DNA of 64,000 nucleotides from Gammaproteobacteria bacterium. Lineage in GTDB: Bacteria; Pseudomonadota; Gammaproteobacteria; Steroidobacterales; Steroidobacteraceae. This document shows positions 1-64,000 of the stretch, piece after piece. Position numbers and translations under genes: made by a program. Position 1 is the stretch's first letter. Each line of letters starts with the position of its first letter. The DNA lies in NCBI GenBank assembly GCA_947469285.1, contig CANIOW010000001.1, positions 62,001 to 126,000 of the forward strand, read 5' to 3'. The notes under the pieces are model-generated. The model was not told the origin of the DNA, made no database searches, and saw nothing but the letters and a program-made list of their open reading frames with translations.

Positions 1-1276
1 CCGGGAGCCAGCGACGCAGATAACGGCGGTGCGGGTCGAAACGCTCGCTTTGCAGTACCGGGTTGAAGATGCGGTAGTACGGCGCGGCGTCGGCCCCGCA
101 GCCGGCGGTCCACTGCCACCCAGCGGTGTTGTTGGGCAGGTCGGCATCTACCAGGGTGTCCCAGAACCAGCGCGCGCCTTCCAGCCATGACTGGCCCAGG
201 TTTTTCACCAACAGCGAGGCGGTGATCATGCGTACCCGGTTGTGCATCCAGCCGGTATGCCACAGCTCGCGCATGCCGGCATCGACGATGGGGAAACCGG
301 TGCGGCCACGTTGCCACGCGCTGAGCAGCTTGGCGTCAGTACGCCAGACCAGTTCGGCGAAGCGACGGTCGAGCGGCGCATCGGTGGTGTGCGGGAAGTG
401 ATACAAGAGATGGTGGTTGAATTCACGCCAGCCCAGTTCGCGGATGAAAGGCTCTGCACCACCACTTACGCCCACGCGTCCGCCGCGCAATACAGCCGCC
501 CGTGTCGCAGCGAGTGCCTGCCGTGGCGACAGTTCACCAAAGTGTAGATGCGGCGATAATTTGGAGGTGCCCTCAAGATCCGGACGGTTTCGGTCGTCTT
601 GGTAGTTGGGGATGGGACCGTCAAGAAACGCCTCAAGTTGTGCCTGTGCGCCTGCCTCACCCGGGCTCCACGAGTTCGCCAATCCCGCCGCCCAGTCGCG
701 CTGCGGCAGGAGTTCGAGGGCATCGATGCTCACGCCTACAGGCACGGTGGTGGGTGATAGCAGTTGATGTGGAATGGGCAAGGGTGCAGGCAACAGGTCC
801 AGCCGTGCATGGCAGTTCTTCCAAAAGGGGGTGAACACCCGGTACGGATCGCCACTGCCGCTTTGCGTCTGCCACGGTTCAAAGAGCAGGGCGGCGTTGC
901 TGCTCTCTGCCTGAATGCCGTCTGCGCGCAAGACACTCTTGATGTGCGCGTCGCGCGCGATCACCGCCGGTTCATACAGGCGGCTCCAGTAGACGGCGCT
1001 AGCGCGCGTTTCTTTGATCAGCGCGCGCAAGGTCGCCAAGCTATCGCCGCGGCGGATCACTAACGGCAGGCCACGCTCAGCCAGCGTAGCTTGCAAGGCG
1101 CTCAGCGCATGGTGTAACCACCAGCGAGTGGCAGCCCCGGGCTGCCATGGGGCTTCTTCGGCCGCGGCGTCGATGTAAACCGGCACCACGTGGTCGTGTG
1201 CCGCGGCCGCGGCAGTGAGCGCAGGATGGTCGGCCAGACGCAGGTCGCGCCGGAACCAGACGAGGGCAGTGGTCAT
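1..1276 (-). CDS. phrB: Deoxyribodipyrimidine photolyase, C-terminus cut by window edge
   Basis: This is a class I CPD photolyase, which repairs UV-induced pyrimidine dimers using FADH and light. About 425 residues are visible of a family length near 470; the C-terminus lies beyond base 1. The N-terminus (TTALVWFRRDLRLADHPAL) is the antenna-binding alpha/beta domain. The C-terminal FAD domain shows TGFPIVDAGMREL, GWMHNRVRM, a WFWDTLVDADLPNN stretch and the GWQWTAGCG segment. The ATG at 1276 gives the expected conserved start. It lies 17 bp downstream of the htpX stop on the same strand, so the two probably share a transcript. I am sure of the family, less sure of the photolyase versus cryptochrome role, although the active-site motifs look like a true photolyase. 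Confidence 0.95.
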   Translation of the reverse strand, partial: MTTALVWFRRDLRLADHPALTAAAAAHDHVVPVYIDAAAEEAPWQPGAATRWWLHHALSALQATLAERGLPLVIRRGDSLATLRALIKETRASAVYWSRLYEPAVIARDAHIKSVLRADGIQAESSNAALLFEPWQTQSGSGDPYRVFTPFWKNCHARLDLLPAPLPIPHQLLSPTTVPVGVSIDALELLPQRDWAAGLANSWSPGEAGAQAQLEAFLDGPIPNYQDDRNRPDLEGTSKLSPHLHFGELSPRQALAATRAAVLRGGRVGVSGGAEPFIRELGWREFNHHLLYHFPHTTDAPLDRRFAELVWRTDAKLLSAWQRGRTGFPIVDAGMRELWHTGWMHNRVRMITASLLVKNLGQSWLEGARWFWDTLVDADLPNNTAGWQWTAGCGADAAPYYRIFNPVLQSERFDPHRRYLRRWLP

Positions 1277-1293
1277 GGGGTGACTCGCGACGC

Positions 1294-2175
1294 TTAGGAG
1301 GTGGCGCGCAGGGCAGCGATGCGCGCCTCAAGCGGTGGGTGCGTCATGAACAGCGCCTTGAAGCCGGAGGTCTGGCTGGCAGAGATACCGAAAGCGGCCA
1401 GCTGCTCGGGCATATGGGGTGCGCTGGAGCGCTGCAATGCTTCGAGTGCACCGATCATAGCGGGGCGCGTGGCCAGAGCCGCGCCGCCGCTATCGGCACG
1501 AAATTCACGGCGACGCGAGAACCACATCACGATCATGCTGGCGAGTAGCCCAAGGACGATCTGCGCCACGAAGCTGCCGATATAAAAACCGATGCCGGGG
1601 CCGCTGCTGCGGCTGCGGTTGCCACGCAGCAAGTTGTCGATCAGGGTGCCGATGACCCGCGAGAACACAAATACAAAGGTGTTGAGCACGCCCATCAGCA
1701 GCGTCTGGGTGACCATGTCGCCATTGGCCACGTGGCTCACTTCATGACCGAGTACCGCTGCCACTTCCGCTCGCTGCAGACGGCGCAGCAGACCGGTGCT
1801 AACCGCCACCAATGCGGCATCGCGCCGCGCACCGGTAGCGAAGGCGTTGGGTTCGGGTGCGTCGAAAATGCCCACCTCAGGCATGCCGATGCCGGCGTTT
1901 TGCGCCTGCCGCTGTACGGTGGCGACCAGCCAGGCCTCCTCTTCGGTACGTGCCTGCACGATCACCTTAACGCCCATGAACTTTTTGGCTTGCCACTTGG
2001 AGATGGCGAGGGAGAAAAAGGCACCGCCAAAGCCGATGACTGCACCGAACACCAGCAGCGAGGTCAGGTTCAGTCCGTTGGCGGTCAGGTACGGCCCAAC
2101 GCCGAGCAGGTTTAAAGTGACGCTGGCGAGCAGCATGACAGCGAAATTGGTGGCCAGTAGCAGCAGGAGGCGCAT
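1294..2175 (-). CDS. htpX: Heat-shock membrane zinc metalloprotease HtpX
   Basis: HtpX is an inner-membrane M48 protease that degrades damaged membrane proteins together with FtsH. The start at 2175 gives MRLLLLLATNF and 293 residues, the same length as the E. coli enzyme; the frame stays open 63 bp further upstream but that part has no family resemblance. Two N-terminal membrane segments are followed by the zinc motif HEVSH (in GHEVSHVANGDMV) and the third-ligand region REFRADSGGA. Two further hydrophobic stretches lie around LLMGVLNTFVFVFSRVIG and IGSFVAQIVLGLLASMIV. It reads away from the glycosyltransferase at 2329 and is followed by the photolyase gene. Confidence 0.95.
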   Translation of the reverse strand: MRLLLLLATNFAVMLLASVTLNLLGVGPYLTANGLNLTSLLVFGAVIGFGGAFFSLAISKWQAKKFMGVKVIVQARTEEEAWLVATVQRQAQNAGIGMPEVGIFDAPEPNAFATGARRDAALVAVSTGLLRRLQRAEVAAVLGHEVSHVANGDMVTQTLLMGVLNTFVFVFSRVIGTLIDNLLRGNRSRSSGPGIGFYIGSFVAQIVLGLLASMIVMWFSRRREFRADSGGAALATRPAMIGALEALQRSSAPHMPEQLAAFGISASQTSGFKALFMTHPPLEARIAALRATS

Positions 2176-2328
2176 AGTCTTCTCTGGGTTGTCGGAGGGG
2201 GTCGAGCGCTTGGATGGGGGCATTGCGCGCCGCTTCAAGCCGGCGGGTGGGGTTCGGCGGCTTTCCGGGGTGGCAAAGCGCCCACTGCAAAGGGTACCTT
2301 AACCCGTCTACCGCCTTTTGAGCTGTCC

Positions 2329-4032
2329 ATGCCCCTCCCTTGGTCGAACCTCTTGCCGCCATTCCCCCGTACCAGTGGGGCAATGCAGGTCTGTCTCGGA
2401 TTATTGCTGCTGGCCCTGTGGGCCCTCGCCACCCGCTTTCCGTTGCCCATCGACGAGACCCGCTATCTGACGGTGGCTTGGGAGATGTGGAATCGGGGCG
2501 ATTTTCTGGTGCCCTACCTGAACGGCGAGCCGTACAGCCATAAGCCGCCCTTGCTGTTCTGGCTGATTCACGCCGGTTGGGCGGTCGGCGGCGTGGGGGA
2601 TTTCTGGCCCAGGGCGTTGCCTGCGCTGCTCGCCGCGGGGTTGGTGTGGACGGTGCGTAGCCACGCACGCGGCTGCTGGCCAGCGCATCCGGGCATAGCT
2701 GGGGTGGCGCCATTGCTGTTAGGTGGCAGTGCCTTTTTCCTGATTTTTTCCACCTTCATCATGTTCGATTTGCTGTTGGCCTTGTGTGTGGCGTTGGCGG
2801 CTCGGGCCTGTTGGCAGATGGGAGAGGGGGCCAAGCCCTGGCGCGCAGCGCTGGCGATGGGCCTCTGGACAGGCCTTGGGGTATTGGCCAAAGGTCCGGT
2901 GGTCTTGGCCTTTATGGTGCCGCTGTGGCTGAGCGGGCCGTGGTGGCACCGCAGTCCGCGTGCCCGCGGCCGTCGCTGGTGGGCGCAGGTAGGGCTCGCA
3001 CTGCTGGTGGCGGTGGCCGTGGCGCTCGTCTGGGCTTTGCCGGCGGCCGCCTCCGGCGGCGCGCTGTACGCCGACGCCTTGTTATTCAAGCAGACCAGTG
3101 GTCGTGTGGTCCACAGCTTTGCCCATCAGCGGCCGTTTTGGTATTACGCGGTGTTCTTGCCGCTGTTGTGGTTGCCGTGGTCGCTGTGGCCGCGTGCCTG
3201 GCAGGCCATGCGGGCGGTGGTGCAGGTGCGCGATGCCGCCAGTCGTTTCCTCTGGGTGTGGGCGCTGGGGCCGGTCTTGGTGCTCAGTATCGTCAGCGGC
3301 AAACAACCGCAATACCTGCTGCCGGTGCTCGCGCCCGGGGCCTTGCTGCTCGCGCGCGGTTTCAGTCTGACCGAACCCCGAACCGCGCAGGACCGTGGTG
3401 CTGTGCTCCCGGGTTTGCTCGGGGTGGGTCTGGGTCTGGTGATGCTGGTCGGGGCTTTTGGGTTCGGTCCGTTACCGCCGGCCGATCCATTCAGTGCCTG
3501 GCACCGCGGGTGGCTGGCCGACACCTCATGGCTGTTGGCTCTCGCTACGCTGGGGCTGGGTGCGCTGTTGCCGTTCATGCTGCGTCGACCCTGGCCTGAG
3601 GCAATCGCCGCGGTGCAAAATGGAGTGGTGCTCATGGTGGCGTTGCTACTGCATAGCTTGCTGCATTCGGCCGCCGGGAAAACCTTCGACGTGCGGCCTT
3701 TGGCCAGCCACGTGCGGCTGTTGCAACAAGACGGACACACGGTGGCCTTCTGGGGCGATTACCACGGCCAGCTGGGCTTTACGGGGCGGCTGTTGCGCCC
3801 GGTGCCGGAACTGCTGGGCGCAACAGCCGGCCCGGACTTGCAGCAATTGGCGCTGCGTGAACCTGGCGCCTATGTGTTGCTGGAAGGTCGGGGTGTGCCG
3901 CCAACCGGCGCGGTCGAGGTGGCGCCCTATCGCCGTAAGTGGTGGGCCTTGTTGCCAGTGAATATTGCGGCTACGACATTACCCCTGGCGGCACAGCCTC
4001 CGCCGGTGGCGGATAGCGGAGTTGAACCATGA
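2329..4032 (+). CDS. GT39/ArnT-like membrane glycosyltransferase
   Basis: A 567-residue polytopic membrane protein of the GT39/ArnT (PMT) superfamily, which transfers sugars from polyprenyl-phosphate donors on the periplasmic face. The family signature is near the N-terminus: PIDETRYLTVAWEM with the first-loop acidic pair, then the GEPYSHKPPLLFWL motif. About ten hydrophobic segments follow, with a soluble C-terminal part. The acceptor (lipid A, protein or other) cannot be told from sequence. The stop overlaps the next start by ATGA, so translation is probably coupled to the metallo-hydrolase. An internal ATG at 2383 is an alternative start. Confidence 0.8.
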   Translation: MPLPWSNLLPPFPRTSGAMQVCLGLLLLALWALATRFPLPIDETRYLTVAWEMWNRGDFLVPYLNGEPYSHKPPLLFWLIHAGWAVGGVGDFWPRALPALLAAGLVWTVRSHARGCWPAHPGIAGVAPLLLGGSAFFLIFSTFIMFDLLLALCVALAARACWQMGEGAKPWRAALAMGLWTGLGVLAKGPVVLAFMVPLWLSGPWWHRSPRARGRRWWAQVGLALLVAVAVALVWALPAAASGGALYADALLFKQTSGRVVHSFAHQRPFWYYAVFLPLLWLPWSLWPRAWQAMRAVVQVRDAASRFLWVWALGPVLVLSIVSGKQPQYLLPVLAPGALLLARGFSLTEPRTAQDRGAVLPGLLGVGLGLVMLVGAFGFGPLPPADPFSAWHRGWLADTSWLLALATLGLGALLPFMLRRPWPEAIAAVQNGVVLMVALLLHSLLHSAAGKTFDVRPLASHVRLLQQDGHTVAFWGDYHGQLGFTGRLLRPVPELLGATAGPDLQQLALREPGAYVLLEGRGVPPTGAVEVAPYRRKWWALLPVNIAATTLPLAAQPPPVADSGVEP

Positions 4033-5405
4033 AGTTGCGTTTTTGTGGTGGTGCTGGGGAGGTGACGGGGTCCTGCCATCACTTTACGGTGGGTGCTACT
4101 CGCTTCATTGTCGACTGCGGGTTATTTCAGGGCGGGCGCGGTGTGTATGAACGCAACCGGACCGCCTGGCCGTTTGCCGTTGACCAGTTGCAGTTCGTGG
4201 TGCTCACTCATGCGCATCTCGATCACAGTGGTTTGCTGCCACGGCTGTGCCGTGAAGGTTTCATGGGCCCGATCTACACGACACCGGCCACGCGGGACCT
4301 GCTGGCAGTGATGTTGCGTGACAGTGCCCATCTGCAGCAGGCGGAGGCCGAGCGCAACCGTCGGCGTGGCCGGCCGTTTGCCGTGATCTACGACCTAGAG
4401 GATGTTGAGCGCACGCTCGAACGGCTGCAGACCGTGGATTATCGTGAAGAATTCAGCCCCGCACCGGAGGTGCGAGCACGACTGCTGGATGCCGGGCATA
4501 TCCTGGGCTCGGGCATTGCCGAGCTGTGGCTGCAGGAGGCAGAACGCCGCGTGAAAGTGGTGGTCTCCGGCGATCTCGGGCAGCCCGGTCGACCGATCCT
4601 GCAGGATCCAGAACCAGTGCAAGACGCGGATGTGCTGCTGCTGGAGTCGACCTATGGTGATCGTAACCACCGCAGCCTCGAGGCCACGCTGACGGAGCTG
4701 GTGGGCGCGCTGCGCCATGCGCTGCTGGAAAAGCACGGTAATGTGATCATCCCAGCGTTTGCAGTGGGGCGTACGCAGGAACTGTTGTATTGCCTGAATG
4801 ATCTGGTGGCCAGCGGTACCTTGCCCCCGCTGCAGGTGTTTCTCGATTCGCCGATGGCACAAGAGGTGACCCGCATCACGGCGCGGCACTTCGAACTGTT
4901 CGATAGCGCGGCGCAAGCGGCTGTGCAGCACAAACCTCCGCCCGCGCGGCGGCTGCATGTCACCTTCACGGAGACCGTGCAAGAGTCCATGGCGCTCAAC
5001 CGGATCAGTGCTGGTGCGGTCATCATCGCCGCGAGTGGCATGTGTGATGGTGGGCGCATTCGTCATCACTTGCGGCAGCATCTGCCAAATCCACGCGCCA
5101 CGGTACTCATTACTGGTTTTCAGGCGGCCGGGACGCTCGGTCGCCAGTTGGTGGACGGTGCGCCGGAGGTGCGTCTGTTTGGCGAGGTGGTACCGGTGCG
5201 CGCGGAAATCCTCACGCTTGGTGGGTTCTCCGCGCATGCCGATCAGACGGCGTTACTGGCTTGGGTGGCGGGGTTTACCACGCCGCCGGGGCAGGTGTAT
5301 CTGGTGCACGGCGAGCCGCGCGGCAGTGAGGCCCTGGCCTTGGCCTTGCAACAGCGGGGGTTGGCGGTCACGGTGGCTCAGGAGCAAGACGAGGTCATGC
5401 TGTGA
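4029..5405 (+). CDS. Beta-CASP metallo-beta-lactamase-fold RNase-like hydrolase
   Basis: A 458-residue protein of the MBL/beta-CASP family (the Ysh1/CPSF73-like 'exonuclease of the beta-lactamase fold'). Zinc motif HAHLDH is at residues 61-66, with SGDLG and GHILGSG further on. The beta-CASP inserts include PAFAVGRTQELLY and ASGMCDGGRIRHHL. The C-terminal GGFSAHADQ carries the last histidine. Bacterial members are thought to process RNA, but many are uncharacterised. It overlaps the upstream glycosyltransferase by 4 bp and the LOG gene downstream by 4 bp (GTGA), so the three are likely one operon. Confidence 0.87.
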   Translation: MKLRFCGGAGEVTGSCHHFTVGATRFIVDCGLFQGGRGVYERNRTAWPFAVDQLQFVVLTHAHLDHSGLLPRLCREGFMGPIYTTPATRDLLAVMLRDSAHLQQAEAERNRRRGRPFAVIYDLEDVERTLERLQTVDYREEFSPAPEVRARLLDAGHILGSGIAELWLQEAERRVKVVVSGDLGQPGRPILQDPEPVQDADVLLLESTYGDRNHRSLEATLTELVGALRHALLEKHGNVIIPAFAVGRTQELLYCLNDLVASGTLPPLQVFLDSPMAQEVTRITARHFELFDSAAQAAVQHKPPPARRLHVTFTETVQESMALNRISAGAVIIAASGMCDGGRIRHHLRQHLPNPRATVLITGFQAAGTLGRQLVDGAPEVRLFGEVVPVRAEILTLGGFSAHADQTALLAWVAGFTTPPGQVYLVHGEPRGSEALALALQQRGLAVTVAQEQDEVML

Positions 5406-6073
5406 ATGGTCCCTTCGAAGCCTGGGTGGCACGGCCATGGCGCATCCTTGGCGAACTCCTGCGCCCGGAGTGGGTGCTGCGCCGACACCGAGTGTTCGCG
5501 ACGGTCGTGGTGTTTGGTTCTGCGCGTGTGCACGCGGGTAGCCGCTGGTACGAAGAGGCCCGTTCGTTCGCCAGCCTGCTGGCGGCCTGTGAAGATCCGC
5601 GGTGTCGCGAATGGCTTGTCATTACGGGCGGTGGCCCTGGCGTGATGGAGGCGGCCAATCGGGGTGCGACCGAAGCCGGCGCGCTTACCGCCGGTCTGAA
5701 TATCCGCCTCCCGCGTGAGCAGCAGGCCAACCCGTATATTTCCAAGGGTTTGGCGTTTCATTTCCGCTACTTCGCGCTGCGCAAATTTCATTTCATGCTG
5801 CGCGCGCGCGCACTGGTGGCTTTTCCCGGCGGGTTTGGCACATTGGATGAGCTGTTTGAGGCTTTAACCTTGGTGCAGACGGGCAAAGTGACCGCTTTGC
5901 CTATTGTGCTGGTGGGCCGGGAATTCTGGAATCGGGCGATCGATTTTCCGTGGCTGATCGAGCAGGGCATGCTGACACCGGCCGAAGCGGCCTTGGTCAC
6001 CCTGGTGGACTCTGGCGCCGAAGCAGCCCGCGTGTTGCTTGCCTCCCGGGCGGTAACGCACATAGCCCCTTGA
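5402..6073 (+). CDS. LOG family protein (nucleoside 5'-monophosphate phosphoribohydrolase type)
   Basis: A 223-residue Rossmann-type LOG family protein. Characterised members cleave the N-glycosidic bond of cytokinin riboside monophosphates or other nucleotides (as PpnN does). The signature GGGPGVMEAANRGATEAG and the catalytic PGGFGTLDELFE are both intact. The start is a GTG whose GTGA overlaps the stop of the previous gene, with no better start downstream. A bacterial cytokinin role is possible, but nucleotide salvage is the safer reading. Confidence 0.87.
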   Translation: MNGPFEAWVARPWRILGELLRPEWVLRRHRVFATVVVFGSARVHAGSRWYEEARSFASLLAACEDPRCREWLVITGGGPGVMEAANRGATEAGALTAGLNIRLPREQQANPYISKGLAFHFRYFALRKFHFMLRARALVAFPGGFGTLDELFEALTLVQTGKVTALPIVLVGREFWNRAIDFPWLIEQGMLTPAEAALVTLVDSGAEAARVLLASRAVTHIAP

Positions 6074-6103
6074 ATTATTTCTCCATGGGCACATGCTGTC
6101 GCT

Positions 6104-7102
6104 ATGGAATACCGTGACTACTACGCCATCCTTGGCGTCACACGCACTGCTGCGGACGACGAGATCAAGCGTGCCTATCGGCGCAAGGCGCGCAAGTTTC
6201 ATCCTGATGTCAGCAAGGAAGCGAATACCGAAGCTCGCTTCAAGGAAGTCCAGGAAGCGTACGAGGTCTTGAAAGACCCGGAAAAGCGCGCTGCCTATGA
6301 CCAGCTCGGGGCGAATTGGCGTGAAGGCCAGGCCTTTCGTGCGCCTCCGGGCTACGATTTCCGTGGGCGCCCAGGTGGCGCGGGCAGCGGGGGCGGAGCG
6401 GCTGGTGCGGGCGCAGGTGCCGGTGGTTTCAGCGACTTCTTTTCCTCGTTGTTCGGTCGCGGTGGAGGTTTTCAGGGTGAAGAAGATCTCGAGAGCCTGT
6501 TTGGTCAGCGCGCGGGCGCGGCCCGGGGTGCTCGTGCACGCGGCAGGGACGCGCGGGTCAGTCTGACGCTGACCTTGGAAGAAGCCCATGCCGGGGGTCC
6601 ACGCACCCTGGACTTTGACCATCCGAGTGCAGAGGGCGCGCCGGAGCGGCGTAGTCTGCGGGTACAGATCCCTGCCGGTGTGCTACCTGGGAAAGTGATT
6701 CGATTGGCCGGGCAAGGCGGGGCGTCTGCCGGCGGCGGCGCCTCTGGCGACCTGCTGCTCGAGGTCCGCCATCAGCCACACCGGCTCTACACGCTTGAAG
6801 GGCGCGACCTGCAGTTGCGGGTGCCGCTGGCACCGTGGGAAGCCGCCCTCGGCGCCACCGTGCAGGTACCAACCCTTGAAGGCGCGGTAGACCTGCGCAT
6901 TCCGGCTGGCGCGCGTGCCGGTCAGCGCTTGCGCTTGCGCGGGCGCGGGTTTTCCGGCGAACGGGGCGCGGTGGAAGGCCGTGGCGACCTGTACGTGCTC
7001 ATCGACCTCGTGTTGCCCTCCGCGGAGCCTGCGGCGGTCCGCGAGGCTTACGAGCACCTGCGTGACGCGGCAGACTTCCAACCGCGTGAAAGCTGGCCTT
7101 GA
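6104..7102 (+). CDS. cbpA: DnaJ-type co-chaperone, curved-DNA-binding protein CbpA-like
   Basis: A 332-residue class B J-protein. The J-domain covers residues 1-70 (YRDYYAILGVTRTAADDEIK, HPD at KFHPDVS, and the KDPEKRAAYDQLG end). A Gly-rich region follows at about 85-150, then the two beta-sandwich substrate-binding domains, with no zinc-finger CxxCxGxG repeats. That architecture and length match CbpA, which stimulates DnaK and binds curved DNA. The next gene converges from the other strand only 7 bp after the stop. Confidence 0.9.
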   Translation: MEYRDYYAILGVTRTAADDEIKRAYRRKARKFHPDVSKEANTEARFKEVQEAYEVLKDPEKRAAYDQLGANWREGQAFRAPPGYDFRGRPGGAGSGGGAAGAGAGAGGFSDFFSSLFGRGGGFQGEEDLESLFGQRAGAARGARARGRDARVSLTLTLEEAHAGGPRTLDFDHPSAEGAPERRSLRVQIPAGVLPGKVIRLAGQGGASAGGGASGDLLLEVRHQPHRLYTLEGRDLQLRVPLAPWEAALGATVQVPTLEGAVDLRIPAGARAGQRLRLRGRGFSGERGAVEGRGDLYVLIDLVLPSAEPAAVREAYEHLRDAADFQPRESWP

Positions 7103-7109
7103 GTTGCCG

Positions 7110-8153
7110 TTAGCCGGCAGCCACACCCAGTAGATGGCCGATGCCGAAGGTGATGGCGCCTGCGGCTGCGCCGATGCCCAGCATGCGCAGTCCGCCGAGG
7201 AAGGCGTTGCGCCCGGTGAACAGCGACAGCACCATGCCTACCCCGAATAACGCGACGCCGGTGAGGCTGGCGGCTGTGGCTGCCGCCATGATGACTGGGC
7301 GTCCCAGCAGAAACGGGATGAGCGGCAACGCCGCTCCGCCTGAAAACGCCAGAAACGAAAACCCGGCCGCGCCCCAGGGCGAACCGAGGTCATCAGGATT
7401 CAGTCCCAGTTCTTCCCGGGCCAGGGCGTCGAGGGCGTGCTCGGGGTTTTGGATGAGCGTATGCGCCACTTCACGGGCCTTGGCCAGGTCCATGCCGCGT
7501 GCGGCGTAGATGAGGGCGAGTTCCTCGGCTTCTTCTTCCGGATATTCCTCCAGTTCCTCGCGCTCCAGACCAATCTGGTATTCGAACATCTCACGCTGTG
7601 AGCGCACCGAAATATATTCACCGGCAGCCATGGACAGCGCCCCGGCCAGCAGGCCAGCAACGCCCGCCGTAAGTGCCGCAGCACCAGTCGCCCCAGCTCC
7701 AGCAACACCCATCAGCAAGCTGGCATTCGAGACCAGGCCATCGTTGACACCGAACACGGCTGCGCGCAGGTTGCCGCCGCCCATGCCCTTGTGGCGCACC
7801 CCGACTTCGGACACCGAGGTGGGCATGGCATGACCGGGGGTGGCCGCCGCCCCGTAGACGGACAGTCCCCGCAGTTTCATAGCGATGAGGGCGGTTTTCA
7901 TGCGGCGTGGGCCGAGGGCCCGCAATAGCGTGGCTACCAGACGTGCGCGCAGACTGGGGCGGAAGCTGGCAATGAAGGCCGCCGACAGGCTACCGGTCTT
8001 TTCCCAGGTCAGTGCCTGGTCTTCTGCCGCCGCCGCCAGTGAGGTGAACAGGGAACGCTTGGGGGCGTCGGGTTCGCAGGTGGCCAGAACCCGGTACAAC
8101 CACGCCGACTGGCGCTCGTGGAACCAGTTATCGGCAGCATTTTCCTTGGACAT
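7110..8153 (-). CDS. VIT1/CCC1-family transporter with degenerate ferritin-like N-terminus
   Basis: A 347-residue membrane protein. Residues about 125-347 are the VIT1/CCC1 fold that moves Fe(II) or Mn(II), with GGGNLRAAVFGVNDGLVSNASLLMG, AGEYISVRSQREMFE and the acidic loop EREELEEYPEEEAEE. The first 110 residues (NWFHERQSAWLYRVLA then EDQALTWEKTG) resemble the rubrerythrin/ferritin-like domain fused to some bacterial VIT proteins. The E-x-x-H ligand pattern I would expect there is not kept. The start at 8153 (MSKENAADN) was chosen because the longer frame runs toward the next gene and looks unlike the family. It converges on cbpA. Confidence 0.83.
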   Translation of the reverse strand: MSKENAADNWFHERQSAWLYRVLATCEPDAPKRSLFTSLAAAAEDQALTWEKTGSLSAAFIASFRPSLRARLVATLLRALGPRRMKTALIAMKLRGLSVYGAAATPGHAMPTSVSEVGVRHKGMGGGNLRAAVFGVNDGLVSNASLLMGVAGAGATGAAALTAGVAGLLAGALSMAAGEYISVRSQREMFEYQIGLEREELEEYPEEEAEELALIYAARGMDLAKAREVAHTLIQNPEHALDALAREELGLNPDDLGSPWGAAGFSFLAFSGGAALPLIPFLLGRPVIMAAATAASLTGVALFGVGMVLSLFTGRNAFLGGLRMLGIGAAAGAITFGIGHLLGVAAG

Positions 8154-8196
8154 GGACGGCTCCGCCGGCACGACCGCCCGCGGAATGGCGGGACTG

Positions 8197-8649
8197 CTAG
8201 AGCAGGGCGTGTGGTGCCGCTGTGCCAAGGATACGCTGCAGATGGCTGATCAGCACCACCTCCGCGCGCGCCGCATCAACCACATCCATGGCACCAGCGC
8301 GCATGGCCTTGACGGTGCTGGGGATATTTTCCTCTTCATCCACGCATAGGATGCTGGCATTTGGGTTTGCCCGGAGGAGTGCAGCCATCAGTTCCGGTGC
8401 TGTCATGTCTGGCAGTCGCAGGCTCAGCAGTAGCAATGGCGATTGCACCGCCTGCGGATCGGCGAGTAGCGCGGCCGCGGAGGTGAAACACAGAGGGCGC
8501 ACCGGATAGGGTGCCACCCACCGCAAGAATGCGGCCTGCAGTCGCAGGTCCGTGCTAATGAGGCTGACAGTTAACCGAGATGCATTGGCCACGCTTGAAT
8601 TACCGCGGCCGGGGCAAGGGACAGAACCCGACAGCGCGCCCAGTGTCAT
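8197..8649 (-). CDS. Stand-alone degenerate (pseudo-)receiver protein in the fix operon
   Basis: A 150-residue protein whose residues about 25-145 align by eye with a response-regulator receiver domain and show no output domain. At the phosphorylation site FixJ next door has LVLDIRMP, while this protein has LLLSLRLP, so Ser76 replaces Asp. The later conserved lysine region (DFIQKPF in FixJ) is here DVVDAAR, so the lysine is lost too. A phosphorylation-independent role, or modulation of FixL/FixJ by binding, is inference. It starts 30 bp downstream of the fixJ stop on the same strand. Confidence 0.7.
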   Translation of the reverse strand: MTLGALSGSVPCPGRGNSSVANASRLTVSLISTDLRLQAAFLRWVAPYPVRPLCFTSAAALLADPQAVQSPLLLLSLRLPDMTAPELMAALLRANPNASILCVDEEENIPSTVKAMRAGAMDVVDAARAEVVLISHLQRILGTAAPHALL

Positions 8650-8679
8650 GGGCCGCTGCCAGTGCCGCTATGCGGGTTT

Positions 8680-9303
8680 TTACGGATGCGTCTCGTCGCC
8701 AGCGGCAATCACCATGCGTACTAAGTGCGCCAATGAGGAAGCACCCATCTTCTCCATGACCCGGGCGCGGTGGATTTCCACCGTCCGTTGGCTGACGTTC
8801 AGGTCCCCGGCGATCACCTTATTGGCTTTGCCGGCCGTGACCAGTTCCAGTACCTCATGTTCACGCGGCGTCAGGTCGGCAATGCGGCCACGAATGGCGT
8901 CGCGCTGTTTTAGTCCGGCGCGATTGTCATGGTCCTTCTCGAGTGCCTGATTGATCCGATCTAGCAGATCCTGATCGCGGAATGGTTTTTGAATAAAGTC
9001 CACCGCCCCGTGTTGCATGGCTTCAACCGCCATCGGGACATCGCCGTGGCCGGTGATAAACACGACGGGAATCATGGCGTGTAGGGTATTGAGACGTTCT
9101 TGTAGCTCTAGCCCGCTCATGCATGGCATGCGGATGTCCAGCACCAGACAGCCGGGTCGGTCGCTATCAAAACGGTCCAGAAATTCCTGTGCAGAGGCAT
9201 AGGTTTCTACCGGTAATCCGACTGATTTGAGCAGTAGCTTCAGGGAGCTTCTGACGGCCTCATCGTCATCGACTACGATGATCGTGGGGATTTTTTCCTT
9301 CAT
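8680..9303 (-). CDS. fixJ: FixJ-type two-component response regulator
   Basis: A 207-residue FixJ/TodT-type regulator. The receiver domain shows VVDDDEAVRSSLK at the N-terminus, phospho-acceptor Asp56 in LVLDIRMPCMSG, and KPF at the end. A LuxR-type helix-turn-helix follows from about residue 140 (LTPREHEVLELV, NKVIAGDLNVSQRTVEIHRARV). In rhizobia FixJ-phosphate activates fixK and, through it, the cbb3 oxidase genes. fixL lies 15 bp upstream and the cco locus begins 2 kb further up, so the same logic is likely here. No fixK is in the window. Confidence 0.92.
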   Translation of the reverse strand: MKEKIPTIIVVDDDEAVRSSLKLLLKSVGLPVETYASAQEFLDRFDSDRPGCLVLDIRMPCMSGLELQERLNTLHAMIPVVFITGHGDVPMAVEAMQHGAVDFIQKPFRDQDLLDRINQALEKDHDNRAGLKQRDAIRGRIADLTPREHEVLELVTAGKANKVIAGDLNVSQRTVEIHRARVMEKMGASSLAHLVRMVIAAGDETHP

Positions 9304-9318
9304 GACGCGTGCTTCCTT

Positions 9319-10839
9319 TCAGGATTGATTTGTATTGATCAGAGCGTCGAGTGTCGGCAGGGTAAAATAAAAGGTGCAGCCGCCCCCAGGGGTTGTGCGG
9401 TGGCTGAGCCGACCGTTGTGGGCGCGGATGATGGAGCGGCTGATCGCCAATCCCAGTCCGGTGCCGCCAGATTTTGTAGTGAAGAACGGATTAAATAAGT
9501 GTTCAGCAGCTTCGGCTGACAGTCCATGTCCGTGATCGACAACGGCCAATTCTATTAGGCCCTCGGGCGTCAGTCCGGTCACGATGCTGACTTGCCGTCG
9601 GGCACCCGGCGTCTCCAGTGTGGCGTCGATGGCATTGCGGATCAGGTTGATGAGCACTTGTTGTAGCTGCACTGGATCGGCGTTTACCGGTGGCAATGAG
9701 AGCGCGGACTTGATCTCCAGCCGCACATCATTAATCCGTGCGTCGGCCTCCACCAGCAAGCGTGAATCTTCGATGAGTCGGTTGCAGTCCACGGGTTGGT
9801 GGCTAATCTCTCGGTTCTTGACGAACGAGCGCAGGCGACGAATCACTTCCCCCGCGCGCAAGGCTTGGGTGGTGATCTGTTGCAACGCCTCGTCTAAGTC
9901 ATCGCGGCTAATGCCCTCCGGGCTGGCCAGCATGCGCGTCGCCGCCTGTGCGAAGGTAGCGATAGCGGTGAGTGGTTGGTTGATCTCATGCGCCAGTCCA
10001 GCCGCCATCTCCCCCATGGTCGAGAGGCGTGCAAAGTGGGTCAGCCGGGACTCTGACTGGCGGACTTCCTCTTCGGCCAGTTTGCGGGCGGTGATGTCGT
10101 GCAAAGTGCCTGTGGCCACCGGACCCTGTGCCCCCGAATCGATCTGGATCCGGACTTCAAAGGTGCGAATGTCGCCGTCGGCGCGTAGCAGACGGCATTC
10201 CAGTTCCAGTTGTCCCAGCTCAGCGACGGTGCGCCGCCAGTCACGCTCGAACCGTCGCCGGTCGTCAGGGTGGACCACGTGTCGGATGAAGTCATCCATG
10301 TCGTGAGGCACTTCGCTCTTCGGTCGTCCCAGTAACCGCGGAATTTCATCAGACCAATGGGCGCTGTCCTGACGACCGAGTTCGAGTTCGAAGTTGCCAA
10401 TGCCTGCGATGGATTGCGCCGCACGGAGCAAGGACTCGCTCTTGCGCAGCGCATTGAGCGCGTGATTGCGGATGGTGATGTCGTGCAGCATGCCAACGAA
10501 ACGGCGGGGCTGACTTTTAGCGACCTCGCCGACCGCCAGTAAGGCTGGGAAGAGCGAGCCATCCTTGCGCTGCGCTTCAACTTCGCGGCCGGTGCCGATA
10601 ATTCTCGCTTCGCCGGTGGAGATGAAGCGGCTGATATAGCCGTCATGGTTGCGGCGGTCGGTGCCGGGCATGAGGACCGACACATTTTGTCCGATGATTT
10701 CCGCGGCGGCCCAGCCAAACATTCGTTCGGCGGCCCGATTGAAGGTTTCTACATGGCCGCGGTCATCAATCAGGATGACCGCGTCCACGGCAGCATCGAG
10801 AACCGCCTGGAATTCGAGTTGGGCGCGTGTTTCCGTCAT
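9319..10839 (-). CDS. fixL: FixL-type oxygen-sensing PAS histidine kinase
   Basis: A 506-residue soluble sensor kinase. PAS1 (about 8-125) keeps residues that in rhizobial FixL hold and read the haem: His65 in NHDGYISRF corresponds to the proximal haem ligand and Arg85 in IGTGREV to the ligand-sensing arginine, by eye against remembered FixL sequence. A second PAS (about 140-255) follows. The kinase core has phospho-acceptor His284 in AHEINQPLTAI, with N, G1 (DHGHGLSAE) and G2 (GGTGLGLAISRSI) boxes. It has no membrane segments. It sits upstream of fixJ on the same strand, near the cbb3 operon, so it probably phosphorylates FixJ when oxygen falls. Confidence 0.9.
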   Translation of the reverse strand: MTETRAQLEFQAVLDAAVDAVILIDDRGHVETFNRAAERMFGWAAAEIIGQNVSVLMPGTDRRNHDGYISRFISTGEARIIGTGREVEAQRKDGSLFPALLAVGEVAKSQPRRFVGMLHDITIRNHALNALRKSESLLRAAQSIAGIGNFELELGRQDSAHWSDEIPRLLGRPKSEVPHDMDDFIRHVVHPDDRRRFERDWRRTVAELGQLELECRLLRADGDIRTFEVRIQIDSGAQGPVATGTLHDITARKLAEEEVRQSESRLTHFARLSTMGEMAAGLAHEINQPLTAIATFAQAATRMLASPEGISRDDLDEALQQITTQALRAGEVIRRLRSFVKNREISHQPVDCNRLIEDSRLLVEADARINDVRLEIKSALSLPPVNADPVQLQQVLINLIRNAIDATLETPGARRQVSIVTGLTPEGLIELAVVDHGHGLSAEAAEHLFNPFFTTKSGGTGLGLAISRSIIRAHNGRLSHRTTPGGGCTFYFTLPTLDALINTNQS

Positions 10840-10866
10840 GTACCGCGCCCGAGGAGTGGCATGGAT

Positions 10867-11010
10867 TCAGTAATCGTCCCGGCTACTGCCCGAACCATCA
10901 TCCTCATCGTCATCCCAATCGTCGTCCTCATCATCTTCGTCATCGTCATCGTCCCAATCATCCTCGTCGTCATCGTCCTCGTCTTTTTCCTCGGCTTCCT
11001 CATCCGCGTC
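10867..11010. repeat. Low-complexity GAT/GAC-rich codon run
   Basis: This stretch encodes the acidic tail of the preceding entry. On the plus strand it reads as imperfect repeats of tcatcctcgtc units. It is a simple-sequence tract in coding DNA and so liable to length change. Confidence 0.6.
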
Positions 11011-11235
11011 TGCATCATCACCGACAGCCGATCCAGCGAGACCCTCCGGCGCATCGGTCTCTTCCAGGTCCAGTTCGTACCAGGTGTCGAGATCAATCTC
11101 CTCGGCCTCGTCGTCGCCATCGTAATGGAGCTTGATGATGCCCTCGTCCTCGTCCATCGAGATAACGCGGAACATCGTGTCTTCGTCCAGGTTTTCATAC
11201 CACTGGCCGACTTTTGGTTCGTACTCCCTACCCAC
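10867..11235 (-). CDS. Small protein with beta-rich head and poly-acidic tail (DUF6763-like)
   Basis: About 122 residues. The first 60 (VGQWYENLDEDTMFRVISMD through EIDLDTWYELDLEE) look like the small gammaproteobacterial 'QWY...DLDTWYELDL' family that I recall as DUF6763, of unknown function. The last 50 are almost only Asp and Glu with a few Trp and end in SSRDDY. I prefer the GTG at 11235 because AGAGG lies 8 nt upstream and the conserved part begins just after it; an in-frame TTG at 11301 adds 22 unlikely residues. It follows the TauE-like gene on the same strand. Confidence 0.7.
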   Translation of the reverse strand: MGREYEPKVGQWYENLDEDTMFRVISMDEDEGIIKLHYDGDDEAEEIDLDTWYELDLEETDAPEGLAGSAVGDDADADEEAEEKDEDDDDEDDWDDDDDEDDEDDDWDDDEDDGSGSSRDDY

Positions 11236-11326
11236 GGCTTCAACCTCTTGCTGACGCGCAATCGACGCGCAGGGAGAGTGTAAGGCTCCGCGTGCCGCCA
11301 AGGAAGCAGTACGATGCGGTTGAGCC

Positions 11327-12115
11327 TCATTCGGGTGTGGCGCCGGCGGTTTCCGGTGGGTTGGGGTGGTGGTGGTGTGCTACCGAGTAGTGGCGCAAAC
11401 TCGCCCATTGCGCTGTGATGAGCAGTAACAGCGCCAACCCAACAGTCCAGCGCAGACGGCGCTGCGGCCGGCCAGTACTGAACAGGCCCAGTCGGCCCAA
11501 ACGCCCAGCACTGAGCATGGCAGGCCAGGTGCCAAGGGCGAAGGCGCCCAGCAGTGCGCCGCCTTGCCAGGCCTGACCGGTGCCGGCGGCGAGCAGGGTC
11601 ATCGAGAGTACCAAGCCGCAGGGAATGAACGCCCAGGCCATTCCCATCCCAAGGCTGCCCCAAGGTTCCGGCCAGCGGCCGGCCCATCGGGCAGCGGGTT
11701 GCACCATCCGCCAGACAAATTGTCCCAGACGCTCTAGGCCAAAGACATCACGCCCGATCAATAAGCGCAGCGCCAGACTCAGCAGGGCAAAGGTGGCGAC
11801 GCCAGTCGCCAGCAGTCGTAACGCCAGCGCCCAGTGCGGCGTCATCCCGCCGGTCACCCCCAGCACCTGGCCTACCGCTTGGCTGAATACCTGACCCGTA
11901 CCACCGCCGGCCACGCCGAGCAACACATAAGACACGGAGCGGCCCACCTGCAGTCGCCATAGGCCGGGCCAATGGCCGCTGACGCCAGGTGCGAGTGCTG
12001 CCTGCAATCCGCCGCACATCCCAAAGCAATGGAGGCTCGCTGCCAGCCCCGTTAAAGCAGCGCCTACCCATTGGCCAGCCAGCGCGCTGGTCGCTAGCCA
12101 CGCCGTAGTCGTCAT
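11327..12115 (-). CDS. TauE/SafE-like (UreH-type) membrane protein of the cco locus
   Basis: A 262-residue protein with about six membrane segments. The N-terminal GAALTGLAASLHCFGMCGGLQ is typical of the 'sulfite exporter TauE/SafE / urease accessory UreH-like' proteins that often close cbb3 assembly operons. Those homologues are thought to help copper or cofactor delivery to the oxidase, but this is weakly established. The internal CGLVLSMTLLAAGTGQAW region is the second half-repeat. Its ATG overlaps the ccoS stop by 4 bp, so it belongs to the cco transcript. Confidence 0.8.
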   Translation of the reverse strand: MTTTAWLATSALAGQWVGAALTGLAASLHCFGMCGGLQAALAPGVSGHWPGLWRLQVGRSVSYVLLGVAGGGTGQVFSQAVGQVLGVTGGMTPHWALALRLLATGVATFALLSLALRLLIGRDVFGLERLGQFVWRMVQPAARWAGRWPEPWGSLGMGMAWAFIPCGLVLSMTLLAAGTGQAWQGGALLGAFALGTWPAMLSAGRLGRLGLFSTGRPQRRLRWTVGLALLLLITAQWASLRHYSVAHHHHPNPPETAGATPE

Positions 12116-12342
12116 GGGGTCTCCGTCGTCTCGGTGCTGTCAGGGACGGCCAGGTCCACGGGCGGCAGCGCGGTATTCAAGCGGGGCAACGCCGCGCTCG
12201 GGGTGCGGTCGTCATCCAAGATCGACCAACCGGGTGAATCGAGATCATCGAACTGGCGTGCCTCGACCGCCCAGAAGAACCCCCACAGGGCCACGCCAAC
12301 CAGGCCTAGGCTGAGCGGAACGATCCACAGCAGGCTGTTCAT
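12112..12342 (-). CDS. ccoS: cbb3 oxidase maturation protein CcoS
   Basis: A 76-residue single-pass membrane protein. The N-terminal segment SLLWIVPLSLGLVGVALWGFFWAV is followed by the family motif ARQFDDLDSPGWSILDDD. CcoS is needed for haem and copper insertion into the CcoN subunit. Its start lies inside the 3' end of ccoI, which runs on for 98 bp in another frame. It overlaps the downstream gene by 4 bp. Confidence 0.93.
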   Translation of the reverse strand: MNSLLWIVPLSLGLVGVALWGFFWAVEARQFDDLDSPGWSILDDDRTPSAALPRLNTALPPVDLAVPDSTETTETP

Positions 12343-14773
12343 GAGGGGTTAACTTTCCTTGTGTGAGCCGAATGGCGTTCAGTACTACCCCGAGGGAGCT
12401 GGCGGACATGCCGATGGCCGCCAACCATGGAGGAACCAGGCCGGCCGCCGCCGCCGGTACGGCCAGCAGATTGTAAGCGGCCGACCAGCGTAGATTTTGC
12501 TGCATCAAGGTCAGGCCGCGTCTGGCGGTAGTCAGCGCAAGCCATAGGCCCTGTGGACCCGCGCCGGCCAGAATGAGATCGGCTTGTGCGCGGGCGAGCG
12601 CCGTTCCTTCCTGCAGCGCCAGTGAGACATCGGCAACGGCCAACACTGGCGCGTCATTCAGGCCGTCACCCACCATCGCGACTCGGGCCCCGGCCGCCTG
12701 TAACGCCTGAACGTAGGCGACTTTATCAGCTGGGCGAACTTCAGCGCGCCACTGGGTGAAGCCGAGTCTCGCGGCGACTGCCGCAACGCTGGTGACCCGG
12801 TCGCCGCTCAGTAGATGGGGTTGTAAGCCCGCTTGCCGTAGTTGCTGTAGCAGCTCGGTGACGCCGGGCCGCAAGGCATCTTCAAGGGTGAATGCGCCGA
12901 GCCATCCACGCTCACTGCCTAAAAACACATTGGCCTGCAGTGCGGCAGCCGGTAGTGGACCGGCCAGTGGGTTAGCCGGTGCGTTAGGCAGTGGGCCAGC
13001 CAGTTGGCTGACGAAGGCGGCGCGTCCGATGCGGAGTCGCTCACCATTCACCACGCCTTCCAGGCCGTCGCCCGGGAATTGCAGCAACTGCTGTGCTGCG
13101 GGTGTGCCAGCGTCGGTTGGGAAGGCGCGCGCCAGTGGATGGGCAGCCCCAGCCTCCAACGCCGCCGCTAGCTGCAGCAGCGCCGGCGGCAGGCGCGTAC
13201 TGAAGGCGTGGACGGTAGTCACCGATGGCTGGCCGCGCGTGAGGGTACCTGTCTTGTCGAAGACCACATCCGTGATCCCGGCAAGACGTTCAAGCGCCTC
13301 GGCATGGACTACCAGCACGCCGTGCTGTGCGAGCTGACGCAGGGCGGCGGTGAGTACCGTCGGCACGGCCAGCGATAAGGCGCAGGGACAGGCCACCACC
13401 AAGACGGCGATCACCGTCGGCACGAGGCGGGTAGGATCGAGCCACGCCCAAAGCGCGCCTACCATCATGGCTAACAGGAGCAGGGCGGCCAGAAAGCGGC
13501 TGGCCAGTCGGTCGGCGCGCCGCGCGAGTGCCGGCCGACCCGATTGCGCCTGATCGATGAGGCGCACCAGACGGGCCAGCGTGGTGGCTTCCCCCATCGC
13601 AGTGACCCTGCATTCGGTAGCTTGGCCGGCATTCAGACTGCCGGCCAAGACTGTCGCGCCGTACGGTTTTGGTACTGCGGCAGACTCGCCGGTCACCAGT
13701 GACTCATCGGCCGTGGTGTCGGCGCCGATGATCATGGCATCCGTTGGGAAGGCCTCACCACCGGGCACCAAGATCAAATCGCCCAGTTGTAGGAGATCGC
13801 AGGGAACCTGTTCGATACCACTGGTTGTGCGGCGCCGTGCGGCGGCAGGTAACAGGCGCAGCAGCGCTTCAGTGGTGCTGCCTGCCGCATGTCTGACCCC
13901 CATTTCCGCGAGCCGGGCGAGGAGCAGCAGGAAGACGAACATCACCACTGAATCAAACCACACCACGGCAGCGCCAGTGAGTGCCTGCCAGGCGCTACCG
14001 AAAAAGGCGATGAGAATGGCGAGCGAGACTGTGACATCCATGCCTATCTCACCAGCACGCAGTGAGCGCACCGCCCCGCGCAGGAACGGACTGCCGGCGT
14101 AAAACGCCACGGGTACGGTGACCAGCAGGCTGAACAATTGGAACAAGCGGCGCGTCACGGCATCCATGCCGTCGAAAGCGCCGGCATAAAGTGCCAGTGC
14201 GAACATCATGACTTGCATCATGCCAAAGCCTGCTACTGCCAGTCGTCGCAACAGCGACGCTCGTTCGCGTCGGGCCAGGTCCCGGGTATCCACCGCGCCG
14301 AGGACATGCGGCGTGAAGCCAACGGCGGCGATGGCCTGTAGGAGCGTGCCCAAATCCAGGTGCGCAGGATCAAAGTGGATGACGACCCGCGCCGTTGCCG
14401 GGTTCGCGCTGACGGTACGCACGCCCGACAGTTGCTGTAGACGCTTCTCGACTAACCAGGTGCAGGCCGCGCAGGAGACGCCTTCGAGCAGCAGGTGAAC
14501 GGCAGCGCTGCCATCCGCCGTCGTGGTCACCCAGCGTGCCGCAACGGCAGGCACCGAGTAAGCTGAGAAACGCTCTGTGGAAAGTGTTGCTGTGCTGGCG
14601 CGCGGTGCTGGCGTCGAGCGAAAACGATAATAGTCGGCAAGGCCCGCGGCATAGATAGCGGCCGCTGCTGCCTGGCATCCCGCGCAGCAGACAGCCTCTA
14701 CTTGCTCTCCCATGAGCACGCGGAACGCCTGCCCTGTCGGTAACGGGGCGCCACAATGGAAACAACTGTTCAA
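12245..14773 (-). CDS. ccoI: Copper-translocating P-type ATPase CcoI/FixI
   Basis: An 842-residue P1B ATPase that supplies copper for CcoN assembly. From the N-terminus there is a Cys-rich head (CFHCGAPLP, CCAGC), an HMA domain with GVSCAACTWL, transmembrane helices, CPC in ACPCALSLAVP, the phosphorylation site FDKTGTLTRG, and the hinge VGDGLNDAPVLAVADVSLAL. I chose the TTG at 14773 because it overlaps the ccoH stop (TTGA) and gives the usual NSCFHCG start; the frame is open up to 14911. The C-terminus runs 98 bp into ccoS with about 35 residues unlike the family, as if the normal stop had been lost. Confidence 0.9.
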   Translation of the reverse strand: MNSCFHCGAPLPTGQAFRVLMGEQVEAVCCAGCQAAAAAIYAAGLADYYRFRSTPAPRASTATLSTERFSAYSVPAVAARWVTTTADGSAAVHLLLEGVSCAACTWLVEKRLQQLSGVRTVSANPATARVVIHFDPAHLDLGTLLQAIAAVGFTPHVLGAVDTRDLARRERASLLRRLAVAGFGMMQVMMFALALYAGAFDGMDAVTRRLFQLFSLLVTVPVAFYAGSPFLRGAVRSLRAGEIGMDVTVSLAILIAFFGSAWQALTGAAVVWFDSVVMFVFLLLLARLAEMGVRHAAGSTTEALLRLLPAAARRRTTSGIEQVPCDLLQLGDLILVPGGEAFPTDAMIIGADTTADESLVTGESAAVPKPYGATVLAGSLNAGQATECRVTAMGEATTLARLVRLIDQAQSGRPALARRADRLASRFLAALLLLAMMVGALWAWLDPTRLVPTVIAVLVVACPCALSLAVPTVLTAALRQLAQHGVLVVHAEALERLAGITDVVFDKTGTLTRGQPSVTTVHAFSTRLPPALLQLAAALEAGAAHPLARAFPTDAGTPAAQQLLQFPGDGLEGVVNGERLRIGRAAFVSQLAGPLPNAPANPLAGPLPAAALQANVFLGSERGWLGAFTLEDALRPGVTELLQQLRQAGLQPHLLSGDRVTSVAAVAARLGFTQWRAEVRPADKVAYVQALQAAGARVAMVGDGLNDAPVLAVADVSLALQEGTALARAQADLILAGAGPQGLWLALTTARRGLTLMQQNLRWSAAYNLLAVPAAAAGLVPPWLAAIGMSASSLGVVLNAIRLTQGKLTPHEQPAVDRSAQPRPGWRGPVGVLLGGRGTPVR

Positions 14774-14940
14774 CGCTGGCGTGCCACCGGTTCCACTCGC
14801 TCTACTGGTTCGTCGGCGCCGTGCGTGGCCAGCCAGACCATATAGGCCCCCGCACCACAGGCCGTTAGCGGAATCAGGATAACCAGCCACAGCATGCCTT
14901 CGCAGTACCAAGGGCGGGTGGTGTCAGGTGCAGTGTTCAT
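14770..14940 (-). CDS. ccoH: Very short CcoH/FixH-like membrane protein
   Basis: A 56-residue protein starting MNTAPDTTRPWYCEGMLWLV, with one membrane helix (MLWLVILIPLTACGAGAYMVWLA) and a short tail ending VARQR. Position (between ccoG and ccoI) and the RPWY-then-helix-then-VWLA pattern fit the N-terminus of CcoH. CcoH is usually about 150 or more residues, with a periplasmic FixH domain after DDYYK, and none of that is present. Either a minimal CcoH suffices here or the gene is truncated. The stop overlaps the ccoI TTG start. Confidence 0.68.
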   Translation of the reverse strand: MNTAPDTTRPWYCEGMLWLVILIPLTACGAGAYMVWLATHGADEPVERVEPVARQR

Positions 14941-14958
14941 AGAGTTTTTTGTGCAGAC

Positions 14959-16350
14959 TTAAGGCGCTAGGAAACGGGCAGGCTCGGTCACCTGGCGCTG
15001 GGTCTTGCCCACTTCATGCAAGGTAAACTGCACCGCCAGCGAACCATGGACCTCGCCGGCGGGTACCCGCAAGCGTACCGGGATGGAAGCGACTTCACCG
15101 GGGCCTGCGCGCAGTAGTGTCTCCCGTGCGTCCACCTCAATGCCCGGAATGCCATGGACGGTCAGCAGATAGGTATGAGAAACATCGTCTTTGTTCATGA
15201 CGCGCAGCTCGTAGGCATTTTCGAACCATGGACGACCATTGGCATCATGCACCTCGCGGTACAAGGTCGCGCGGTCACGTAGGACGTCCATGGCCAGCGG
15301 TTGGCGTAGGCTCAGTGCGACGACGAATAAGAGCATGATTAGCGCCAAAATGGCGCCATAAACCAACATGCGCGGGCGCAGCAGTCGGGTGGGCTTGCCA
15401 TCGAGGGCCTGTTGGGTGGTGTAGCGGATTAACCCGCGCGGACTTTGCATCTGGTCCATGACGCTATCGCAGGCATCGATGCAGGCGGCGCAAGCAATGC
15501 ATTCGTATTGCAATCCGTGGCGAATATCGATGCCAGTGGGGCAGACCTGTACGCAAGCCTGACAGTCAATGCAATCACCTTGCCCCCGGCTTTGTGCCGG
15601 CGTGCCCCGCGGGCGACTGCCCCGTGGTTCACCACGACGTGCGTCGTAGGTAATGATCAACGTGTCGCGATCGAACATAGCGCTTTGAAAGCGCGCGTAG
15701 GGGCACATGTATTTACAGACTTGTTCGCGCATGTAGCCGGCGTTGCCATAGGTGGCAAAGCCGTAAAACAAGCTCCAAAACGTTTCCCATGGGCCCAGTG
15801 TAAAGCTCAGCGCAGCTGGGAGCAGTGAGCGGATGGGCGTAAAAAACCCCACAAAAGTGAGCCCTGTCCAGCCGGCAAAGGTCAGCCACGCGGCTTGTTT
15901 GCCAGTTTTTCGCAGTCCTTTTTCCAGCGACCAGGGCGCGTGATCCAGTTTGAGCCGCTTGGCACGGTCGCCTTCGATGCGGCGTTCCATCCACAAAAAG
16001 ACTTCGGTCCATACCGTCTGCGGGCAAGCAAATCCGCACCACAGTCGTCCAGCGAGTGCGGTACTAAAGAAGAGCGTGAGTCCTGCGATGATCAGCAGTA
16101 AGGTTAGGAAAATAAAGTCCTGTGGCCACAGCACCAGACTGAAGAGATGAAACTGCCGCGCTGGCAGGTCAAACAAAATGGCTTGTCGGCCATTCCATTG
16201 GCACCATGGCAGGAGATAGTAAAGCCCAAGGAGCGTGAAGACTGCAGCCGTGCGTAGTCGTGCGTAGTGGCCATGCACTTCACGTGGGTAGACCTTTTGG
16301 TGGGGGGCGTAGTAGCCGCTAGGCGGTGTTTGGCTGGAGGAGTTGGTCAT
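14959..16350 (-). CDS. ccoG: cbb3 oxidase accessory ferredoxin-like protein CcoG
   Basis: A 463-residue membrane iron-sulfur protein (RdxA/FixG type), now viewed as a copper reductase that helps CcoN maturation. The N-terminal half has about five membrane helices with the RLWCGFACPQTVWTE motif. A bis-[4Fe-4S] ferredoxin region follows (CIDCQACVQVCPTGIDIR then CIACAACIDACD). The C-terminal part is a periplasmic Ig-like domain. Its ATG overlaps the stop of the 111-residue gene upstream by 4 bp. Confidence 0.95.
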   Translation of the reverse strand: MTNSSSQTPPSGYYAPHQKVYPREVHGHYARLRTAAVFTLLGLYYLLPWCQWNGRQAILFDLPARQFHLFSLVLWPQDFIFLTLLLIIAGLTLFFSTALAGRLWCGFACPQTVWTEVFLWMERRIEGDRAKRLKLDHAPWSLEKGLRKTGKQAAWLTFAGWTGLTFVGFFTPIRSLLPAALSFTLGPWETFWSLFYGFATYGNAGYMREQVCKYMCPYARFQSAMFDRDTLIITYDARRGEPRGSRPRGTPAQSRGQGDCIDCQACVQVCPTGIDIRHGLQYECIACAACIDACDSVMDQMQSPRGLIRYTTQQALDGKPTRLLRPRMLVYGAILALIMLLFVVALSLRQPLAMDVLRDRATLYREVHDANGRPWFENAYELRVMNKDDVSHTYLLTVHGIPGIEVDARETLLRAGPGEVASIPVRLRVPAGEVHGSLAVQFTLHEVGKTQRQVTEPARFLAP

Positions 16351-16682
16351 TTAGGCGCCGCGGTGCGGCTGCGTAGTGTGGTGACGAGATAGAGCGTGAT
16401 GGCGCTGGAACTCGCGGTGATGCCCCAAAAGCAAAAAAAACCGAGGCCATAGCCGGCCAGTCGATCTCCAAGTAGTGCTCCGGGCACGACGCAGTCCTCA
16501 AGCGCTAACGGGTCGACCCAGGCGAAGAGGAGCATGGTCGCCATACCGGCCGCCAGAAATGACGGCCAAAGCACCATGGCCAGATGTTGTCCTCCGGGAG
16601 GCCAGGTTTTCATGGCCGCTGCCGGTTCGTCCGGGTGGGAGGGTAGGTCAGTGCGAGGATTGACCGGACCGAGCGGCGTCAT
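16347..16682 (-). CDS. Two-helix membrane protein of unknown function between ccoP and ccoG
   Basis: A 111-residue protein I do not recognise. It has two predicted helices, LAMVLWPSFLAAGMATMLLFAWV and LGFFCFWGITASSSAITLYLV, separated by a loop with PLALEDCVVPGALLGDRL. The ATG at 16682 has GAGGAG seven bases upstream, which supports this start over the internal ATG at 16613. It therefore overlaps the 3' end of ccoP by 35 bp. Its place inside the cco operon suggests a role in oxidase assembly or stability. Confidence 0.7.
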   Translation of the reverse strand: MTPLGPVNPRTDLPSHPDEPAAAMKTWPPGGQHLAMVLWPSFLAAGMATMLLFAWVDPLALEDCVVPGALLGDRLAGYGLGFFCFWGITASSSAITLYLVTTLRSRTAAPK

Positions 16683-17622
16683 GGTGGGTCTCCTCAGTAC
16701 TGTCGTGGTCGTTAGGTCGTGGCGTGTGATCCGCCTGGGACAGGTTCAGTACATAAGCCGTTAACAGTTTAATTCGCGTGGGGCCCAGTAGAGCGAGGTG
16801 CGCAGGCATGCGATTGGTGCGACCTTTTGCAACCGTCTCCTTAATGGTTTCAACGGTGCCTCCATACAGCCAAATGTTGTCGGTCAGGTTGGGAGAACCC
16901 AGCGCCATGTTGCCGCGACCTTCTACGCCATGACAGGCCGCGCAGGTCTGGGCGAACTTGTCGGCACCAGCGTTGGCAAGGGTTGCACTGACCGTTTGCC
17001 CGGACAGCGACAGGACATAATTGGCCACCTGTTCAACGCCTTCTGCACCGAGAATACTTCCCCATGCAGGCATGACGCCTTGTCGGCCTTGCTGCAGCGT
17101 GGTGGTGATGGCGGCAGCAGTGCCACCATGCAGCCAGTCATGATCGGTAAGATTGGGGAAACCCTTGGCGCCGTGAGCGTCAGTCCCGTGGCAAGCGGCA
17201 CAGTTGGCGGCGAATAGGTTGCGGGCCGTGCGCATCGCTTCGGTATTCTCCCGGAGCTCATCCAGTTCCATGCTGTCGAAGTGGGCGAGGCGAGCGGTGC
17301 TTTCGCGACTGGCATGACGGACGTCGGTCGCCCAGGCAGACTCTTGCGTCCAGCCCAGACGCCCAGCGAAATTTCCAAGCCCTGGGTAAAGCGCTAGATA
17401 GACCACGGCAAACGCGATGGAGAAGTAAAAGCCCCACAACCACCAACGTGGGAGGGGATTGTTGTACTCGCTTAAATCTCCGTCCCATGTGTGCCCGGTG
17501 GTGGCCTCTCCTGGCGCTTGGTCACCCGGGCGTTTACGAGCGGTCATGTACAGCAGCCACAGCATGGCGACGACGTTCACTGTGGTGAGTACGATGATCC
17601 AATAGTTCCAAAAACGGTTCAT
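16648..17622 (-). CDS. ccoP: cbb3 cytochrome oxidase dihaem subunit CcoP
   Basis: A 324-residue subunit that passes electrons to CcoO/CcoN. An N-terminal helix (IIVLTTVNVVAMLWLLYM) is followed by a second helix (LWGFYFSIAFAVVYLALYPGLG). Two c-type haem sites come next: CAACHGTDAHG and CAACHGVEGRG, each followed by the PNLTD(H/N) family motif. The His-rich tail (PNDHDSTEETHHD) overlaps the next gene. Confidence 0.95.
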   Translation of the reverse strand: MNRFWNYWIIVLTTVNVVAMLWLLYMTARKRPGDQAPGEATTGHTWDGDLSEYNNPLPRWWLWGFYFSIAFAVVYLALYPGLGNFAGRLGWTQESAWATDVRHASRESTARLAHFDSMELDELRENTEAMRTARNLFAANCAACHGTDAHGAKGFPNLTDHDWLHGGTAAAITTTLQQGRQGVMPAWGSILGAEGVEQVANYVLSLSGQTVSATLANAGADKFAQTCAACHGVEGRGNMALGSPNLTDNIWLYGGTVETIKETVAKGRTNRMPAHLALLGPTRIKLLTAYVLNLSQADHTPRPNDHDSTEETHHDAARSGQSSH

Positions 17623-17780
17623 CGCTCGTCCTCCTGCGTGGTCCGCGCATCTTCCTCCAGCGGTAATCGAGCTAAAGCGTCGAACGCGGTGTGACGACGG
17701 TGGCTATAAGCCCAGATCACGGTCGCGACAAAGGCGAGCATGGCCAATAGCGTGGCCACTCCGGAGAGCATCCCGTGCAT
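17619..17780 (-). CDS. ccoQ: cbb3 oxidase small subunit CcoQ
   Basis: A 53-residue protein, MHGMLSGVATLLAMLAFVAT at the N-terminus, then VIWAYSHRRHTAFDALARLP. One helix followed by the (Y/A)SxRRxxxFDxAAxLPL-type motif is diagnostic of CcoQ, which stabilises the complex. The stop overlaps the ccoP ATG (ATGA), and the start lies 2 bp after the ccoO stop. Confidence 0.92.
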   Translation of the reverse strand: MHGMLSGVATLLAMLAFVATVIWAYSHRRHTAFDALARLPLEEDARTTQEDER

Positions 17781-17782
17781 CG

Positions 17783-18394
17783 TTAGCGCTCCCAGCTCTT
17801 AGCGGCGATTCCAAGACCTTGCAGGTAGGCGATCAGCGCGTCCTGTTCCGTCTTACCAGCGACATCGGCAGGGGCCGCGGTCATCTCGGCCTCTGTATAC
17901 GGCACGCCTACGCGGTGCAAAGCGCGCATATGGGCAGCCACTGTGTTGCCATCTAATGCGGTCTGCTGCAGCCACGGATACCCGGGCATGTTGGACTCGG
18001 GGACGAGGTCACGCGGGTTGGTCAAGTGAATACGATGCCATTCATCGGAGTAGCGGCCGCCGACCCGGGCCAGATCCGGCCCAGTGCGCTTGGACCCGAA
18101 TTGGAACGGGTGGTCGTAGACCGACTCACCGGCCACCGAGTAATGTCCGTAGCGCTCGGTTTCGGCGCGCAATGGCCGCACCATTTGCGAGTGGCAGTTG
18201 TAACAGCCCTCACGCAGGTAGATATCGCGCCCAGCTACTTCCAGTGCTGGGTACGGTTTAACGCCCGGGGCCGGCTGCGTGACGATGCCGGAGGCATACA
18301 GCGGAACGATCTCAACCAGGCCGCCAATGCTGATGACGATCGCTACCAGTACACCCATTAGGCCGATGCGGCGTTCAATTAGGTCATGGTTCAT
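17783..18394 (-). CDS. ccoO: cbb3 cytochrome oxidase monohaem subunit CcoO
   Basis: A 203-residue membrane-anchored cytochrome c. The ATG at 18394 gives [17 protein letters not shown], the normal CcoO start, preceded by AAGGAAAG; the open frame upstream runs into ccoN and is not family-like. The haem site is [33 protein letters not shown] and the methionine region [10 protein letters not shown] follow. It is the second gene of the oxidase operon. Confidence 0.95.
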
Positions 18395-18423
18395 GGTGGG
18401 CTTTCCTTGTCCTTGGGTAGCTG

Positions 18424-19848
<1,425 letters not shown>

Positions 19849-19871
19849 AGATATTGCCTCGTCAACTGGAC

Positions 19872-19892
19872 GCCTAGGCGGTACACCTAGGC
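19872..19892. promoter_or_regulatory. Perfect inverted repeat in the ccoN leader/promoter region
   Basis: GCCTAGG (19872-19878) and CCTAGGC (19886-19892) form a 7-bp perfect inverted repeat around 7 bases, 24 bp upstream of the ccoN start. It may be an operator or a leader hairpin. The rest of the divergent 183-bp ccoN-proB gap shows no clear FNR or CRP site. Confidence 0.4.
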
Positions 19893-20031
19893 ATTAGTGC
19901 ATGGTAAAGACCAAAATCGCGTCGATGAATAGGTAGAACCCGCCGGAAAGGCGTGTGATTCGTTAAACTCACGTTTTCGGACACCCCCGGCAGCCTAGGG
20001 GCCGCTTTCCTAACGGACAATCAGCAGAAAG

Positions 20032-21198
20032 ATGAAAGTCGTTGAATTTAAGTCCCGCGCCCGCCGCCTGATCCAGTCGCGCCGATTGGTGGTGAAGGTG
20101 GGTTCTGCGTTGCTGGTGGACGGCCGCAGCGGCCGCATCAACCGGCAGTGGCTGGAAGCCCTGGCGGATGACCTGTTGGCCGCGCGGGAACGCGGGGCAC
20201 AGGTCATTCTCGTGTCGTCGGGCGCGATTGCCCTAGGCCGGCGGCAGTTGGGCCTGGCGCCAGGGAAACTACGGCTGGAGGAAAGTCAGGCAGCGGCGGC
20301 CGTCGGGCAGATTCGCTTGGCTCACGCCTGGAAAGAAGTGCTCGAATCCCGCGGCTTGCAGGTGGCTCAGTTGCTGCTGACGCTGGAGGATACCGAGCAG
20401 CGCCGGCGCTACCTGAATGCACGTCGCACGGTCGACACCCTGTTGGCGCTGGGGGCCATCCCCGTCATCAATGAAAACGATACGGTGGCCACCGCTGAGA
20501 TTCGTTATGGCGATAACGACCGCTTAGCCGCGCGGGTGGCGCAGATGGCCAGTGCGGATTGTCTGGTGTTGCTGTCGGATATCGACGGTTTGTACACCGC
20601 CGATCCCGGCAAGGACCCTGCCGCCGTGTTCATTCCCGAGGTGCGCGAGATTTCACCGGCCATTGAGGCGATGGCGACCGGCGCCACCTCCGGGGTCGGC
20701 TCTGGCGGAATGGCCACTAAAGTGGCCGCGGCGCGGGTCGCCGTCGACGCCGGTTGTGCCATGTGTGTGGCCACCGGCCGCGTCGAGCATCCGCTGCGCG
20801 CCATCGAGGCGGGTGCCCGCTGTACCTGGTTTTTGCCCACCACCACGCCGCGCGCGGCGCGTAAACAATGGATTGCAGGTTCTTTGCAGCCCACCGGGAA
20901 GGTGGTGGTGGATGCTGGCGCCGTCGCGGCTCTCGGACGCGGCAAGAGCTTGCTGCCGGCAGGAGTCATCGCGGTGGCTGGCCGCTTCGAGCGCGGCGAT
21001 GCCGTGAGCATCCTTGATCCCGAGGGTCGCGAGATTGCCCGTGGTCTGGCCGCCTATTCCGCGGTGGACGCGCAGCGTATTCGTGGCCGCAAGAGCGCCG
21101 ATATCGAAAGCCTCATCGGTTTCCGTGGTCGGGAAGAGCTGGTGCATCGCGATGATTTGGTGATGCTCGAGGGGTCTCTTGTGGGGAAGTCGTCATGA
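20032..21198 (+). CDS. proB: Glutamate 5-kinase
   Basis: A 388-residue enzyme that phosphorylates glutamate in the first step of proline synthesis. The kinase domain covers residues 1-260 ([58 protein letters not shown]). A C-terminal PUA domain follows at about 285-380 ([20 protein letters not shown]). Overall length equals the two-domain bacterial type. The stop overlaps the proA start by ATGA. Confidence 0.96.
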
Positions 21199-22472
21199 CG
21201 CTGCCGGCATCGGATCAGGCCGAGCAGCTGGTCGGCGAGCTCGGACGGGCTGCGCGGGCGGCTTTACCCGCGCTGGCCGCCGCCCCGGCAGAACAAAAAG
21301 ACCGTGCCCTGCGCGTGGCTGCCATGGCGGTGCGTGCACAGGCGCCTGGCATTCTGGCCGCCAATGCCATCGATGTGGCAGCGGCGCAGGCGGCTGGCCT
21401 CTCGCCCGCGCTGCTCGACCGGTTGACGCTGGATGGTGTGCGGCTCGACGGCATCGCTCGCGGGCTCGAGCAGGTGGCTGCGCTACCCGACCCGATCGGC
21501 AGCGTCATCGGTGAATGGACGCGGCCAAACGGGCTGCGTTTTCAGCGGGTGCGGGTGCCGCTGGGAGTACTGGCGATCATCTATGAAAGCCGACCGAACG
21601 TGACTATGGATGCCGGTGCGCTGTGCCTGAAAAGCGGCAATGCCGTTATTCTGCGCGGCGGTTCAGAAAGTCTGCACTCCTCTGTCGCCCTGCACCGTTG
21701 TTTGCTCGCCGGGCTGGAGGCGGCCGGTCTGCCGGCGGCGTCCGTCCAGTTGGTGTCGACGCGCGACCGTGCCGTGGTGGGCGCCCTACTGGCGGCCAGA
21801 GGACTCATCGATGTGGTGGTCCCGCGCGGTGGTAAAGGGTTGGTGGCTCGGGTGCAGCAAGAGGCGCGGGTGCCGGTCATTGGTCACCTCGATGGGATCT
21901 GCCACGTCTATGTGCATGCGGCAGCCAACCCGTCGATGGCCATTGAGGTGGTGCTCAATGCCAAGCTGCGGCGTACGGGAGTCTGCGGCGCCGCGGAAAC
22001 GCTGTTGATCGACGCCGCCTATCCGCTGGAGGCACGAACGGCATTGCTGCGCGCACTCCTGGACGCTGGCTGTGAAGTGCGGGGCGATGCGCTGTGTCAG
22101 GCAGCTGACCGTCGCGTCGTGGCGGCCACCGAGGCCGACTGGGGCATGGAATTTCTTGCGCCAGTGATCGCTGCGCGGATCGTGTCTGGGCTTGACGCAG
22201 CGGTGGCCCATATTGCTCGCCATGGCTCGGGGCACACGGAGAGCATCGTGACCGCAGATACCCAAGCCGCGGAAAGTTTCCTCGCCAAGGTCGACAGCGC
22301 CATCGTATTGCACAACGCCTCCACCCAGTTCGCCGATGGCGGAGAATTTGGCTTTGGCGCAGAGATCGGTATTTCTACCGATCGTTTTCATGCGCGTGGC
22401 CCGGTGGGTGTCGAACAGCTGACCAGCTACAAGTACGTGGTGCGCGGTAGCGGGCAGATCCGGCCACTGTAA
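21195..22472 (+). CDS. proA: Gamma-glutamyl phosphate reductase
   Basis: A 425-residue NADPH-dependent reductase that makes glutamate semialdehyde from the ProB product. It has the aldehyde-dehydrogenase fold with [33 protein letters not shown], the catalytic-cysteine region [19 protein letters not shown], and the C-terminal [20 protein letters not shown]. It is translationally coupled to proB. The molybdenum-cofactor fusion gene converges 9 bp after the stop. Confidence 0.96.
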
Positions 22473-22481
22473 GGTCTGGCT

Positions 22482-24059
22482 TTAGTTTCCGGCGCCGCCT
22501 GCCAGCGAATAGGCGGTGGCGTGGCCGGCTTCACGGCAGGCTGCTGCTACTGCGCTACTGCGTAGTCCGCGAGCACACACGAACAGCCAACCTGCGGCCG
22601 GTGGCAATTGCCCTAGATCCTGTAGCAGGCGGTCCATGGGCAGATGCTGGTGCGGCACTGCCAGCGGGTTGGCGGCGGCTTCGTCCGCATTACGTACGTC
22701 CACGATACACAGTCCGCGGTCGAGAGCGGCCCTCAGGTCCGGCAGCTCGAGCGGTTCAGCGCTAGCGCTGTTGGCTGGCAAGCGCACACAGCCATGGGCA
22801 CTGCTGCACTCGGGCGCTCGCGGCGCGTGAAGGAAACGGGTTTGTCCTCCCAGCAAGTCCACGGTCAGGACACCATCGCGTGATGCTTCGAGTCGCAGCA
22901 GTAACCGCAGCACCTCGAAGGCTTGCCAAGTGCCCAGTAAGCCCGGCACTGGCCCGAGCACGCCGGCCTCGGCGCAGTTACCGACCAGTCCATCGCGTGG
23001 CGCCTGGGGCCACACGCAGCGCAGACAGCTGCCGCCGGGGCGTACTACTTGCAGCTGGCCTTCGTACTGGTGAACGCTGGCCAAGACGGCTGGAATGCCA
23101 TGACGTTGCGCCGCGTCGTTGATGGCGAACTTGACTGCCAGCCGGTCGGTGCAATCCACTACCACGTCGTGGCGCGGCACGAGTAGTTCGAGGAGAGCGG
23201 CATCAGCTGCGGCGACATGCGTGTGCAGTCCCACCCGCGGGTTGAGAGTGCGCAGGCGCTCTGCAAGCAGCAGCGCCTTGGCTTGTCCGCAATCTGCCGC
23301 CGCATAGGCGACCTGACGGGGCAGGTTGGTAGGCTCGAGCACGTCCGGATCGACGAGGGTGAGTGAGCCGATCCCCGCGCCGGCCAGATAAGTGGCCGCG
23401 GGTACCCCGAGACCGCCGCAGCCGATGATCAGGACGCGTGCCGCAGCGAGGCGCGCCTGACCGGCCGTACCGACCCCCGGCAGCGCCTCTTGTCGGGCGT
23501 AGTTTGGCAAGGACGCCTGGTTCCCGTGCGCATGCGGATGCACATGCGCATGCTCGTGCTCATGCTGGTGCGGGGTGGCTGGTGCTGGCACGGACGGCGC
23601 CGTGGCACAGCGTTCGCAGTTCACCCAGCCGCTGGCACCGTCTGCATAGAATTCCTGTTTCCACAGTGGCACACGGTGCTTCACTTCGTCGATGATGTAG
23701 CGGCAGGCCGCGAAGGCTTCGCCACGGTGAGGCGCGCTGACCCCCACCCAGACCGCCAGTCCCCCGATGTCGAGCAGACCGGTGCGATGGATACAGCGCG
23801 CCGATTTAAGGCCAAAGCGCTGCTGCGCTTCTTGCAAGATCCGGCGTCCTTCGGCGATCGCCAGCCGTGGGTAGGCCTCATAGGCCAGGCGGAGCACGCG
23901 CTGGCCTTCATTATGGTCGCGAACCCAGCCCTCGAAAGCAACGTAACCCCCCGCTCCCGGATCGGCGAGCGTGGCTTGCTCGGCGGGCACGTCGATAGCT
24001 TCTTCGCTGAGCCGGAACTCGAAGGCGGCAGAGACCTCGTTGGTGTGTTGCACAGTCAC
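22482..24059 (-). CDS. MoaE-MoeB-rhodanese fusion for molybdopterin synthesis
   Basis: A 525-residue three-domain fusion. Residues about 10-150 are MoaE, the large molybdopterin-synthase subunit (GYVAFEGWVRDHNEG; catalytic stretch EVKHRVPLWKQEFYADG with Lys127 and Lys134). A linker holds eight His between 164 and 178. Residues about 185-420 are a MoeB/ThiF adenylyltransferase (IIGCGGLGVPAATYLAGAG, EPTNLPRQV, CLRCVW, NCAEAGVLGPVPG). The C-terminus is a rhodanese domain with active-site loop CARGLRS, Cys495. I chose GTG at 24059: GGGAGG lies 8 bases upstream and it starts just after the moaD stop. MOCS3 also joins MoeB to rhodanese; adding MoaE is the unusual part. Confidence 0.9.
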   Translation of the reverse strand: MTVQHTNEVSAAFEFRLSEEAIDVPAEQATLADPGAGGYVAFEGWVRDHNEGQRVLRLAYEAYPRLAIAEGRRILQEAQQRFGLKSARCIHRTGLLDIGGLAVWVGVSAPHRGEAFAACRYIIDEVKHRVPLWKQEFYADGASGWVNCERCATAPSVPAPATPHQHEHEHAHVHPHAHGNQASLPNYARQEALPGVGTAGQARLAAARVLIIGCGGLGVPAATYLAGAGIGSLTLVDPDVLEPTNLPRQVAYAAADCGQAKALLLAERLRTLNPRVGLHTHVAAADAALLELLVPRHDVVVDCTDRLAVKFAINDAAQRHGIPAVLASVHQYEGQLQVVRPGGSCLRCVWPQAPRDGLVGNCAEAGVLGPVPGLLGTWQAFEVLRLLLRLEASRDGVLTVDLLGGQTRFLHAPRAPECSSAHGCVRLPANSASAEPLELPDLRAALDRGLCIVDVRNADEAAANPLAVPHQHLPMDRLLQDLGQLPPAAGWLFVCARGLRSSAVAAACREAGHATAYSLAGGAGN

Positions 24060-24063
24060 CGGT

Positions 24064-24309
24064 TTAGCCTCCCGCCACCGGTGGAATGAACACGATGCTG
24101 TCGCCAGTGCGCAGCGGTGCATGCCAGTCAGCGAAGACGTCGTTGATGGCGACGCGGAGGAACGCGGCGTCTAAGGTGAAGCCATGGCGTGCGCGGACTT
24201 CCGCATACAGGGCATCTGGAGTGATGGCCTCGCTGATGAGTTGTTCTTCGCGGCAACCCGCCTGCTCGCGTAGCACGGCAAAGTAGTGCAGGGTGTAGTG
24301 GTGGCTCAT
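24064..24309 (-). CDS. moaD: Molybdopterin synthase sulfur-carrier subunit MoaD
   Basis: An 81-residue ubiquitin-fold protein ending in VFIPPVAGG. The C-terminal Gly-Gly is adenylated and turned into a thiocarboxylate by a MoeB enzyme, here presumably the adjacent fusion protein. The ATG at 24309 overlaps the mobA stop by one base; a GTG one codon earlier is possible. Confidence 0.92.
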   Translation of the reverse strand: MSHHYTLHYFAVLREQAGCREEQLISEAITPDALYAEVRARHGFTLDAAFLRVAINDVFADWHAPLRTGDSIVFIPPVAGG

Positions 24310-24992
24310 CACGGTATCCGGGGGGCTGAAAAGGAGACGGCAGGCTCGGCCAAGGTGGATGGCTCAGCCATGGCCGCCAGCGCCGTCAGTTCTGCGGGTG
24401 TATTGATGTTGGTCGAGACGCTGCTGCGTGCCGACAGTAAGTGAGCGTGATGTCGTAGCAGGAACTTGCGCGGACACAGATTGCCGGTAGCGACATGGGC
24501 GCGCAGTGCCGCTGCGGCAGCGGGTTCCCAGAGGGCGCACAAAGGCTCGGGCAGACCGTCGTGGCTGCTCGTATAGGCGGTGGCGATGGCGTTTGGCTCC
24601 CGCTCGGCCAGCAGTTGCAGAATTGCTGCATCATCCAGCAGCGGCAGGTCGCAAGCGACCACCAGCCAGGCGTGGTCGGGCGCATAGGCAAAGGCGCCCA
24701 GCAGCCCGGCCATCGGGCCACCCACTGGCAATGCGTCGGTGGGTTCCAGGTCCAGTACCTGCGGGAAAGCACGCCGCAAGGGCTCTGCTTGCTGGTCGCT
24801 GCGGACGGCCACGCGAACTTCGGGCAAATGACGACTGAGCAAATCGAAGAGGCGGGCGAGTTGTGTCTGCCCCGCGTGTTCTAGCGCGGCTTTGTCGCGG
24901 CCCATACGACGGCTGGCGCCACCGGCGAGCACCAGTCCGGCGATGGGCGCAAGGCGATCGGCGCTGGCAGCAAGGCTGGGGTCAGTCGGCAT
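24309..24992 (-). CDS. mobA: Molybdenum cofactor guanylyltransferase MobA
   Basis: A 227-residue nucleotidyltransferase that attaches GMP to molybdopterin. The N-terminal [17 protein letters not shown] is the GTP-binding signature, followed by [14 protein letters not shown] and [10 protein letters not shown]. The ATG at 24992 was chosen because the family starts about here; it overlaps the moaC 3' end by 11 bp. A bis-MGD cofactor, as in DMSO-reductase-family enzymes, is implied. Confidence 0.9.
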
Positions 24993-25461
24993 GGTAGTCG
25001 GCCTTGCCGCCGGTTTTCTCCAGCAGGCGTAGACCCTCGATGCACAAACCATGGGTCAGCGCTTTACACATGTCGTAAACCGTCAGCGCCGCCACCGAGG
25101 CGCCGGTCAGCGCTTCCATTTCAACGCCCGTCCGATGATGCGCGCCGGCTTCGCAGCGAATGACGACGGTGTCGTCACGCATGTCGATGCTCAGGTGGCA
25201 GCGTTCCAGCTGCAAGGCATGGCAGAACGGGATGAGGTGATGGGTCTGCTTGGCGGCCTGCGTGCCGGCGATGATGGCGGTGTGAAACACGGGCCCCTTC
25301 GCCGTGGCAAACCCTTGCGCGCGCAGGGCGGCGGCCGCTGCCGGAGGAAACACGACGCGTGCCTCGGCCACGGCCAGACGCCAAGTGACCGGCTTGCCGT
25401 GCACATCGACCATGGCGGGTGCGCCGCGCTCGTCAACATGGGTTAGAACGGGTTCAGTCAT
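24982..25461 (-). CDS. moaC: Cyclic pyranopterin monophosphate synthase MoaC
   Basis: A 159-residue enzyme that works after MoaA to form cPMP from the 3',8-cyclo-GTP intermediate. [36 protein letters not shown] and the [19 protein letters not shown] motif are conserved, and the length is normal. It lies 19 bp after moaA. Confidence 0.95.
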
Positions 25462-25480
25462 GGTCGACAGACTCCCGGGG

Positions 25481-26494
25481 TTAGCCCCCGATATGGTGCA
25501 TCTCTACTTTGCGCGCATCCGTTGGCGCTAGGCCGCGCAATTCGCTATAGCGGTCTTCCCGGCCGCGCCAGCGTCCGCTGATCAAGTCGAGGAGCTCGTC
25601 GTCGCTTGCGCCGGCGCGCAGCGGCGCGCGCAGATCCAGCCCGGTAGTGGCGAACAAGCAAGTGTAAAGCACCCCGGCGGCGGACAGTCGGGCACGTGAG
25701 CAGCCGCCGCAGAAGGGTTGTGATACCGAGGAGATAAAGCCCACTTCGCCAGCGCCGTCGACGAAGGCATGCCGCTCGGCCACTTCGCCCGGGTGCGTCG
25801 GTGCAACCGGGAGGAGGGGCCAGCGGGCGTGAATGCGGGTGTGCAGTTCGCGGGAAGTGACTACCCGTTCGGCCTTCCAGCGGTGCCGTTCACCCACATC
25901 CATGTATTCGATGAAGCGCACCTGAACGCCGGTACCGCGGAAGCGCTCGACCAGTGCCAGCACCCCGTCTTCATTGACGCCGCGTTGCACCACGCAGTTG
26001 ATCTTGACCGGGGCCAGACCGGCGAGCAGTGCCGCTTCGATACCATCGAGCACGGTGGACAGACCGTCGAAGCCGCCTGATAACTCGCGGAATATAGCGG
26101 GATCCAGGCTGTCCAGACTGACGGTGACGCGACGCAGACCCGCCGCCTGTAGCGCCGCGGCTTGTTGCTTGAGCAGTACGCCGTTGGTGGTGAGGGCGAT
26201 GTCCTCGATGCCTGGCACGAGGGACAAGTCCCCGATGAGGTCGGCGAGCCCAGCACGCAGCAGGGGTTCCCCGCCGGTGATGCGCAGTTTGCGTACGCCC
26301 AGGCTCGCGAACAGACGCGCCAGACGCAGGGTTTCTTCCGCCGATAACCGTTCCTGACTGGAGAGGAAACGGTAGCCATCGCCAAAGGCTTCACGCGGCA
26401 TGCAGTACGGACAGCGAAAATTGCAGCGGTCCATGACGGAGAGCCGCAGATCATGCAGTGGGCGACGTAAGGTATCGAGCGGTAGCGCGTTCAT
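25481..26494 (-). CDS. moaA: GTP 3',8-cyclase MoaA
   Basis: A 337-residue radical SAM enzyme that starts molybdopterin synthesis. The SAM-cluster motif is CNFRCPYC near the N-terminus ([17 protein letters not shown]), with [12 protein letters not shown] and [10 protein letters not shown] further on. The C-terminal second [4Fe-4S] site is [21 protein letters not shown]. It ends HHIGG, the Gly-Gly tail needed for activity. The ATG overlaps the moeA stop by 4 bp. Confidence 0.96.
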
Positions 26495-27750
26495 ACTTGT
26501 GCTGGCAGGTAAGACTGGCCCGGCCAGGGCCAGTAGGCGACCACGGTTCCAGCCGGCCAGGGAGTGGTGGCTGCGGGCAGCGCAACCATGCCGCTGGTGT
26601 CGAGCAGGCTGAGGAAATCACCGGAATTCGCCGGCGGCTGCGGGGTGGCCAGCAGCAGCCCTTGCTCCGCGGCGGCAAGGCGCACCGGTAGAAAGCGCGT
26701 GACACCTGGCAAGGCTCGCGCTGGTGCAGCCAAGGCGACGAGCGCGCGGTTTTCCAGTGCCGGCAGGCCGCTGAGCCGTGCGAGGACGGGCAGCACATAG
26801 CGCACGGCACAGACGAACGTGCTCACCGGATTGCCGGGCAAGCCGAACACGGCCTGACCCTGTGGGCCGCGACCAAACCAGAGCGGCTGCCCCGGACGTT
26901 GCGCGATGCGGTGCAGTACCTCAGTGACCGCCAGCGAACGCAGTGCCGCCGGCACATGGTCGAACTGGCCCATTGAAACGCCGCCCGAGAGCACTAGCAC
27001 TTCATGGGTGGCCAGCAGTGCGGCCAGCGCCGTTTGCATGGCCGGCAGGTCGTCAGGCAGGTGGTGGTCGGTGACGCAGGCGTAGCCTGCCGCAACCAGC
27101 GCGGCGCGCACTGCGTGCGCATTGGAGCGCCGTACCTGCCACGGGGCAATAGCCGTCCCGGCCTCCACCAGTTCGTCGCCCGTAGAGATGACCGCGATCC
27201 GCGTTGCGCAGCGGACTTGGAGCGTGGCTGCACCAGCGCCGGTGGCGATGGCGATGTCGATGGGCGAAAGACGTCGGGGTGCTGGCAGAACGCAGGCGCC
27301 TTCCTGACAGTCGCTGCCGCGGCGGTGGATATTCAGCCCGCTACTGGCGGTGGTGGCCGCCGGTTCGTTCACCGTGAAGTGCTCTGCGGTCCGCGTGAGT
27401 TCTTCGATTGGAAGAATGGCATCGGCACCGCTCGGTAGCATGGCGCCCGTCATGACCTCGATGGCGTCGCTGTCGAGCTCCAGGGGGGGCGCTGCATGCC
27501 CGGCCGCCGCCAGACCCGCGCAGCGAAAGGTCCGTTGACCTGCCTGCAGCGCCGCGGCACGTACAGCGATGCCGTCCATCATGACGCGGTCAAAGGGCGG
27601 CTGGTCGCGCTCTGCGCTGACCGGACACACCAGAAAACGCCCCCCGGCGCCGGCCGCGGGGACGTGTTCAGTGAGGTGAAGCACTGGTTCCAGCGCCGCC
27701 ACCATCGCGGCCAGCGCCGCTTCCGGGGTAGGCGGCGTGGAGGGCTTCAT
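26491..27750 (-). CDS. moeA: Molybdopterin molybdenumtransferase MoeA
   Basis: A 419-residue enzyme that inserts molybdate into adenylylated molybdopterin. Motifs include PPFDRVMMDGIAVRA, the MTGAMLPSGADAILPIE region, STGDELVEAG, VLSGGVSMGQFDHV and the late VFGLPGNPVSTFVCAVRYV. It is the first molybdenum gene of this leftward operon, apart from the small secreted-protein gene that precedes it by 4 bp. Confidence 0.95.
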   Translation of the reverse strand: MKPSTPPTPEAALAAMVAALEPVLHLTEHVPAAGAGGRFLVCPVSAERDQPPFDRVMMDGIAVRAAALQAGQRTFRCAGLAAAGHAAPPLELDSDAIEVMTGAMLPSGADAILPIEELTRTAEHFTVNEPAATTASSGLNIHRRGSDCQEGACVLPAPRRLSPIDIAIATGAGAATLQVRCATRIAVISTGDELVEAGTAIAPWQVRRSNAHAVRAALVAAGYACVTDHHLPDDLPAMQTALAALLATHEVLVLSGGVSMGQFDHVPAALRSLAVTEVLHRIAQRPGQPLWFGRGPQGQAVFGLPGNPVSTFVCAVRYVLPVLARLSGLPALENRALVALAAPARALPGVTRFLPVRLAAAEQGLLLATPQPPANSGDFLSLLDTSGMVALPAATTPWPAGTVVAYWPWPGQSYLPAQV

Positions 27751-27754
27751 CTGC

Positions 27755-28150
27755 TCATTTCGGCGCGGCTGCGGTCACTTTGGCCTTGTAGGCCTTTACC
27801 TGCTCGTTGAAGCGAGCGGCGAGCGCCGTCAGCTCATCGACAGCGGCGTCATGCTTGGCATTGGCCATCGACTGCAGTGACTTGCGTTGGTCGTCGCTGA
27901 CCGTGGTCTCGGTCAACTGCGCCTGCAGCTCGGTGTCGAGGCAGGCGAGATACTGCTCAACCGCGGCGTTGAAAGTGCCGATGGAGGCTTTGCCAGCCAA
28001 CATTTCCTCCTTGCTGGCGGTGGCGCCATCCGGAATGCTGGCGGGTGCAGCCGGGTAGGGGCAGGTGGCCTGTGCCGCGGGGGCAGCCAGTGCGGCCAGG
28101 GCCAGAAGGCCGGTCAGGGACAAAGCGGTGCGGGTGGCGCGACGGAACAT
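27755..28150 (-). CDS. Small secreted protein of unknown function
   Basis: A 131-residue protein with a signal peptide (MFRRATRTALSLTGLLALAA, cleavage probably near AQA-TCPYP). The mature part is charged and helical (TFNAAVEQYLACLDTELQAQ, AARFNEQVKAYKAKV) with two cysteines, perhaps a disulfide. I do not recognise a function; similar short periplasmic proteins occur in other gammaproteobacteria. The ATG at 28150 fits the signal peptide better than one five codons earlier. It stops 4 bp before moeA on the same strand. Confidence 0.75.
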   Translation of the reverse strand: MFRRATRTALSLTGLLALAALAAPAAQATCPYPAAPASIPDGATASKEEMLAGKASIGTFNAAVEQYLACLDTELQAQLTETTVSDDQRKSLQSMANAKHDAAVDELTALAARFNEQVKAYKAKVTAAAPK

Positions 28151-28286
28151 GACAGAGATCTCCACAGTGAGGCCGCAAGGCCCCGGGCAAGGCCAATGAT
28201 ACCCTTAGCTTTCAGTCCCCGTCGCGTGTCTGCGCCGTGGGCAGTGAATATTTCGATCGCCAGCGTCGTGGCGGCAGGGGGGCAGG

Positions 28287-29180
28287 ATGAGTACTACGGT
28301 TCAGGAGGGCTTCATCGTCGGCGTTCCGCTGGCGCTCATGCCCGGGTTGCAGCGGGTGCTCGCCGCCAATGCCGGGAGCATGACCGGCCCGGGTACCAAC
28401 ACCTACCTGCTCGGGGTGCAGGAGGTATGGATCATCGATCCGGGTCCCCGGTTGCCGGCGCATGCGCGTGCCCTGATGGCAGCCATTGGCGACCGCCGCG
28501 TGGCAGGCATCGTGGTGACCCATACGCACCCGGACCATTCGCCCTTGGCAGTCGAAATGCACCACCTGACTGGCGCGCCGCGCATTGGGGCGCTACCACG
28601 TGACCGAGCCCATCACGACGCGACGTTTCAGCCCGAGATCACCGCCACTGACGGACTGGTGCTGCAGACCGATGTCGGGGCCCTGACGTTGCTGGCTACG
28701 CCGGGCCATGCATCGAATCATTTTTGCCCGTGGTGGGCGCAGGCCGGTGTGCTGTTCAGTGGCGATCATGTGTTGCAGGGCGTGACGCCCGTCATCCTCC
28801 CGCCTGATGGGGACATGAGTGAATATCTGGCTTCCCTCCGTCGCCTACAGGCCCTGCCATTGCAGGCCATTGCGCCTGGGCATGGTGGGCTGATCGAGAA
28901 CCCGCAGCAAAATCTCGCCGCGCTGGTTGCCCACCGCCTCAAACGAGAAGCCAAGGTGGCGCTGGCGCTCCACTCACTGGCGAGCGGCGCTCCGGTCGCG
29001 GTGGAAGCGCTGTTACCGCTGGCCTATGACGATGTGCCGCTGGCGATGCATGGCTGGGCGCGACATTCTTTGTTGGCGCATCTGCTGAAGCTAGCGGGCG
29101 AGGGGCGGGCCACTTGTTACGGTGAGCCGCCGGCCACGGGGCAAACCGACCTGCGACTGTTTGGCCTACCGGTGCCGTGA
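28287..29180 (+). CDS. MBL-fold hydrolase (LACTB2/glyoxalase II-like)
   Basis: A 297-residue metallo-beta-lactamase-fold enzyme. Metal ligands are seen in THTHPDHS, TPGHASNHFC, SGDHV and PGHGGLI. A helical C-terminal tail is of the LACTB2 type (HRLKREAKVALALHSL). Members hydrolyse thioesters, phosphodiesters or RNA; the substrate here is unknown. It overlaps the following ATPase gene by GTGA, so the two are translated together. Confidence 0.85.
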   Translation: MSTTVQEGFIVGVPLALMPGLQRVLAANAGSMTGPGTNTYLLGVQEVWIIDPGPRLPAHARALMAAIGDRRVAGIVVTHTHPDHSPLAVEMHHLTGAPRIGALPRDRAHHDATFQPEITATDGLVLQTDVGALTLLATPGHASNHFCPWWAQAGVLFSGDHVLQGVTPVILPPDGDMSEYLASLRRLQALPLQAIAPGHGGLIENPQQNLAALVAHRLKREAKVALALHSLASGAPVAVEALLPLAYDDVPLAMHGWARHSLLAHLLKLAGEGRATCYGEPPATGQTDLRLFGLPVP

Positions 29181-30715
29181 ATTCGCGTGATCGTTCCTTT
29201 GATGGTGTGGCACTGGGCGCGGTCTTCGACCGGGCGCAGCTGGTGCTGGGCGGCAACAGCGTACTGCGCGGGGTGCGTTGGACGATTGCACCGGGAGAGC
29301 GCTGGATCCTTGAAGGCGCGAATGGTGCGGGTAAAACCCAGGTCTGCAAGTTACTCGCCGGCGAGCGTTGGCCGACGCCGACGGCCACCGTCACCACCCG
29401 CCGTACGCGCAAGGGTCAAGGTGATGGCCTGCGCTGGACCGATGCCGCGGGTCACGACGTCGACGCGCTGGAGGCTTTGCCGCGCATCGTGCATGTGTCG
29501 TCAGAACATCAAGACCGCTATGCGCGCCGTGACTGGAATCTAAAGCTGCGCGAGCTCATCGGTACGGGCTTCGATCGCAGTGACATTCCGTTGCGGAAGC
29601 TCACCCGCGTGGAGTCGGCCGTGGTGACGCGCGCGGTGCGCGCTTTTGGTCTGCAAGCGCTTGAACGGCGCCGCTTTCTGAGTTTGTCCTATGGCGAACG
29701 TCGTCGCGTACTGCTGGCGAGAGCGTGGGTAGCGCGGCCTGCCTTGCTGCTGCTCGATGAGCCCTTGAATGGTTTGGATGCCAAGAACCGCCGCCAGGTA
29801 CAAGCGGCACTGCGCGTGTTGCTGCGACGACGTTGTACGGTGGTGCTCACCACGCATCGCGCGGGAGAGTTGCTGCCTGGCTTTACGCGCGTAGCGCGGA
29901 TGGTGCAGGGCCGGGTGGTGGTGGCCAATCCATCCGCCTCCCCGGTGGCCACGGCCGCCACGAGAGGCGTACGTTCGCTCGCGACCGAGCCTGTCTCACC
30001 CACCGGCGAGTTGCCCTTGCCGCGGCCGGTGTTGCTAGCCTTGCGTCAGGTCGATCTGTATCGCGAATGGCGTCTCGTGTTGCGCGGCCTCGATTGGACG
30101 TTGCACCGCGGCGAGCAGTGGGGGGTAGTCGGCGCCACGGGCAGTGGCAAGTCGACCCTGTTGCAGTTGCTGCATGGCACGCGTTGGCCAGCTTTCGGTG
30201 GTTCGGTACAGCGGGCCGGACATCCGGCGGGGACGCCGATTGACGACTGGAAACTACGCGTGGGTTATGTGTCGCCGGAGCTGCAGACCCTGGCGGTGGA
30301 CGACGCCATGGGCGCTGGTTCATTGCGTGATCTGGTGGTTGGCGGCTGGCGCGGTAGCCTGGGGCTGGATTGGCCGGCCACCCCGCGGGAGCGGCAGCGG
30401 GCACAACGGGCACTGGAGGCGGTAGGTCTCGGGGCCCTCGCCGAGCGGTATCCACGCGAAGTGTCGTACGGGCAGCTGCGTTTGGCCTTGCTGGCGCGCG
30501 CGTTGGTACGCGACCCGGAGCTGTTGATACTGGACGAACCCTTCACTGGGCTGGATGCGCCGACCCGTGAGCGCCTGCGTCAGGAGATAGAGCGTCGGGT
30601 CGCGGCAGGCACGACGCTCGTGATGGCGGTCCACCACGCCGGGGACCTACCCGGCGGGACGATGCGGCGCCTTGAACTGCGCCGCGGGCGGGTTTATTTC
30701 TCGCCGTTGAGGTAA
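29177..30715 (+). CDS. modF: Tandem ABC ATPase, ModF/PhrA-like
   Basis: A 512-residue soluble protein with two ABC nucleotide-binding domains. Walker A motifs are GANGAGKTQ and GATGSGKST. Signatures are LSYGERRRVLLARA and VSYGQLRLALLARA, with Walker B at LLLLDEPLNGLD and LLILDEPFTGLD. Length and tandem form match ModF of E. coli, tied to molybdenum metabolism, and it sits opposite the moe/moa operon. No modABC transporter is in the window. The start is GTG. The 3' end overlaps the convergent Rieske gene by 22 bp. Confidence 0.78.
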   Translation: MNSRDRSFDGVALGAVFDRAQLVLGGNSVLRGVRWTIAPGERWILEGANGAGKTQVCKLLAGERWPTPTATVTTRRTRKGQGDGLRWTDAAGHDVDALEALPRIVHVSSEHQDRYARRDWNLKLRELIGTGFDRSDIPLRKLTRVESAVVTRAVRAFGLQALERRRFLSLSYGERRRVLLARAWVARPALLLLDEPLNGLDAKNRRQVQAALRVLLRRRCTVVLTTHRAGELLPGFTRVARMVQGRVVVANPSASPVATAATRGVRSLATEPVSPTGELPLPRPVLLALRQVDLYREWRLVLRGLDWTLHRGEQWGVVGATGSGKSTLLQLLHGTRWPAFGGSVQRAGHPAGTPIDDWKLRVGYVSPELQTLAVDDAMGAGSLRDLVVGGWRGSLGLDWPATPRERQRAQRALEAVGLGALAERYPREVSYGQLRLALLARALVRDPELLILDEPFTGLDAPTRERLRQEIERRVAAGTTLVMAVHHAGDLPGGTMRRLELRRGRVYFSPLR

Positions 30716-32058
30716 CGGTCAACCTCGCGCTGGTAGTGCCGTATGCGCGACTCCTGCTCCGACCACAGCGGACCACGGAAGCCGCGTGACTTGCTGCCCT
30801 TTTGGACGCTGGCGATCAGTTCCACGTCCTGGTTCAGCACCTCGCCGAGGTCTGCGTTGGACATGTCATCCGCCGCATGACGCTCGATTTTCGGCCGCGT
30901 CATGCCAGTGATGTCGGTGTTTGTCGGCAGCCCCATCCACGCCGGCACGAAGTAGTTCGGGTCGTCGACGTACCGGAACATGATCATGTTGTCGTAGTAG
31001 AAACGCTCAGGATCGGTCGGGTGCGGTACGAACCGCATCACGAAGACGCCTTCCGGGTGCATGCCGATCTGCACATTCGGGAAGAAGCCCGTCGCCCAGC
31101 TGTCGGTCAACTGCCCGTCGGTCAGCTTGTCGTAGTGCGTCAAGCCAAGGCGCGCGGCGCGCTCCCGCTTGGCCTTTTGGACGGCGGCACGCACACCACT
31201 GGCGTCACCGGTGTAGCTCGCCGGGTCCATGCCAGCTTCGCGCATCATGAACTGTAGATTGGCGTCGACCGTGGTCTGGTCACCCACGCGGTGGCTCTTG
31301 GTGCAGATCGGCACGATCATGCGCTGGAAGCCGTTGGGGTAGGTATCCAGCTGCGACTGGTCTTCCATCACGCTTTGCGTCTGCGGATGGATATGGGGCA
31401 GATGGTAAGTCTCGACGAAGCCGTCGAGCCCCGTCTTCCAGTTGGCCATCCACTCGGTGGTCTGGTGACGCACCACATGCATCTTCTCGATTTCGTAGTT
31501 TTCGATGTAGCCAGGGGGCAGGCCGATCCACTCGCGCAGCGGTGGCGCCTTGCCATCCATGTTCACGAAGATCAAGCCGCCGATCTGGTCACAGCGCAGT
31601 TCGGTCATGCTCGGCCGGTGCGCCACCAGCTGCGGGTGGAAGCTTTCTTCGTCGGTGATGCAGTCGAGCTTGCCGTCCTTGCCAAACTTCCAGCCGTGGA
31701 AGGCACAGGTGAATTTGTCGACCGACCCAGAGTCATTCAGGGCGATGCGGTTGGCGCGGTGCGGGCAGACGTTGTAGAACGCCTTGATGCTGTTGTCTTC
31801 CTGGCGCACGACCAGAAAGCTCTCGTGGCCATGTTCGAAGGTCAGGTAGTCGCCGGCTTCGGGGATGTCCGGCGTAACGCCGACCAGCAGCCAGACGCGC
31901 GGCCACAGGTGCGTCCACTCTTTTTGCATGAACTCGCGCGAGTAGTAGCGCGAAGGATCGAGCACATCAAGGCCATTGTTGACCGTGGGACGCTTAGCAT
32001 CGAGAGCGCCCGCTGCGGCGGAGGGGTTCAGGACAATCGGGTTCAGATAGTCAAGCAT
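30694..32058 (-). CDS. Rieske aromatic-ring-type oxygenase alpha subunit (RHO 1)
   Basis: A 454-residue Rieske non-haem iron oxygenase alpha subunit. The [2Fe-2S] site is Cys98-Pro-His100 and Cys118-x2-His121 (NVCPHRANR, CAFHGWKFG). The mononuclear-iron histidines are His219 and His224 in TYHLPHIH. No beta subunit is nearby, so a homo-oligomeric enzyme is likely. It hydroxylates or demethylates an unknown substrate and needs an outside electron supply, probably one of the ferredoxins at 42637 or 61644. It is monocistronic, with its own palindromic operator 71 bp upstream. Confidence 0.92.
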   Translation of the reverse strand: MLDYLNPIVLNPSAAAGALDAKRPTVNNGLDVLDPSRYYSREFMQKEWTHLWPRVWLLVGVTPDIPEAGDYLTFEHGHESFLVVRQEDNSIKAFYNVCPHRANRIALNDSGSVDKFTCAFHGWKFGKDGKLDCITDEESFHPQLVAHRPSMTELRCDQIGGLIFVNMDGKAPPLREWIGLPPGYIENYEIEKMHVVRHQTTEWMANWKTGLDGFVETYHLPHIHPQTQSVMEDQSQLDTYPNGFQRMIVPICTKSHRVGDQTTVDANLQFMMREAGMDPASYTGDASGVRAAVQKAKRERAARLGLTHYDKLTDGQLTDSWATGFFPNVQIGMHPEGVFVMRFVPHPTDPERFYYDNMIMFRYVDDPNYFVPAWMGLPTNTDITGMTRPKIERHAADDMSNADLGEVLNQDVELIASVQKGSKSRGFRGPLWSEQESRIRHYQREVDRYLNGEK

Positions 32059-32129
32059 GGGGAGTCTCCGCTGATCGAGCCTAACTTGATGAGGTCAGTC
32101 CGACTGTACATGAGCTGCGCCGCAAAAAG

Positions 32130-32147
32130 AAACAGTCAGGACTGTTT
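32130..32147. promoter_or_regulatory. Class I palindromic operator, site A
   Basis: AAACAGTCAGGACTGTTT: 8-bp perfect arms around AG. It lies in the 93-bp gap between the Rieske gene (start 32058) and the stop of the peroxidase-like gene at 32152, and is very close to sites at 36803, 43021 and 61532. Confidence 0.75.
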
Positions 32148-32151
32148 TCTT

Positions 32152-32718
32152 TTAGCTGGCAGGGTCGGGGTTGAACGGGCAGGTGGGTTCGCGTTCGACC
32201 AGTTCGAGCACGAAGCTCAGTTTTGCCATGCCAGAAATGACCGCCATGACCACGCCCAATTCCAGGATTTCCGGTTCGTTGAAATGCGCCTTGAGGCGTG
32301 CCAGCAGTTCCGGGGTGAGTTGACCCTGGTGGTTGGTCATCTTCACTTGGTCGGCATAGGCGATCACGGCTTTTTCAGCGTCGGTGAACGGGCCGCTCTC
32401 GTAGCGGTCCATGGCGTCCACTTGCGCCTGCGTGATGCCGGCGGCGAGGGCGCCTGGCACGTTCTGCTTGTTGCAAGTCAGACAGCCGTGTTCGATGGAC
32501 AGCTTCAGGCGCACCAGCTGCTTGTAGCGCTGCGCCACGCGACCGCCGAAAAACAGCGGCATGTAGAACTGACCCATCACGAACTGCAGCAGCTCCGGGG
32601 CCTGAGCAAACACTTCCACGAAGGTGGCATCACCGGTCAGCCCGTTCATGGTGTCCCAAGCCGGACGCCAGTCGCCAAGTTGGTCGCGTGGAACACGCGA
32701 TAGCAGTGTGTTGATCAT
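32152..32718 (-). CDS. Carboxymuconolactone decarboxylase/AhpD-like protein
   Basis: A 188-residue all-helical protein of the CMD/AhpD superfamily. The core motif is LSIEHGCLTCNKQNVPGALAAG, with a CxxC pair; the usual histidine after the pair is replaced by Asn/Gln. Such proteins can be peroxidases, decarboxylases or accessory factors in catabolic clusters. The ATG at 32718 is preceded by GGAGGGGGGAACG, a strong ribosome site, while the longer open frame upstream is not protein-like. It is the last gene of the leftward RHO2-KAS-thiolase operon. Confidence 0.82.
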   Translation of the reverse strand: MINTLLSRVPRDQLGDWRPAWDTMNGLTGDATFVEVFAQAPELLQFVMGQFYMPLFFGGRVAQRYKQLVRLKLSIEHGCLTCNKQNVPGALAAGITQAQVDAMDRYESGPFTDAEKAVIAYADQVKMTNHQGQLTPELLARLKAHFNEPEILELGVVMAVISGMAKLSFVLELVEREPTCPFNPDPAS

Positions 32719-32765
32719 CGTTCCCCCCTCCGAAGTAACCCGCTGCGTGCGGGCGTGGTAACTGT

Positions 32766-33980
32766 TCAGGTGTCCATCAGGCCCAGGATGGCGATACTGG
32801 TGACATTCCGGTTCGGAATGCCGCCGAGATTGTGCGTCAGGCCGAGGGCAGGCGCCCGCCCAGCGCGCTGGATTTGCCGCTCGCCAGCACGACCGAGCAG
32901 CTGGGTGTAGACCTCGTAGGCCATCCGCAGCCCGGAGGCGCCCACTGGGTGACCGAAGCATTTGAGGCCACCGTCCACCTGGCAGGGGACGGCGCCCGTG
33001 CGGTCATAGCGGCCGTCGCGGACATCGAAGGTGGCGCGGCCTGCGGCGGAAAAGCCGAGATCTTCCATCAGCACCAGTTCGGTGATGGAAAAACAGTCAT
33101 GCACTTCGATCAGGTCGATTTCCCCGGCCGGGTCGGTGATGCCGGCTTCGCGGTAGGCCCGCGCTGCCGCAATACGGGTGGTGGGTGTGTGCGCACCATC
33201 CCAACTGGCATGGGACAGTTCCACGCCGTTGGATGACGCCAACTGCAGTGCCTTCACGGTAACGACTTCGCGATGCCCCAGACTGCGGGCAATTTCCGGT
33301 GTGGTGACGATGGCGCAGGCGGCCCCGTCGCTGACACCACAGCAGTCGAAGGTGCCGAGCGGGTAGGCGATCATGGGCGCCTGCAGAATCTGCTCGATGC
33401 TGATGCGGTTGCGCAGGTGCGCCTTCGGGTTCAGCGCGGCATTCTCGTGGCTCTTCCAGGAGATGTGCGCCATGGCGCGTTTCACCTCCTCCATGGGCAG
33501 GCCGTGTTTGGCCGCGTAGGCGGCACCCAGCTGCGCAAACGCGCCGGGTGGGGTGAAGCCGGGCTGCCAGAGATCTTCAAACGTGCCCTTGGGCCGTTCG
33601 GGTAGGCCGCCAAAGCCGGTGTCCTTGAGTTTTTCCACGCCCATGGCCAGCGCAATGTCGACCGCACCGGAGGCCACGGCATAGACCGCACCGCGCAGTG
33701 CTTCGGTGCCGGTGGCGCAGAGATTTTCCACGCGCGTCACCGGAATATTCGGCAAACGCAGCGCCATCGACAACGGCAGGCCGGATTTGGAGGTGGACTG
33801 TTCTTGGTAGAACACCCCGAGCCAAGCGGCTTCGAGGCGGTCGCGTTCGATGCCAGCATCGGCGGAGGCTTCCTGAAAAGCCTCGAGCATGAGATCGTCT
33901 GCGCCCGACTCCCAGCGTTCTCCAAAACGCGAACAGCCCATGCCGACAATGGCTACTTGATCCCGGATACCGCGCGCCAT
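32766..33980 (-). CDS. Thiolase-like acyltransferase (SCP-x/PhlC type)
   Basis: A 404-residue thiolase-superfamily protein of the sterol-carrier-protein/non-specific-lipid-transfer type. The nucleophile is Cys88 in ENLCATGTEAL, and the C-terminal active-site loop is CFGHPVGASGLRM. The VHDCFSITELVLMEDLGF segment is typical of this subfamily. It lies 3 bp after a KAS/HMG-CoA-synthase-like protein fused to DUF35. That trio of parts is the make-up of PhlACB (a C-acetyltransferase complex) and of the archaeal thiolase/HMG-CoA synthase complex. A bond-forming or bond-breaking role on a beta-keto acyl unit is inferred. Confidence 0.87.
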   Translation of the reverse strand: MARGIRDQVAIVGMGCSRFGERWESGADDLMLEAFQEASADAGIERDRLEAAWLGVFYQEQSTSKSGLPLSMALRLPNIPVTRVENLCATGTEALRGAVYAVASGAVDIALAMGVEKLKDTGFGGLPERPKGTFEDLWQPGFTPPGAFAQLGAAYAAKHGLPMEEVKRAMAHISWKSHENAALNPKAHLRNRISIEQILQAPMIAYPLGTFDCCGVSDGAACAIVTTPEIARSLGHREVVTVKALQLASSNGVELSHASWDGAHTPTTRIAAARAYREAGITDPAGEIDLIEVHDCFSITELVLMEDLGFSAAGRATFDVRDGRYDRTGAVPCQVDGGLKCFGHPVGASGLRMAYEVYTQLLGRAGERQIQRAGRAPALGLTHNLGGIPNRNVTSIAILGLMDT

Positions 33981-33983
33981 GAG

Positions 33984-35444
33984 TCAGTCCCCGGCCGTGC
34001 CCGCGGGCACCGCCTTCCAGAAGTAACGGTGAAATCCACGCACCGTATCGCGGTCCTTCACGCGGAAGGCGAAACGGACCGCTTGCCCCACTTGCATCTC
34101 GCCGGGGGCGGCGTCGGTGAATTCGATAAAGGCGTTGCCGCCTTCGGCAAAAGCAATATTGCCGTACACCAGCGGTGGCGCGGGCGTGTAGGCGAGCCAG
34201 TCTTCGGTGAAGGTCTTCACGCGGGCTGGCATGTCAGCGAGGCGTGCTTCCTCCTGCGTGTCGAAACGGCGGCACTCAGGATTGACGCAGGCGCGCGTCA
34301 GCGGGTATTGCACGGTGCCACAGTCCCGGCAACGACCGCCGATGAGCGCGGTGACGGTGCGGTGCTTGCGCCAAGCGGCGCTTTGCGCGGTGCGGTTGTC
34401 GCGTTCCCCCCGCATGCCGAGTTCCATCTCCAGCAGTTGCTGGTGCGCCAAATAGCGCGTGTACGCAGTATCCGTGCGGCCGGACTGTAGCGCCTTGGTG
34501 AAGCCACCCAGTGCGGCGGCGGGTGTTCCGGCCAATGTTCCGGCGCGCAGCAACAGGGCATCCACTCCTTGCCCGAAGCCGATGACCAGAATCAGCGCGC
34601 CTGGCTGTGCCTGTTCCAGCGTGGCGGCGAGCAACAGCAACGGATGCGCCGTGCCGGTATCCCCCACGCGTTTGGCCTGCGTATCCACAAAGCAGGTATC
34701 GCGCAGGCCGGTGGCCTTGGCCGCGGCTTTTTGCGTGGCCAGCGACGCGGGTAACACGCAGTGGTCAATGTGGGCTGCGGTTACGCCAGCCAGACGCAAT
34801 ACTTCCGCCACGGCCGGCGGCAGCAGCGTGCCCCAGCCGGCATCGCGGACCCAGCGTTCCTCAAGGGTGTAATCGAAAGCTGCGCCGGTGGCACGGTGGT
34901 GGTCGACGAAGTCGGCGGTGATGGAGGTCCCTGCCAGATATTCGGCCAGCACCTGCTCGCCGTGACCGACGAGCAAAGCCGCGGCGCCGTGGCCGTAGCT
35001 GCTCTCCTGGGGGCTGGCAGGTTTGGCACGTCGCGACTCGCTGGCGACCACCAGCGTGGCCGGACAGGCCGGGTCAGCGGCCGCCTGAAAGGCGGCCAGC
35101 AGCGCGGAGGTGCCGGCGCGCTGCGAGCCGGCATGGTCGCGCACCTGCAGCGCACCCTCACGGCCGAGAGCGGCGGCGACGAGGCCGGCATTGCTGCGGT
35201 CGGCAAACGGAAAGGTAGTGGAGGCAAACGCCAGTGCGCCGAAAGCACTGTGGGTGGTGTCAGTGCCGCTGGCCGCACGCGCTGCTTCCACGGCCATGGT
35301 CAGGCTGTCTTCATCCCATGAGGTGTAGCTGCGTTCACCGCCCTTGGGCAGGTTTGGGTTAAACCAGCCGTGGGCGCCGGCAATGGCGCTCCGCGCCAGA
35401 CGCCAGCGTGGCAGGTAAACGCCTAGTGCAAGGAGTGCGCGCAT
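33984..35444 (-). CDS. KAS/HMG-CoA-synthase-like protein fused to DUF35 zinc ribbon-OB domain
   Basis: A 486-residue fusion. Residues 1-340 have the HMG-CoA-synthase/KAS III fold (GVYLPRWRL, DEDSLTMAVEAAR, SSYGHGAAALLVG). The stretch that normally carries the catalytic cysteine (as in ACKAGT) reads SQRAGT here, so Gln108 seems to replace Cys, by eye. Residues about 365-480 are DUF35: a zinc ribbon with CRDCG and CVNPEC, then an OB fold (VKTFTEDWLAYTPAPPLVYG). Partner thiolase follows 3 bp downstream and a Rieske oxygenase precedes it by 5 bp. I read it as a PhlA plus PhlB fusion. Confidence 0.82.
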   Translation of the reverse strand: MRALLALGVYLPRWRLARSAIAGAHGWFNPNLPKGGERSYTSWDEDSLTMAVEAARAASGTDTTHSAFGALAFASTTFPFADRSNAGLVAAALGREGALQVRDHAGSQRAGTSALLAAFQAAADPACPATLVVASESRRAKPASPQESSYGHGAAALLVGHGEQVLAEYLAGTSITADFVDHHRATGAAFDYTLEERWVRDAGWGTLLPPAVAEVLRLAGVTAAHIDHCVLPASLATQKAAAKATGLRDTCFVDTQAKRVGDTGTAHPLLLLAATLEQAQPGALILVIGFGQGVDALLLRAGTLAGTPAAALGGFTKALQSGRTDTAYTRYLAHQQLLEMELGMRGERDNRTAQSAAWRKHRTVTALIGGRCRDCGTVQYPLTRACVNPECRRFDTQEEARLADMPARVKTFTEDWLAYTPAPPLVYGNIAFAEGGNAFIEFTDAAPGEMQVGQAVRFAFRVKDRDTVRGFHRYFWKAVPAGTAGD

Positions 35445-35449
35445 GCGAT

Positions 35450-36721
35450 TCAGCCTTGATCCGCGCCCGGGAGTGTGCCCACGGGGTTGGTACTGACAAA
35501 GGGGGCGAGCAGCTGGGTCACTCGCAGGTGTTCCGGTACGCGTTCAAGGCCAATGCGCCGGTCCAGTTCTTCATGCCAGTGGTAAATCCGTCGCTCCTGA
35601 TAATTCAAGGTCAGTCCGCGAAAGCCAGCCGACTCGACGGACTGCTGGATGTATTCGGCGAACTGGGTATCTTCGTAAAGGATACGCTCGAAATTATCGA
35701 TACGCGCTTTCCACAGCGGTGACAGCGGTTCGCCGCCAGTGTCGGGCGAGAACCAGACGACTTCAATCTCCATCTCGCGGTCGCCGCAGGGCCAGAACAG
35801 CAGGAAGGGGATCCCGCTGTCGGCGATGGGGGTGACGAGATTCGGGTAGAACATGAACGACGGGTTGTTCTTCGCGGTCAGTGCCGTAGCGCCTGGAACG
35901 CGTGGCATGCCTTTGGTGCCCGGGTCTTCCCAGTCCGGACGGCGGTTCGGGGTGAGCATCAGCGAACAGCCGCGGGGCCACAGCGTGATGGTGGTGCCGC
36001 GGTGGTCAAGGAAACGGTCGACGGTCTGCTGGTGAATGGACTTGAGGTGGTAGACCTCCAAGAAGGCATCCAGCAACACTTTGACGTTGCACTTCACGCG
36101 ATAGCTTTTTTTGTGCACAAAGCGCGTCTGCTCAGGCTTCACTTCCTCGAAGTACCACGGAATATGTCCGAGCGATTCGAGCAGCGGCATGGCGTCTGCC
36201 GCTTCATTGACAAAAATGAAGTTGCCGAGGCGTTCGCAGCGCACGGTCGCCAGCCCATGGCAGTTCAGGTCCATCTCGTTGAAATCGCGCTTGTCGCGCA
36301 AGTTCACCAGACGCCCATCCAGCGTGTAGGTCCAGCCATGGTATTGGCAGACGAGGCCATCGACCTGGCCTTGGAGGTCTTTTACCAGCGGCGCACCGCG
36401 GTGCCGGCAGGTGTTGTAGAAGGCGCGGATGACACCGTCCTTGCCATGCACGATGAGCAAGGGCGAGCCTAGGCGGGTGAACTGCAGGAAGTGCCCGGGC
36501 TGCGGAATTTCATCCAGATGGCAGGCATAGAGCCAGGCGCGTTTCCACATCCCTTCGGCTTCAAGTTTGAGAAATGCGGGGTCGGTATAGCGGCCGGCGG
36601 GAATGAGCGGCAGCGTGGGGAACCCCTCAGGTGGCCCGGTACGAGCGAACTCGTACTGCATGCTGGCCAGCAGTTGTTCCACGACTTGCTCGCGTGAAAC
36701 GGGGGTGGGGGGGGTCGACAC
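35450..36721 (-). CDS. Rieske oxygenase alpha subunit (RHO 2)
   Basis: A 423-residue Rieske oxygenase alpha subunit. The cluster site is Cys105-x-His107 (NTCRHRGAP) and Cys125-x2-His128 (CQYHGWTYTLDG). The catalytic iron region is DAFLEVYHLKSIHQQ. I placed the start at GTG 36721, which has GGAGG seven bases upstream; the open frame extends 29 codons further without family resemblance. It is the first gene of the operon RHO2-KAS/DUF35-thiolase-CMD and reads away from the GST operon, with operator B between them. Confidence 0.9.
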   Translation of the reverse strand: MSTPPTPVSREQVVEQLLASMQYEFARTGPPEGFPTLPLIPAGRYTDPAFLKLEAEGMWKRAWLYACHLDEIPQPGHFLQFTRLGSPLLIVHGKDGVIRAFYNTCRHRGAPLVKDLQGQVDGLVCQYHGWTYTLDGRLVNLRDKRDFNEMDLNCHGLATVRCERLGNFIFVNEAADAMPLLESLGHIPWYFEEVKPEQTRFVHKKSYRVKCNVKVLLDAFLEVYHLKSIHQQTVDRFLDHRGTTITLWPRGCSLMLTPNRRPDWEDPGTKGMPRVPGATALTAKNNPSFMFYPNLVTPIADSGIPFLLFWPCGDREMEIEVVWFSPDTGGEPLSPLWKARIDNFERILYEDTQFAEYIQQSVESAGFRGLTLNYQERRIYHWHEELDRRIGLERVPEHLRVTQLLAPFVSTNPVGTLPGADQG

Positions 36722-36802
36722 GGGCAGTCCTCCGCAAACAAAGGCACCATGACGGGGGCCGTCGTGGGTCAGGGGCAGTATAGGCAAGCCACCCCCCGAA
36801 AG

Positions 36803-36820
36803 AAACAAGCCTGACTGTTT
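36803..36820. promoter_or_regulatory. Class I palindromic operator, site B
   Basis: AAACAAGCCTGACTGTTT, with the invariant right half TGACTGTTT. It lies between two divergent operons, 81 bp from the Rieske start (36721) and 60 bp from the GST start (36881), and so could control both. Confidence 0.72.
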
Positions 36821-36880
36821 TTTTCTTGGCTACAGCTCTGTAACATCAGCAGGCGCAGTTCCGGCGCGGGAGGGCACGTC

Positions 36881-37810
36881 ATGGCCGAGTTGATTCTGCA
36901 TCATTTTGATCTCTCGCCGTTTGCTGAAAAGGCGCGTTTGCTGATGGGATTGAAACAGCTGGCGTGGCAGTCAGTGCAGATTCCCATGGTGCCGCCCAAG
37001 CCGGACTTGATGGCGCTGACGGGCGGCTACCGCAAGACGCCGGTGCTACAGGTGGGGGCTGACATTTACTGCGACACCCGCCTGATTGCGCTGGAGCTGG
37101 AGCGCCGTGTGCCACAGCCAACGGTGTTTCCGGGAGGCAATCGCGGTCTGGCACTGGCGCTGTCGGCTTGGTCAGACCGGACCTTCTTTGATCCGGGGGC
37201 CGCGCTTGCCATGGGCACCAACCTGGCCTTGCTACCAGCACCGTTGCTGGAAGATCGCAAAGCGTTCTTCAACTTCATGGATTTTTCGCGACTGGCGGAA
37301 GACGTACCGCACATGTACACGCAGTTGCGGTCGCAACTGGAGGTGCTGGAGCAGATGCTCGGCGACGGCCGGCTCTATGTGAGCGGCACAACCCCCGGCT
37401 GGACCGATATTCATGCCTATTTTCCGGTGTGGATGTTGCGTGGCAACCTGGCCAATGGCGCCGAGATCCTCGCGCCGTTTCCACTGACGGTGGCGTTTGC
37501 GAACCGCATGCTCGCTGTGGGTCATGGTCAGCGTCGTGAACTGACAGCAGCGGAGGCGCTGGCGGTGGCGCGTGCCGCTACCCCGGAAGTGGCCTCTGGT
37601 GTGCTGCTGCAAGATGAGGTGGCGCAGAGCCTGCAGCTGCAGCTGGGCACGGCGGTGACCGTGACGCCGGATGACTATGGTAAGGAGCCGGTGGCTGGCG
37701 CGCTGTACCGTTACGATTTGCAGGTCGTGGCGGTCCGCCGTGTGGATGCGCGCGCTGGCGAAGTGGTGGTGCACTTCCCACGGGCGGGCTACCGGGTTGA
37801 ACGCTCATGA
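36881..37810 (+). CDS. Glutathione S-transferase-like protein with C-terminal extension (copy 1)
   Basis: A 309-residue protein. Residues 1-75 are a thioredoxin-fold GST domain (LILHHFDLSPFAEKARLLMG, GGYRKTPVLQVGADIY). Residues about 95-220 are the helical GST domain. Residues about 228-309 are an extra beta-looking module (LGTAVTVTPDDYGKEPVAG ending GEVVVHFPRAGYRV) not found in classical GSTs. Copy 2 at 38559 shares the whole layout. GGAGGG lies upstream of the ATG. Possible roles are thiol-dependent ether cleavage, dehalogenation or isomerisation in catabolism. Confidence 0.82.
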   Translation: MAELILHHFDLSPFAEKARLLMGLKQLAWQSVQIPMVPPKPDLMALTGGYRKTPVLQVGADIYCDTRLIALELERRVPQPTVFPGGNRGLALALSAWSDRTFFDPGAALAMGTNLALLPAPLLEDRKAFFNFMDFSRLAEDVPHMYTQLRSQLEVLEQMLGDGRLYVSGTTPGWTDIHAYFPVWMLRGNLANGAEILAPFPLTVAFANRMLAVGHGQRRELTAAEALAVARAATPEVASGVLLQDEVAQSLQLQLGTAVTVTPDDYGKEPVAGALYRYDLQVVAVRRVDARAGEVVVHFPRAGYRVERS

Positions 37811-38559
37811 TCGAGTTATTGTTCTACCCCTCGCCAAACGGGCAAAAAGTGGCAATTGCGCTCGAGGAGATGGGGCTGCCCTACCAGGTGACGTTCGTCG
37901 ACATCACGCGTGGTGCGCAGTTCGACCCGGGCTTCCTCAAGATTAGTCCGAACAACAAGATCCCGGCGATGATCGATCACGCTGCCCCCGATGGGCCATT
38001 GGCCTTGTTCGAGTCGGGAGCCATTCTGGTGTACCTGGCAGAGCGCAGCGGGCAGTTCTTGCCGTCTCCGGCAGCAGCTCGCTACACCTGCCTGCAGTGG
38101 TTATTTTGGCAGGTCGGTGGTCTCGGGCCGATGGCCGGACAGGCGCATCACTTCCGTGCTTTTGCTTCGGAACAGGTGCCGTATGGCATCAAGCGCTATA
38201 CCGATGAAGTGAACCGTTTGTATGGCGTGCTCGAACGCCAGTTATCGCTCCACCCTTTTATGGCTGGAGACTATTCGATTGCTGACATGGCCACCTGGCC
38301 TTGGATCACCCACCATGAGCGACAGGGCCAGTCGCTCAGCGACTTCCCCCAGATTGCGCGCTGGTATGCTGCGATGGCGGCGCGACCAGCCGTGCAACGG
38401 GCGGTGTCGCTGGGGCATGAACGGCATGCGGACGCTATTGGTCACCAGCATCTTTATGGGCAGACCGCGGCGCGCGTTAACGCAGCGGCGGGGACTGCTC
38501 CAGCAACGCCAGACCATGTGCCGCCGCCGGCCACCTCACGCGGAACAGGAGTACCTTGA
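37807..38559 (+). CDS. YfcG/Ure2p-like glutathione S-transferase
   Basis: A 250-residue GST of the nu class, close to E. coli YfcG. It has PSPNGQKVAIALEEMGLPY, FDPGFLKISPNNKIPAMIDH, and LFESGAILVYLAERSG, then YSIADMATWPWI in the helical domain. YfcG-type enzymes act as disulfide reductases or peroxidases with two glutathiones. The last 30 residues are Pro/Ala-rich and family-unlike. It overlaps both neighbours (ATGA before, TGATG after) in a three-GST operon. Confidence 0.88.
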   Translation: MIELLFYPSPNGQKVAIALEEMGLPYQVTFVDITRGAQFDPGFLKISPNNKIPAMIDHAAPDGPLALFESGAILVYLAERSGQFLPSPAAARYTCLQWLFWQVGGLGPMAGQAHHFRAFASEQVPYGIKRYTDEVNRLYGVLERQLSLHPFMAGDYSIADMATWPWITHHERQGQSLSDFPQIARWYAAMAARPAVQRAVSLGHERHADAIGHQHLYGQTAARVNAAAGTAPATPDHVPPPATSRGTGVP

Positions 38560-39494
38560 TGGAGACCTTGCCCAACGCTTCCAGCCTGATCCTGCATCAT
38601 TACGATGCCTCGCCGTTTTCGCAAAAAGCTTTGATGATGCTTGGCATCAAAGACGTGGCTTGGTATTCCGCGCTCATGCCCATGATGCCGCCGAAGGAAG
38701 AAATTGCGGCGCTGACCGGGGGTTATCGCGGCACGCCGGTGCTGCAGGTGGGCAGTGACATCTATGTCGATTCGCAGCTGATCGCCCGCGAACTGGATCG
38801 CCTGTTGCCCGAGCCGCCGCTAGTGCCGGTGGTGCACGGTGCCATGGAGCGCATGCTGGTGCGTTGGTCAGACGCATTTTTCCGCAGCGGGCTGGGCATT
38901 GTGCTCGGAGTAGCCTTGCCGTTTTGGCCTGAGGAGTTCCGCAAAGACCGTGAGCACTTGTTCCCGGATATCGATTTCGGCGCTGCCGCGGATAATCTGG
39001 TGCAGGCGCGTACGCAGTACCGCGCACACGCTGCATTGCTTGACGAACAACTGAGCGATGGACGCTCGTTCCTGATGGGCGCTCGCCCGGGCCTAGCGGA
39101 CGTGCAGGCCTGGCCATTCATTTGGATGTTGCGCGCCAACCTGCCAGACCAAGCCACGGCGTTGCTCGCCGGGTTTCGGCATCTGCAGGCCTGGGAGACG
39201 CGCTGTGCGGCGATCGGGCAGGGCTCGCGCGTGGAATTGCCACCGGTGGATGCTTTGGCGGTGGCCTTGGCCACGGCGCCACTCACCCTTGAAAAGATCG
39301 ATGCCGCTGACGCACAGGGTCTACAGGCGGGGCAGTGGGTGACGGTAACGCCGGAGGATACCCGGCGGGGTACGGTCGAGGGGACGGTGGTGGTGGCCAC
39401 GCCCACCTGCATCGCCTTGCGTCGCAGCCATGCGGCGGTGGGCGAGGTGGTGGTGCATTTCCCGCGGCTGGGTTACCGCGTCACGCCGCGCTGA
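38559..39494 (+). CDS. Glutathione S-transferase-like protein with C-terminal extension (copy 2)
   Basis: A 311-residue paralogue of the GST at 36881 (shared SLILHHYDASPFSQKALMML, GGYRGTPVLQVGSDIYVDS, and the extension LQAGQWVTVTPEDTRRG ending EVVVHFPRLGYRV). The ATG at 38559 follows AGGAG by seven bases and overlaps the previous stop by one base. The pair probably arose by duplication around the middle GST or by its insertion. Substrate unknown. Confidence 0.82.
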   Translation: METLPNASSLILHHYDASPFSQKALMMLGIKDVAWYSALMPMMPPKEEIAALTGGYRGTPVLQVGSDIYVDSQLIARELDRLLPEPPLVPVVHGAMERMLVRWSDAFFRSGLGIVLGVALPFWPEEFRKDREHLFPDIDFGAAADNLVQARTQYRAHAALLDEQLSDGRSFLMGARPGLADVQAWPFIWMLRANLPDQATALLAGFRHLQAWETRCAAIGQGSRVELPPVDALAVALATAPLTLEKIDAADAQGLQAGQWVTVTPEDTRRGTVEGTVVVATPTCIALRRSHAAVGEVVVHFPRLGYRVTPR

Positions 39495-39503
39495 AGCCAG
39501 CGC
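39488..39503. terminator. Short hairpin at the end of the GST operon
   Basis: GCGCTG (39488-39493) pairs with CAGCGC (39498-39503) around a 4-base loop and includes the GST stop codon. It lies between convergent genes and has no T-run after it, so a terminator role is tentative. Confidence 0.3.
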
Positions 39504-39537
39504 AGCGTTGTGTAAGCACTACCTCTCAATGCCATTT

Positions 39538-40761
39538 TCAAACCACGCCTGCTGCCCGCAGCTGTTGTACAGCCGCCGCATCGAAACCCAGTTCGTGCAG
39601 CACGGCGTCGGTGTCCGCGCCGAGCGTGGGGGGCGGACTGCGAATGCCGGTAGGCGAATGCGAAAAATGCAGCGGCAGATCTGCCACGGGGGCAGGGCGA
39701 GCCAGTCCGGGGTAGTCGACTGCACGCAGAAAACCCATGGCGGCTACCTGCGGGTCATCAAGGGCCTGTTGCGGGGTATACACCGGGCCGCCAGGCACGC
39801 CGCCTGCTTCGAGTTGCGCCACGGCTTCGGCCGTCGTGCGCGCTGCGCACCATTGGCGGGTGCGCTCAAGAATGGGCTCTGCGTGGTCGGCGCGCGATTG
39901 GTCACTCTGGAACAGCGAGTCGTCGCTCCAGCGCGCCGCATCATCGCCGTCTTTAGCCATCAGTTTCGCCCAGCGCCGGAACAGGCCATTGCCAACGGTA
40001 TGCATGAGCACGTGACCATCGCGCGTGGCAAAGACGTCCGACGGCGCCGAGGTTTGTACCCGGTTGCCGGTGCCCACGCGGTTGATACCGGTGACACCTT
40101 GCTCCACCAGATGCGAATTGAACACGGCGAGGGCGGTGGCCAGCAACGCCGCCTGTACATGCTGCCCGCGGCCGCTCTGCCGCCGCTCGAGCAAGGCTGC
40201 CAGTGCGCCGAAGGCGGACAGCACGGCGGTGGAATAGTCCACATAGGGGGCCGCACCTTTTGCCGGGTGGCCTGGTGTGCCAGTGATGACCATGGCGCCG
40301 CTCATGGCCTGACCGACACCATCGAAACCACCGCGCGTGGCGTAGGGACCCCGGTCGCCGAAGGCGCTTTGGGTCACCAGAATAATGTCCGGCTTGACGC
40401 TGCACAGCGTGGCGTAGTCGAGCCCGAATTGCGTCAGGGTGGCAGCAGGCAGATTGGCGACAATGATGTCGGCGCTGGCCACCAGACGGCGGGTGACTTC
40501 GCGGCCCGCAGGCGACCCGGGGTCCAGCGTCAGCGAGCGCTTGTTGGCGCTGCACTGCAGGAACACCGCCCCTTCACCCTGTGGAGTGACCGGTGCAATA
40601 TAGCGGTCCTCGCCCCCTTCACGTCGCTCCACGCGGATGACCTCGGCTCCCAGATAGCCGAGCAAAGTGGCACAGTAGGGACCGGCTACATAGCGACCGA
40701 AATCCAGTACGCGAACACCAGCGAGAATGCCCGTTGGCGCCGCCGCTTCCACTTCTTTCAC
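39538..40761 (-). CDS. CaiB/BaiF-family (class III) CoA-transferase
   Basis: A 407-residue family III CoA-transferase. The N-terminal GVRVLDFGRYVAGPYCATLLGYLGAEVIRVE is characteristic, and the likely catalytic aspartate is in PYVDYSTAVLSAFGAL. It moves CoA between acids, so it would activate a pathway carboxylate. The start is GTG at 40761, with AGAGGA eight bases before it; the upstream reading is not conserved. It diverges from the acyl-CoA dehydrogenase gene. Confidence 0.9.
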   Translation of the reverse strand: MKEVEAAAPTGILAGVRVLDFGRYVAGPYCATLLGYLGAEVIRVERREGGEDRYIAPVTPQGEGAVFLQCSANKRSLTLDPGSPAGREVTRRLVASADIIVANLPAATLTQFGLDYATLCSVKPDIILVTQSAFGDRGPYATRGGFDGVGQAMSGAMVITGTPGHPAKGAAPYVDYSTAVLSAFGALAALLERRQSGRGQHVQAALLATALAVFNSHLVEQGVTGINRVGTGNRVQTSAPSDVFATRDGHVLMHTVGNGLFRRWAKLMAKDGDDAARWSDDSLFQSDQSRADHAEPILERTRQWCAARTTAEAVAQLEAGGVPGGPVYTPQQALDDPQVAAMGFLRAVDYPGLARPAPVADLPLHFSHSPTGIRSPPPTLGADTDAVLHELGFDAAAVQQLRAAGVV

Positions 40762-40782
40762 AGTCCGTTTCCTCTGGTCTAT

Positions 40783-40801
40783 GTGGCATATGCGTTGCCA
40801 C
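40783..40801. promoter_or_regulatory. Inverted repeat between divergent CoA-transferase and acyl-CoA dehydrogenase genes
   Basis: GTGGCA (40783-40788) and TGCCAC (40796-40801) are perfect 6-bp arms around 7 bases in the 95-bp divergent gap. The motif is unrelated to the AAACAGTCA-type sites, so another regulator may act here, or it may be chance. Confidence 0.35.
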
Positions 40802-40856
40802 GGCAGGGGATGATGGCACAAGACGACATCTCCGATTCATCGATAAGGACGACGAC

Positions 40857-42017
40857 ATGAACTTTCAGTTGACTGACGAACAGAAAGCCCTGCAGGACGC
40901 CGCTCGGACTTATGCGCAGGAGCGACTGCCGGCGCTGGCGAAAGAGATAGAAGAGACCGGTGAGCCGCCTTCGCATGAACTGATCCGTGAATACGCGGAA
41001 CTTGGCTTCCTCGGTATCAATATCCCTGAGCAGTACGGTGGGCTGGGCTTGGGTAATCTCGAGGCGCTGCTGGTGATCGAGGAGTTCGCCAAAGTCTCTG
41101 GCGCCGTGGCGTTCCCGGTGTTCGAAAGTTGCGTGGGGCCGGTGCGTGCCATCGAGCGTTTCGCGGGTGAGTCGCTGAAGCAGCGTGTGGTGCCTGCTGT
41201 GTGCCGCGGCGAAAAAGTGGTGGCGGTGTCAATGTCGGAGCCGGCTGCGGGCTCGGCCCTGACTGACCTGACCACCCGTGGCGTGGTCACGGGTGATCGC
41301 GTCGTGCTCAATGGCACCAAACGCTGGTGTTCGGGCGGCGGGCATGCCGATGGCTACGTCGTGTACTGTCGGCTGTCGGACGCGCCTGGACCGAAGGGCA
41401 TCGGGGCGGTGTACGTTGAGAAGGGTAACCCGGGTCTCAAATTCGGTAAGCCGGAGCACCTCATGGGCTTTCGCGGCGTTCCTTCTTGCGACTTGTACTT
41501 TGACCAGTGCGAACTGTCCGTCGAAGACATCGTGGTGCCGGCCGGGGGCTTCAAGCAGTTGATGGAGGCGTTTGACCTCGAGCGCTGCGGCAATGCGACG
41601 ATGGCCTTGGCCCAAGCCAGTGGCGCACTGGAGGATGTGCTCCCGTACGTGCAGGAGCGCATTCAGTTCGGCAAGCCGCTGGTCGACTTCCAAGGTGTGC
41701 AGATCAAGCTCGCGGAAATGCAGATCCGCGTCGATGCAGCGCGTTTGCTGATCCACCGTGCGGCGGTGAATTCACAGTCCGGCTTGCCAAGCCTGCTGGA
41801 GTCGTCGGTGGCGAAGTGCTTTGCCAACGAGATGGCGCGCGAAGTCTGTGGCCATGCGGTGCAGTTGATGGGCGGTTACGGCTATTCCCGTGAATACCCC
41901 ATGGAGCGGCGCTTGCGTGATGCCTGGGGCTGGGGCATTGCCGGCGGTGCCGTCGATATCCAGAAGGTGAATATCGCCAGTGCCATGGTCGGTCGTCGCT
42001 TCGATCAGCGCCGTTGA
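40857..42017 (+). CDS. Acyl-CoA dehydrogenase
   Basis: A 386-residue FAD-dependent acyl-CoA dehydrogenase. It has MNFQLTDEQKALQDAARTYA, the flavin-contact region VVAVSMSEPAAGSALTDL, and FGKPLVDFQGVQIKLAEMQI, then GGYGYSREYPMERRLRDA. The usual C-terminal base in YEGTSEIQ is absent (AGGAVDIQ, about residue 363). Glu242 in FDLERCG lies where isovaleryl-CoA dehydrogenase has its base, which would fit a branched or cyclic substrate. The ATG at 40857 follows AAGGA. The VOC gene is 13 bp downstream. Confidence 0.9.
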   Translation: MNFQLTDEQKALQDAARTYAQERLPALAKEIEETGEPPSHELIREYAELGFLGINIPEQYGGLGLGNLEALLVIEEFAKVSGAVAFPVFESCVGPVRAIERFAGESLKQRVVPAVCRGEKVVAVSMSEPAAGSALTDLTTRGVVTGDRVVLNGTKRWCSGGGHADGYVVYCRLSDAPGPKGIGAVYVEKGNPGLKFGKPEHLMGFRGVPSCDLYFDQCELSVEDIVVPAGGFKQLMEAFDLERCGNATMALAQASGALEDVLPYVQERIQFGKPLVDFQGVQIKLAEMQIRVDAARLLIHRAAVNSQSGLPSLLESSVAKCFANEMAREVCGHAVQLMGGYGYSREYPMERRLRDAWGWGIAGGAVDIQKVNIASAMVGRRFDQRR

Positions 42018-42030
42018 ACGGGAGACTCGC

Positions 42031-42597
42031 ATGAGCCGCGCCTTCGGCCCGATTATCCAGAACGGCTACGTGGTGCGTGACTGGCGCCGCGCGGCCGAAT
42101 GGTGGAGCGAGGTGATGGGCGTGGGTCCGTTCTTCGTCCTGGAGCATCTGGAGTTTGCCGCTTGTCACTACCGTGGCGTAGCCACTCGCATCGACATGAG
42201 CGTGGCGATCGCCTACAGCGGCGAACTGCAGATCGAGCTGGTTCAGCAGCACTGTGATACGCCCAGTATCTACACGGACTTTCTGGGCAAGGCGCCGGAA
42301 GGTTTGCAGCACGTTGGCGTGCTGGTGAATAACCTGCAGTCGACGCTAGAGACGCTGAACTGGCAGCGCTACGTGGTGCAGGGTGGTGAAACGGTCACCG
42401 GGCAACGTTTTGCTTACTGCGATTTGCGTGGGGTAGCCGTTGGCGCTGCTGGTGTAGCGTACGCCGGACATGAAGGCGCGATGATTGAATTAATTGAGAC
42501 TTCGCCGGCGGCGAGCAGTGCCTTTGAATACATGAAGAAAACCGCTCGCGAATGGACCGGTGAGCGGCCGATTCGATTGCCGAAACCCAAAAGCTGA
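42031..42597 (+). CDS. VOC-superfamily (glyoxalase/dioxygenase-fold) protein
   Basis: A 188-residue vicinal-oxygen-chelate protein. It has two beta-alpha-beta-beta-beta modules (QNGYVVRDWRRAAEWWSEVM, then GLQHVGVLVNNLQSTLETL). Likely metal ligands are HVG and the late Glu in GAMIELIE. Members include epimerases of acyl-CoAs, extradiol dioxygenases and lyases; an epimerase or lyase partner for the acyl-CoA dehydrogenase is plausible. GGGAG precedes the ATG. Confidence 0.78.
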   Translation: MSRAFGPIIQNGYVVRDWRRAAEWWSEVMGVGPFFVLEHLEFAACHYRGVATRIDMSVAIAYSGELQIELVQQHCDTPSIYTDFLGKAPEGLQHVGVLVNNLQSTLETLNWQRYVVQGGETVTGQRFAYCDLRGVAVGAAGVAYAGHEGAMIELIETSPAASSAFEYMKKTAREWTGERPIRLPKPKS

Positions 42598-42636
42598 CGG
42601 CGACTTTGCGGGTCAGCGGGCCCGCCACTGGCCGTG

Positions 42637-42990
42637 TCAGGGAGTGGCGGGCAGGGCCACTTCGATGCGCTCACCCTGAATTCGCACCTGCCAGCAGGCC
42701 AGTGGTTTGGTGGCCGGTGCGCCGAGCACTGCGCCACTGCGGCAGTCGAACGAGGCCCCATGCAGCGGACAGATGAGGCGGAAGCCGCGCAAGCGACCCT
42801 CGTCCATTTTCACAAAAGCGTGGCTGCAAATGTTGTCCACAGCATGCCAGCTGTCTTTGGTATGGCAGACCACGACGTCCCGTCCGGCCACCACAAACCC
42901 TTGCATTTTGCCTTCGGGAATGTCGACGCAGGCGGCGATGTCGTGCCACTGGGCAGGGTGGTCAGCGGTGGCGGAGTCGGAAGTTAGCAT
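42637..42990 (-). CDS. Rieske-type [2Fe-2S] ferredoxin
   Basis: A 117-residue Rieske ferredoxin with Cys55-x-His57 (NICSHAFVKMDEG) and Cys74-x2-His77 (CPLHGASFD). It has the length and layout of NdoA/BphF-type ferredoxins that feed Rieske oxygenases. It is single and diverges from the ABM genes, with operator C 30 bp upstream. No ferredoxin reductase gene is in the window. Confidence 0.92.
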   Translation of the reverse strand: MLTSDSATADHPAQWHDIAACVDIPEGKMQGFVVAGRDVVVCHTKDSWHAVDNICSHAFVKMDEGRLRGFRLICPLHGASFDCRSGAVLGAPATKPLACWQVRIQGERIEVALPATP

Positions 42991-43020
42991 TTGCCAAGCC
43001 TAGCAGCGCGGGCATGAAAG

Positions 43021-43038
43021 AAACAGGCTTGACTGTTT
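43021..43038. promoter_or_regulatory. Class I palindromic operator, site C
   Basis: AAACAGGCTTGACTGTTT, right half identical to sites B and E. It lies between the divergent Rieske ferredoxin (start 42990) and ABM gene (start 43117). Confidence 0.73.
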
Positions 43039-43116
43039 GTTTGCAGGGTGCCGGCGGAGTACCATCATTGACCAGCACCGGTTATCGCCGGCGCAAGTCG
43101 CATACCGGGAGGGGGC

Positions 43117-43413
43117 ATGTCAAAACGCATCACGTTTCTGTCGCGGATGACCGTGAAGGAAGGCTTCGAAGCACAGTTCGAGCGGCTCACCGCAGACCTG
43201 CAACGGGTCACGCGGGCGAAAGAGCCGGGGGCTATCTACTACGAATTTTTCAAGCTGCGCGAGCCACGCCGTTATGCAGTGCTGGAAAGCTTCCCGGACC
43301 TGGATGCCGAACACGCGCATCTGGAGACGTCCTGGTTCAAGGAGGCCGTGCCAGGCATCATGGAAGCACTGGATGGCATGTATGAGCGCGAATATCTCGA
43401 CGAATACACCTGA
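43117..43413 (+). CDS. ABM (antibiotic biosynthesis monooxygenase)-domain protein 1
   Basis: A 98-residue ferredoxin-like alpha/beta barrel protein: MTVKEGFEAQFERLTADLQR, then PGAIYYEFFKLREPRRYAVLESF and LETSWFK. ABM/YgiN-type proteins are cofactor-free quinol monooxygenases or simple binders. GGGAGGGGG precedes the ATG. A paralogue follows 15 bp later. Confidence 0.82.
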   Translation: MSKRITFLSRMTVKEGFEAQFERLTADLQRVTRAKEPGAIYYEFFKLREPRRYAVLESFPDLDAEHAHLETSWFKEAVPGIMEALDGMYEREYLDEYT

Positions 43414-43428
43414 GCGGAAGGACCGACC

Positions 43429-43719
43429 ATGACCACGTTCATTGCTACGCTGAAAGTGAAGCCAGGCTTCGAAGCGGAATTCGAGCGCCTACAGGCAGAG
43501 TTGTCGCAGATCACCCATGCGACCGAGCCGGACACCATTGTCTATGACGTGTTGCGGCACCGTGACCAGCCTGGGACCTATGTGGTCTACGGGCGCTTCA
43601 AGGACGACGCTGCGTTCCAGTTGCATCAGGGAGCGGCTGACCATGAGCGTTTGGTGCCGCCTATTCTGGCGACGGTGACCGGTGAAATGGATCTGCAGTT
43701 CTTTGAGTTCGTGGCTTAA
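43429..43719 (+). CDS. ABM-domain protein 2
   Basis: A 96-residue paralogue of the preceding gene (LKVKPGFEAEFERLQAELSQ, EPDTIVYDVLRHRDQPGTYV, VYGRFKDDAAFQLHQGA). ABM proteins act as dimers, so the two products may form a heterodimer. GGAAGG precedes the ATG. The stop codon is inside a strong hairpin shared with the convergent gene. Confidence 0.82.
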   Translation: MTTFIATLKVKPGFEAEFERLQAELSQITHATEPDTIVYDVLRHRDQPGTYVVYGRFKDDAAFQLHQGAADHERLVPPILATVTGEMDLQFFEFVA

Positions 43720-43731
43720 AGCCACGAACTC
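43705..43731. terminator. 13-bp perfect hairpin over the stop codon, convergent genes
   Basis: Arms 43705-43717 and 43719-43731 are exact reverse complements, with the ABM2 stop TAA at the tip. It sits between convergent genes (stops at 43719 and 43747). There is no T-run, so it may be a bidirectional terminator or an mRNA 3'-end stabiliser. Confidence 0.6.
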
Positions 43732-43746
43732 GACGCTGCAGTCGCC

Positions 43747-44646
43747 TTAGAGGGTGAGGGTTGCCTGATAGACAATGCGCGCCGTGCCGTTGATGCGCAC
43801 GCGCCGCGGATGGCCGCTCTCGCCCTCGATTTCAACCTCCAGTTCTCCCGGGCGGCCGAGCGAGTCACCCTGACGTCCACGGAAACTGGCGCGTCCGGCA
43901 CGGACGGGTAGCAGGCCATGCGCCACCAGGTAAGCCCCCAGCATGCCATGCGCGTTGCCGCTGACCGGATCTTCGAGCCGGCCGAAGTGCGGGCAAAACA
44001 GCCGTGCGGCCGTGGTTCCCGGGCCATGGGCATCGCGCACGAAGGCGAAGTAGGCGTCCGCTCCCAAGTGGGCACTCAGACGTTTGAGGGCCTCTGGGTC
44101 TGGATGCAGCGCGGCCAGTGCCTCGGGTTCGCGCAGGCCGATGAGTAAACGGGTGCTGGTACGCCGCGCTACGGTGAGCGGGCAACGGGCGTCCAAGGCC
44201 ACACTACTGAGGCCTAGCGCGTCCAGCAGCATGGAGCGTTCACGTTCGCCAATGGGCGCAAGTAACTGCGGGGCCTGATAGCTCACGCTGACCACTGGAG
44301 TGTCGCCGCCCGCCACTTCCACTTCGTACAGACCGGTAGTGGTCTTCTGGCGCACGGTGCCGGGGGTGCCGACACCGGCGGCCAGCCGGGCGACATGGGC
44401 GGCCACGGTAGCATGGCCAACAAAGCCAGATTCCGTGTGAGGGGAGAAAAACCGCAGCCGCAGGTCGTGGTCGCTGCCGTCGCCGGGCAGGACAAACGCC
44501 GTGTCGGTGTTGTTGAGTTCGCGGGCCACGGCCTGCATTTCCGCGTCCGTGAGCACCTCGGCGCCAAGGACTACACCGGCCGGATTGCCGGCAAACAGCT
44601 GCCGGGTGAAGGCATCTACCTGAAAGACCGTGACCTGTCGCGACAT
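43747..44646 (-). CDS. PhzF-family epimerase/isomerase
   Basis: A 299-residue diaminopimelate-epimerase-fold protein of the PhzF family: VFQVDAFTRQLFAGNPAGVV at the N-terminus, FVGHATVAAHV in the middle, and DPVSGNAHGMLGAYLV with the second lobe. Family members isomerise small cyclic or enol compounds (as in phenazine synthesis), but most have no known substrate. It lies 65 bp downstream of korB on the same strand and may be the last gene of that transcript. Confidence 0.87.
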   Translation of the reverse strand: MSRQVTVFQVDAFTRQLFAGNPAGVVLGAEVLTDAEMQAVARELNNTDTAFVLPGDGSDHDLRLRFFSPHTESGFVGHATVAAHVARLAAGVGTPGTVRQKTTTGLYEVEVAGGDTPVVSVSYQAPQLLAPIGERERSMLLDALGLSSVALDARCPLTVARRTSTRLLIGLREPEALAALHPDPEALKRLSAHLGADAYFAFVRDAHGPGTTAARLFCPHFGRLEDPVSGNAHGMLGAYLVAHGLLPVRAGRASFRGRQGDSLGRPGELEVEIEGESGHPRRVRINGTARIVYQATLTL

Positions 44647-44711
44647 CGAATTGACTATCCCTGTGGGGGCGGTGGACCGCCTAGACGGGCCAGTCTAGCC
44701 AAGGCCCGCGC

Positions 44712-45779
44712 TTAGCGGTAGTCCTTCATCAGCGTGTCGAGGGCGGCGGCCCCTGGGCAGAGAGCTGAATACGGGAGGTCGGCGAGCGGTGTGCTGACGG
44801 TGTCTGCAACGGCATGCATATCTTGCCCGGACTCGTCGATGAACAGCACGCCGGTGGCCACTTCGCTACGTTTCTGGCACTGGCGTACGTGTAACCAGGC
44901 CTCTTCTCGGTTGGTCGGGTCGTAGCCGGCATGGGTGTTACGAAAGCGCACTAGGCTGCCATCGTGCATGCGCACCGTGGTTGGGCCGTCGGTTTCGTTC
45001 TTGGCAGCCTCGGCGAGGGTGATGGCACTGCGCAACGGCACGTAGTCTGCCGATGTCAATTCCACTTCATGCTCGCGGGTATATTTGTAGCTCTTGGTGC
45101 TGCCTTCGTGGTCGTTAAAACTGACGCAGGGCGAGATGACGTCAATGAGGGCAAAGCCATTGTGAGCCAGCCCCGCCTTGATGATGGGCACCAGCTGCGC
45201 CTTGTCGCCGCTGAAGCTGCGCGCCACGAATGTTGCTCCCAGCGTCAGCGCCAGCAAGCACGGATCGATGGGGGCTTGCACGTTGGCTTCGCCCTTTTTG
45301 CTGGTCGAACCGATGTCTGATGCCGCCGAGAACTGACCCTTGGTCAGTCCGTAGACGCCATTGTTTTCCAGCACGTAGAGCATGCGGACATTGCGTCGAA
45401 TGGCATGGCTGAGTTGCCCCAGGCCAATCGATAAGGAGTCACCGTCCCCGGAAATGCCGATATACATCAGTTCACGGTTGGCTGCGTTAGCGCCGCTGGT
45501 GACACTGGGCATGCGCCCATGTACCGAGTTGAAGCCGTGCGAATTCTTCATGAAATAGGCGGTGGTTTTTGACGAGCAGCCGATGCCACTCATCTTGGCG
45601 GCGCGGTGGGGCGGGCAATCCAGCTCCCAGAAAGCCTGTACCAGCGCTGCCGTGACCGAATCGTGGCCGCATCCGGCGCAGAGCGTGCTCATCGCGCCTT
45701 CGTAGTCTTGCTTGGTCAGGCCGAGAGCGTTCTTCAGCAGGCCCGGGTGACGTATTTGAGGTTTGGCAATAGACGTCAT
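44712..45779 (-). CDS. korB: 2-oxoacid:acceptor oxidoreductase beta (TPP) subunit, KorB type
   Basis: A 355-residue thiamine-diphosphate subunit of a 2-oxoacid:ferredoxin-type oxidoreductase. STLCAGCGHDSVT and GISGDGDSLSIGLGQL with ENNGVYGLTKGQFS form the cofactor site. It works with the alpha subunit just upstream (4-bp ATGA overlap). Probable reaction: oxidative decarboxylation of 2-oxoglutarate or a related 2-oxoacid to the acyl-CoA, giving low-potential electrons. Confidence 0.9.
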   Translation of the reverse strand: MTSIAKPQIRHPGLLKNALGLTKQDYEGAMSTLCAGCGHDSVTAALVQAFWELDCPPHRAAKMSGIGCSSKTTAYFMKNSHGFNSVHGRMPSVTSGANAANRELMYIGISGDGDSLSIGLGQLSHAIRRNVRMLYVLENNGVYGLTKGQFSAASDIGSTSKKGEANVQAPIDPCLLALTLGATFVARSFSGDKAQLVPIIKAGLAHNGFALIDVISPCVSFNDHEGSTKSYKYTREHEVELTSADYVPLRSAITLAEAAKNETDGPTTVRMHDGSLVRFRNTHAGYDPTNREEAWLHVRQCQKRSEVATGVLFIDESGQDMHAVADTVSTPLADLPYSALCPGAAALDTLMKDYR

Positions 45780-47575
45780 GAGCGGGCTCCGTCGAGATGC
45801 GAGGCGACAGCATTCACGACGACGCGTGCGGTGAGCGGCTCGCCGCCGTAATCGAGCACCGCCGTCATTCGGTCACGGGCAACGCCGGTCTCGATGGCGA
45901 ACAAAGCGCGTAACTGCGCGTCACGATTTTGCTCAATCACAAAGGTATTCGGGTGCTGCAGTAGAAATGTTTTCACGGCGTCGGCGAAAGGAAATGCACG
46001 GATGCGCATGTAGTCGGCAACGATGCCCTGGTCGCGCAGGCGGTCGACGGCCTCGAGGACTGCGGCATGGCAGCCTCCCAAAGACACGAGACCGACGCTG
46101 GCACCCGGTTGGCGGTGGAATTCCGGCGCGGGGACGTGGTCCGCGGCCACGCGCAGTTTGTGGTCGAGCCGGTCCAGTACTTCCTGGTACTCCGCAGAGT
46201 CTTCGGTATAGGCGCCGTGCTTGTTGTGGCCAGAGCCACGTACGAAGTACGCGCCCTTGGGGTGAACGCCCGGGAGGGTGCGCGCGGCAATGCCGTCGCC
46301 ATCCACGTCCAGATAGCGCGAGAAGCTTTTCATCTTCTCCAGATCTTCGGCGGTCAGCACTTTGCCACGGTCTGGCGTATAGCTGTCATCCCATTGCAGG
46401 CGCCGGGTCATCCAGTCATTCATGCCGATATCGAGGTCGGTAGCGACAAACACCGGTGTCTGGAAGCGCTCAGCCAGATCAAACGCCGTGACGCTCTGGT
46501 AGAACGCATCTTCCGGATTGCACGGAAAAAGCACGATATGTTTGGTGTCGCCGTGGGAAGCGTAAGCCAGCGAGAACAGATCGCCTTGCTGGGTGCGTGT
46601 AGGCATGCCGGTGGCAGGGCCGACCCGCTGCACGTCGAAAAATACGCACGGAATTTCCGTGAAGTAAGCCAGCCCGATGAATTCCTGCATCAGTGAAATG
46701 CCGGGACCGGAGGTGTTGGTGAAAGCGCGTGCACCGGCCCAGTTGGCGCCGATGGCAATGCCGGCTGCCGACAGTTCGTCTTCCGCCTGAATGATAAGGA
46801 ATTTATTCTTGCCAGTGGCCGTGTCGACACGGTACTGCTCGCAAAACGCCTTGAAAGCTTCCATGAGCGAGGTGGAGGGGGTGATGGGATACCACGCGCC
46901 AACGGTCGCGCCGGCATACACCGCGCCCAGGCCACAGGCGGTATTGCCGTCCATGATGACAAAATCGCTGGTCGCGTCCATTCGCTTGAGGTGAAACGGC
47001 AACGGGCAGGCAAAGTTCGCTTTGGCGTAGTCGTAGCCGAGACGGATGGCGGTGAAGTTAAGGTCTAGCAGTGCCTTCTTCTTACCAAACTTCTCGTGGA
47101 GCATTTCGTGGATCACGTCCATCTCGATCTCAAGCAGGGCAGCCAGTGCGCCGGCATAAGCGATGTTTCGCAGTAGCGTGCGGTCCCGGTCGCGCTGGAA
47201 GGCCTCCACGCACATCTGGCCGAAGGGGATGCCGAGGATGGTGATGTCGGTCCGCACCAACTCCGCCGGCAGTGGCCAGCTCGAGTCGTACATCAGATAG
47301 CCACCCGGGCGGACCGTCGCGACATCTTTTTTGTAGGTGGCGGGGTTGATAGCCACCACTAGATCGATGACCGGCGGCCGTGCCGTATAGCCGTCTTTAT
47401 TGACGCGGATCTCGTACCAAGTGGGCAGTCCCTGGATGTTCGACGGAAAGATGTTCTTGCCGGTGACGGGAATGCCCATCCGGAAGATCGCCTGCATCAG
47501 TATCGAATTAGCACTAGCACTACCAGTCCCATTCACCGTGCCCATCTTGAAGGCGAAATCGTTGATCTGGTTCAT
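45776..47575 (-). CDS. korA: 2-oxoacid:acceptor oxidoreductase alpha (gamma-alpha fused) subunit, KorA type
   Basis: A 599-residue subunit. Residues 1-190 are the gamma-like domain (FKMGTVNGTGSASANSILMQ, GLPTWYEIRVNKDGY). The rest is the pyrimidine-binding alpha domain (GNTACGLGAVYAGATVGAWY, ITPSTSLMEAF, NTSGPGISLMQEFIGLAYF). The ATG at 47575 overlaps the korC stop (ATGA). The fused form is that of aerobic and facultative bacteria, such as Azoarcus KorA. Confidence 0.9.
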   Translation of the reverse strand: MNQINDFAFKMGTVNGTGSASANSILMQAIFRMGIPVTGKNIFPSNIQGLPTWYEIRVNKDGYTARPPVIDLVVAINPATYKKDVATVRPGGYLMYDSSWPLPAELVRTDITILGIPFGQMCVEAFQRDRDRTLLRNIAYAGALAALLEIEMDVIHEMLHEKFGKKKALLDLNFTAIRLGYDYAKANFACPLPFHLKRMDATSDFVIMDGNTACGLGAVYAGATVGAWYPITPSTSLMEAFKAFCEQYRVDTATGKNKFLIIQAEDELSAAGIAIGANWAGARAFTNTSGPGISLMQEFIGLAYFTEIPCVFFDVQRVGPATGMPTRTQQGDLFSLAYASHGDTKHIVLFPCNPEDAFYQSVTAFDLAERFQTPVFVATDLDIGMNDWMTRRLQWDDSYTPDRGKVLTAEDLEKMKSFSRYLDVDGDGIAARTLPGVHPKGAYFVRGSGHNKHGAYTEDSAEYQEVLDRLDHKLRVAADHVPAPEFHRQPGASVGLVSLGGCHAAVLEAVDRLRDQGIVADYMRIRAFPFADAVKTFLLQHPNTFVIEQNRDAQLRALFAIETGVARDRMTAVLDYGGEPLTARVVVNAVASHLDGARS

Positions 47576-49377
47576 AGGGCGCGTTGGACCTTGGAGGAGC
47601 ACTGCTGCGACGCGTAGGGCACGACGAGATCAAACTTGCGCATGTCCCAGGCAGCAGTAGGGCAGCGTTCAGCACACAATCCGCAGTGCACGCAGAGATC
47701 TTCATCCTTGACCATTAGTCGCCCGGTTTGCGGCAGGGGTTCGGAGAGATAAAGGTCCTGCGTCAGGTTGGTCGCCGGCGCACTCAGTCGCGTCCGCAAT
47801 TCACTTTCACTGTCCGTTGGCGCGGCGATGGTCAGACAGTTCACTGGGCAGACATCGACGCAGGCATCGCACTCGATGCAAAGCTTGCTGGTGAAATGGG
47901 TTTCGATGTCGCAGTTAAGACAGCGTTCCACTTCGGTGGCGGTCTGCTCGGCAGTGAAACCAAGCTCGACTTCGATGGCGATACCGGCAAACCGGTTGAC
48001 CAGCGCTTCATGGCTCATCTTGGCGCGTGGCTTCGGGTTGAAGTCGTTGCTGTAGGCCCAGGCCTGCATGCCGCTTTTGACGCTGGTCAGGTTCATCATG
48101 AACGGCAAGCGCTCGCCAGGGCTGATGCCCTGGCAGTGGTTATGAATGCTGACCGCCGCCTGGTGTCCGTGTTCCACAGCCCAGATGATATTTTGCGGTC
48201 CCCACGCGGCATCACCGCCAAAGAAGACCTCGGCTCGTGTGCTTTGGTGGGTGAGCTTGTCGACCACAGGCAGGTTGTGTTCGCCAAAGGCGATGCCAAT
48301 GTCTTTTTCAATCCACGGAAAAGCGTTGTCCTGACCGATAGCGAGGATGACGGTGTCGCAGCCAATGATGATGGTGTCGCTGACAATGCTGCTTTGTCGG
48401 CCATTCGTTTCGCTCCAGACGAGGCGCTCGAATTCCATACCGACCAGCTTGCCTTGTTCATAAACGAAACGCTTCGGAGCGTGGTTTTCGAGGATCTCTA
48501 CCTGTTCTTCTTCCGCATCCTCGAGTTCCCAAGGTGAGGCCTTGAAGTGTGGGCGGGAGCGCCGAGCGACGACCTTGACGCTGGTGGCGCCGAGGCGTCG
48601 GGCGCTGCGACAGCAGTCCATGGCGGTGTTGCCGACGCCGATGATCAGGACCCGGGGCGCGGTTTGCGTGACATGGCCAAAGTGGACGGAGCCGAGCCAC
48701 TCGATACCGATGTGGATGACTTCGCTGGCATTGCCCTCATGGCGTCCAGGGAGGTCGAGTTCCTTACCCTTCGGCGCGCCGCTGCCGACAAACACGGCGT
48801 CGTAACCTTCCGCCAGCAGTGCCTGCATGGAGTCGACAGACGTGTTGTAACGGACGTCGACACCCATATCGAGGATGTAGCCGGTTTCTTCGTCCAACAC
48901 CGAGGCAGGTAAACGGAACGCCGGAATATTGAAACGCATCAGGCCGCCAGCCTGGGAATGTTTTTCGAACAGCGTGATCGAATAGCCCAGCGGCATCAGG
49001 TCGTTGGCAACGGTGAGGCTCGAGGGCCCCGCGCCAATCAAGGCGATACGCTTGCCATTTTTCTGCGTGGGCGCCTTGGGGAGCCGGTCACTGATGTCGT
49101 CGCGCAGGTCGGCGGCAACGCGTTTCAGGCGGCAGATAGCCACCGGCGTGCCGTCGATGCGGCCACGGCGACAGGCCGGCTCGCAGGGGCGGTCGCAGGT
49201 CCGTCCAAGGATTCCGGGGAATACGTTGGATTCCCGGTTGAGCAGGTAAGACTCCGAGAATTTTCCCTGGGCGATGAGCCGCAGGTACTCGGGGACATTG
49301 GTGTGTGCAGGGCACGCATACTGGCAGTCCACCACCTTGTGGTAGTGGGCAGGCTGGGTCACATCAGTGGGGCTCAA
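47572..49377 (-). CDS. korC: FAD/iron-sulfur NAD(P)H-linked oxidoreductase subunit, KorC type
   Basis: A 601-residue flavoprotein of the glutamate-synthase-small-subunit type. The N-terminus binds Fe-S (DCQYACPAHTNVPEYLR, GRTCDRPCEPACRRG). The middle binds FAD and NAD(P) (ALIGAGPSSLTVANDL, IGVGNTAMDCCRSARRLG). The C-terminus has two [4Fe-4S] motifs (CIECDACVDVCPVNCL, CVHCGLCAERCP). As recalled, the 2-oxoglutarate:NADP oxidoreductase of Azoarcus evansii has this subunit beside KorA and KorB. The start is a TTG with GGGGGGAAG just upstream; a GTG five codons later is an alternative. Confidence 0.83.
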   Translation of the reverse strand: MSPTDVTQPAHYHKVVDCQYACPAHTNVPEYLRLIAQGKFSESYLLNRESNVFPGILGRTCDRPCEPACRRGRIDGTPVAICRLKRVAADLRDDISDRLPKAPTQKNGKRIALIGAGPSSLTVANDLMPLGYSITLFEKHSQAGGLMRFNIPAFRLPASVLDEETGYILDMGVDVRYNTSVDSMQALLAEGYDAVFVGSGAPKGKELDLPGRHEGNASEVIHIGIEWLGSVHFGHVTQTAPRVLIIGVGNTAMDCCRSARRLGATSVKVVARRSRPHFKASPWELEDAEEEQVEILENHAPKRFVYEQGKLVGMEFERLVWSETNGRQSSIVSDTIIIGCDTVILAIGQDNAFPWIEKDIGIAFGEHNLPVVDKLTHQSTRAEVFFGGDAAWGPQNIIWAVEHGHQAAVSIHNHCQGISPGERLPFMMNLTSVKSGMQAWAYSNDFNPKPRAKMSHEALVNRFAGIAIEVELGFTAEQTATEVERCLNCDIETHFTSKLCIECDACVDVCPVNCLTIAAPTDSESELRTRLSAPATNLTQDLYLSEPLPQTGRLMVKDEDLCVHCGLCAERCPTAAWDMRKFDLVVPYASQQCSSKVQRAL

Positions 49378-49514
49378 AGCGCTCTTCCCCCCTTGCTTTC
49401 TAGTAGTCCTTTATTCTCGCTGGCGGGGCGGGTATTAGCAATGGGAAATGTGGTGCTTGGCCGCCTACGCGTGGTTTAAAGTGCCCGGGGATTTACCCCA
49501 GAGGACGCGCCACG

Positions 49515-51680
49515 ATGATTAGCCGCCAGTGGTCGATACTCCTGCGGGCCAGCCGGTTGGTGACGGTGGCGGTGGCGCTGGTGGCGGTCATGCCGGCGCG
49601 GGCTGGGAGCGAGTTCGACGAGGTGATCGTCACCGCCCAGAAGCGCGAGCAAGGTATCTACGATGCCCCGGTTGCTATCACCGCCTTTAGCGAAGCGACG
49701 CTGCTCAAACAAGGGATTGCGGACCTGACCGACCTTGGGAAGTTCGTGCCGAACATGAATGTGACCGGCTATGGCGCTGGGCAGACCTCATCAGTAAACG
49801 CCTTTATTCGCGGCATCGGCTTGCAGGACCACCTGATCACCACGGACCCGGGTGTGGGCGTGTATGTGGATGGCGTGTACCTTGGGCGTCAGGTGGGACA
49901 GAACTGGAGTCTGGCCAACATCGAGCGGGTGGAAGTCCTGCGCGGACCACAGGGGACCCTGTACGGACGAAACTCGATTGGCGGGGCTATTAACCTCATT
50001 ACCCGCAAGCCGGGCGCCGATGATGGCGGCAAGGTGTCGCTGCTGGCCGGGAGCCGTGGACGGTTCAATGCCGAGGTGTATGCCGATCAGCGGCTCTCGG
50101 AACAGTGGGCGGTGTCGTTGAGCGGTGCTTTCCAGCGCCGTGACGGGCTTGGCCGCTTCTTGCTGCTGTCGCATCCCGGCAAGCAGGTGGGGCAGCTGCA
50201 GGATGCTTCGGGGCGGTTGGCAGTGTTATGGACGCCTAGTGCACGCTGGTCCGTATTGCTCACCGCCGATGCCAACCAAGGCGACAATGGTTTGCGACCC
50301 TACGACACCTTGATCGACGAAGTGCCCACGGGGGCGCTCTACCGCGCAGGCTATCGCAATGCCGACGGGGCTGCGAATCCCTATGACAACAATACCGGGC
50401 AAGCCGGCCAGGTTGCCGTGACCAACCACGCGCAAGGCCTTGCCGTGACGCTGGACTACGAGATTTCGGCGCACCTGAAGACCAAGTTACTGCTGAGCGA
50501 TCGTCAGTCGCGCTACACGGCAGGTCTCGACGATGATGGTTTCTTTGCAGATTTCCTCTCCTTCCCGGAGGTCGGTGAAGCCCATCAAACCTCCGTCGAG
50601 TGGCAATGGACCGGGGCCACGGGTGCTTGGGATTACCTGGCGGGCTTGTACCGTTTCACCGAGCAAGGCAAGAACGTGCAGGCGGCTTATACGTTTAATG
50701 GCAGTCCAGGTAGTTTTCAGCTCAACCAGAACACCACGAGTCAGGCGGGGTTCGTGCACCTGGGGTATACCCCGGTGCCGCGGCTACGGCTGAGTGGCGG
50801 GCTGCGTCGCACGCGGGACGATAAGACCGCCGGAGTGAACATCGGCCATGGGCTCATCGACGAGCAGGCCAGCCGACGCTGGTCACAGACCAGCTGGGAA
50901 CTGTCGGCAGCCTTCCGGGTCGGCGAGCAGATGTCGGTCTATGGCACCGTGCAGAACGGCTATCAGTCGGGGCAATTTCCACCCCGCCCCTTCTGTCTGT
51001 TTGCAGCACTGGATCTTACGCAGCCAGGTCATGTGCGGCGCCCCAACTGTTTTACCGCCGGCGACAATGTCACTGCGCGCAATCATGAGATCGGCTTGAA
51101 GGGGCAACCGCTGGAGCATCTGCAGCTGAGCGTTGCCGTGTTTCATACCCGCTATTCGCACTTGCCCTACCAGTTGAACACGACCACCGCTAACGGTTTC
51201 GATACGCGTAACGTGGTGGTTGATCAAGTGTCGCGGGGCATTGAGTGGGAAAGCACTTGGCAGGTCACCGAGGGTTTCCGCCTGTATTCAACGCTCGGCT
51301 ATTTGGAGGCGCAAGTGAACGACCCCATGGCCGTCGCCCCGCTCACGCCGCGTTTGACCGCCTCTATCAGTCCCGAGTGGACGCTGCATACGGCGCAGGG
51401 CGGCGAAGTGACGCTGCGTGCCGATGGTTCCTATCGCAGCAAAATGCATGGCGAGCCGGTGGCTGCAGCAAACCGCTTTACGACGATGGCCAGTCGTAGC
51501 CTGGTCAATGTCGATCTTGGTTACCAGCCGCCGGGCGCCCGCTGGTCAGTGTCCGCTTATGGGCGAAATTTGACGGATCGGCGCTATGACAATGCGAGGC
51601 TGAACACGGGCGACTACGTGGTCGTCATGCTCAGTAACGATGCCAGTGAATTCGGGGTGCGCTTCACGCAACAGTTTTGA
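49515..51680 (+). CDS. TonB-dependent outer-membrane receptor
   Basis: A 721-residue receptor. A signal peptide (cleavage near VMPARA-G) is followed by the TonB box EVIVTAQKREQ. The plug domain (VAITAFSEATLLKQGIADLT, GPQGTLYGRNSIGGAINLIT) comes next, then a 22-strand barrel ending in FGVRFTQQF with the C-terminal Phe. This is the style of receptors in sphingomonad and gammaproteobacterial clusters for hydrophobic or siderophore-like compounds, so it probably imports the island's substrate. It is alone on the plus strand. No operator of the island type is seen in its upstream gap. Confidence 0.93.
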   Translation: MISRQWSILLRASRLVTVAVALVAVMPARAGSEFDEVIVTAQKREQGIYDAPVAITAFSEATLLKQGIADLTDLGKFVPNMNVTGYGAGQTSSVNAFIRGIGLQDHLITTDPGVGVYVDGVYLGRQVGQNWSLANIERVEVLRGPQGTLYGRNSIGGAINLITRKPGADDGGKVSLLAGSRGRFNAEVYADQRLSEQWAVSLSGAFQRRDGLGRFLLLSHPGKQVGQLQDASGRLAVLWTPSARWSVLLTADANQGDNGLRPYDTLIDEVPTGALYRAGYRNADGAANPYDNNTGQAGQVAVTNHAQGLAVTLDYEISAHLKTKLLLSDRQSRYTAGLDDDGFFADFLSFPEVGEAHQTSVEWQWTGATGAWDYLAGLYRFTEQGKNVQAAYTFNGSPGSFQLNQNTTSQAGFVHLGYTPVPRLRLSGGLRRTRDDKTAGVNIGHGLIDEQASRRWSQTSWELSAAFRVGEQMSVYGTVQNGYQSGQFPPRPFCLFAALDLTQPGHVRRPNCFTAGDNVTARNHEIGLKGQPLEHLQLSVAVFHTRYSHLPYQLNTTTANGFDTRNVVVDQVSRGIEWESTWQVTEGFRLYSTLGYLEAQVNDPMAVAPLTPRLTASISPEWTLHTAQGGEVTLRADGSYRSKMHGEPVAAANRFTTMASRSLVNVDLGYQPPGARWSVSAYGRNLTDRRYDNARLNTGDYVVVMLSNDASEFGVRFTQQF

Positions 51681-51693
51681 AGCGAACCCCGAA
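51651..51693. terminator. Hairpin covering the TonB receptor stop, convergent genes
   Basis: Arms 51651-51665 and 51679-51693 pair at 14 of 15 positions around a 13-base loop, with the receptor's TGA at the start of the right arm. It lies before the convergent E2 stop at 51703. There is no T-run. Confidence 0.55.
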
Positions 51694-51702
51694 CCGATCA
51701 GC

Positions 51703-52944
51703 TTAAAGGGCGGCTGGCGCCTCCAGTAATTCACGCAGCGCCGCGAGGAACGCTGCCCCGACTGCGCCGTCGACCACCCGGTGGTCGCAAGAGACGGTCA
51801 GCGTTGCTACCTTGGCCACCACCGCCGCGCCTTGCCTGGCAATGACGCGCTCGCGAGCAGCGCCCACGGCCAGAATCGCCACCTGCGGCGGGTTGATGAT
51901 GGCGTCGAAGCCGTCGATACCGAACATGCCGAGGTTAGAGACGGTGAACGTGCCACCGGTGATTTCCTCACGCGTCAGCTTGCCGCTGCGCGCCCGTTCC
52001 GCCAGCGCGGCCACCGTCGTGGCAATCTCGGCGGCGCTCTGGTTGGCGGCGTCGCGCACCACGGGCGTCGACAAACCACCGGGAGTGGAAACCGCAACAC
52101 AGAGGTCGGCACGGGCGAAGCGAATCACTTCATCCGCAGCGTAGTGCGCGTTCAGTTGTGGGTGGTGTGCCAGCGTCAGCGCTACGCCTCGCAGCAGCAG
52201 GTCGTTGACGGACAGTTTCGCCCCGCCGGCGACGAGCTGGGCGCGACGCGCGAACAGCGCTGTGAAGTCCACCGCCGTGGTGAGACGGTAATGCGGGATC
52301 GTCTGCTTTGATTCGCTGAGCCGACGGGCAATGGTCAGCCGCATCGGGCTCATCTTCTCGTGGGTCGCTGGGTTGGCCGCCGTCGGAGCACTGGCGGCAG
52401 CCGCTACCGGTGCGGCTGCGCCGGGAGAGGGCGCACCACCGGCCTGCAAGCTGGCGTGGAATGCCTCGACATCTTCCTTGGACACGCGGCCGTTACGTCC
52501 GGTGCCCTTGACCAGCGTGATATCGACTCCAAGCTTGTCAGCGATGCGGCGGGCGATAGGACTGACGCGTTGTTCACCGTCGTCCAGCGGCGCGGCGCTG
52601 GGCGCCGCCGCCGCGGTGGCGCCATTATCCTCTGGCTCGAACGAGGCGTTCGCGCCCTTGAAGTTAGCGATGAACGTATCGAGCTCCGCTTCGCTGATGT
52701 CGGCGTCGGCGTAAACGCCTACCAGCGCGCCGACGGGGAGGGTATCGCCTACCTCACCCACAATGCGGCGCAGCGTGCCGGCCACGGGAGATTCGACCGT
52801 GTTGACGATTTTTTCGGTTTCCACATCCAGCAAGGGATCGTTTTTGCCGAGCACTTGCCCGGCCACGGCATGCCAGCCGTTGATGGTCCCTTCCTGCATT
52901 TCAATGCCCCACTTGGGCATGGTGATCGGCATGATTTTTGACAT
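51703..52944 (-). CDS. Dihydrolipoamide acyltransferase (E2)
   Basis: A 413-residue E2 of a 2-oxoacid or acetoin dehydrogenase. A single lipoyl domain has its lysine in DVETEKIVNTVESP. A peripheral subunit-binding domain follows (VSPIARRIADKLGVDITLVKG). The catalytic domain ends with DHRVVDGAVGAAFLAAL (His and Asp of the active site). E1 beta is 5 bp upstream. No E3 gene is in the window, so E3 must come from elsewhere. Confidence 0.92.
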   Translation of the reverse strand: MSKIMPITMPKWGIEMQEGTINGWHAVAGQVLGKNDPLLDVETEKIVNTVESPVAGTLRRIVGEVGDTLPVGALVGVYADADISEAELDTFIANFKGANASFEPEDNGATAAAAPSAAPLDDGEQRVSPIARRIADKLGVDITLVKGTGRNGRVSKEDVEAFHASLQAGGAPSPGAAAPVAAAASAPTAANPATHEKMSPMRLTIARRLSESKQTIPHYRLTTAVDFTALFARRAQLVAGGAKLSVNDLLLRGVALTLAHHPQLNAHYAADEVIRFARADLCVAVSTPGGLSTPVVRDAANQSAAEIATTVAALAERARSGKLTREEITGGTFTVSNLGMFGIDGFDAIINPPQVAILAVGAARERVIARQGAAVVAKVATLTVSCDHRVVDGAVGAAFLAALRELLEAPAAL

Positions 52945-52949
52945 GGTGT

Positions 52950-53960
52950 TCAGTCCTTCAACACGGCGCGGATGGCCGCTTCAATACGGGCGGGGCTAGG
53001 TACGTAGGCGCGTTCGAGTTCACGCGCAAACGGGACCGGGGTATGCGGTGCAGTGATAATTTGCACGGGGGCCTTCAGGCTGTGAAAGCCTTTGGCAGCG
53101 ACCATGCCGGCGATGTCGCTGGCCACGCTGCAGCGCGGGTTGCTCTCATCGATGACTACCAGTCTACCGGTGCTCTCAACACTCTCTAGGATGGTGTCCT
53201 CATCGAGCGGGGAGGTCGTGCGCGGGTCGATCAGGTCACAGGTGATGCCCTCTTTGGCCAAGGCATCGATCACCTTTTCCGCGAAGGGCACCATGCGGGC
53301 AATGGCCACTACCGTGACATGCTCGCCTTCACGCACCAGTGCCGCTTCACCGAAGGGGATGGTGTAGGCGCCATCTGGCACTTCGCTCTTGCGCGGATAC
53401 AGCGCCTTATGTTCGAAGAACATCACCGGATCATCCCCGCGCAGCGCGGTGATCATCAGCCCCTTGGCATCGTAGGCGTTGGAGGGCACCACCACTTTCA
53501 GACCCGGGACTGCCGTCAGCAGCGCGTAGATGGTCTGTGAGTGCTGTGCCCCCATGTTCATGCCAGCCCCCATGGCCAGACGCACCACCGCCGGGCAACG
53601 CGCCTTGCCGCCGAACATGTAGCGGAACTTGGCCATCTGGTTAAATATCTGGTCGAGACTAACGCCCACGAAATCGGCGAACATCAGTTCCGCCACCGGC
53701 CGTAGGCCAGCGAGGGCTGCGCCCGCGGCGGCGCCCATGATGGCGCTTTCGCTGATGGGCGTGTCGATGACACGCCGGTCACCGAACTTCGGTAGTAGCC
53801 CCTTGGTTACGCCAAAGATGCCACCCGAGGCTTCACGTTCACCGCTGGTGCCACCGGCACCACCGGAAACGTCTTCGCCGAGCACGATGATGGACGGGTC
53901 CCGTGCCATCTCCAGATGCAACGCGTCATTGATCGCGTCGCGCATCGATTTCTGTGCCAT
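52950..53960 (-). CDS. 2-oxoacid/acetoin dehydrogenase E1 beta subunit
   Basis: A 336-residue transketolase-like beta subunit: MRDAINDALHLEMARDPSII, VLGEDVSGGAGGTSGE, FGDRRVIDTPISESAIMGAA, and the late LVVIDESNPRCSVASDIA. The ATG at 53960 follows GAGGAACCTGAC and sits 10 bp after the E1 alpha stop. The longer open frame is out of family. Confidence 0.92.
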   Translation of the reverse strand: MAQKSMRDAINDALHLEMARDPSIIVLGEDVSGGAGGTSGEREASGGIFGVTKGLLPKFGDRRVIDTPISESAIMGAAAGAALAGLRPVAELMFADFVGVSLDQIFNQMAKFRYMFGGKARCPAVVRLAMGAGMNMGAQHSQTIYALLTAVPGLKVVVPSNAYDAKGLMITALRGDDPVMFFEHKALYPRKSEVPDGAYTIPFGEAALVREGEHVTVVAIARMVPFAEKVIDALAKEGITCDLIDPRTTSPLDEDTILESVESTGRLVVIDESNPRCSVASDIAGMVAAKGFHSLKAPVQIITAPHTPVPFARELERAYVPSPARIEAAIRAVLKD

Positions 53961-53970
53961 GTCAGGTTCC

Positions 53971-54975
53971 TCAGTACGCGGCGTAGACGTCGGTGAGCAG
54001 GTCGGCTTCCGGCGGTGGCGCCGCTGCCTTTGCCGCAACGACGGCCGTGTCGATGAGGCTCAGGACCTCAGCGTCGATCAAATCCAGTTCCGCCGTTTCC
54101 AGCCAGCCTTCCTGCGTCACGCGGTCGCGAAAGCGCACCAGACAATCCATGGTTTGGCGTTGTTGTTGTACTTCACCCTTGGCGCGATACAACTGCGGAT
54201 CGCCTTCGAAGTGGCCGAAGAAACGGGTGATGCGTGGCTCCAGGGTCGCCGGTCCGCCGCCTTGACGCGCGCGCTCCACGAGTCGGCCCATGGTGGCGTA
54301 GACGTCAAAGAAGTCGGCCCCGTCACAGGTTTCCGCTGGCATGCCGAAGCCGCGAGCGCGGCCGGCGATGTCCTTGCTGCCGACCGCGTAGTCCGCGCCG
54401 GTGTGTTCGCTGTAGCCATTGTTCTCGAACACGAACAGCGTGGGCACTTGTAGCACTACAGCCATGTTCATGGCTTCGAACACGGTGCCCTGGTTGGCGC
54501 TGCCATCACCGCCGAAGGCTACCGATACCGTGCCGTCACCGCGGTTGCGACAGGCGATGGCGGCACCCACTGCGATAGGCGGGCCGCCACCGACGATGGC
54601 GTTAGCGCCGAGCATGCCCTTGTCGAAATCGGCAATGTGCATGGAGCCGCCCTTGCCTTTACACAGGCCGTCGCGGCGTCCGTAGATTTCTTTCATCATG
54701 CCGATGACATCGCAGCCCTTGGCGATGCAGTGGCCATGGCCGCGATGCGTGCTGACTATGTAGTCGGCATCGCTGAGCAGTTCGCAGACGCCGACGGCGA
54801 CGGCTTCCTGACCGGAGTACAGATGGGTGAAGCCGGGAATTTCGCCGGTCTGAATTTCGACGTGCAGGCGCTCCTCGAACTCACGAATGGTCTTCATCTG
54901 CCGATAGGCGCGCAGTAAAGCAGCGCGCGACAGCGCAGGTGCGGTGGCAGGTGCGGTGGATGGACCGGTGGGCAA
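53971..54975 (-). CDS. 2-oxoacid/acetoin dehydrogenase E1 alpha subunit
   Basis: A 334-residue thiamine-diphosphate subunit of the AcoA/PdhA type: HLYSGQEAVAVGVCELL, STHRGHGHCIAKGCDV, KGGSMHIADFDKGMLGANAI, and the ThDP motif GGDGSANQGTVFEAMNMA with FVFENNGYS. I chose a TTG start at 54975 because AGGAG lies six bases before it; no ATG occurs until MKTIREFEERL. It heads the E1 alpha-E1 beta-E2 operon. Class II operator sites lie 58-95 bp upstream. Confidence 0.9.
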   Translation of the reverse strand: MPTGPSTAPATAPALSRAALLRAYRQMKTIREFEERLHVEIQTGEIPGFTHLYSGQEAVAVGVCELLSDADYIVSTHRGHGHCIAKGCDVIGMMKEIYGRRDGLCKGKGGSMHIADFDKGMLGANAIVGGGPPIAVGAAIACRNRGDGTVSVAFGGDGSANQGTVFEAMNMAVVLQVPTLFVFENNGYSEHTGADYAVGSKDIAGRARGFGMPAETCDGADFFDVYATMGRLVERARQGGGPATLEPRITRFFGHFEGDPQLYRAKGEVQQQRQTMDCLVRFRDRVTQEGWLETAELDLIDAEVLSLIDTAVVAAKAAAPPPEADLLTDVYAAY

Positions 54976-55032
54976 GGGAATCTCCTGAATCCGGCTGACA
55001 GGCCGGCGTGCAGATGCTACGGGAGCGGCCAA

Positions 55033-55050
55033 AAACAATCAACATTGACG
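55033..55050. promoter_or_regulatory. Class II operator-like site D1
   Basis: Half-sites AATCA (55037-55041) and TGACG (55046-55050) are spaced 4 bp apart inside AAACAATCA-ACAT-TGACG. It is the weaker of a tandem pair 19 bp apart, upstream of the E1 alpha gene. Confidence 0.5.
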
Positions 55051-55051
55051 G

Positions 55052-55069
55052 AAACAATCAGCCTTGATT
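55052..55069. promoter_or_regulatory. Class II operator-like site D2
   Basis: AAACAATCAGCCTTGATT: arms AATCA and TGATT spaced 4 bp apart. The left half AAACAATCA differs at one base from the class I half-site AAACAGTCA. It is 77 bp upstream of the E1 alpha start, in a 97-bp gap. Confidence 0.6.
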
Positions 55070-55072
55070 TTT

Positions 55073-57043
55073 TTAAGACGGGGACCGGAACAGGCCCATG
55101 GCGGCGGTGTGGGCGGCGCGGATAGCCTCTTCCAAAGTGCCGGAGTGGCGTGCATCACCAACCGCTAGCACTTGGCTTCCCGGGGCGACCAGTGCGGCCT
55201 GCAGCGCTTGAACTAAGGGGTCGTCCGGCAGACCTGGCGCCGCCATCACCACTAAGTCTGCGGGCACGCTCCACGGGTGCCCGCCTTCCAGCCATCCCAG
55301 TTCACAGGTGCCGGGGCCGACCGCTAACAGGGCTGCGCGCGTGTGCAGTTCAAACCCGTGACGACGCAGGCGGGTGAGTGCCGGGGCGGACACGAGCGCA
55401 GCCTCTAGCCGCGGTGCGAAGGCGCGGTGACCGGTGATGAACTGCACCGCAACGCCTTGTTCGAGTAACCACTCGGCGGCACCGATGGCCTCGTAGGTTC
55501 CCAGCTCATCCACCACCACTGCGTGGCGGAGGCCCGCCCCAAGGCCGCGCGCCAGCACTTCGCGTGCGCTGACGACCGGCAGGCTGGCGCTGATCAGCCT
55601 GCTCGAGCCTGGTTGGTGACGTTGTTCAAGCAGTGATGGTGGCAAGCTGCCGCTGGCCACCATCACCGTATTGATCTGTAACGCGCGGGCCAGCGCCACG
55701 CTACCGCGCGTGTTGAGCCGCACTTCAACGCCAAGGCGCAAGATTTCGTGTTGCAGCCAGTCGGCCATCTCGCCGATGGCGGCGTGGTGCGGTGCACGGC
55801 GGGCGACTTGCAGTGTTCCGCCTAGCGCAGGGCCAGCTTCCACGAGCACGACCTCATGGCCTTGTTCGCGCGCTACGCGCGCGGCTTCCATGCCCGCCGG
55901 TCCGCCGCCGATGACGAGCAGACGTCCTGGCGCAGCATGGCCGGGTGGCAGCGCTTCTAGTTCGCGACCGGCCAGTGCGTTGACTGTGCAGCCAAAGCGC
56001 CCGCGGGCCAATCCACCCACGCACCCTTGGTTGCAGGCGATACACGGGCGCACCGTGGACGCGCGTCCGGCCCGGGTTTTATGGATGAGCTCCGGGTCAG
56101 CGATGTGCGCGCGTGTCAGGCCGACCAAATCGGCGATACCGCGTGCGATCACATCGCCAGCTTCCTCGAGGGTACGCAGACGGCCGGTGACGATCGTGGG
56201 TAAACGCGTGGCAGCAGTCACCGGTGCACTGTGCGCCAGTTCGTAGCCGGCGGGTTCGTGCATGCCGCCGATGATCCGGTGCGGATGGTACAGGCTGCCG
56301 TGCGAGACGCTGACGTAGTCAATCAGGCCGGCGGTTTCCAGCGTTTCCACCAGCGAGCTGTTCTCCACAATCCCGAGCCCACCGCGCAGGTCCTGTGGAC
56401 CCACACGCACGCCAAGGATGAATGCGGGGCCCACGGCAGCACGACAGGCCTGCACCACTTCGAGCACGAAGCGCTGCCGGCGTATAGGGTCTCCGCCATA
56501 GGCGTCCTCGCGTTGGTTGGTCAGCGGCGAGAGAAATTGTTGCAACAGGTGACCGTGGGCGCAGTGAATCTCCACGCCATCCAAGCCGCCTTCGCGAGCG
56601 CGGCGTGCGGCCGCAGCAAACCCGACCACGAGCTCGGCAATCTGTGGCGCCGACATGGCGCGTGCGCGCAGGCCGGTGGTGGGGCTGACCTGTGCGGAGG
56701 CCGACCACGGGCGCTCACCGGCAGCTCCCTGTTCTAGACCCAGATGATTGAGCTGGCTAAACACCGCCATGCCGTGGCGATGCATTCGGGTGGCCAGCAG
56801 CTGGTAGCGCGGGAGGATGCTGTCGTCCCAGCCGTTGAGGGTCATGGGGCCCGACGGATGCACGCCGGTGGCCTCCAGCATACTCAGCGCCACGCCGCCG
56901 CGGGCACGTGCCTCATGGTAGGCGATCAAAGCGTCGCTGAGTGTGCCGCGGCCCAGATGCGTGCCATGTGCTGTGCGCACGATACGGTTGCGCAGTGTCA
57001 GGCCTTTGAGCACGAAGGGCTGCAATGCATGCTCGAGGCTCAT
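55073..57043 (-). CDS. OYE-family NADH:flavin oxidoreductase / 2,4-dienoyl-CoA reductase-like
   Basis: A 656-residue three-part flavoenzyme. Residues 1-340 are an FMN TIM barrel (LEHALQPFVLKGLTLRNRIV, GVEIHCAHGHLLQQFLSPLTN). The [4Fe-4S] cysteines follow in RPCIACNQGCVGGLARGRFGC. Residues about 370-656 bind FAD and NAD(P) (LLVIGGGPAGMEAARVAREQ). This is the FadH/BaiCD arrangement, reducing conjugated enoyl- or dienoyl-CoA, or a ring enone. The ATG at 57043 overlaps the ligase stop (ATGA). It is the last gene of the operon that starts with the SDR at 61449. Confidence 0.9.
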   Translation of the reverse strand: MSLEHALQPFVLKGLTLRNRIVRTAHGTHLGRGTLSDALIAYHEARARGGVALSMLEATGVHPSGPMTLNGWDDSILPRYQLLATRMHRHGMAVFSQLNHLGLEQGAAGERPWSASAQVSPTTGLRARAMSAPQIAELVVGFAAAARRAREGGLDGVEIHCAHGHLLQQFLSPLTNQREDAYGGDPIRRQRFVLEVVQACRAAVGPAFILGVRVGPQDLRGGLGIVENSSLVETLETAGLIDYVSVSHGSLYHPHRIIGGMHEPAGYELAHSAPVTAATRLPTIVTGRLRTLEEAGDVIARGIADLVGLTRAHIADPELIHKTRAGRASTVRPCIACNQGCVGGLARGRFGCTVNALAGRELEALPPGHAAPGRLLVIGGGPAGMEAARVAREQGHEVVLVEAGPALGGTLQVARRAPHHAAIGEMADWLQHEILRLGVEVRLNTRGSVALARALQINTVMVASGSLPPSLLEQRHQPGSSRLISASLPVVSAREVLARGLGAGLRHAVVVDELGTYEAIGAAEWLLEQGVAVQFITGHRAFAPRLEAALVSAPALTRLRRHGFELHTRAALLAVGPGTCELGWLEGGHPWSVPADLVVMAAPGLPDDPLVQALQAALVAPGSQVLAVGDARHSGTLEEAIRAAHTAAMGLFRSPS

Positions 57044-58506
57044 GGTGCGACGCTCAGCCATTCGCGCAGCTGGTATTTTTGTATTTTGGTCGCGGACATC
57101 GGCCATTCGGTGACGAACCGTACCTGACGCGGCACTTTGAAGCTGGCCAGATGGGCGCGGCAATGCCCGATCAGTTCATCTGCCGTGGTGGCCGTGTCAG
57201 GGCGCAGTTCAACAAACGCAGCGGCGGCTTCCCCTAAACGCGCGTCCGGCATGCCGACCACTTGGGCCAGCTTCACCGCCGGATGGCGCGCCAGCACGGA
57301 TTCCACTTCGGCGGCGGAGACATTTTCACCGCCCACTTTCAGCATGTCTTTGAGACGCCCGTGAAACTGCAGGCGGCCGCTGGAATCGAGGCTGCCCAGG
57401 TCGCCGGTATGCAACCAACCCGCAGCGGTCAGCACCGCGGCAGTGGCGGCGGGTTGCTGCCAGTAGCCGTCGAATACGCACCAACCCTGTAGCTGGATCT
57501 CGCCGGTATGACCGGTCGGCAGCACGGCACCCACAGCGTCCACAATGCGCAGTTGGATACCCGCGAATGGCTGCCCGCAGGTAGAGGTGCGAATCTCCAG
57601 GGATTCTTCCGCACGGCCATAGGCGACGACACCTCCGGCCTCGGTGAGGCCGTAAACGCTGGTGAGCCGCGCCGCCGGCAGTGCCGCTTGTAGCGTGCGC
57701 AAGGTGCCCGCCGGCGCTACACAGTTGATGCGACGGATGCGCGCGAGATCTGCAGCGGCGAAGCCAGGGGCATTGACCAGATCAGCGAGAATGGTAGGAA
57801 AGGCGGCGTAGAGCACGTCGATCTGCTCGCTCACCAATTGTTGCAACGCCAGCGCAGGCTCAAAGCGCGTCATCGAGACGAAGGTAGCACCGACCGTGGC
57901 GCAGGCGGCAAACGGATGCAGCGCCGCCATGTGGCACATCGGCAGCGGGTTCCAGAGGCGGTCGCTCGCTTGCAAGGCGTAGTTGTCGGCCAAGGCCTGC
58001 GCTGCGGCCAGCCAGGTGGCATGGCTCACCAGACAGCCTTTGGGGTCTGCGGTGGTGCCGGAGGTGTACATCAGTAGCGCCGCGGGGCTCTGCGCAGGGC
58101 CCCCAGCACCAGCGGGTACCGCGATGCGCTCCAGTGCTGCGAGAGTGGCGTCTTCGCCGCTGATCAAGGCCACCGCTGCTGAATCCCGCAGCAGGAAGTC
58201 CAGTTCCTTGGCGCGATAGCGGGGGTTGAGTGGCACGGCCACGGCGTCCAGTAATGACAACGCACCGAGCCATTCGATGCAGCGAGGGCTGTTGTGCAGC
58301 AGCAGCGCCACATGGTCACCGCGGCGGATGCCTGCTTGCTGCAAGCGATGGGCGCGTTCCTGGGCGCCGGCAGCCAGCGCGGCATAGGTACGCCGGCCAT
58401 CCACTTGCTGCGCTGGGTGGAAGACCACCGCTTCCCGGTCCGGCCAGCGGGCGGCGGCGGCCAGCAGCAGCGCCCCGAATGTGCGGGGCGTGCTGGTGTC
58501 GATCAT
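57040..58506 (-). CDS. AMP-forming acyl/aryl-CoA ligase
   Basis: A 488-residue ANL-family ligase: P-loop MYTSGTTADPKGCLVSH, YGLTEAGGVVAYG, HTGDLGSLDSSGR, the hinge GRLKDMLKVGGENVSAAEVE, and C-terminal lysine motif MSATKIQKYQL. It converts a carboxylic acid to its CoA thioester with ATP. The start at 58506 (MIDTSTPRTFG) comes just after the Rieske stop. Substrate unknown, but it activates an acid feeding the neighbouring dienoyl-CoA-reductase-like enzyme. Confidence 0.9.
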   Translation of the reverse strand: MIDTSTPRTFGALLLAAAARWPDREAVVFHPAQQVDGRRTYAALAAGAQERAHRLQQAGIRRGDHVALLLHNSPRCIEWLGALSLLDAVAVPLNPRYRAKELDFLLRDSAAVALISGEDATLAALERIAVPAGAGGPAQSPAALLMYTSGTTADPKGCLVSHATWLAAAQALADNYALQASDRLWNPLPMCHMAALHPFAACATVGATFVSMTRFEPALALQQLVSEQIDVLYAAFPTILADLVNAPGFAAADLARIRRINCVAPAGTLRTLQAALPAARLTSVYGLTEAGGVVAYGRAEESLEIRTSTCGQPFAGIQLRIVDAVGAVLPTGHTGEIQLQGWCVFDGYWQQPAATAAVLTAAGWLHTGDLGSLDSSGRLQFHGRLKDMLKVGGENVSAAEVESVLARHPAVKLAQVVGMPDARLGEAAAAFVELRPDTATTADELIGHCRAHLASFKVPRQVRFVTEWPMSATKIQKYQLREWLSVAP

Positions 58507-58513
58507 CGTCGAG

Positions 58514-59914
58514 TCAGGCTGCAGCGGTGGGTGGACCACCGCTGCCACGGGCATCACTGCCGGCGGGACCGTAGAGGTAATCTTCTAAGACTTTGTGGAA
58601 ATGGCGAATGCGCAGTTCCTGCGCACCGATCCACAGTCCATCAATGCCGGCGGAGTGCATGCCTTCCTGCACGCCTGGCAGGTTGGCAGCATCCTGGTCG
58701 AGTACCAGCCCGATGGACTTGTCGCCGAACTTGAAGTCGGTGTGCCGCGGCCGCTCGGGCCACTCATGGCCATCGGGGATCAGTTCCAGCACCCACACGT
58801 CATAGAACATCTTGTCCGGGTTGGTGGGATGTGGCCGCTGGCGGAACAGCATCAGATCGTCCGCGTGCGTATTCACCTGCACATTGGGGAAGATGGTGTA
58901 GTGGTAATCGTCGGTGAGTTGGTCGTCGTTCAGGCCGGAGTAGTCTTTGCCTTGCGAAGCGCCGTGCTTTCGCTTGAATTGCTGGACGTCGCGCCGGATG
59001 CTGGCGATGGGGTTGTCATAGTCTGCCGGGTCCATCCCAGCCCCTTTCATGATCACTTTGATCGGTTCGGGGATGGTGTTCGGTGTCCGTACCCGCGGCG
59101 ACAGCGTGCCGAAGGGGATGAGGTAGCGGTTGTGGCGCTCATAGCAGTCGATCTGAAGATCGAGATCGTGGAGGTACCACATCAGCTGCGGGTGGATGCC
59201 TTGCACGTGGTAGCTTTCGTTGAAAGCATCGACGGAGGTCTTCCAGTTGCAGTCCCACTCGACGGTGACGTCTTTCTTCAACGCCATCTTGTGGAAATGG
59301 TAGGGCGCCAAATGCTCCGCTACCGGGCCGAGGTACTCGAGCAGCGGCATGGCCTCGGGGTCTAGGCTGAACCAGGCAAACCCGTTCCACACCTCACAAC
59401 GCAGTTCGCGCAGGCCGCGGCATTCCGGCGCACCTTGCGGGAAGGTATCGAGGTCCGGGATACGCTTGAACGAACCATCCAGATGGTATTCCCAGTGGTG
59501 GTATTGGCACTTGAACGATTCAGCGCTGGAAACGCCGGAGGGCCGCAGCCGGTTGCCGCGATGCCGACACACGTTGTAGAAAGCGCGTACCGCGCCATCT
59601 TGCTGCTTCACCAGCAGCACCGATTCACGGCCAATCTCGGTGCTGATGTAATCCCCGGCTTCCCGCAGGTCGCTGAGGTGACCACCGAGCAGCCAGACCT
59701 TGGTCCACATGCGCTCCCACTCCAGCTGCGCAAACGCGGCCGAGGTATAGCGTTCTTTGGGGATGAGTGCATGCCCGAGCCCTGGGTCGGGCTCTTTGCG
59801 GTTGACGGCGCTTTGCTCAGCCGGTACCCGCCGCACGGGCTTGTACACGGGAGTGCGCGAAGCCGCGGCCAGTGCCTCGGGGTCGGGGTGACGGTCGTCA
59901 GGCGGGGTGCTCAT
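58514..59914 (-). CDS. Rieske oxygenase alpha subunit (RHO 3)
   Basis: A 466-residue Rieske oxygenase alpha subunit with Cys116-x-His118 (NVCRHRGNR) and Cys136-x2-His139 (CQYHHWEYHLDG). The catalytic iron region is DAFNESYHVQGIHPQ. A Pro/charge-rich N-terminal 45 residues precede the fold. The ATG overlaps the ThuA-like stop by one base (TGATG), and the ligase follows. Like the other two it has no beta subunit. Confidence 0.92.
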   Translation of the reverse strand: MSTPPDDRHPDPEALAAASRTPVYKPVRRVPAEQSAVNRKEPDPGLGHALIPKERYTSAAFAQLEWERMWTKVWLLGGHLSDLREAGDYISTEIGRESVLLVKQQDGAVRAFYNVCRHRGNRLRPSGVSSAESFKCQYHHWEYHLDGSFKRIPDLDTFPQGAPECRGLRELRCEVWNGFAWFSLDPEAMPLLEYLGPVAEHLAPYHFHKMALKKDVTVEWDCNWKTSVDAFNESYHVQGIHPQLMWYLHDLDLQIDCYERHNRYLIPFGTLSPRVRTPNTIPEPIKVIMKGAGMDPADYDNPIASIRRDVQQFKRKHGASQGKDYSGLNDDQLTDDYHYTIFPNVQVNTHADDLMLFRQRPHPTNPDKMFYDVWVLELIPDGHEWPERPRHTDFKFGDKSIGLVLDQDAANLPGVQEGMHSAGIDGLWIGAQELRIRHFHKVLEDYLYGPAGSDARGSGGPPTAAA

Positions 59915-60678
59915 CAGGACTCCAGCGGCAGGCCAGCAGCCCAGCGCAGACTGCGTCGCAGCAGCACATGGAAGGCGGGTACCTTCCAGCTGCCGCGTTC
60001 TTCGTGGGGATAGGTTTCCATCAGCGGGCGCATGTCATGGCGGCCGCGGGTGTGGCCGAGCGTGAAATACAGCACCTCGCCACGACCGACCTGCTTCAGG
60101 TACATGACGGGTCGCGGCTGGTCCGCGGTCCAGTCACCGTCGGCAAACAGGCGGCTGGTGCCGGCCCAGTGGGTATGTAGCAACACCTGCAATGGACCGT
60201 GCAGTGCCGACAAATACAGCTCATCGTCCGCCATGAAGGGTTCGATGCCGGCGACGAGTGGATGGGTGGGAGCGGTGATCTCGACGCGGTAGGGCTTGAT
60301 CGGCGGATGCGCCAAGAACTGGCTGCCCAGCGTTTCCATGAACACCGGCGCTTCACGCGGCGCCACCCAGCGTTTGCCTTCTAGTCGCAGCAGCGAGTTG
60401 GTGCCATGCAGCGCCAGCCAGCGCTTACCGCTGGCGACAAAGTCGCGCAAACGTGCCGCGCCGGCGTCATCCGGCGCCATATCCACCGTGTAAGTGATAA
60501 GGAAGTCAGCCTGCTCTAAACCGTCAAGGTCGCGATAGTCCTCGCGGACCCGCACCCGCAACTGGGGGTGCTCGCCGAGCAGGCGCAGCAATTCAAGCCG
60601 TGCGTGGTCTATGTCGTGATAACGGCCGCCGCAAATCAGCCAGACGTCGACTGTTCGCGGCGGGGACGAAGCTGTCAT
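59914..60678 (-). CDS. ThuA-like (class I glutamine amidotransferase-fold) protein
   Basis: A 254-residue ThuA-like protein: VDVWLICGGRYHDIDHARLE, DFLITYTVDM, ALHGTNSLLRLEGKRW, and the late GEVLYFTLGHTRGRHDM. ThuA proteins are linked to sugar catabolism, but many copies sit beside oxygenases with no known job. It is translationally coupled to RHO 3 and 9 bp after the SDR, so it belongs to this pathway. Confidence 0.82.
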   Translation of the reverse strand: MTASSPPRTVDVWLICGGRYHDIDHARLELLRLLGEHPQLRVRVREDYRDLDGLEQADFLITYTVDMAPDDAGAARLRDFVASGKRWLALHGTNSLLRLEGKRWVAPREAPVFMETLGSQFLAHPPIKPYRVEITAPTHPLVAGIEPFMADDELYLSALHGPLQVLLHTHWAGTSRLFADGDWTADQPRPVMYLKQVGRGEVLYFTLGHTRGRHDMRPLMETYPHEERGSWKVPAFHVLLRRSLRWAAGLPLES

Positions 60679-60687
60679 GTCGCGCGC

Positions 60688-61449
60688 TTAGTAGCGCACA
60701 CCCTTGGTGTAGCCGTTGTCCGCGACCACATTGGCGCCGGTGATGAGGCTGGCCGCTGGGCTGGCAAGGAAGGCGACCACGCGGGCCACTTCTTCAGGTG
60801 AGCCGAAACGACGGTTGGGCATCGCTTTTTCCGTGGCTTCGTAGAATTTCTGGTTGGTGCCTTTGATCATCTCCCAGGCGCCGCCCTCGAAGTAGATGGG
60901 GCCCGGGCAGACGGTGTTAACGCGCACGTTGTGGCGGCCGACGAACTGCGACAAGTTCTTGGCGTAGTTGATCAGGCCGGCCTTCATGGCGTTGTAGGCC
61001 ATCGGCCCGCCGAAAGTTTCGATGGCGTTGGTTGAACTGATGATGACCACAGCGCCCTGGCCGCTCGCCTTGAGGGCCTCCATGAGGGTTTCACAGCCGC
61101 GCACGGTGTGCAGCACGTCGACCTCGAACGACCGCCACCAATTCTTTTCCGAATCCATGCCGGCGCCCGCTGAGACGTTGGGGACGAAGATGTCGCAGCC
61201 GCCCAGCGCGGCGGTGGTTGCTTCAAGCCAAGTCTTGTAGGCCTCGGCGTCGCGTACGTTCACGCTGCTGCCCACGACATTGACGCCGCGCTGCTTGAGT
61301 GCGACCACGGTTTCTGCGACCTCATCCTCGTTGCGCGCACAGAAGCCGATGTCGGCCCCTTCTGCCGCCAGCAGCTCGATGATGGCCCGGCCGATGCCTT
61401 TGGTGGCACCAGTGACTATGGCTTTCTTTCCGCGCAGTCCGAGATCCAT
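60688..61449 (-). CDS. Short-chain dehydrogenase/reductase 1
   Basis: A 253-residue SDR: nucleotide site VTGATKGIGRAI, active site serine in VIISSTNAIETFGG, and YNAMK. The start at 61449 follows GGGAGCTTGTC; the frame is open far upstream, but that part crosses operator E and is not protein-like. First gene of the SDR-ThuA-RHO3-ligase-OYE operon. It probably oxidises a hydroxyl of the oxygenase product. Confidence 0.92.
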   Translation of the reverse strand: MDLGLRGKKAIVTGATKGIGRAIIELLAAEGADIGFCARNEDEVAETVVALKQRGVNVVGSSVNVRDAEAYKTWLEATTAALGGCDIFVPNVSAGAGMDSEKNWWRSFEVDVLHTVRGCETLMEALKASGQGAVVIISSTNAIETFGGPMAYNAMKAGLINYAKNLSQFVGRHNVRVNTVCPGPIYFEGGAWEMIKGTNQKFYEATEKAMPNRRFGSPEEVARVVAFLASPAASLITGANVVADNGYTKGVRY

Positions 61450-61531
61450 GACAAGCTCCCGTCGACCCGCAGGGGGCCGTCCGATGTAGGGGTGGCAAAC
61501 CCTGATTATAGGCGCGATGCCCCCGGAGAAG

Positions 61532-61549
61532 AAACAGTCATGACTGTTT
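61532..61549. promoter_or_regulatory. Class I palindromic operator, site E (perfect)
   Basis: AAACAGTCATGACTGTTT is a perfect 18-bp palindrome, 82 bp from the SDR start (61449) and 94 bp from the ferredoxin start (61644), in the divergent gap. It is the best copy of the family. Confidence 0.78.
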
Positions 61550-61643
61550 TTTTTATGGCTGGACCGTTTCCCGGATTGCGCCCGACGGCCCAACGCCGCA
61601 CACTGCGCGACTTTGTGCTCTTTAACTGCGGCAGAGGTGTGAA

Positions 61644-61958
61644 ATGGCGGAGATTGTGGTGGTCGACCGGGACGGTGCTGAACATCGTGTCGAGGCAAAA
61701 GAAGGCGTGTCCCTGATGGAGACGCTGCGCGAGCTGGACTACGGCACTTCGGCCATCTGCGGTGGTATGTGCTCCTGCGCCACCTGCCATGTGTATATCG
61801 ATGCGGCGTCTGTCGGCCAACTGCCGGCCATGCAGGGCGATGAAAAGGAACTGTTGGTGGAGCTGTCGGGCTATCGCCCCACGTCCCGTCTGTCCTGCCA
61901 GGTGCCCTTCGAGGCCAGCCTCGCCGGCCTGCGCGTGACCATCGCCCCCGACGAGTAA
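61644..61958 (+). CDS. Adrenodoxin/putidaredoxin-type [2Fe-2S] ferredoxin
   Basis: A 104-residue ferredoxin with Cys39-x5-Cys45-x2-Cys48 (ICGGMCSCATC) and Cys85 (SRLSCQ). This spacing is the adrenodoxin class, usual partner of P450s and some Rieske oxygenases. No P450 is in the window, so the divergent oxygenase operon is the best candidate partner. The stop codon lies inside a GC-rich hairpin. Confidence 0.92.
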   Translation: MAEIVVVDRDGAEHRVEAKEGVSLMETLRELDYGTSAICGGMCSCATCHVYIDAASVGQLPAMQGDEKELLVELSGYRPTSRLSCQVPFEASLAGLRVTIAPDE

Positions 61959-61967
61959 TCGGGGGCG
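61943..61967. terminator. 9-bp perfect GC-rich hairpin over the ferredoxin stop, convergent genes
   Basis: CGCCCCCGA (61943-61951) pairs with TCGGGGGCG (61959-61967) around a 7-base loop that includes the TAA stop at 61956-61958. It lies between convergent genes (next stop at 61976). There is no T-run on either strand. Confidence 0.6.
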
Positions 61968-61975
61968 CTGGGCGC

Positions 61976-62734
61976 CTACTGAATGCTGATGGCGTTGTCG
62001 ATGACGTGCGTGGTGCCGTTGATGAAGCGGGACTCCTCCGAGGCGAGGAACACGATCAGGTTGGCGACATCCTCCGGCTTGCCGAGGCCCCACGGGGCTT
62101 CGGTATAAGCCGATTTGTCGATCCCAAGCTGCTGGTTGGCGTTGTCCACCATCGCGGTATCAATGGCGCCCGGGTGCACGCTATTGCAGCGAATATTCAT
62201 CTTGTTCATCTGGCAGTACACGGCAATCGACTTGGTCATGGCCTGCACCGCACCCTTGGCCGCGGAGTACGCAAAAAACACCGGGTAGCCAAGGTGCGTG
62301 GCAATCGACGACATATTGATGATGGAGCCGCCACCAGATTCCTTCATTGCCGGAATGGCCGCCTTGCAGCCGAGGAACACGCCCTCGCTCATGACGCCAT
62401 TGGCGAAGCGGAATTGTTCCAGGGTGGTGGTTTCGGGGGTGGCCACGACCACCACGCCGGCGTTGTTGACCAGCACGTTCAGTTTGCCGAAGGTTTTGAC
62501 CGTGGTGGCGACGACGGTGGCCCACTGGGCCTCGTCGCGCACGTCGTGCTGCATGGACGCCGCCGAGCCGGGGCGGGAGGCGTTTAAGGCGGCGGCCACC
62601 GCGGCGGCGCCGGCAGCGTTGACGTCGGTCACCATCACCTGAGCGCCTTCGCGCACCAGGGCTTCACAGTCGGCTTTGCCCAGCCCCGAAGCCGCGCCCG
62701 TCACGATCGCCACTTTGCCTGTTAAACGGCTCAT
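61976..62734 (-). CDS. Short-chain dehydrogenase/reductase 2
   Basis: A 252-residue SDR: VTGAASGLGKADCEALVREG, NNAGVVVVATPE, active site INMSSIATHLGYP, and YSAAKGAVQAM. The start at 62734 is preceded by AAGGGGACGAT. It diverges from the TetR gene, a common layout for a regulator and its target, with operator-like site F in between. Confidence 0.92.
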   Translation of the reverse strand: MSRLTGKVAIVTGAASGLGKADCEALVREGAQVMVTDVNAAGAAAVAAALNASRPGSAASMQHDVRDEAQWATVVATTVKTFGKLNVLVNNAGVVVVATPETTTLEQFRFANGVMSEGVFLGCKAAIPAMKESGGGSIINMSSIATHLGYPVFFAYSAAKGAVQAMTKSIAVYCQMNKMNIRCNSVHPGAIDTAMVDNANQQLGIDKSAYTEAPWGLGKPEDVANLIVFLASEESRFINGTTHVIDNAISIQ

Positions 62735-62818
62735 ATCGTCCCCTTGCTGAAACTGTAAAGCCGGCCTGATTCCGGCCTGCGGGGTCGACCGGGTGGCCAA
62801 CCTGAGGCGGACGCTATC

Positions 62819-62851
62819 AGTCACGGCTGCTTGTTTCAATCATCTTTGACT
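62819..62851. promoter_or_regulatory. Class II operator-like site F between SDR2 and tetR
   Basis: AATCA (62838-62842), TCTT, TGACT (62847-62851) repeats the half-sites and 4-bp spacing of D1 and D2; all three share CAATCAnCnTTGA. Just left of it, AGTCACGGCTGCTTGTTT (62819-62836) matches the minus strand of D2 at 15 of 18 bases. It fits autoregulation by the adjacent TetR protein. Confidence 0.5.
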
Positions 62852-62884
62852 TTTTCCGACAGCCACCGCATCCTGCAGTCCTTC

Positions 62885-63535
62885 ATGGTCATCAAATCCA
62901 CCGCACTTGCGCACTCCGCCGCCGCCCCTGCCGCAGATCCGGTGGGCTGGCAGGCGCAAAAAAGCGCCGCTACGCGGAATCTGATTATCGAGGCGGCCAT
63001 CAAGTGTTTCGTGGAGCTGGGTTACGCCCAGACCACCACCACGGCCATTGCCGACAAGGCGGGCTTGTCGCGCGGCGCCATGCTGCATCACTTTCCCTCC
63101 AAGATCGACATCGTCCGCGCTGCCGTAGAGCACTTGCATGCCAAGCGCCTGCGGGCTTTTCGCAAGGCCATGTCGCGTGGGCTGCCAGAGCATGGCGACC
63201 GGGTACGTCAGGGCGTGGAAGCCATGTGGAGCCATGTGCGCCATCCCATGTTCGTGGCGTTCTTTGAACTGTCCGTGGCCTCGCGTACCGAACCGGAGCT
63301 GGCGGAGATTCTGCGGCCGGCGCAGGAGTCATTCGAGCAGGCCTGGTACCACACGGCACGTGAGCTCTTTCCTGAGTGGGAAGGGCGTGATGAAGCCTTC
63401 GACGTGGCGCTTGATCTGTGCCGCTACCTCATGGAAGGCATGGCAACGTCTTATCTCACGCACCGCGAAAGCGAACGTGACCACCGGCTAATGGCATTTT
63501 TGGAACGACAACTACACCAGTTGCTCGGCAAGTAA
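62885..63535 (+). CDS. TetR-family transcriptional regulator
   Basis: A 216-residue TetR-type repressor. The DNA-binding domain is at about residues 25-75 (TRNLIIEAAIKCFVELGYAQ, then TTTAIADKAGLSRGAMLHHF and PSKIDIV). The helical C-terminal ligand domain (AFFELSVASRTEPELAEILR) would bind an acyl-CoA or pathway intermediate. The start at 62885 is the only ATG near the domain; a TTG at 62831 would put coding sequence over site F. Best candidate in the window for the palindromic sites. Confidence 0.88.
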   Translation: MVIKSTALAHSAAAPAADPVGWQAQKSAATRNLIIEAAIKCFVELGYAQTTTTAIADKAGLSRGAMLHHFPSKIDIVRAAVEHLHAKRLRAFRKAMSRGLPEHGDRVRQGVEAMWSHVRHPMFVAFFELSVASRTEPELAEILRPAQESFEQAWYHTARELFPEWEGRDEAFDVALDLCRYLMEGMATSYLTHRESERDHRLMAFLERQLHQLLGK

Positions 63536-63553
63536 ACCCGGAGAACCCCTGTA

Positions 63554-64000
63554 ATGAGCACCGTGACTCTCACGGTGGCGGAGCATGTCGCCACCTTGAC
63601 GTTGAACCGCCCGGATGTGGCCAACACGATGGATCTGGCTTTCGGTCAGGAGTTTCATGCGGCCGCCCTGCAGCTGGCGGCAGACCCGGCGGTTCGCGCG
63701 GTGATCCTCACCGGCGCGGGCAAACAGTTCTGCTTTGGCGGTGATCTGCGCGGCATGATGGCCGGCGGCGATAATATCCAGCAGTACCTGCGGGAACTCA
63801 CCTCGAATCTCCATGCTGGTTTGTCAATCCTGGCCCGGATGAACGCCCCGGTGATCGCGGCCGTCAATGGCACTGCTGCCGGGGCGGGTGTGGGACTGGT
63901 GCTGGCGGCGGATCTAGCCATTGCGGCGCAGTCAGCCAAAGTCTCGTTGGCCTACACCGGCGTGGGTCTGACCCCGGATGGCGCCACCTCCTTCTTGCTG
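63554..64000 (+). CDS. Enoyl-CoA hydratase/isomerase, C-terminus cut by window edge
   Basis: The first 149 residues of a crotonase-fold enzyme: VATLTLNRPDVANTMDLAFG, oxyanion-hole strand CFGGDLRGMM, then APVIAAVNGTAAGAGVGLVL and AADLAIAAQSAKV. The gene runs off the right edge. GGAG precedes the ATG, 18 bp after the tetR stop, so the two may be co-transcribed. A beta-oxidation-like step of the island is likely. Confidence 0.9.
   Translation, partial: MSTVTLTVAEHVATLTLNRPDVANTMDLAFGQEFHAAALQLAADPAVRAVILTGAGKQFCFGGDLRGMMAGGDNIQQYLRELTSNLHAGLSILARMNAPVIAAVNGTAAGAGVGLVLAADLAIAAQSAKVSLAYTGVGLTPDGATSFLL

Follow-up and report, generated by a model that had tools for sequence, protein, structure and literature searches.

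The window, i.e., the whole stretch of 64,000 nucleotides that was analysed, encodes an adjacent pair of proteins that is probably a CoA-dependent heteromeric catabolic thiolase, in which an SCP2-type thiolase (THIOL) would be the catalytic chain and a pseudo-HMG-CoA synthase fused with a DUF35 domain (FUS) would serve as a non-catalytic scaffold and pocket subunit. The splitting of beta-keto CoA intermediates in the breakdown of bulky compounds is the most likely task of the pair. The genes for a Rieske oxygenase alpha subunit (RO2), FUS and THIOL are co-directional, 5 and 3 bases apart, and are followed by a CMD/AhpD-like gene (CMD) and a second Rieske alpha gene (RO1), in agreement with the setting among Rieske genes that the first-pass annotation had described. 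The features are as follows:

33984..35444, minus strand: FUS, pseudo-HMG-CoA synthase (HMGCS) plus DUF35, an ORF of 486 aa
34425..35444, minus strand: HMGCS/PhlA-like domain of FUS, residues 1-340 (structural alignment on 6et9_I)
34005..34385, minus strand: DUF35 domain of FUS, residues 354-480, zinc ribbon and OB fold (6esq_E profile; zf-ChsH2, PF12172)
35121..35123, minus strand: codon of FUS Gln108, at the site of the HMGCS catalytic Cys (alignment)
34272..34331, minus strand: zinc-ribbon cysteines C372, C375, C386 and C391 of FUS (Cys at every one of these sites in 93-95 of the 96 rows)
32766..33980, minus strand: THIOL, predicted catalytic chain, SCP2-type thiolase of 404 aa (NF004810, 6esq_A profile, model)
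33717..33719, minus strand: codon of the THIOL nucleophile Cys88 (Cys in 92 of 92 thiolases; codon verified)
33093..33095, minus strand: codon of THIOL Cys296 in HDCF (89 of 92; gap in the remaining 3)
32949..32951, minus strand: codon of THIOL His344 in GHP (89 of 92; gap in the remaining 3)
35450..36808, minus strand: RO2, Rieske oxygenase alpha subunit (Pfam Rieske and Ring_hydroxyl_A); the start codon is uncertain and probably internal to this ORF
32152..32718, minus strand: CMD/AhpD-like protein (PF02627; inferred start, the longest ORF reaching 32961)
30694..32058, minus strand: RO1, Rieske oxygenase alpha subunit (domain search)
39538..40821, minus strand: CaiB-type CoA transferase (PF02515, 354 bits)
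40857..42017, plus strand: acyl-CoA dehydrogenase (Pfam Acyl-CoA_dh domains; inferred start)

The nearest solved relatives of RO1 (carnitine monooxygenase and 3-phenylpropionate dioxygenase, both E 1.2e-27) and of RO2 (a putative ring-hydroxylating dioxygenase, E 3.7e-28) were too distant for a substrate to be deduced from either enzyme.

The partner of the thiolase had been described as an HMGCS fold fused to DUF35, and this description was confirmed. A profile of 14 fusions, compared with solved structures, matched PhlA with 157 bits and the archaeal HMGCS 6esq_I with 125 bits, and FUS positions 354-478 matched the archaeal DUF35 protein 6esq_E with 46 bits. The AF2 model of FUS (pLDDT 88, pTM 0.91) has the HMGCS/KAS III fold, its residues 1..340 aligning best with the archaeal HMGCS 6et9_I (Z 42.0, rmsd 2.5, 335 aligned residues), and the DUF35 part carries a four-cysteine zinc ribbon. 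The motif SQRAGT begins at residue 107, and Gln108 was aligned to the catalytic Cys of 6esq_I (FACKAGT), as the first-pass annotation had it. When this position was compared across homologues, as that annotation had proposed, Cys was found in none of 96 aligned fusions including that of the window (Q52 L29 R10 A2 T1 G1 P1), a set from which L002-L020 had been dropped as contig copies duplicating L021-L100 in an earlier set of 106 rows, and to which nine plasmid loci had been added. At the position of the HMGCS Glu, the same rows have T92 S3 A1, with Thr76 in the window. The loss of the Cys is family-wide, and the fusion architecture is common.

HMG-CoA synthase activity is ruled out as the function of FUS by the replacement of the catalytic Cys with Gln108 and of the Glu with Thr76, and FUS also scored below the cut-offs of all three HMGCS equivalog models that it matched. 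A catalytic Cys elsewhere in the chain was sought and likewise ruled out, as only the four zinc-ribbon cysteines are invariant in alignment A1, with its 14 rows, and in alignment A2, with 33, so that the reported absence of the KAS cysteine held. KS-Q domains have Gln at the active site and catalyse decarboxylation. It is conceivable, though highly improbable, that FUS is itself an enzyme of this kind, decarboxylating malonyl- or carboxyacyl-CoA to feed THIOL; Gln is the commonest residue at position 108 (52 of 96) and Arg109 is conserved in 95 of the 96 rows, but the remaining 44 rows have Leu, Arg, Ala, Thr, Gly or Pro at position 108.

THIOL exceeded the curated cut-off of the NCBIfam model NF004810 (PRK06157, SCP2-type thiolase), with 642.9 bits versus 403, and all three residues of the SCP2-type (HDCF) thiolases, namely the nucleophile Cys, the HDCF Cys and the GHP His, are present in it. 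The nucleophile is Cys88, as had been claimed, being Cys in all 92 thiolases aligned, and the HDCF Cys and the GHP His are conserved in 89 of 92, with gaps in the other three. For the alignment A3, 24 of the 28 thiolases located were taken. The profile scores were 237 bits for the archaeal acetoacetyl-CoA thiolase (AACT, 6esq_A), 186 for SCP2-thiolase, 170 for BbsB, 83-88 for PhlC, 69 for Ltp2 and 66 for the MucABC thiolase. The fold comparison gave Z values of 48.9 for AACT, 48.6 for SCP2-thiolase, 48.5 for BbsB and 47.0 for PhlC, by which the rival readings of the model are not separated by structure alone, and the pLDDT of the model is below 50 at residues 120-132 and 341-345, the latter being the His344 loop.

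The first-pass annotation had likened the pair to the PhlACB complex, with two Phl subunits fused, and an enzyme of this type would use Cys88, independently of CoA, to carry an acyl group onto or off a carbon of a phenolic ring. We consider this unlikely. PhlA is the best solved-structure match of the HMGCS domain of FUS and shares with it the loss of both Cys and Glu, the nucleophile of THIOL lies as in PhlC, the model Z to PhlC is just 1.9 under the best, and Rieske genes adjoin the pair; on the other hand, THIOL retains HDCF and GHP and is much nearer to AACT than to PhlC in profile bits. In a small FastTree tree, the fusions formed a clade of their own beside a clade with PhlA and the archaeal HMGCS, the grouping of PhlA with MucABC having a support of 0.0. 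A special kinship to PhlACB chemistry is therefore unsupported, given that THIOL is closest to the archaeal AACT with HDCF and GHP intact and that the fusions are a separate clade. In a search of 398 genomes of the phylum with a CsATase PhlA segment, no clear PhlACB orthologue was found, the best match being a 487-aa frame with 32% identity (E 1.3e-30).

A retro-aldolase such as IpfDE, Ltp2-ChsH2 or Sal-Shy, which would release the side chain of a Rieske dihydrodiol as an acyl-CoA, is quite improbable, although it has the superfamily and the DUF35 partner in common with the pair and although IpfDE is described as directly following a Rieske dioxygenase, releasing propionyl-CoA and a catechol. 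The retro-aldolases Ltp2, Sal and IpfD are marked by a Tyr motif (YDHF, YDCY, YDAF) instead of HDCF and by a missing thiolase nucleophile; IpfD has Gly at that site, YDAF and no GHP, whereas THIOL has Cys88, HDCF and GHP, and on these residues an IpfDE-type retro-aldolase was rejected. The Ltp of Novosphingobium sp. ES2-1 resembles IpfD at these sites, unlike THIOL, and the presence of both kinds of thiolase in one ES2-1 cluster suggests that they serve different steps.

To return to the thiolase reading, Cys88 of THIOL would accept an acyl group from a beta-ketoacyl-CoA with the aid of Cys296 and His344, a shorter acyl-CoA would leave, and the acyl-enzyme would be resolved by CoA. FUS, having lost Cys and Glu, would be indispensable without being catalytic: its DUF35 domain would form the bridge to THIOL, and its pseudo-HMGCS domain would give shape to a pocket for a bulky acyl-CoA. 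The proposal of a retro-Claisen step is supported solely in the ordinary sense of CoA thiolysis.

The pairing of the two genes is borne out by their distribution. Among 410 stretches collected as tblastn relatives via two DUF35 peptide patterns, 80 that matched the whole fusion were retained. In 79 of these, THIOL follows FUS on the same strand (with a spacing of 1.4-1.8 kb in three), the 80th, L025, stopping at the contig end; such pairing is beyond chance. One collection thus contains the full-length pair in 79 contigs, and the pair is present also in actinobacteria, a haloarchaeon and plasmids of several genera. The distance matrices of FUS and THIOL were correlated (r 0.895 over 82 loci; maximum of 500 permutations 0.362), as is expected anyway for adjacent genes travelling together. 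In the Paraburkholderia PGU19 record, the thiolase frame is broken alongside an intact FUS.

The neighbourhoods of the 80 loci, which are not independent of one another, were searched by phmmer and compared with 20 control stretches taken out of five genomes, ten of the stretches lying on the contig to which the window belongs; since annotated loci and the window supplied the queries, absences are not firm. In the 53 loci of at least 18 kb, acyl-CoA dehydrogenase was found in 40 (3/20 controls), SDR in 39 (5/20), AMP ligase in 34 (2/20) and class III CoA transferase in 27 (0/20), and a dehydrogenase, a hydratase, an SDR or HADH and a CoA-activating enzyme occurred jointly in 13 (0/20), the whole beta-oxidation set being incomplete in the other 40; four (L044, L057, L058 and L099) had none of the sought families. 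Operons of the beta-oxidation type include SDR-MaoC-FUS-THIOL-ACAD-CoA transferase in Variovorax, THIOL-FUS-HADH-ACAD in Natrialba, the ES2-1 operon described below and that of SRS16; two ECH and a 3-hydroxyacyl-CoA dehydrogenase lie downstream of the pair in SRS16. These CoA enzymes, together with the 30 of 53 loci in which phmmer did not find a Rieske alpha, also speak against PhlACB-like transfer. We regard it as very unlikely that the pair catalyses condensation, serving a biosynthetic route as its acetoacetyl-CoA thiolase, because the HMGCS condensing site is lost in FUS and many neighbourhoods are of catabolic appearance. Links to isoflavone catabolism through Variovorax and to tomatine through the Sphingobium TomTYG plasmids were rejected: the main text of PMC11069340, on the former, mentions neither thiolase nor acetyl-CoA nor OB-fold, and that of PMC10653915, on the latter, lacks both thiolase and acetyl-CoA.

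Homologues of RO2 (by best hit), RO1 and CMD occur in 31, 22 and 18 of the 80 loci. A Rieske alpha was found in 23 of the 53 longer loci, just 2 of which have a hydratase, and none turned up in those proteins of the window that were scanned, so that the keto group would need another origin there. The window pair would act after CoA activation by the CoA transferase or a ligase and after oxidation of a ring compound by Rieske and SDR enzymes. More tentatively, the dead HMGCS-DUF35 chain may possibly be the obligatory pocket subunit of a widespread class of catabolic thiolases for bulky or ring-borne beta-ketoacyl-CoA, with a hydratase-free Rieske branch in which a Rieske oxygenase and a dehydrogenase supply the keto group for thiolysis.

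No earlier description of a Cys-less HMGCS-DUF35 fusion was found among the open-licence papers listed, judged by title and abstract opening, which is weak evidence of absence. The sole related statement that we met concerns the edc-type estrogen cluster, in which EGO55_13550 is a thiolase and EGO55_13555 an 'HMG-CoA synthase' without an assigned step (Ibero 2020, PMC7793797). A testable answer to this puzzle would be that EGO55_13555 does not act as an enzyme itself but assists the thiolase encoded next to it. Current annotations, i.e., 'acetyl-CoA acetyltransferase' for the thiolase and 'OB-fold domain-containing protein', 'HMG-CoA synthase' or '3-oxoacyl-ACP synthase III C-terminal domain protein' for the fusion, make the role of the pair easy to overlook or misread. 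A pseudoenzyme fusion is thereby added to the DUF35-thiolase superfamily, in which thiolysis, retro-aldol cleavage and Friedel-Crafts acylation are all carried out on related scaffolds.

Among the known systems, PhlABC (PpATase, CsATase) and MucABC (5M3K, 9SKH, 9VBO) consist, like the pair, of HMGCS-like, DUF35 and thiolase-fold chains, and the first-pass view was supported in this respect: the make-up is tripartite as in PhlABC, two of the parts are fused, the thiolase chain carries the nucleophile, and its partner lacks the Cys. The Cys site is Gly in PhlA and Glu in the MucABC chain, the Glu being lost as in FUS, and only PhlC residues are catalytic according to PMC6392133. These systems, however, have three separate chains, and their thiolase chains are distant from THIOL.

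The edc-type pair is matched, by gene order, on plasmid p3 of Novosphingobium sp. ES2-1 (ACAD-SDR-FUS-THIOL-ECH-ECH), where the fusion is Cys-less and the thiolase triad complete, as in the window, with identities of 31% (fusion) and 44% (thiolase) to the window pair. In that type of cluster, the enzymes that open the A ring are P450, extradiol dioxygenase and EdcC rather than Rieske enzymes. Ring deacylation behind a Rieske oxygenase, a step that the first-pass annotation did not know from such a cluster, is already described for IpfABDE of ibuprofen degradation, where the enzyme responsible is a retro-aldol member of the superfamily to which THIOL belongs. As in the window, IpfDE (pIBU218) is a thiolase-fold protein with DUF35 beside Rieske alpha and beta genes, but IpfE is a free 132-aa OB-fold protein, and IpfD, described as a retro-aldolase, lacks the triad that THIOL has.

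BbsAB acts on a bulky aromatic CoA ester and is not known to have an HMGCS domain. This benzoylsuccinyl-CoA thiolase (7PXP) is a heteromeric catabolic thiolase with a DUF35 partner, BbsA, which is named in a DUF35 alignment legend, and BbsB has HDAF where THIOL has HDCF. The archaeal AACT/HMGCS/DUF35 complex (6ESQ) contains the thiolase closest to THIOL by sequence, which also tops the tied fold group, as well as the best DUF35 match and the matching HMGCS fold. Its AACT has the thiolase C, HDCF and GH in common with THIOL, whereas its HMGCS keeps the Cys and Glu that FUS has lost, and HMGCS and DUF35, separate there, are one chain in FUS.

The fusion protein (FUS, 486 amino acids; an HMG-CoA synthase [HMGCS]/PhlA-like domain plus DUF35) and its partner thiolase (THIOL, 404 amino acids) are encoded in one gene run of the window:

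36808-30694, minus strand: five genes, encoding RO2 (a Rieske oxygenase alpha subunit), FUS, THIOL, an AhpD/CMD protein and RO1 (another Rieske alpha subunit)

FUS is flanked by gaps of 5 and 3 bases. THIOL passed the NCBIfam model NF004810 (642.9 versus 403 bits), and FUS matched three HMG-CoA synthase models, each below its cut-off. Three GST-family genes follow in a row at 36881-39494, two of them for proteins of about 310 amino acids with long C-terminal parts; homologues of the three (GSTa, GSTb and GSTc) were present in 21, 17 and 10 of 80 related loci, respectively. About 9 kb from the pair, at 44712-49377, are 2-oxoacid:acceptor oxidoreductase alpha/beta genes and a gene for a GltD-like 4Fe-4S flavoprotein, which recall EdcC. 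The stretch 51703-61958 carries genes for E1/E2 of a dehydrogenase complex, an OYE/FadH-like reductase, a CoA ligase, a third Rieske alpha subunit (RO3) and a ThuA-like protein, followed by an SDR and a ferredoxin, both named by eye; Niveispirillum lacus likewise carries homologues of E1, E2, RO3 and the SDR close to its copy of the pair.

A profile of 14 aligned fusions matched, over its first ~305-336 positions, PhlA of CsATase (157 bits), PhlA of PpATase (140 bits), archaeal HMGCS (125 bits) and the MucABC chain (108 bits), and its positions 354-478 matched the archaeal DUF35 protein (46 bits) and PhlB (27 bits). The AlphaFold2 model of FUS, built from 33 sequences (pLDDT 88, pTM 0.91), aligned best with archaeal HMGCS (Z 42.0 over 335 residues), followed by PhlA (40.6) and MucABC (40.4). 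The first-pass annotation had described a KAS-type partner lacking its cysteine, and this observation was correct: Gln108 of FUS occupies the site of the catalytic Cys of archaeal HMGCS (FACKAGT), and Thr76 that of its Glu. Alignment of position 108 across 96 fusions, drawn from proteobacteria, actinobacteria and one haloarchaeon, gave Gln in 52, Leu in 29, Arg in 10, Ala in 2 and Thr, Gly and Pro in one each, with Cys in none; the missing Cys is a trait of the family. Position 76 was Thr in 92, Ser in 3 and Ala in 1, and Arg109 was conserved in 95 of the 96. The four zinc cysteines were each conserved in 93-95 of 96 fusions; three are gone in Variovorax SRS16 and all in Sphingopyxis macrogoltabida (L120:9971-11461 and L106:9983-11413), and a thiolase still adjoins both.

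The Cys and Glu missing from FUS are also absent from PhlA, and acyl transfer is described as using residues of PhlC only (PMC6392133). A FastTree phylogeny of a small sample, 40 fusions plus five proteins of solved structure with a distant FabH as the root, placed the fusions in one clade (support 0.954) and PhlA, MucABC and Cys-bearing archaeal HMGCS in another (0.986), within which the PhlA-MucABC node had a support of 0.0. Because the Cys-bearing archaeal HMGCS groups with PhlA and MucABC, apart from the fusions, this tree suggests repeated loss of the HMGCS site.

In the thiolase, Cys88 was present in 92 of 92 sequences, and the Cys of HDCF and the His of GHP were each present in 89, the remaining three being gaps. 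All three residues occur in archaeal acetoacetyl-CoA thiolase (AACT), whereas BbsB has HDAF in place of HDCF. A profile of 25 thiolases scored archaeal AACT at 237 bits, Pyrococcus thiolase at 228, SCP2-thiolase at 186 and BbsB at 170, and gave lower scores to PhlC (83-88), Ltp2 (69) and the MucABC thiolase (66). The predicted structure of THIOL (pLDDT 81, below 50 in the His344 loop) scored 48.9 with AACT, 48.6 with SCP2-thiolase, 48.5 with BbsB and 47.0 with PhlC, values that do not separate these proteins. From the residues and the profile ranking, the chemistry of THIOL would most likely be that of a thiolase. A retro-aldol cleavage of the IpfDE type, a step reported to follow a Rieske dioxygenase in ibuprofen degradation (PMC9195938, PMC10004696), is contradicted by these same residues; IpfD and the Ltp-like protein of Novosphingobium sp. 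ES2-1 lack the nucleophile, HDCF and GHP.

Of 410 stretches collected from genome contigs as tblastn relatives, the best 80 each matched along the whole fusion; 79 of these carry a same-strand THIOL downstream of FUS, and the other stops at its contig end. In L057, L074 and L099, about 1.4-1.8 kb, space for one gene, separates FUS from THIOL. When 98 genomes from the window's kin were searched, 26, among them the window's own, gave a whole-length fusion match; in two of the 26 the match contains an in-frame TGA. On the haloarchaeal plasmid of Natrialba magadii (L141:4823-7446), the order is reversed, with the thiolase upstream of a 481-amino-acid fusion and with 3-hydroxyacyl-CoA and acyl-CoA dehydrogenases after it. 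In the record of Paraburkholderia PGU19 (L144:10301-11800), the THIOL homologue is split over two frames and the adjoining fusion is intact. Pairwise distances of FUS and THIOL correlated with an r of 0.895 over 82 loci, the highest of 500 permutations being 0.362. Because grouping at 70% identity gave 55 groups from 96 fusions and 12 from 92 thiolases, FUS appears to evolve much faster than THIOL, in line with what is expected of a chain no longer bound by catalysis. The correlation and the difference in rate are both indirect evidence.

Genes around the pair were counted in 53 loci of at least 18 kb and compared with counts from 20 controls, each a 20-kb stretch. Acyl-CoA dehydrogenase (40/53 versus 3/20), SDR (39/53 versus 5/20), AMP ligase (34/53 versus 2/20), class III CoA transferase (27/53 versus 0/20), Rieske alpha (23/53 versus 0/20) and hydratase of the ECH or MaoC type (21/53 versus 1/20) were each found, and the full set of dehydrogenase, hydratase, SDR or HADH and activating enzyme occurred in 13 of the 53 loci versus none of the controls; four loci (L044, L057, L058 and L099) had none of the families looked for. 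As in Natrialba, beta-oxidation-type genes also flank the pair on annotated plasmids of Variovorax paradoxus, Variovorax SRS16, Diaphorobacter and Rhodococcus, three of the Rhodococcus plasmids sharing an identical FUS protein accession. Within L021-L100, hydratase was rare in Rieske loci (2/23) and frequent in those without Rieske alpha (19/30). A Pfam scan of 25 window proteins at 30.7-62.8 kb, where three further genes were named by eye, gave no hydratase domain; we can only guess that the beta-keto group might come from Rieske hydroxylation followed by an SDR.

The most likely mechanism is that THIOL would perform thiolysis and that FUS would serve as a scaffold and pocket subunit. This reading agrees with the residues and with the pairing. 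It also has a parallel in PhlABC and in the archaeal complex, in both of which DUF35 is described as joining thiolase and HMGCS-like chains (PMC12329534). The earlier interpretation was half right: the Cys-less partner stands, and a PhlABC-like acyl transfer on a ring is less likely and has no specific support. We consider the pair most likely to be a widespread catabolic thiolase of two chains, one of them a pseudo-HMGCS fused to DUF35, of which no prior description was found in the literature searched.

A counterpart is present in Novosphingobium sp. ES2-1, described as an estradiol degrader (PMC12507874):

L143:7989-9392 and 9389-10546, plasmid p3: fusion-thiolase pair

The fusion is Cys-less, and the adjoining thiolase has the full triad. 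Genes for an acyl-CoA dehydrogenase and an SDR come first, followed by FUS and THIOL, then by two ECH genes, a small hypothetical gene and genes for a lipid-transfer protein, an OB-fold protein and a P450; divergent from these are genes for an indolepyruvate ferredoxin oxidoreductase and for two VOC proteins. The estrogen-degradation (edc) operon of N. tardaugens has the same order, except for the small hypothetical gene and a fused ECH. There, EGO55_13555, annotated as 'HMG-CoA synthase', is described as one of two edc genes left without a step by the authors, who proposed that it perhaps has another activity, for example, that of a thiolase (PMC7793797). Matched to the ES2-1 pair by gene order, EGO55_13555 may be the non-catalytic partner of the thiolase EGO55_13550.
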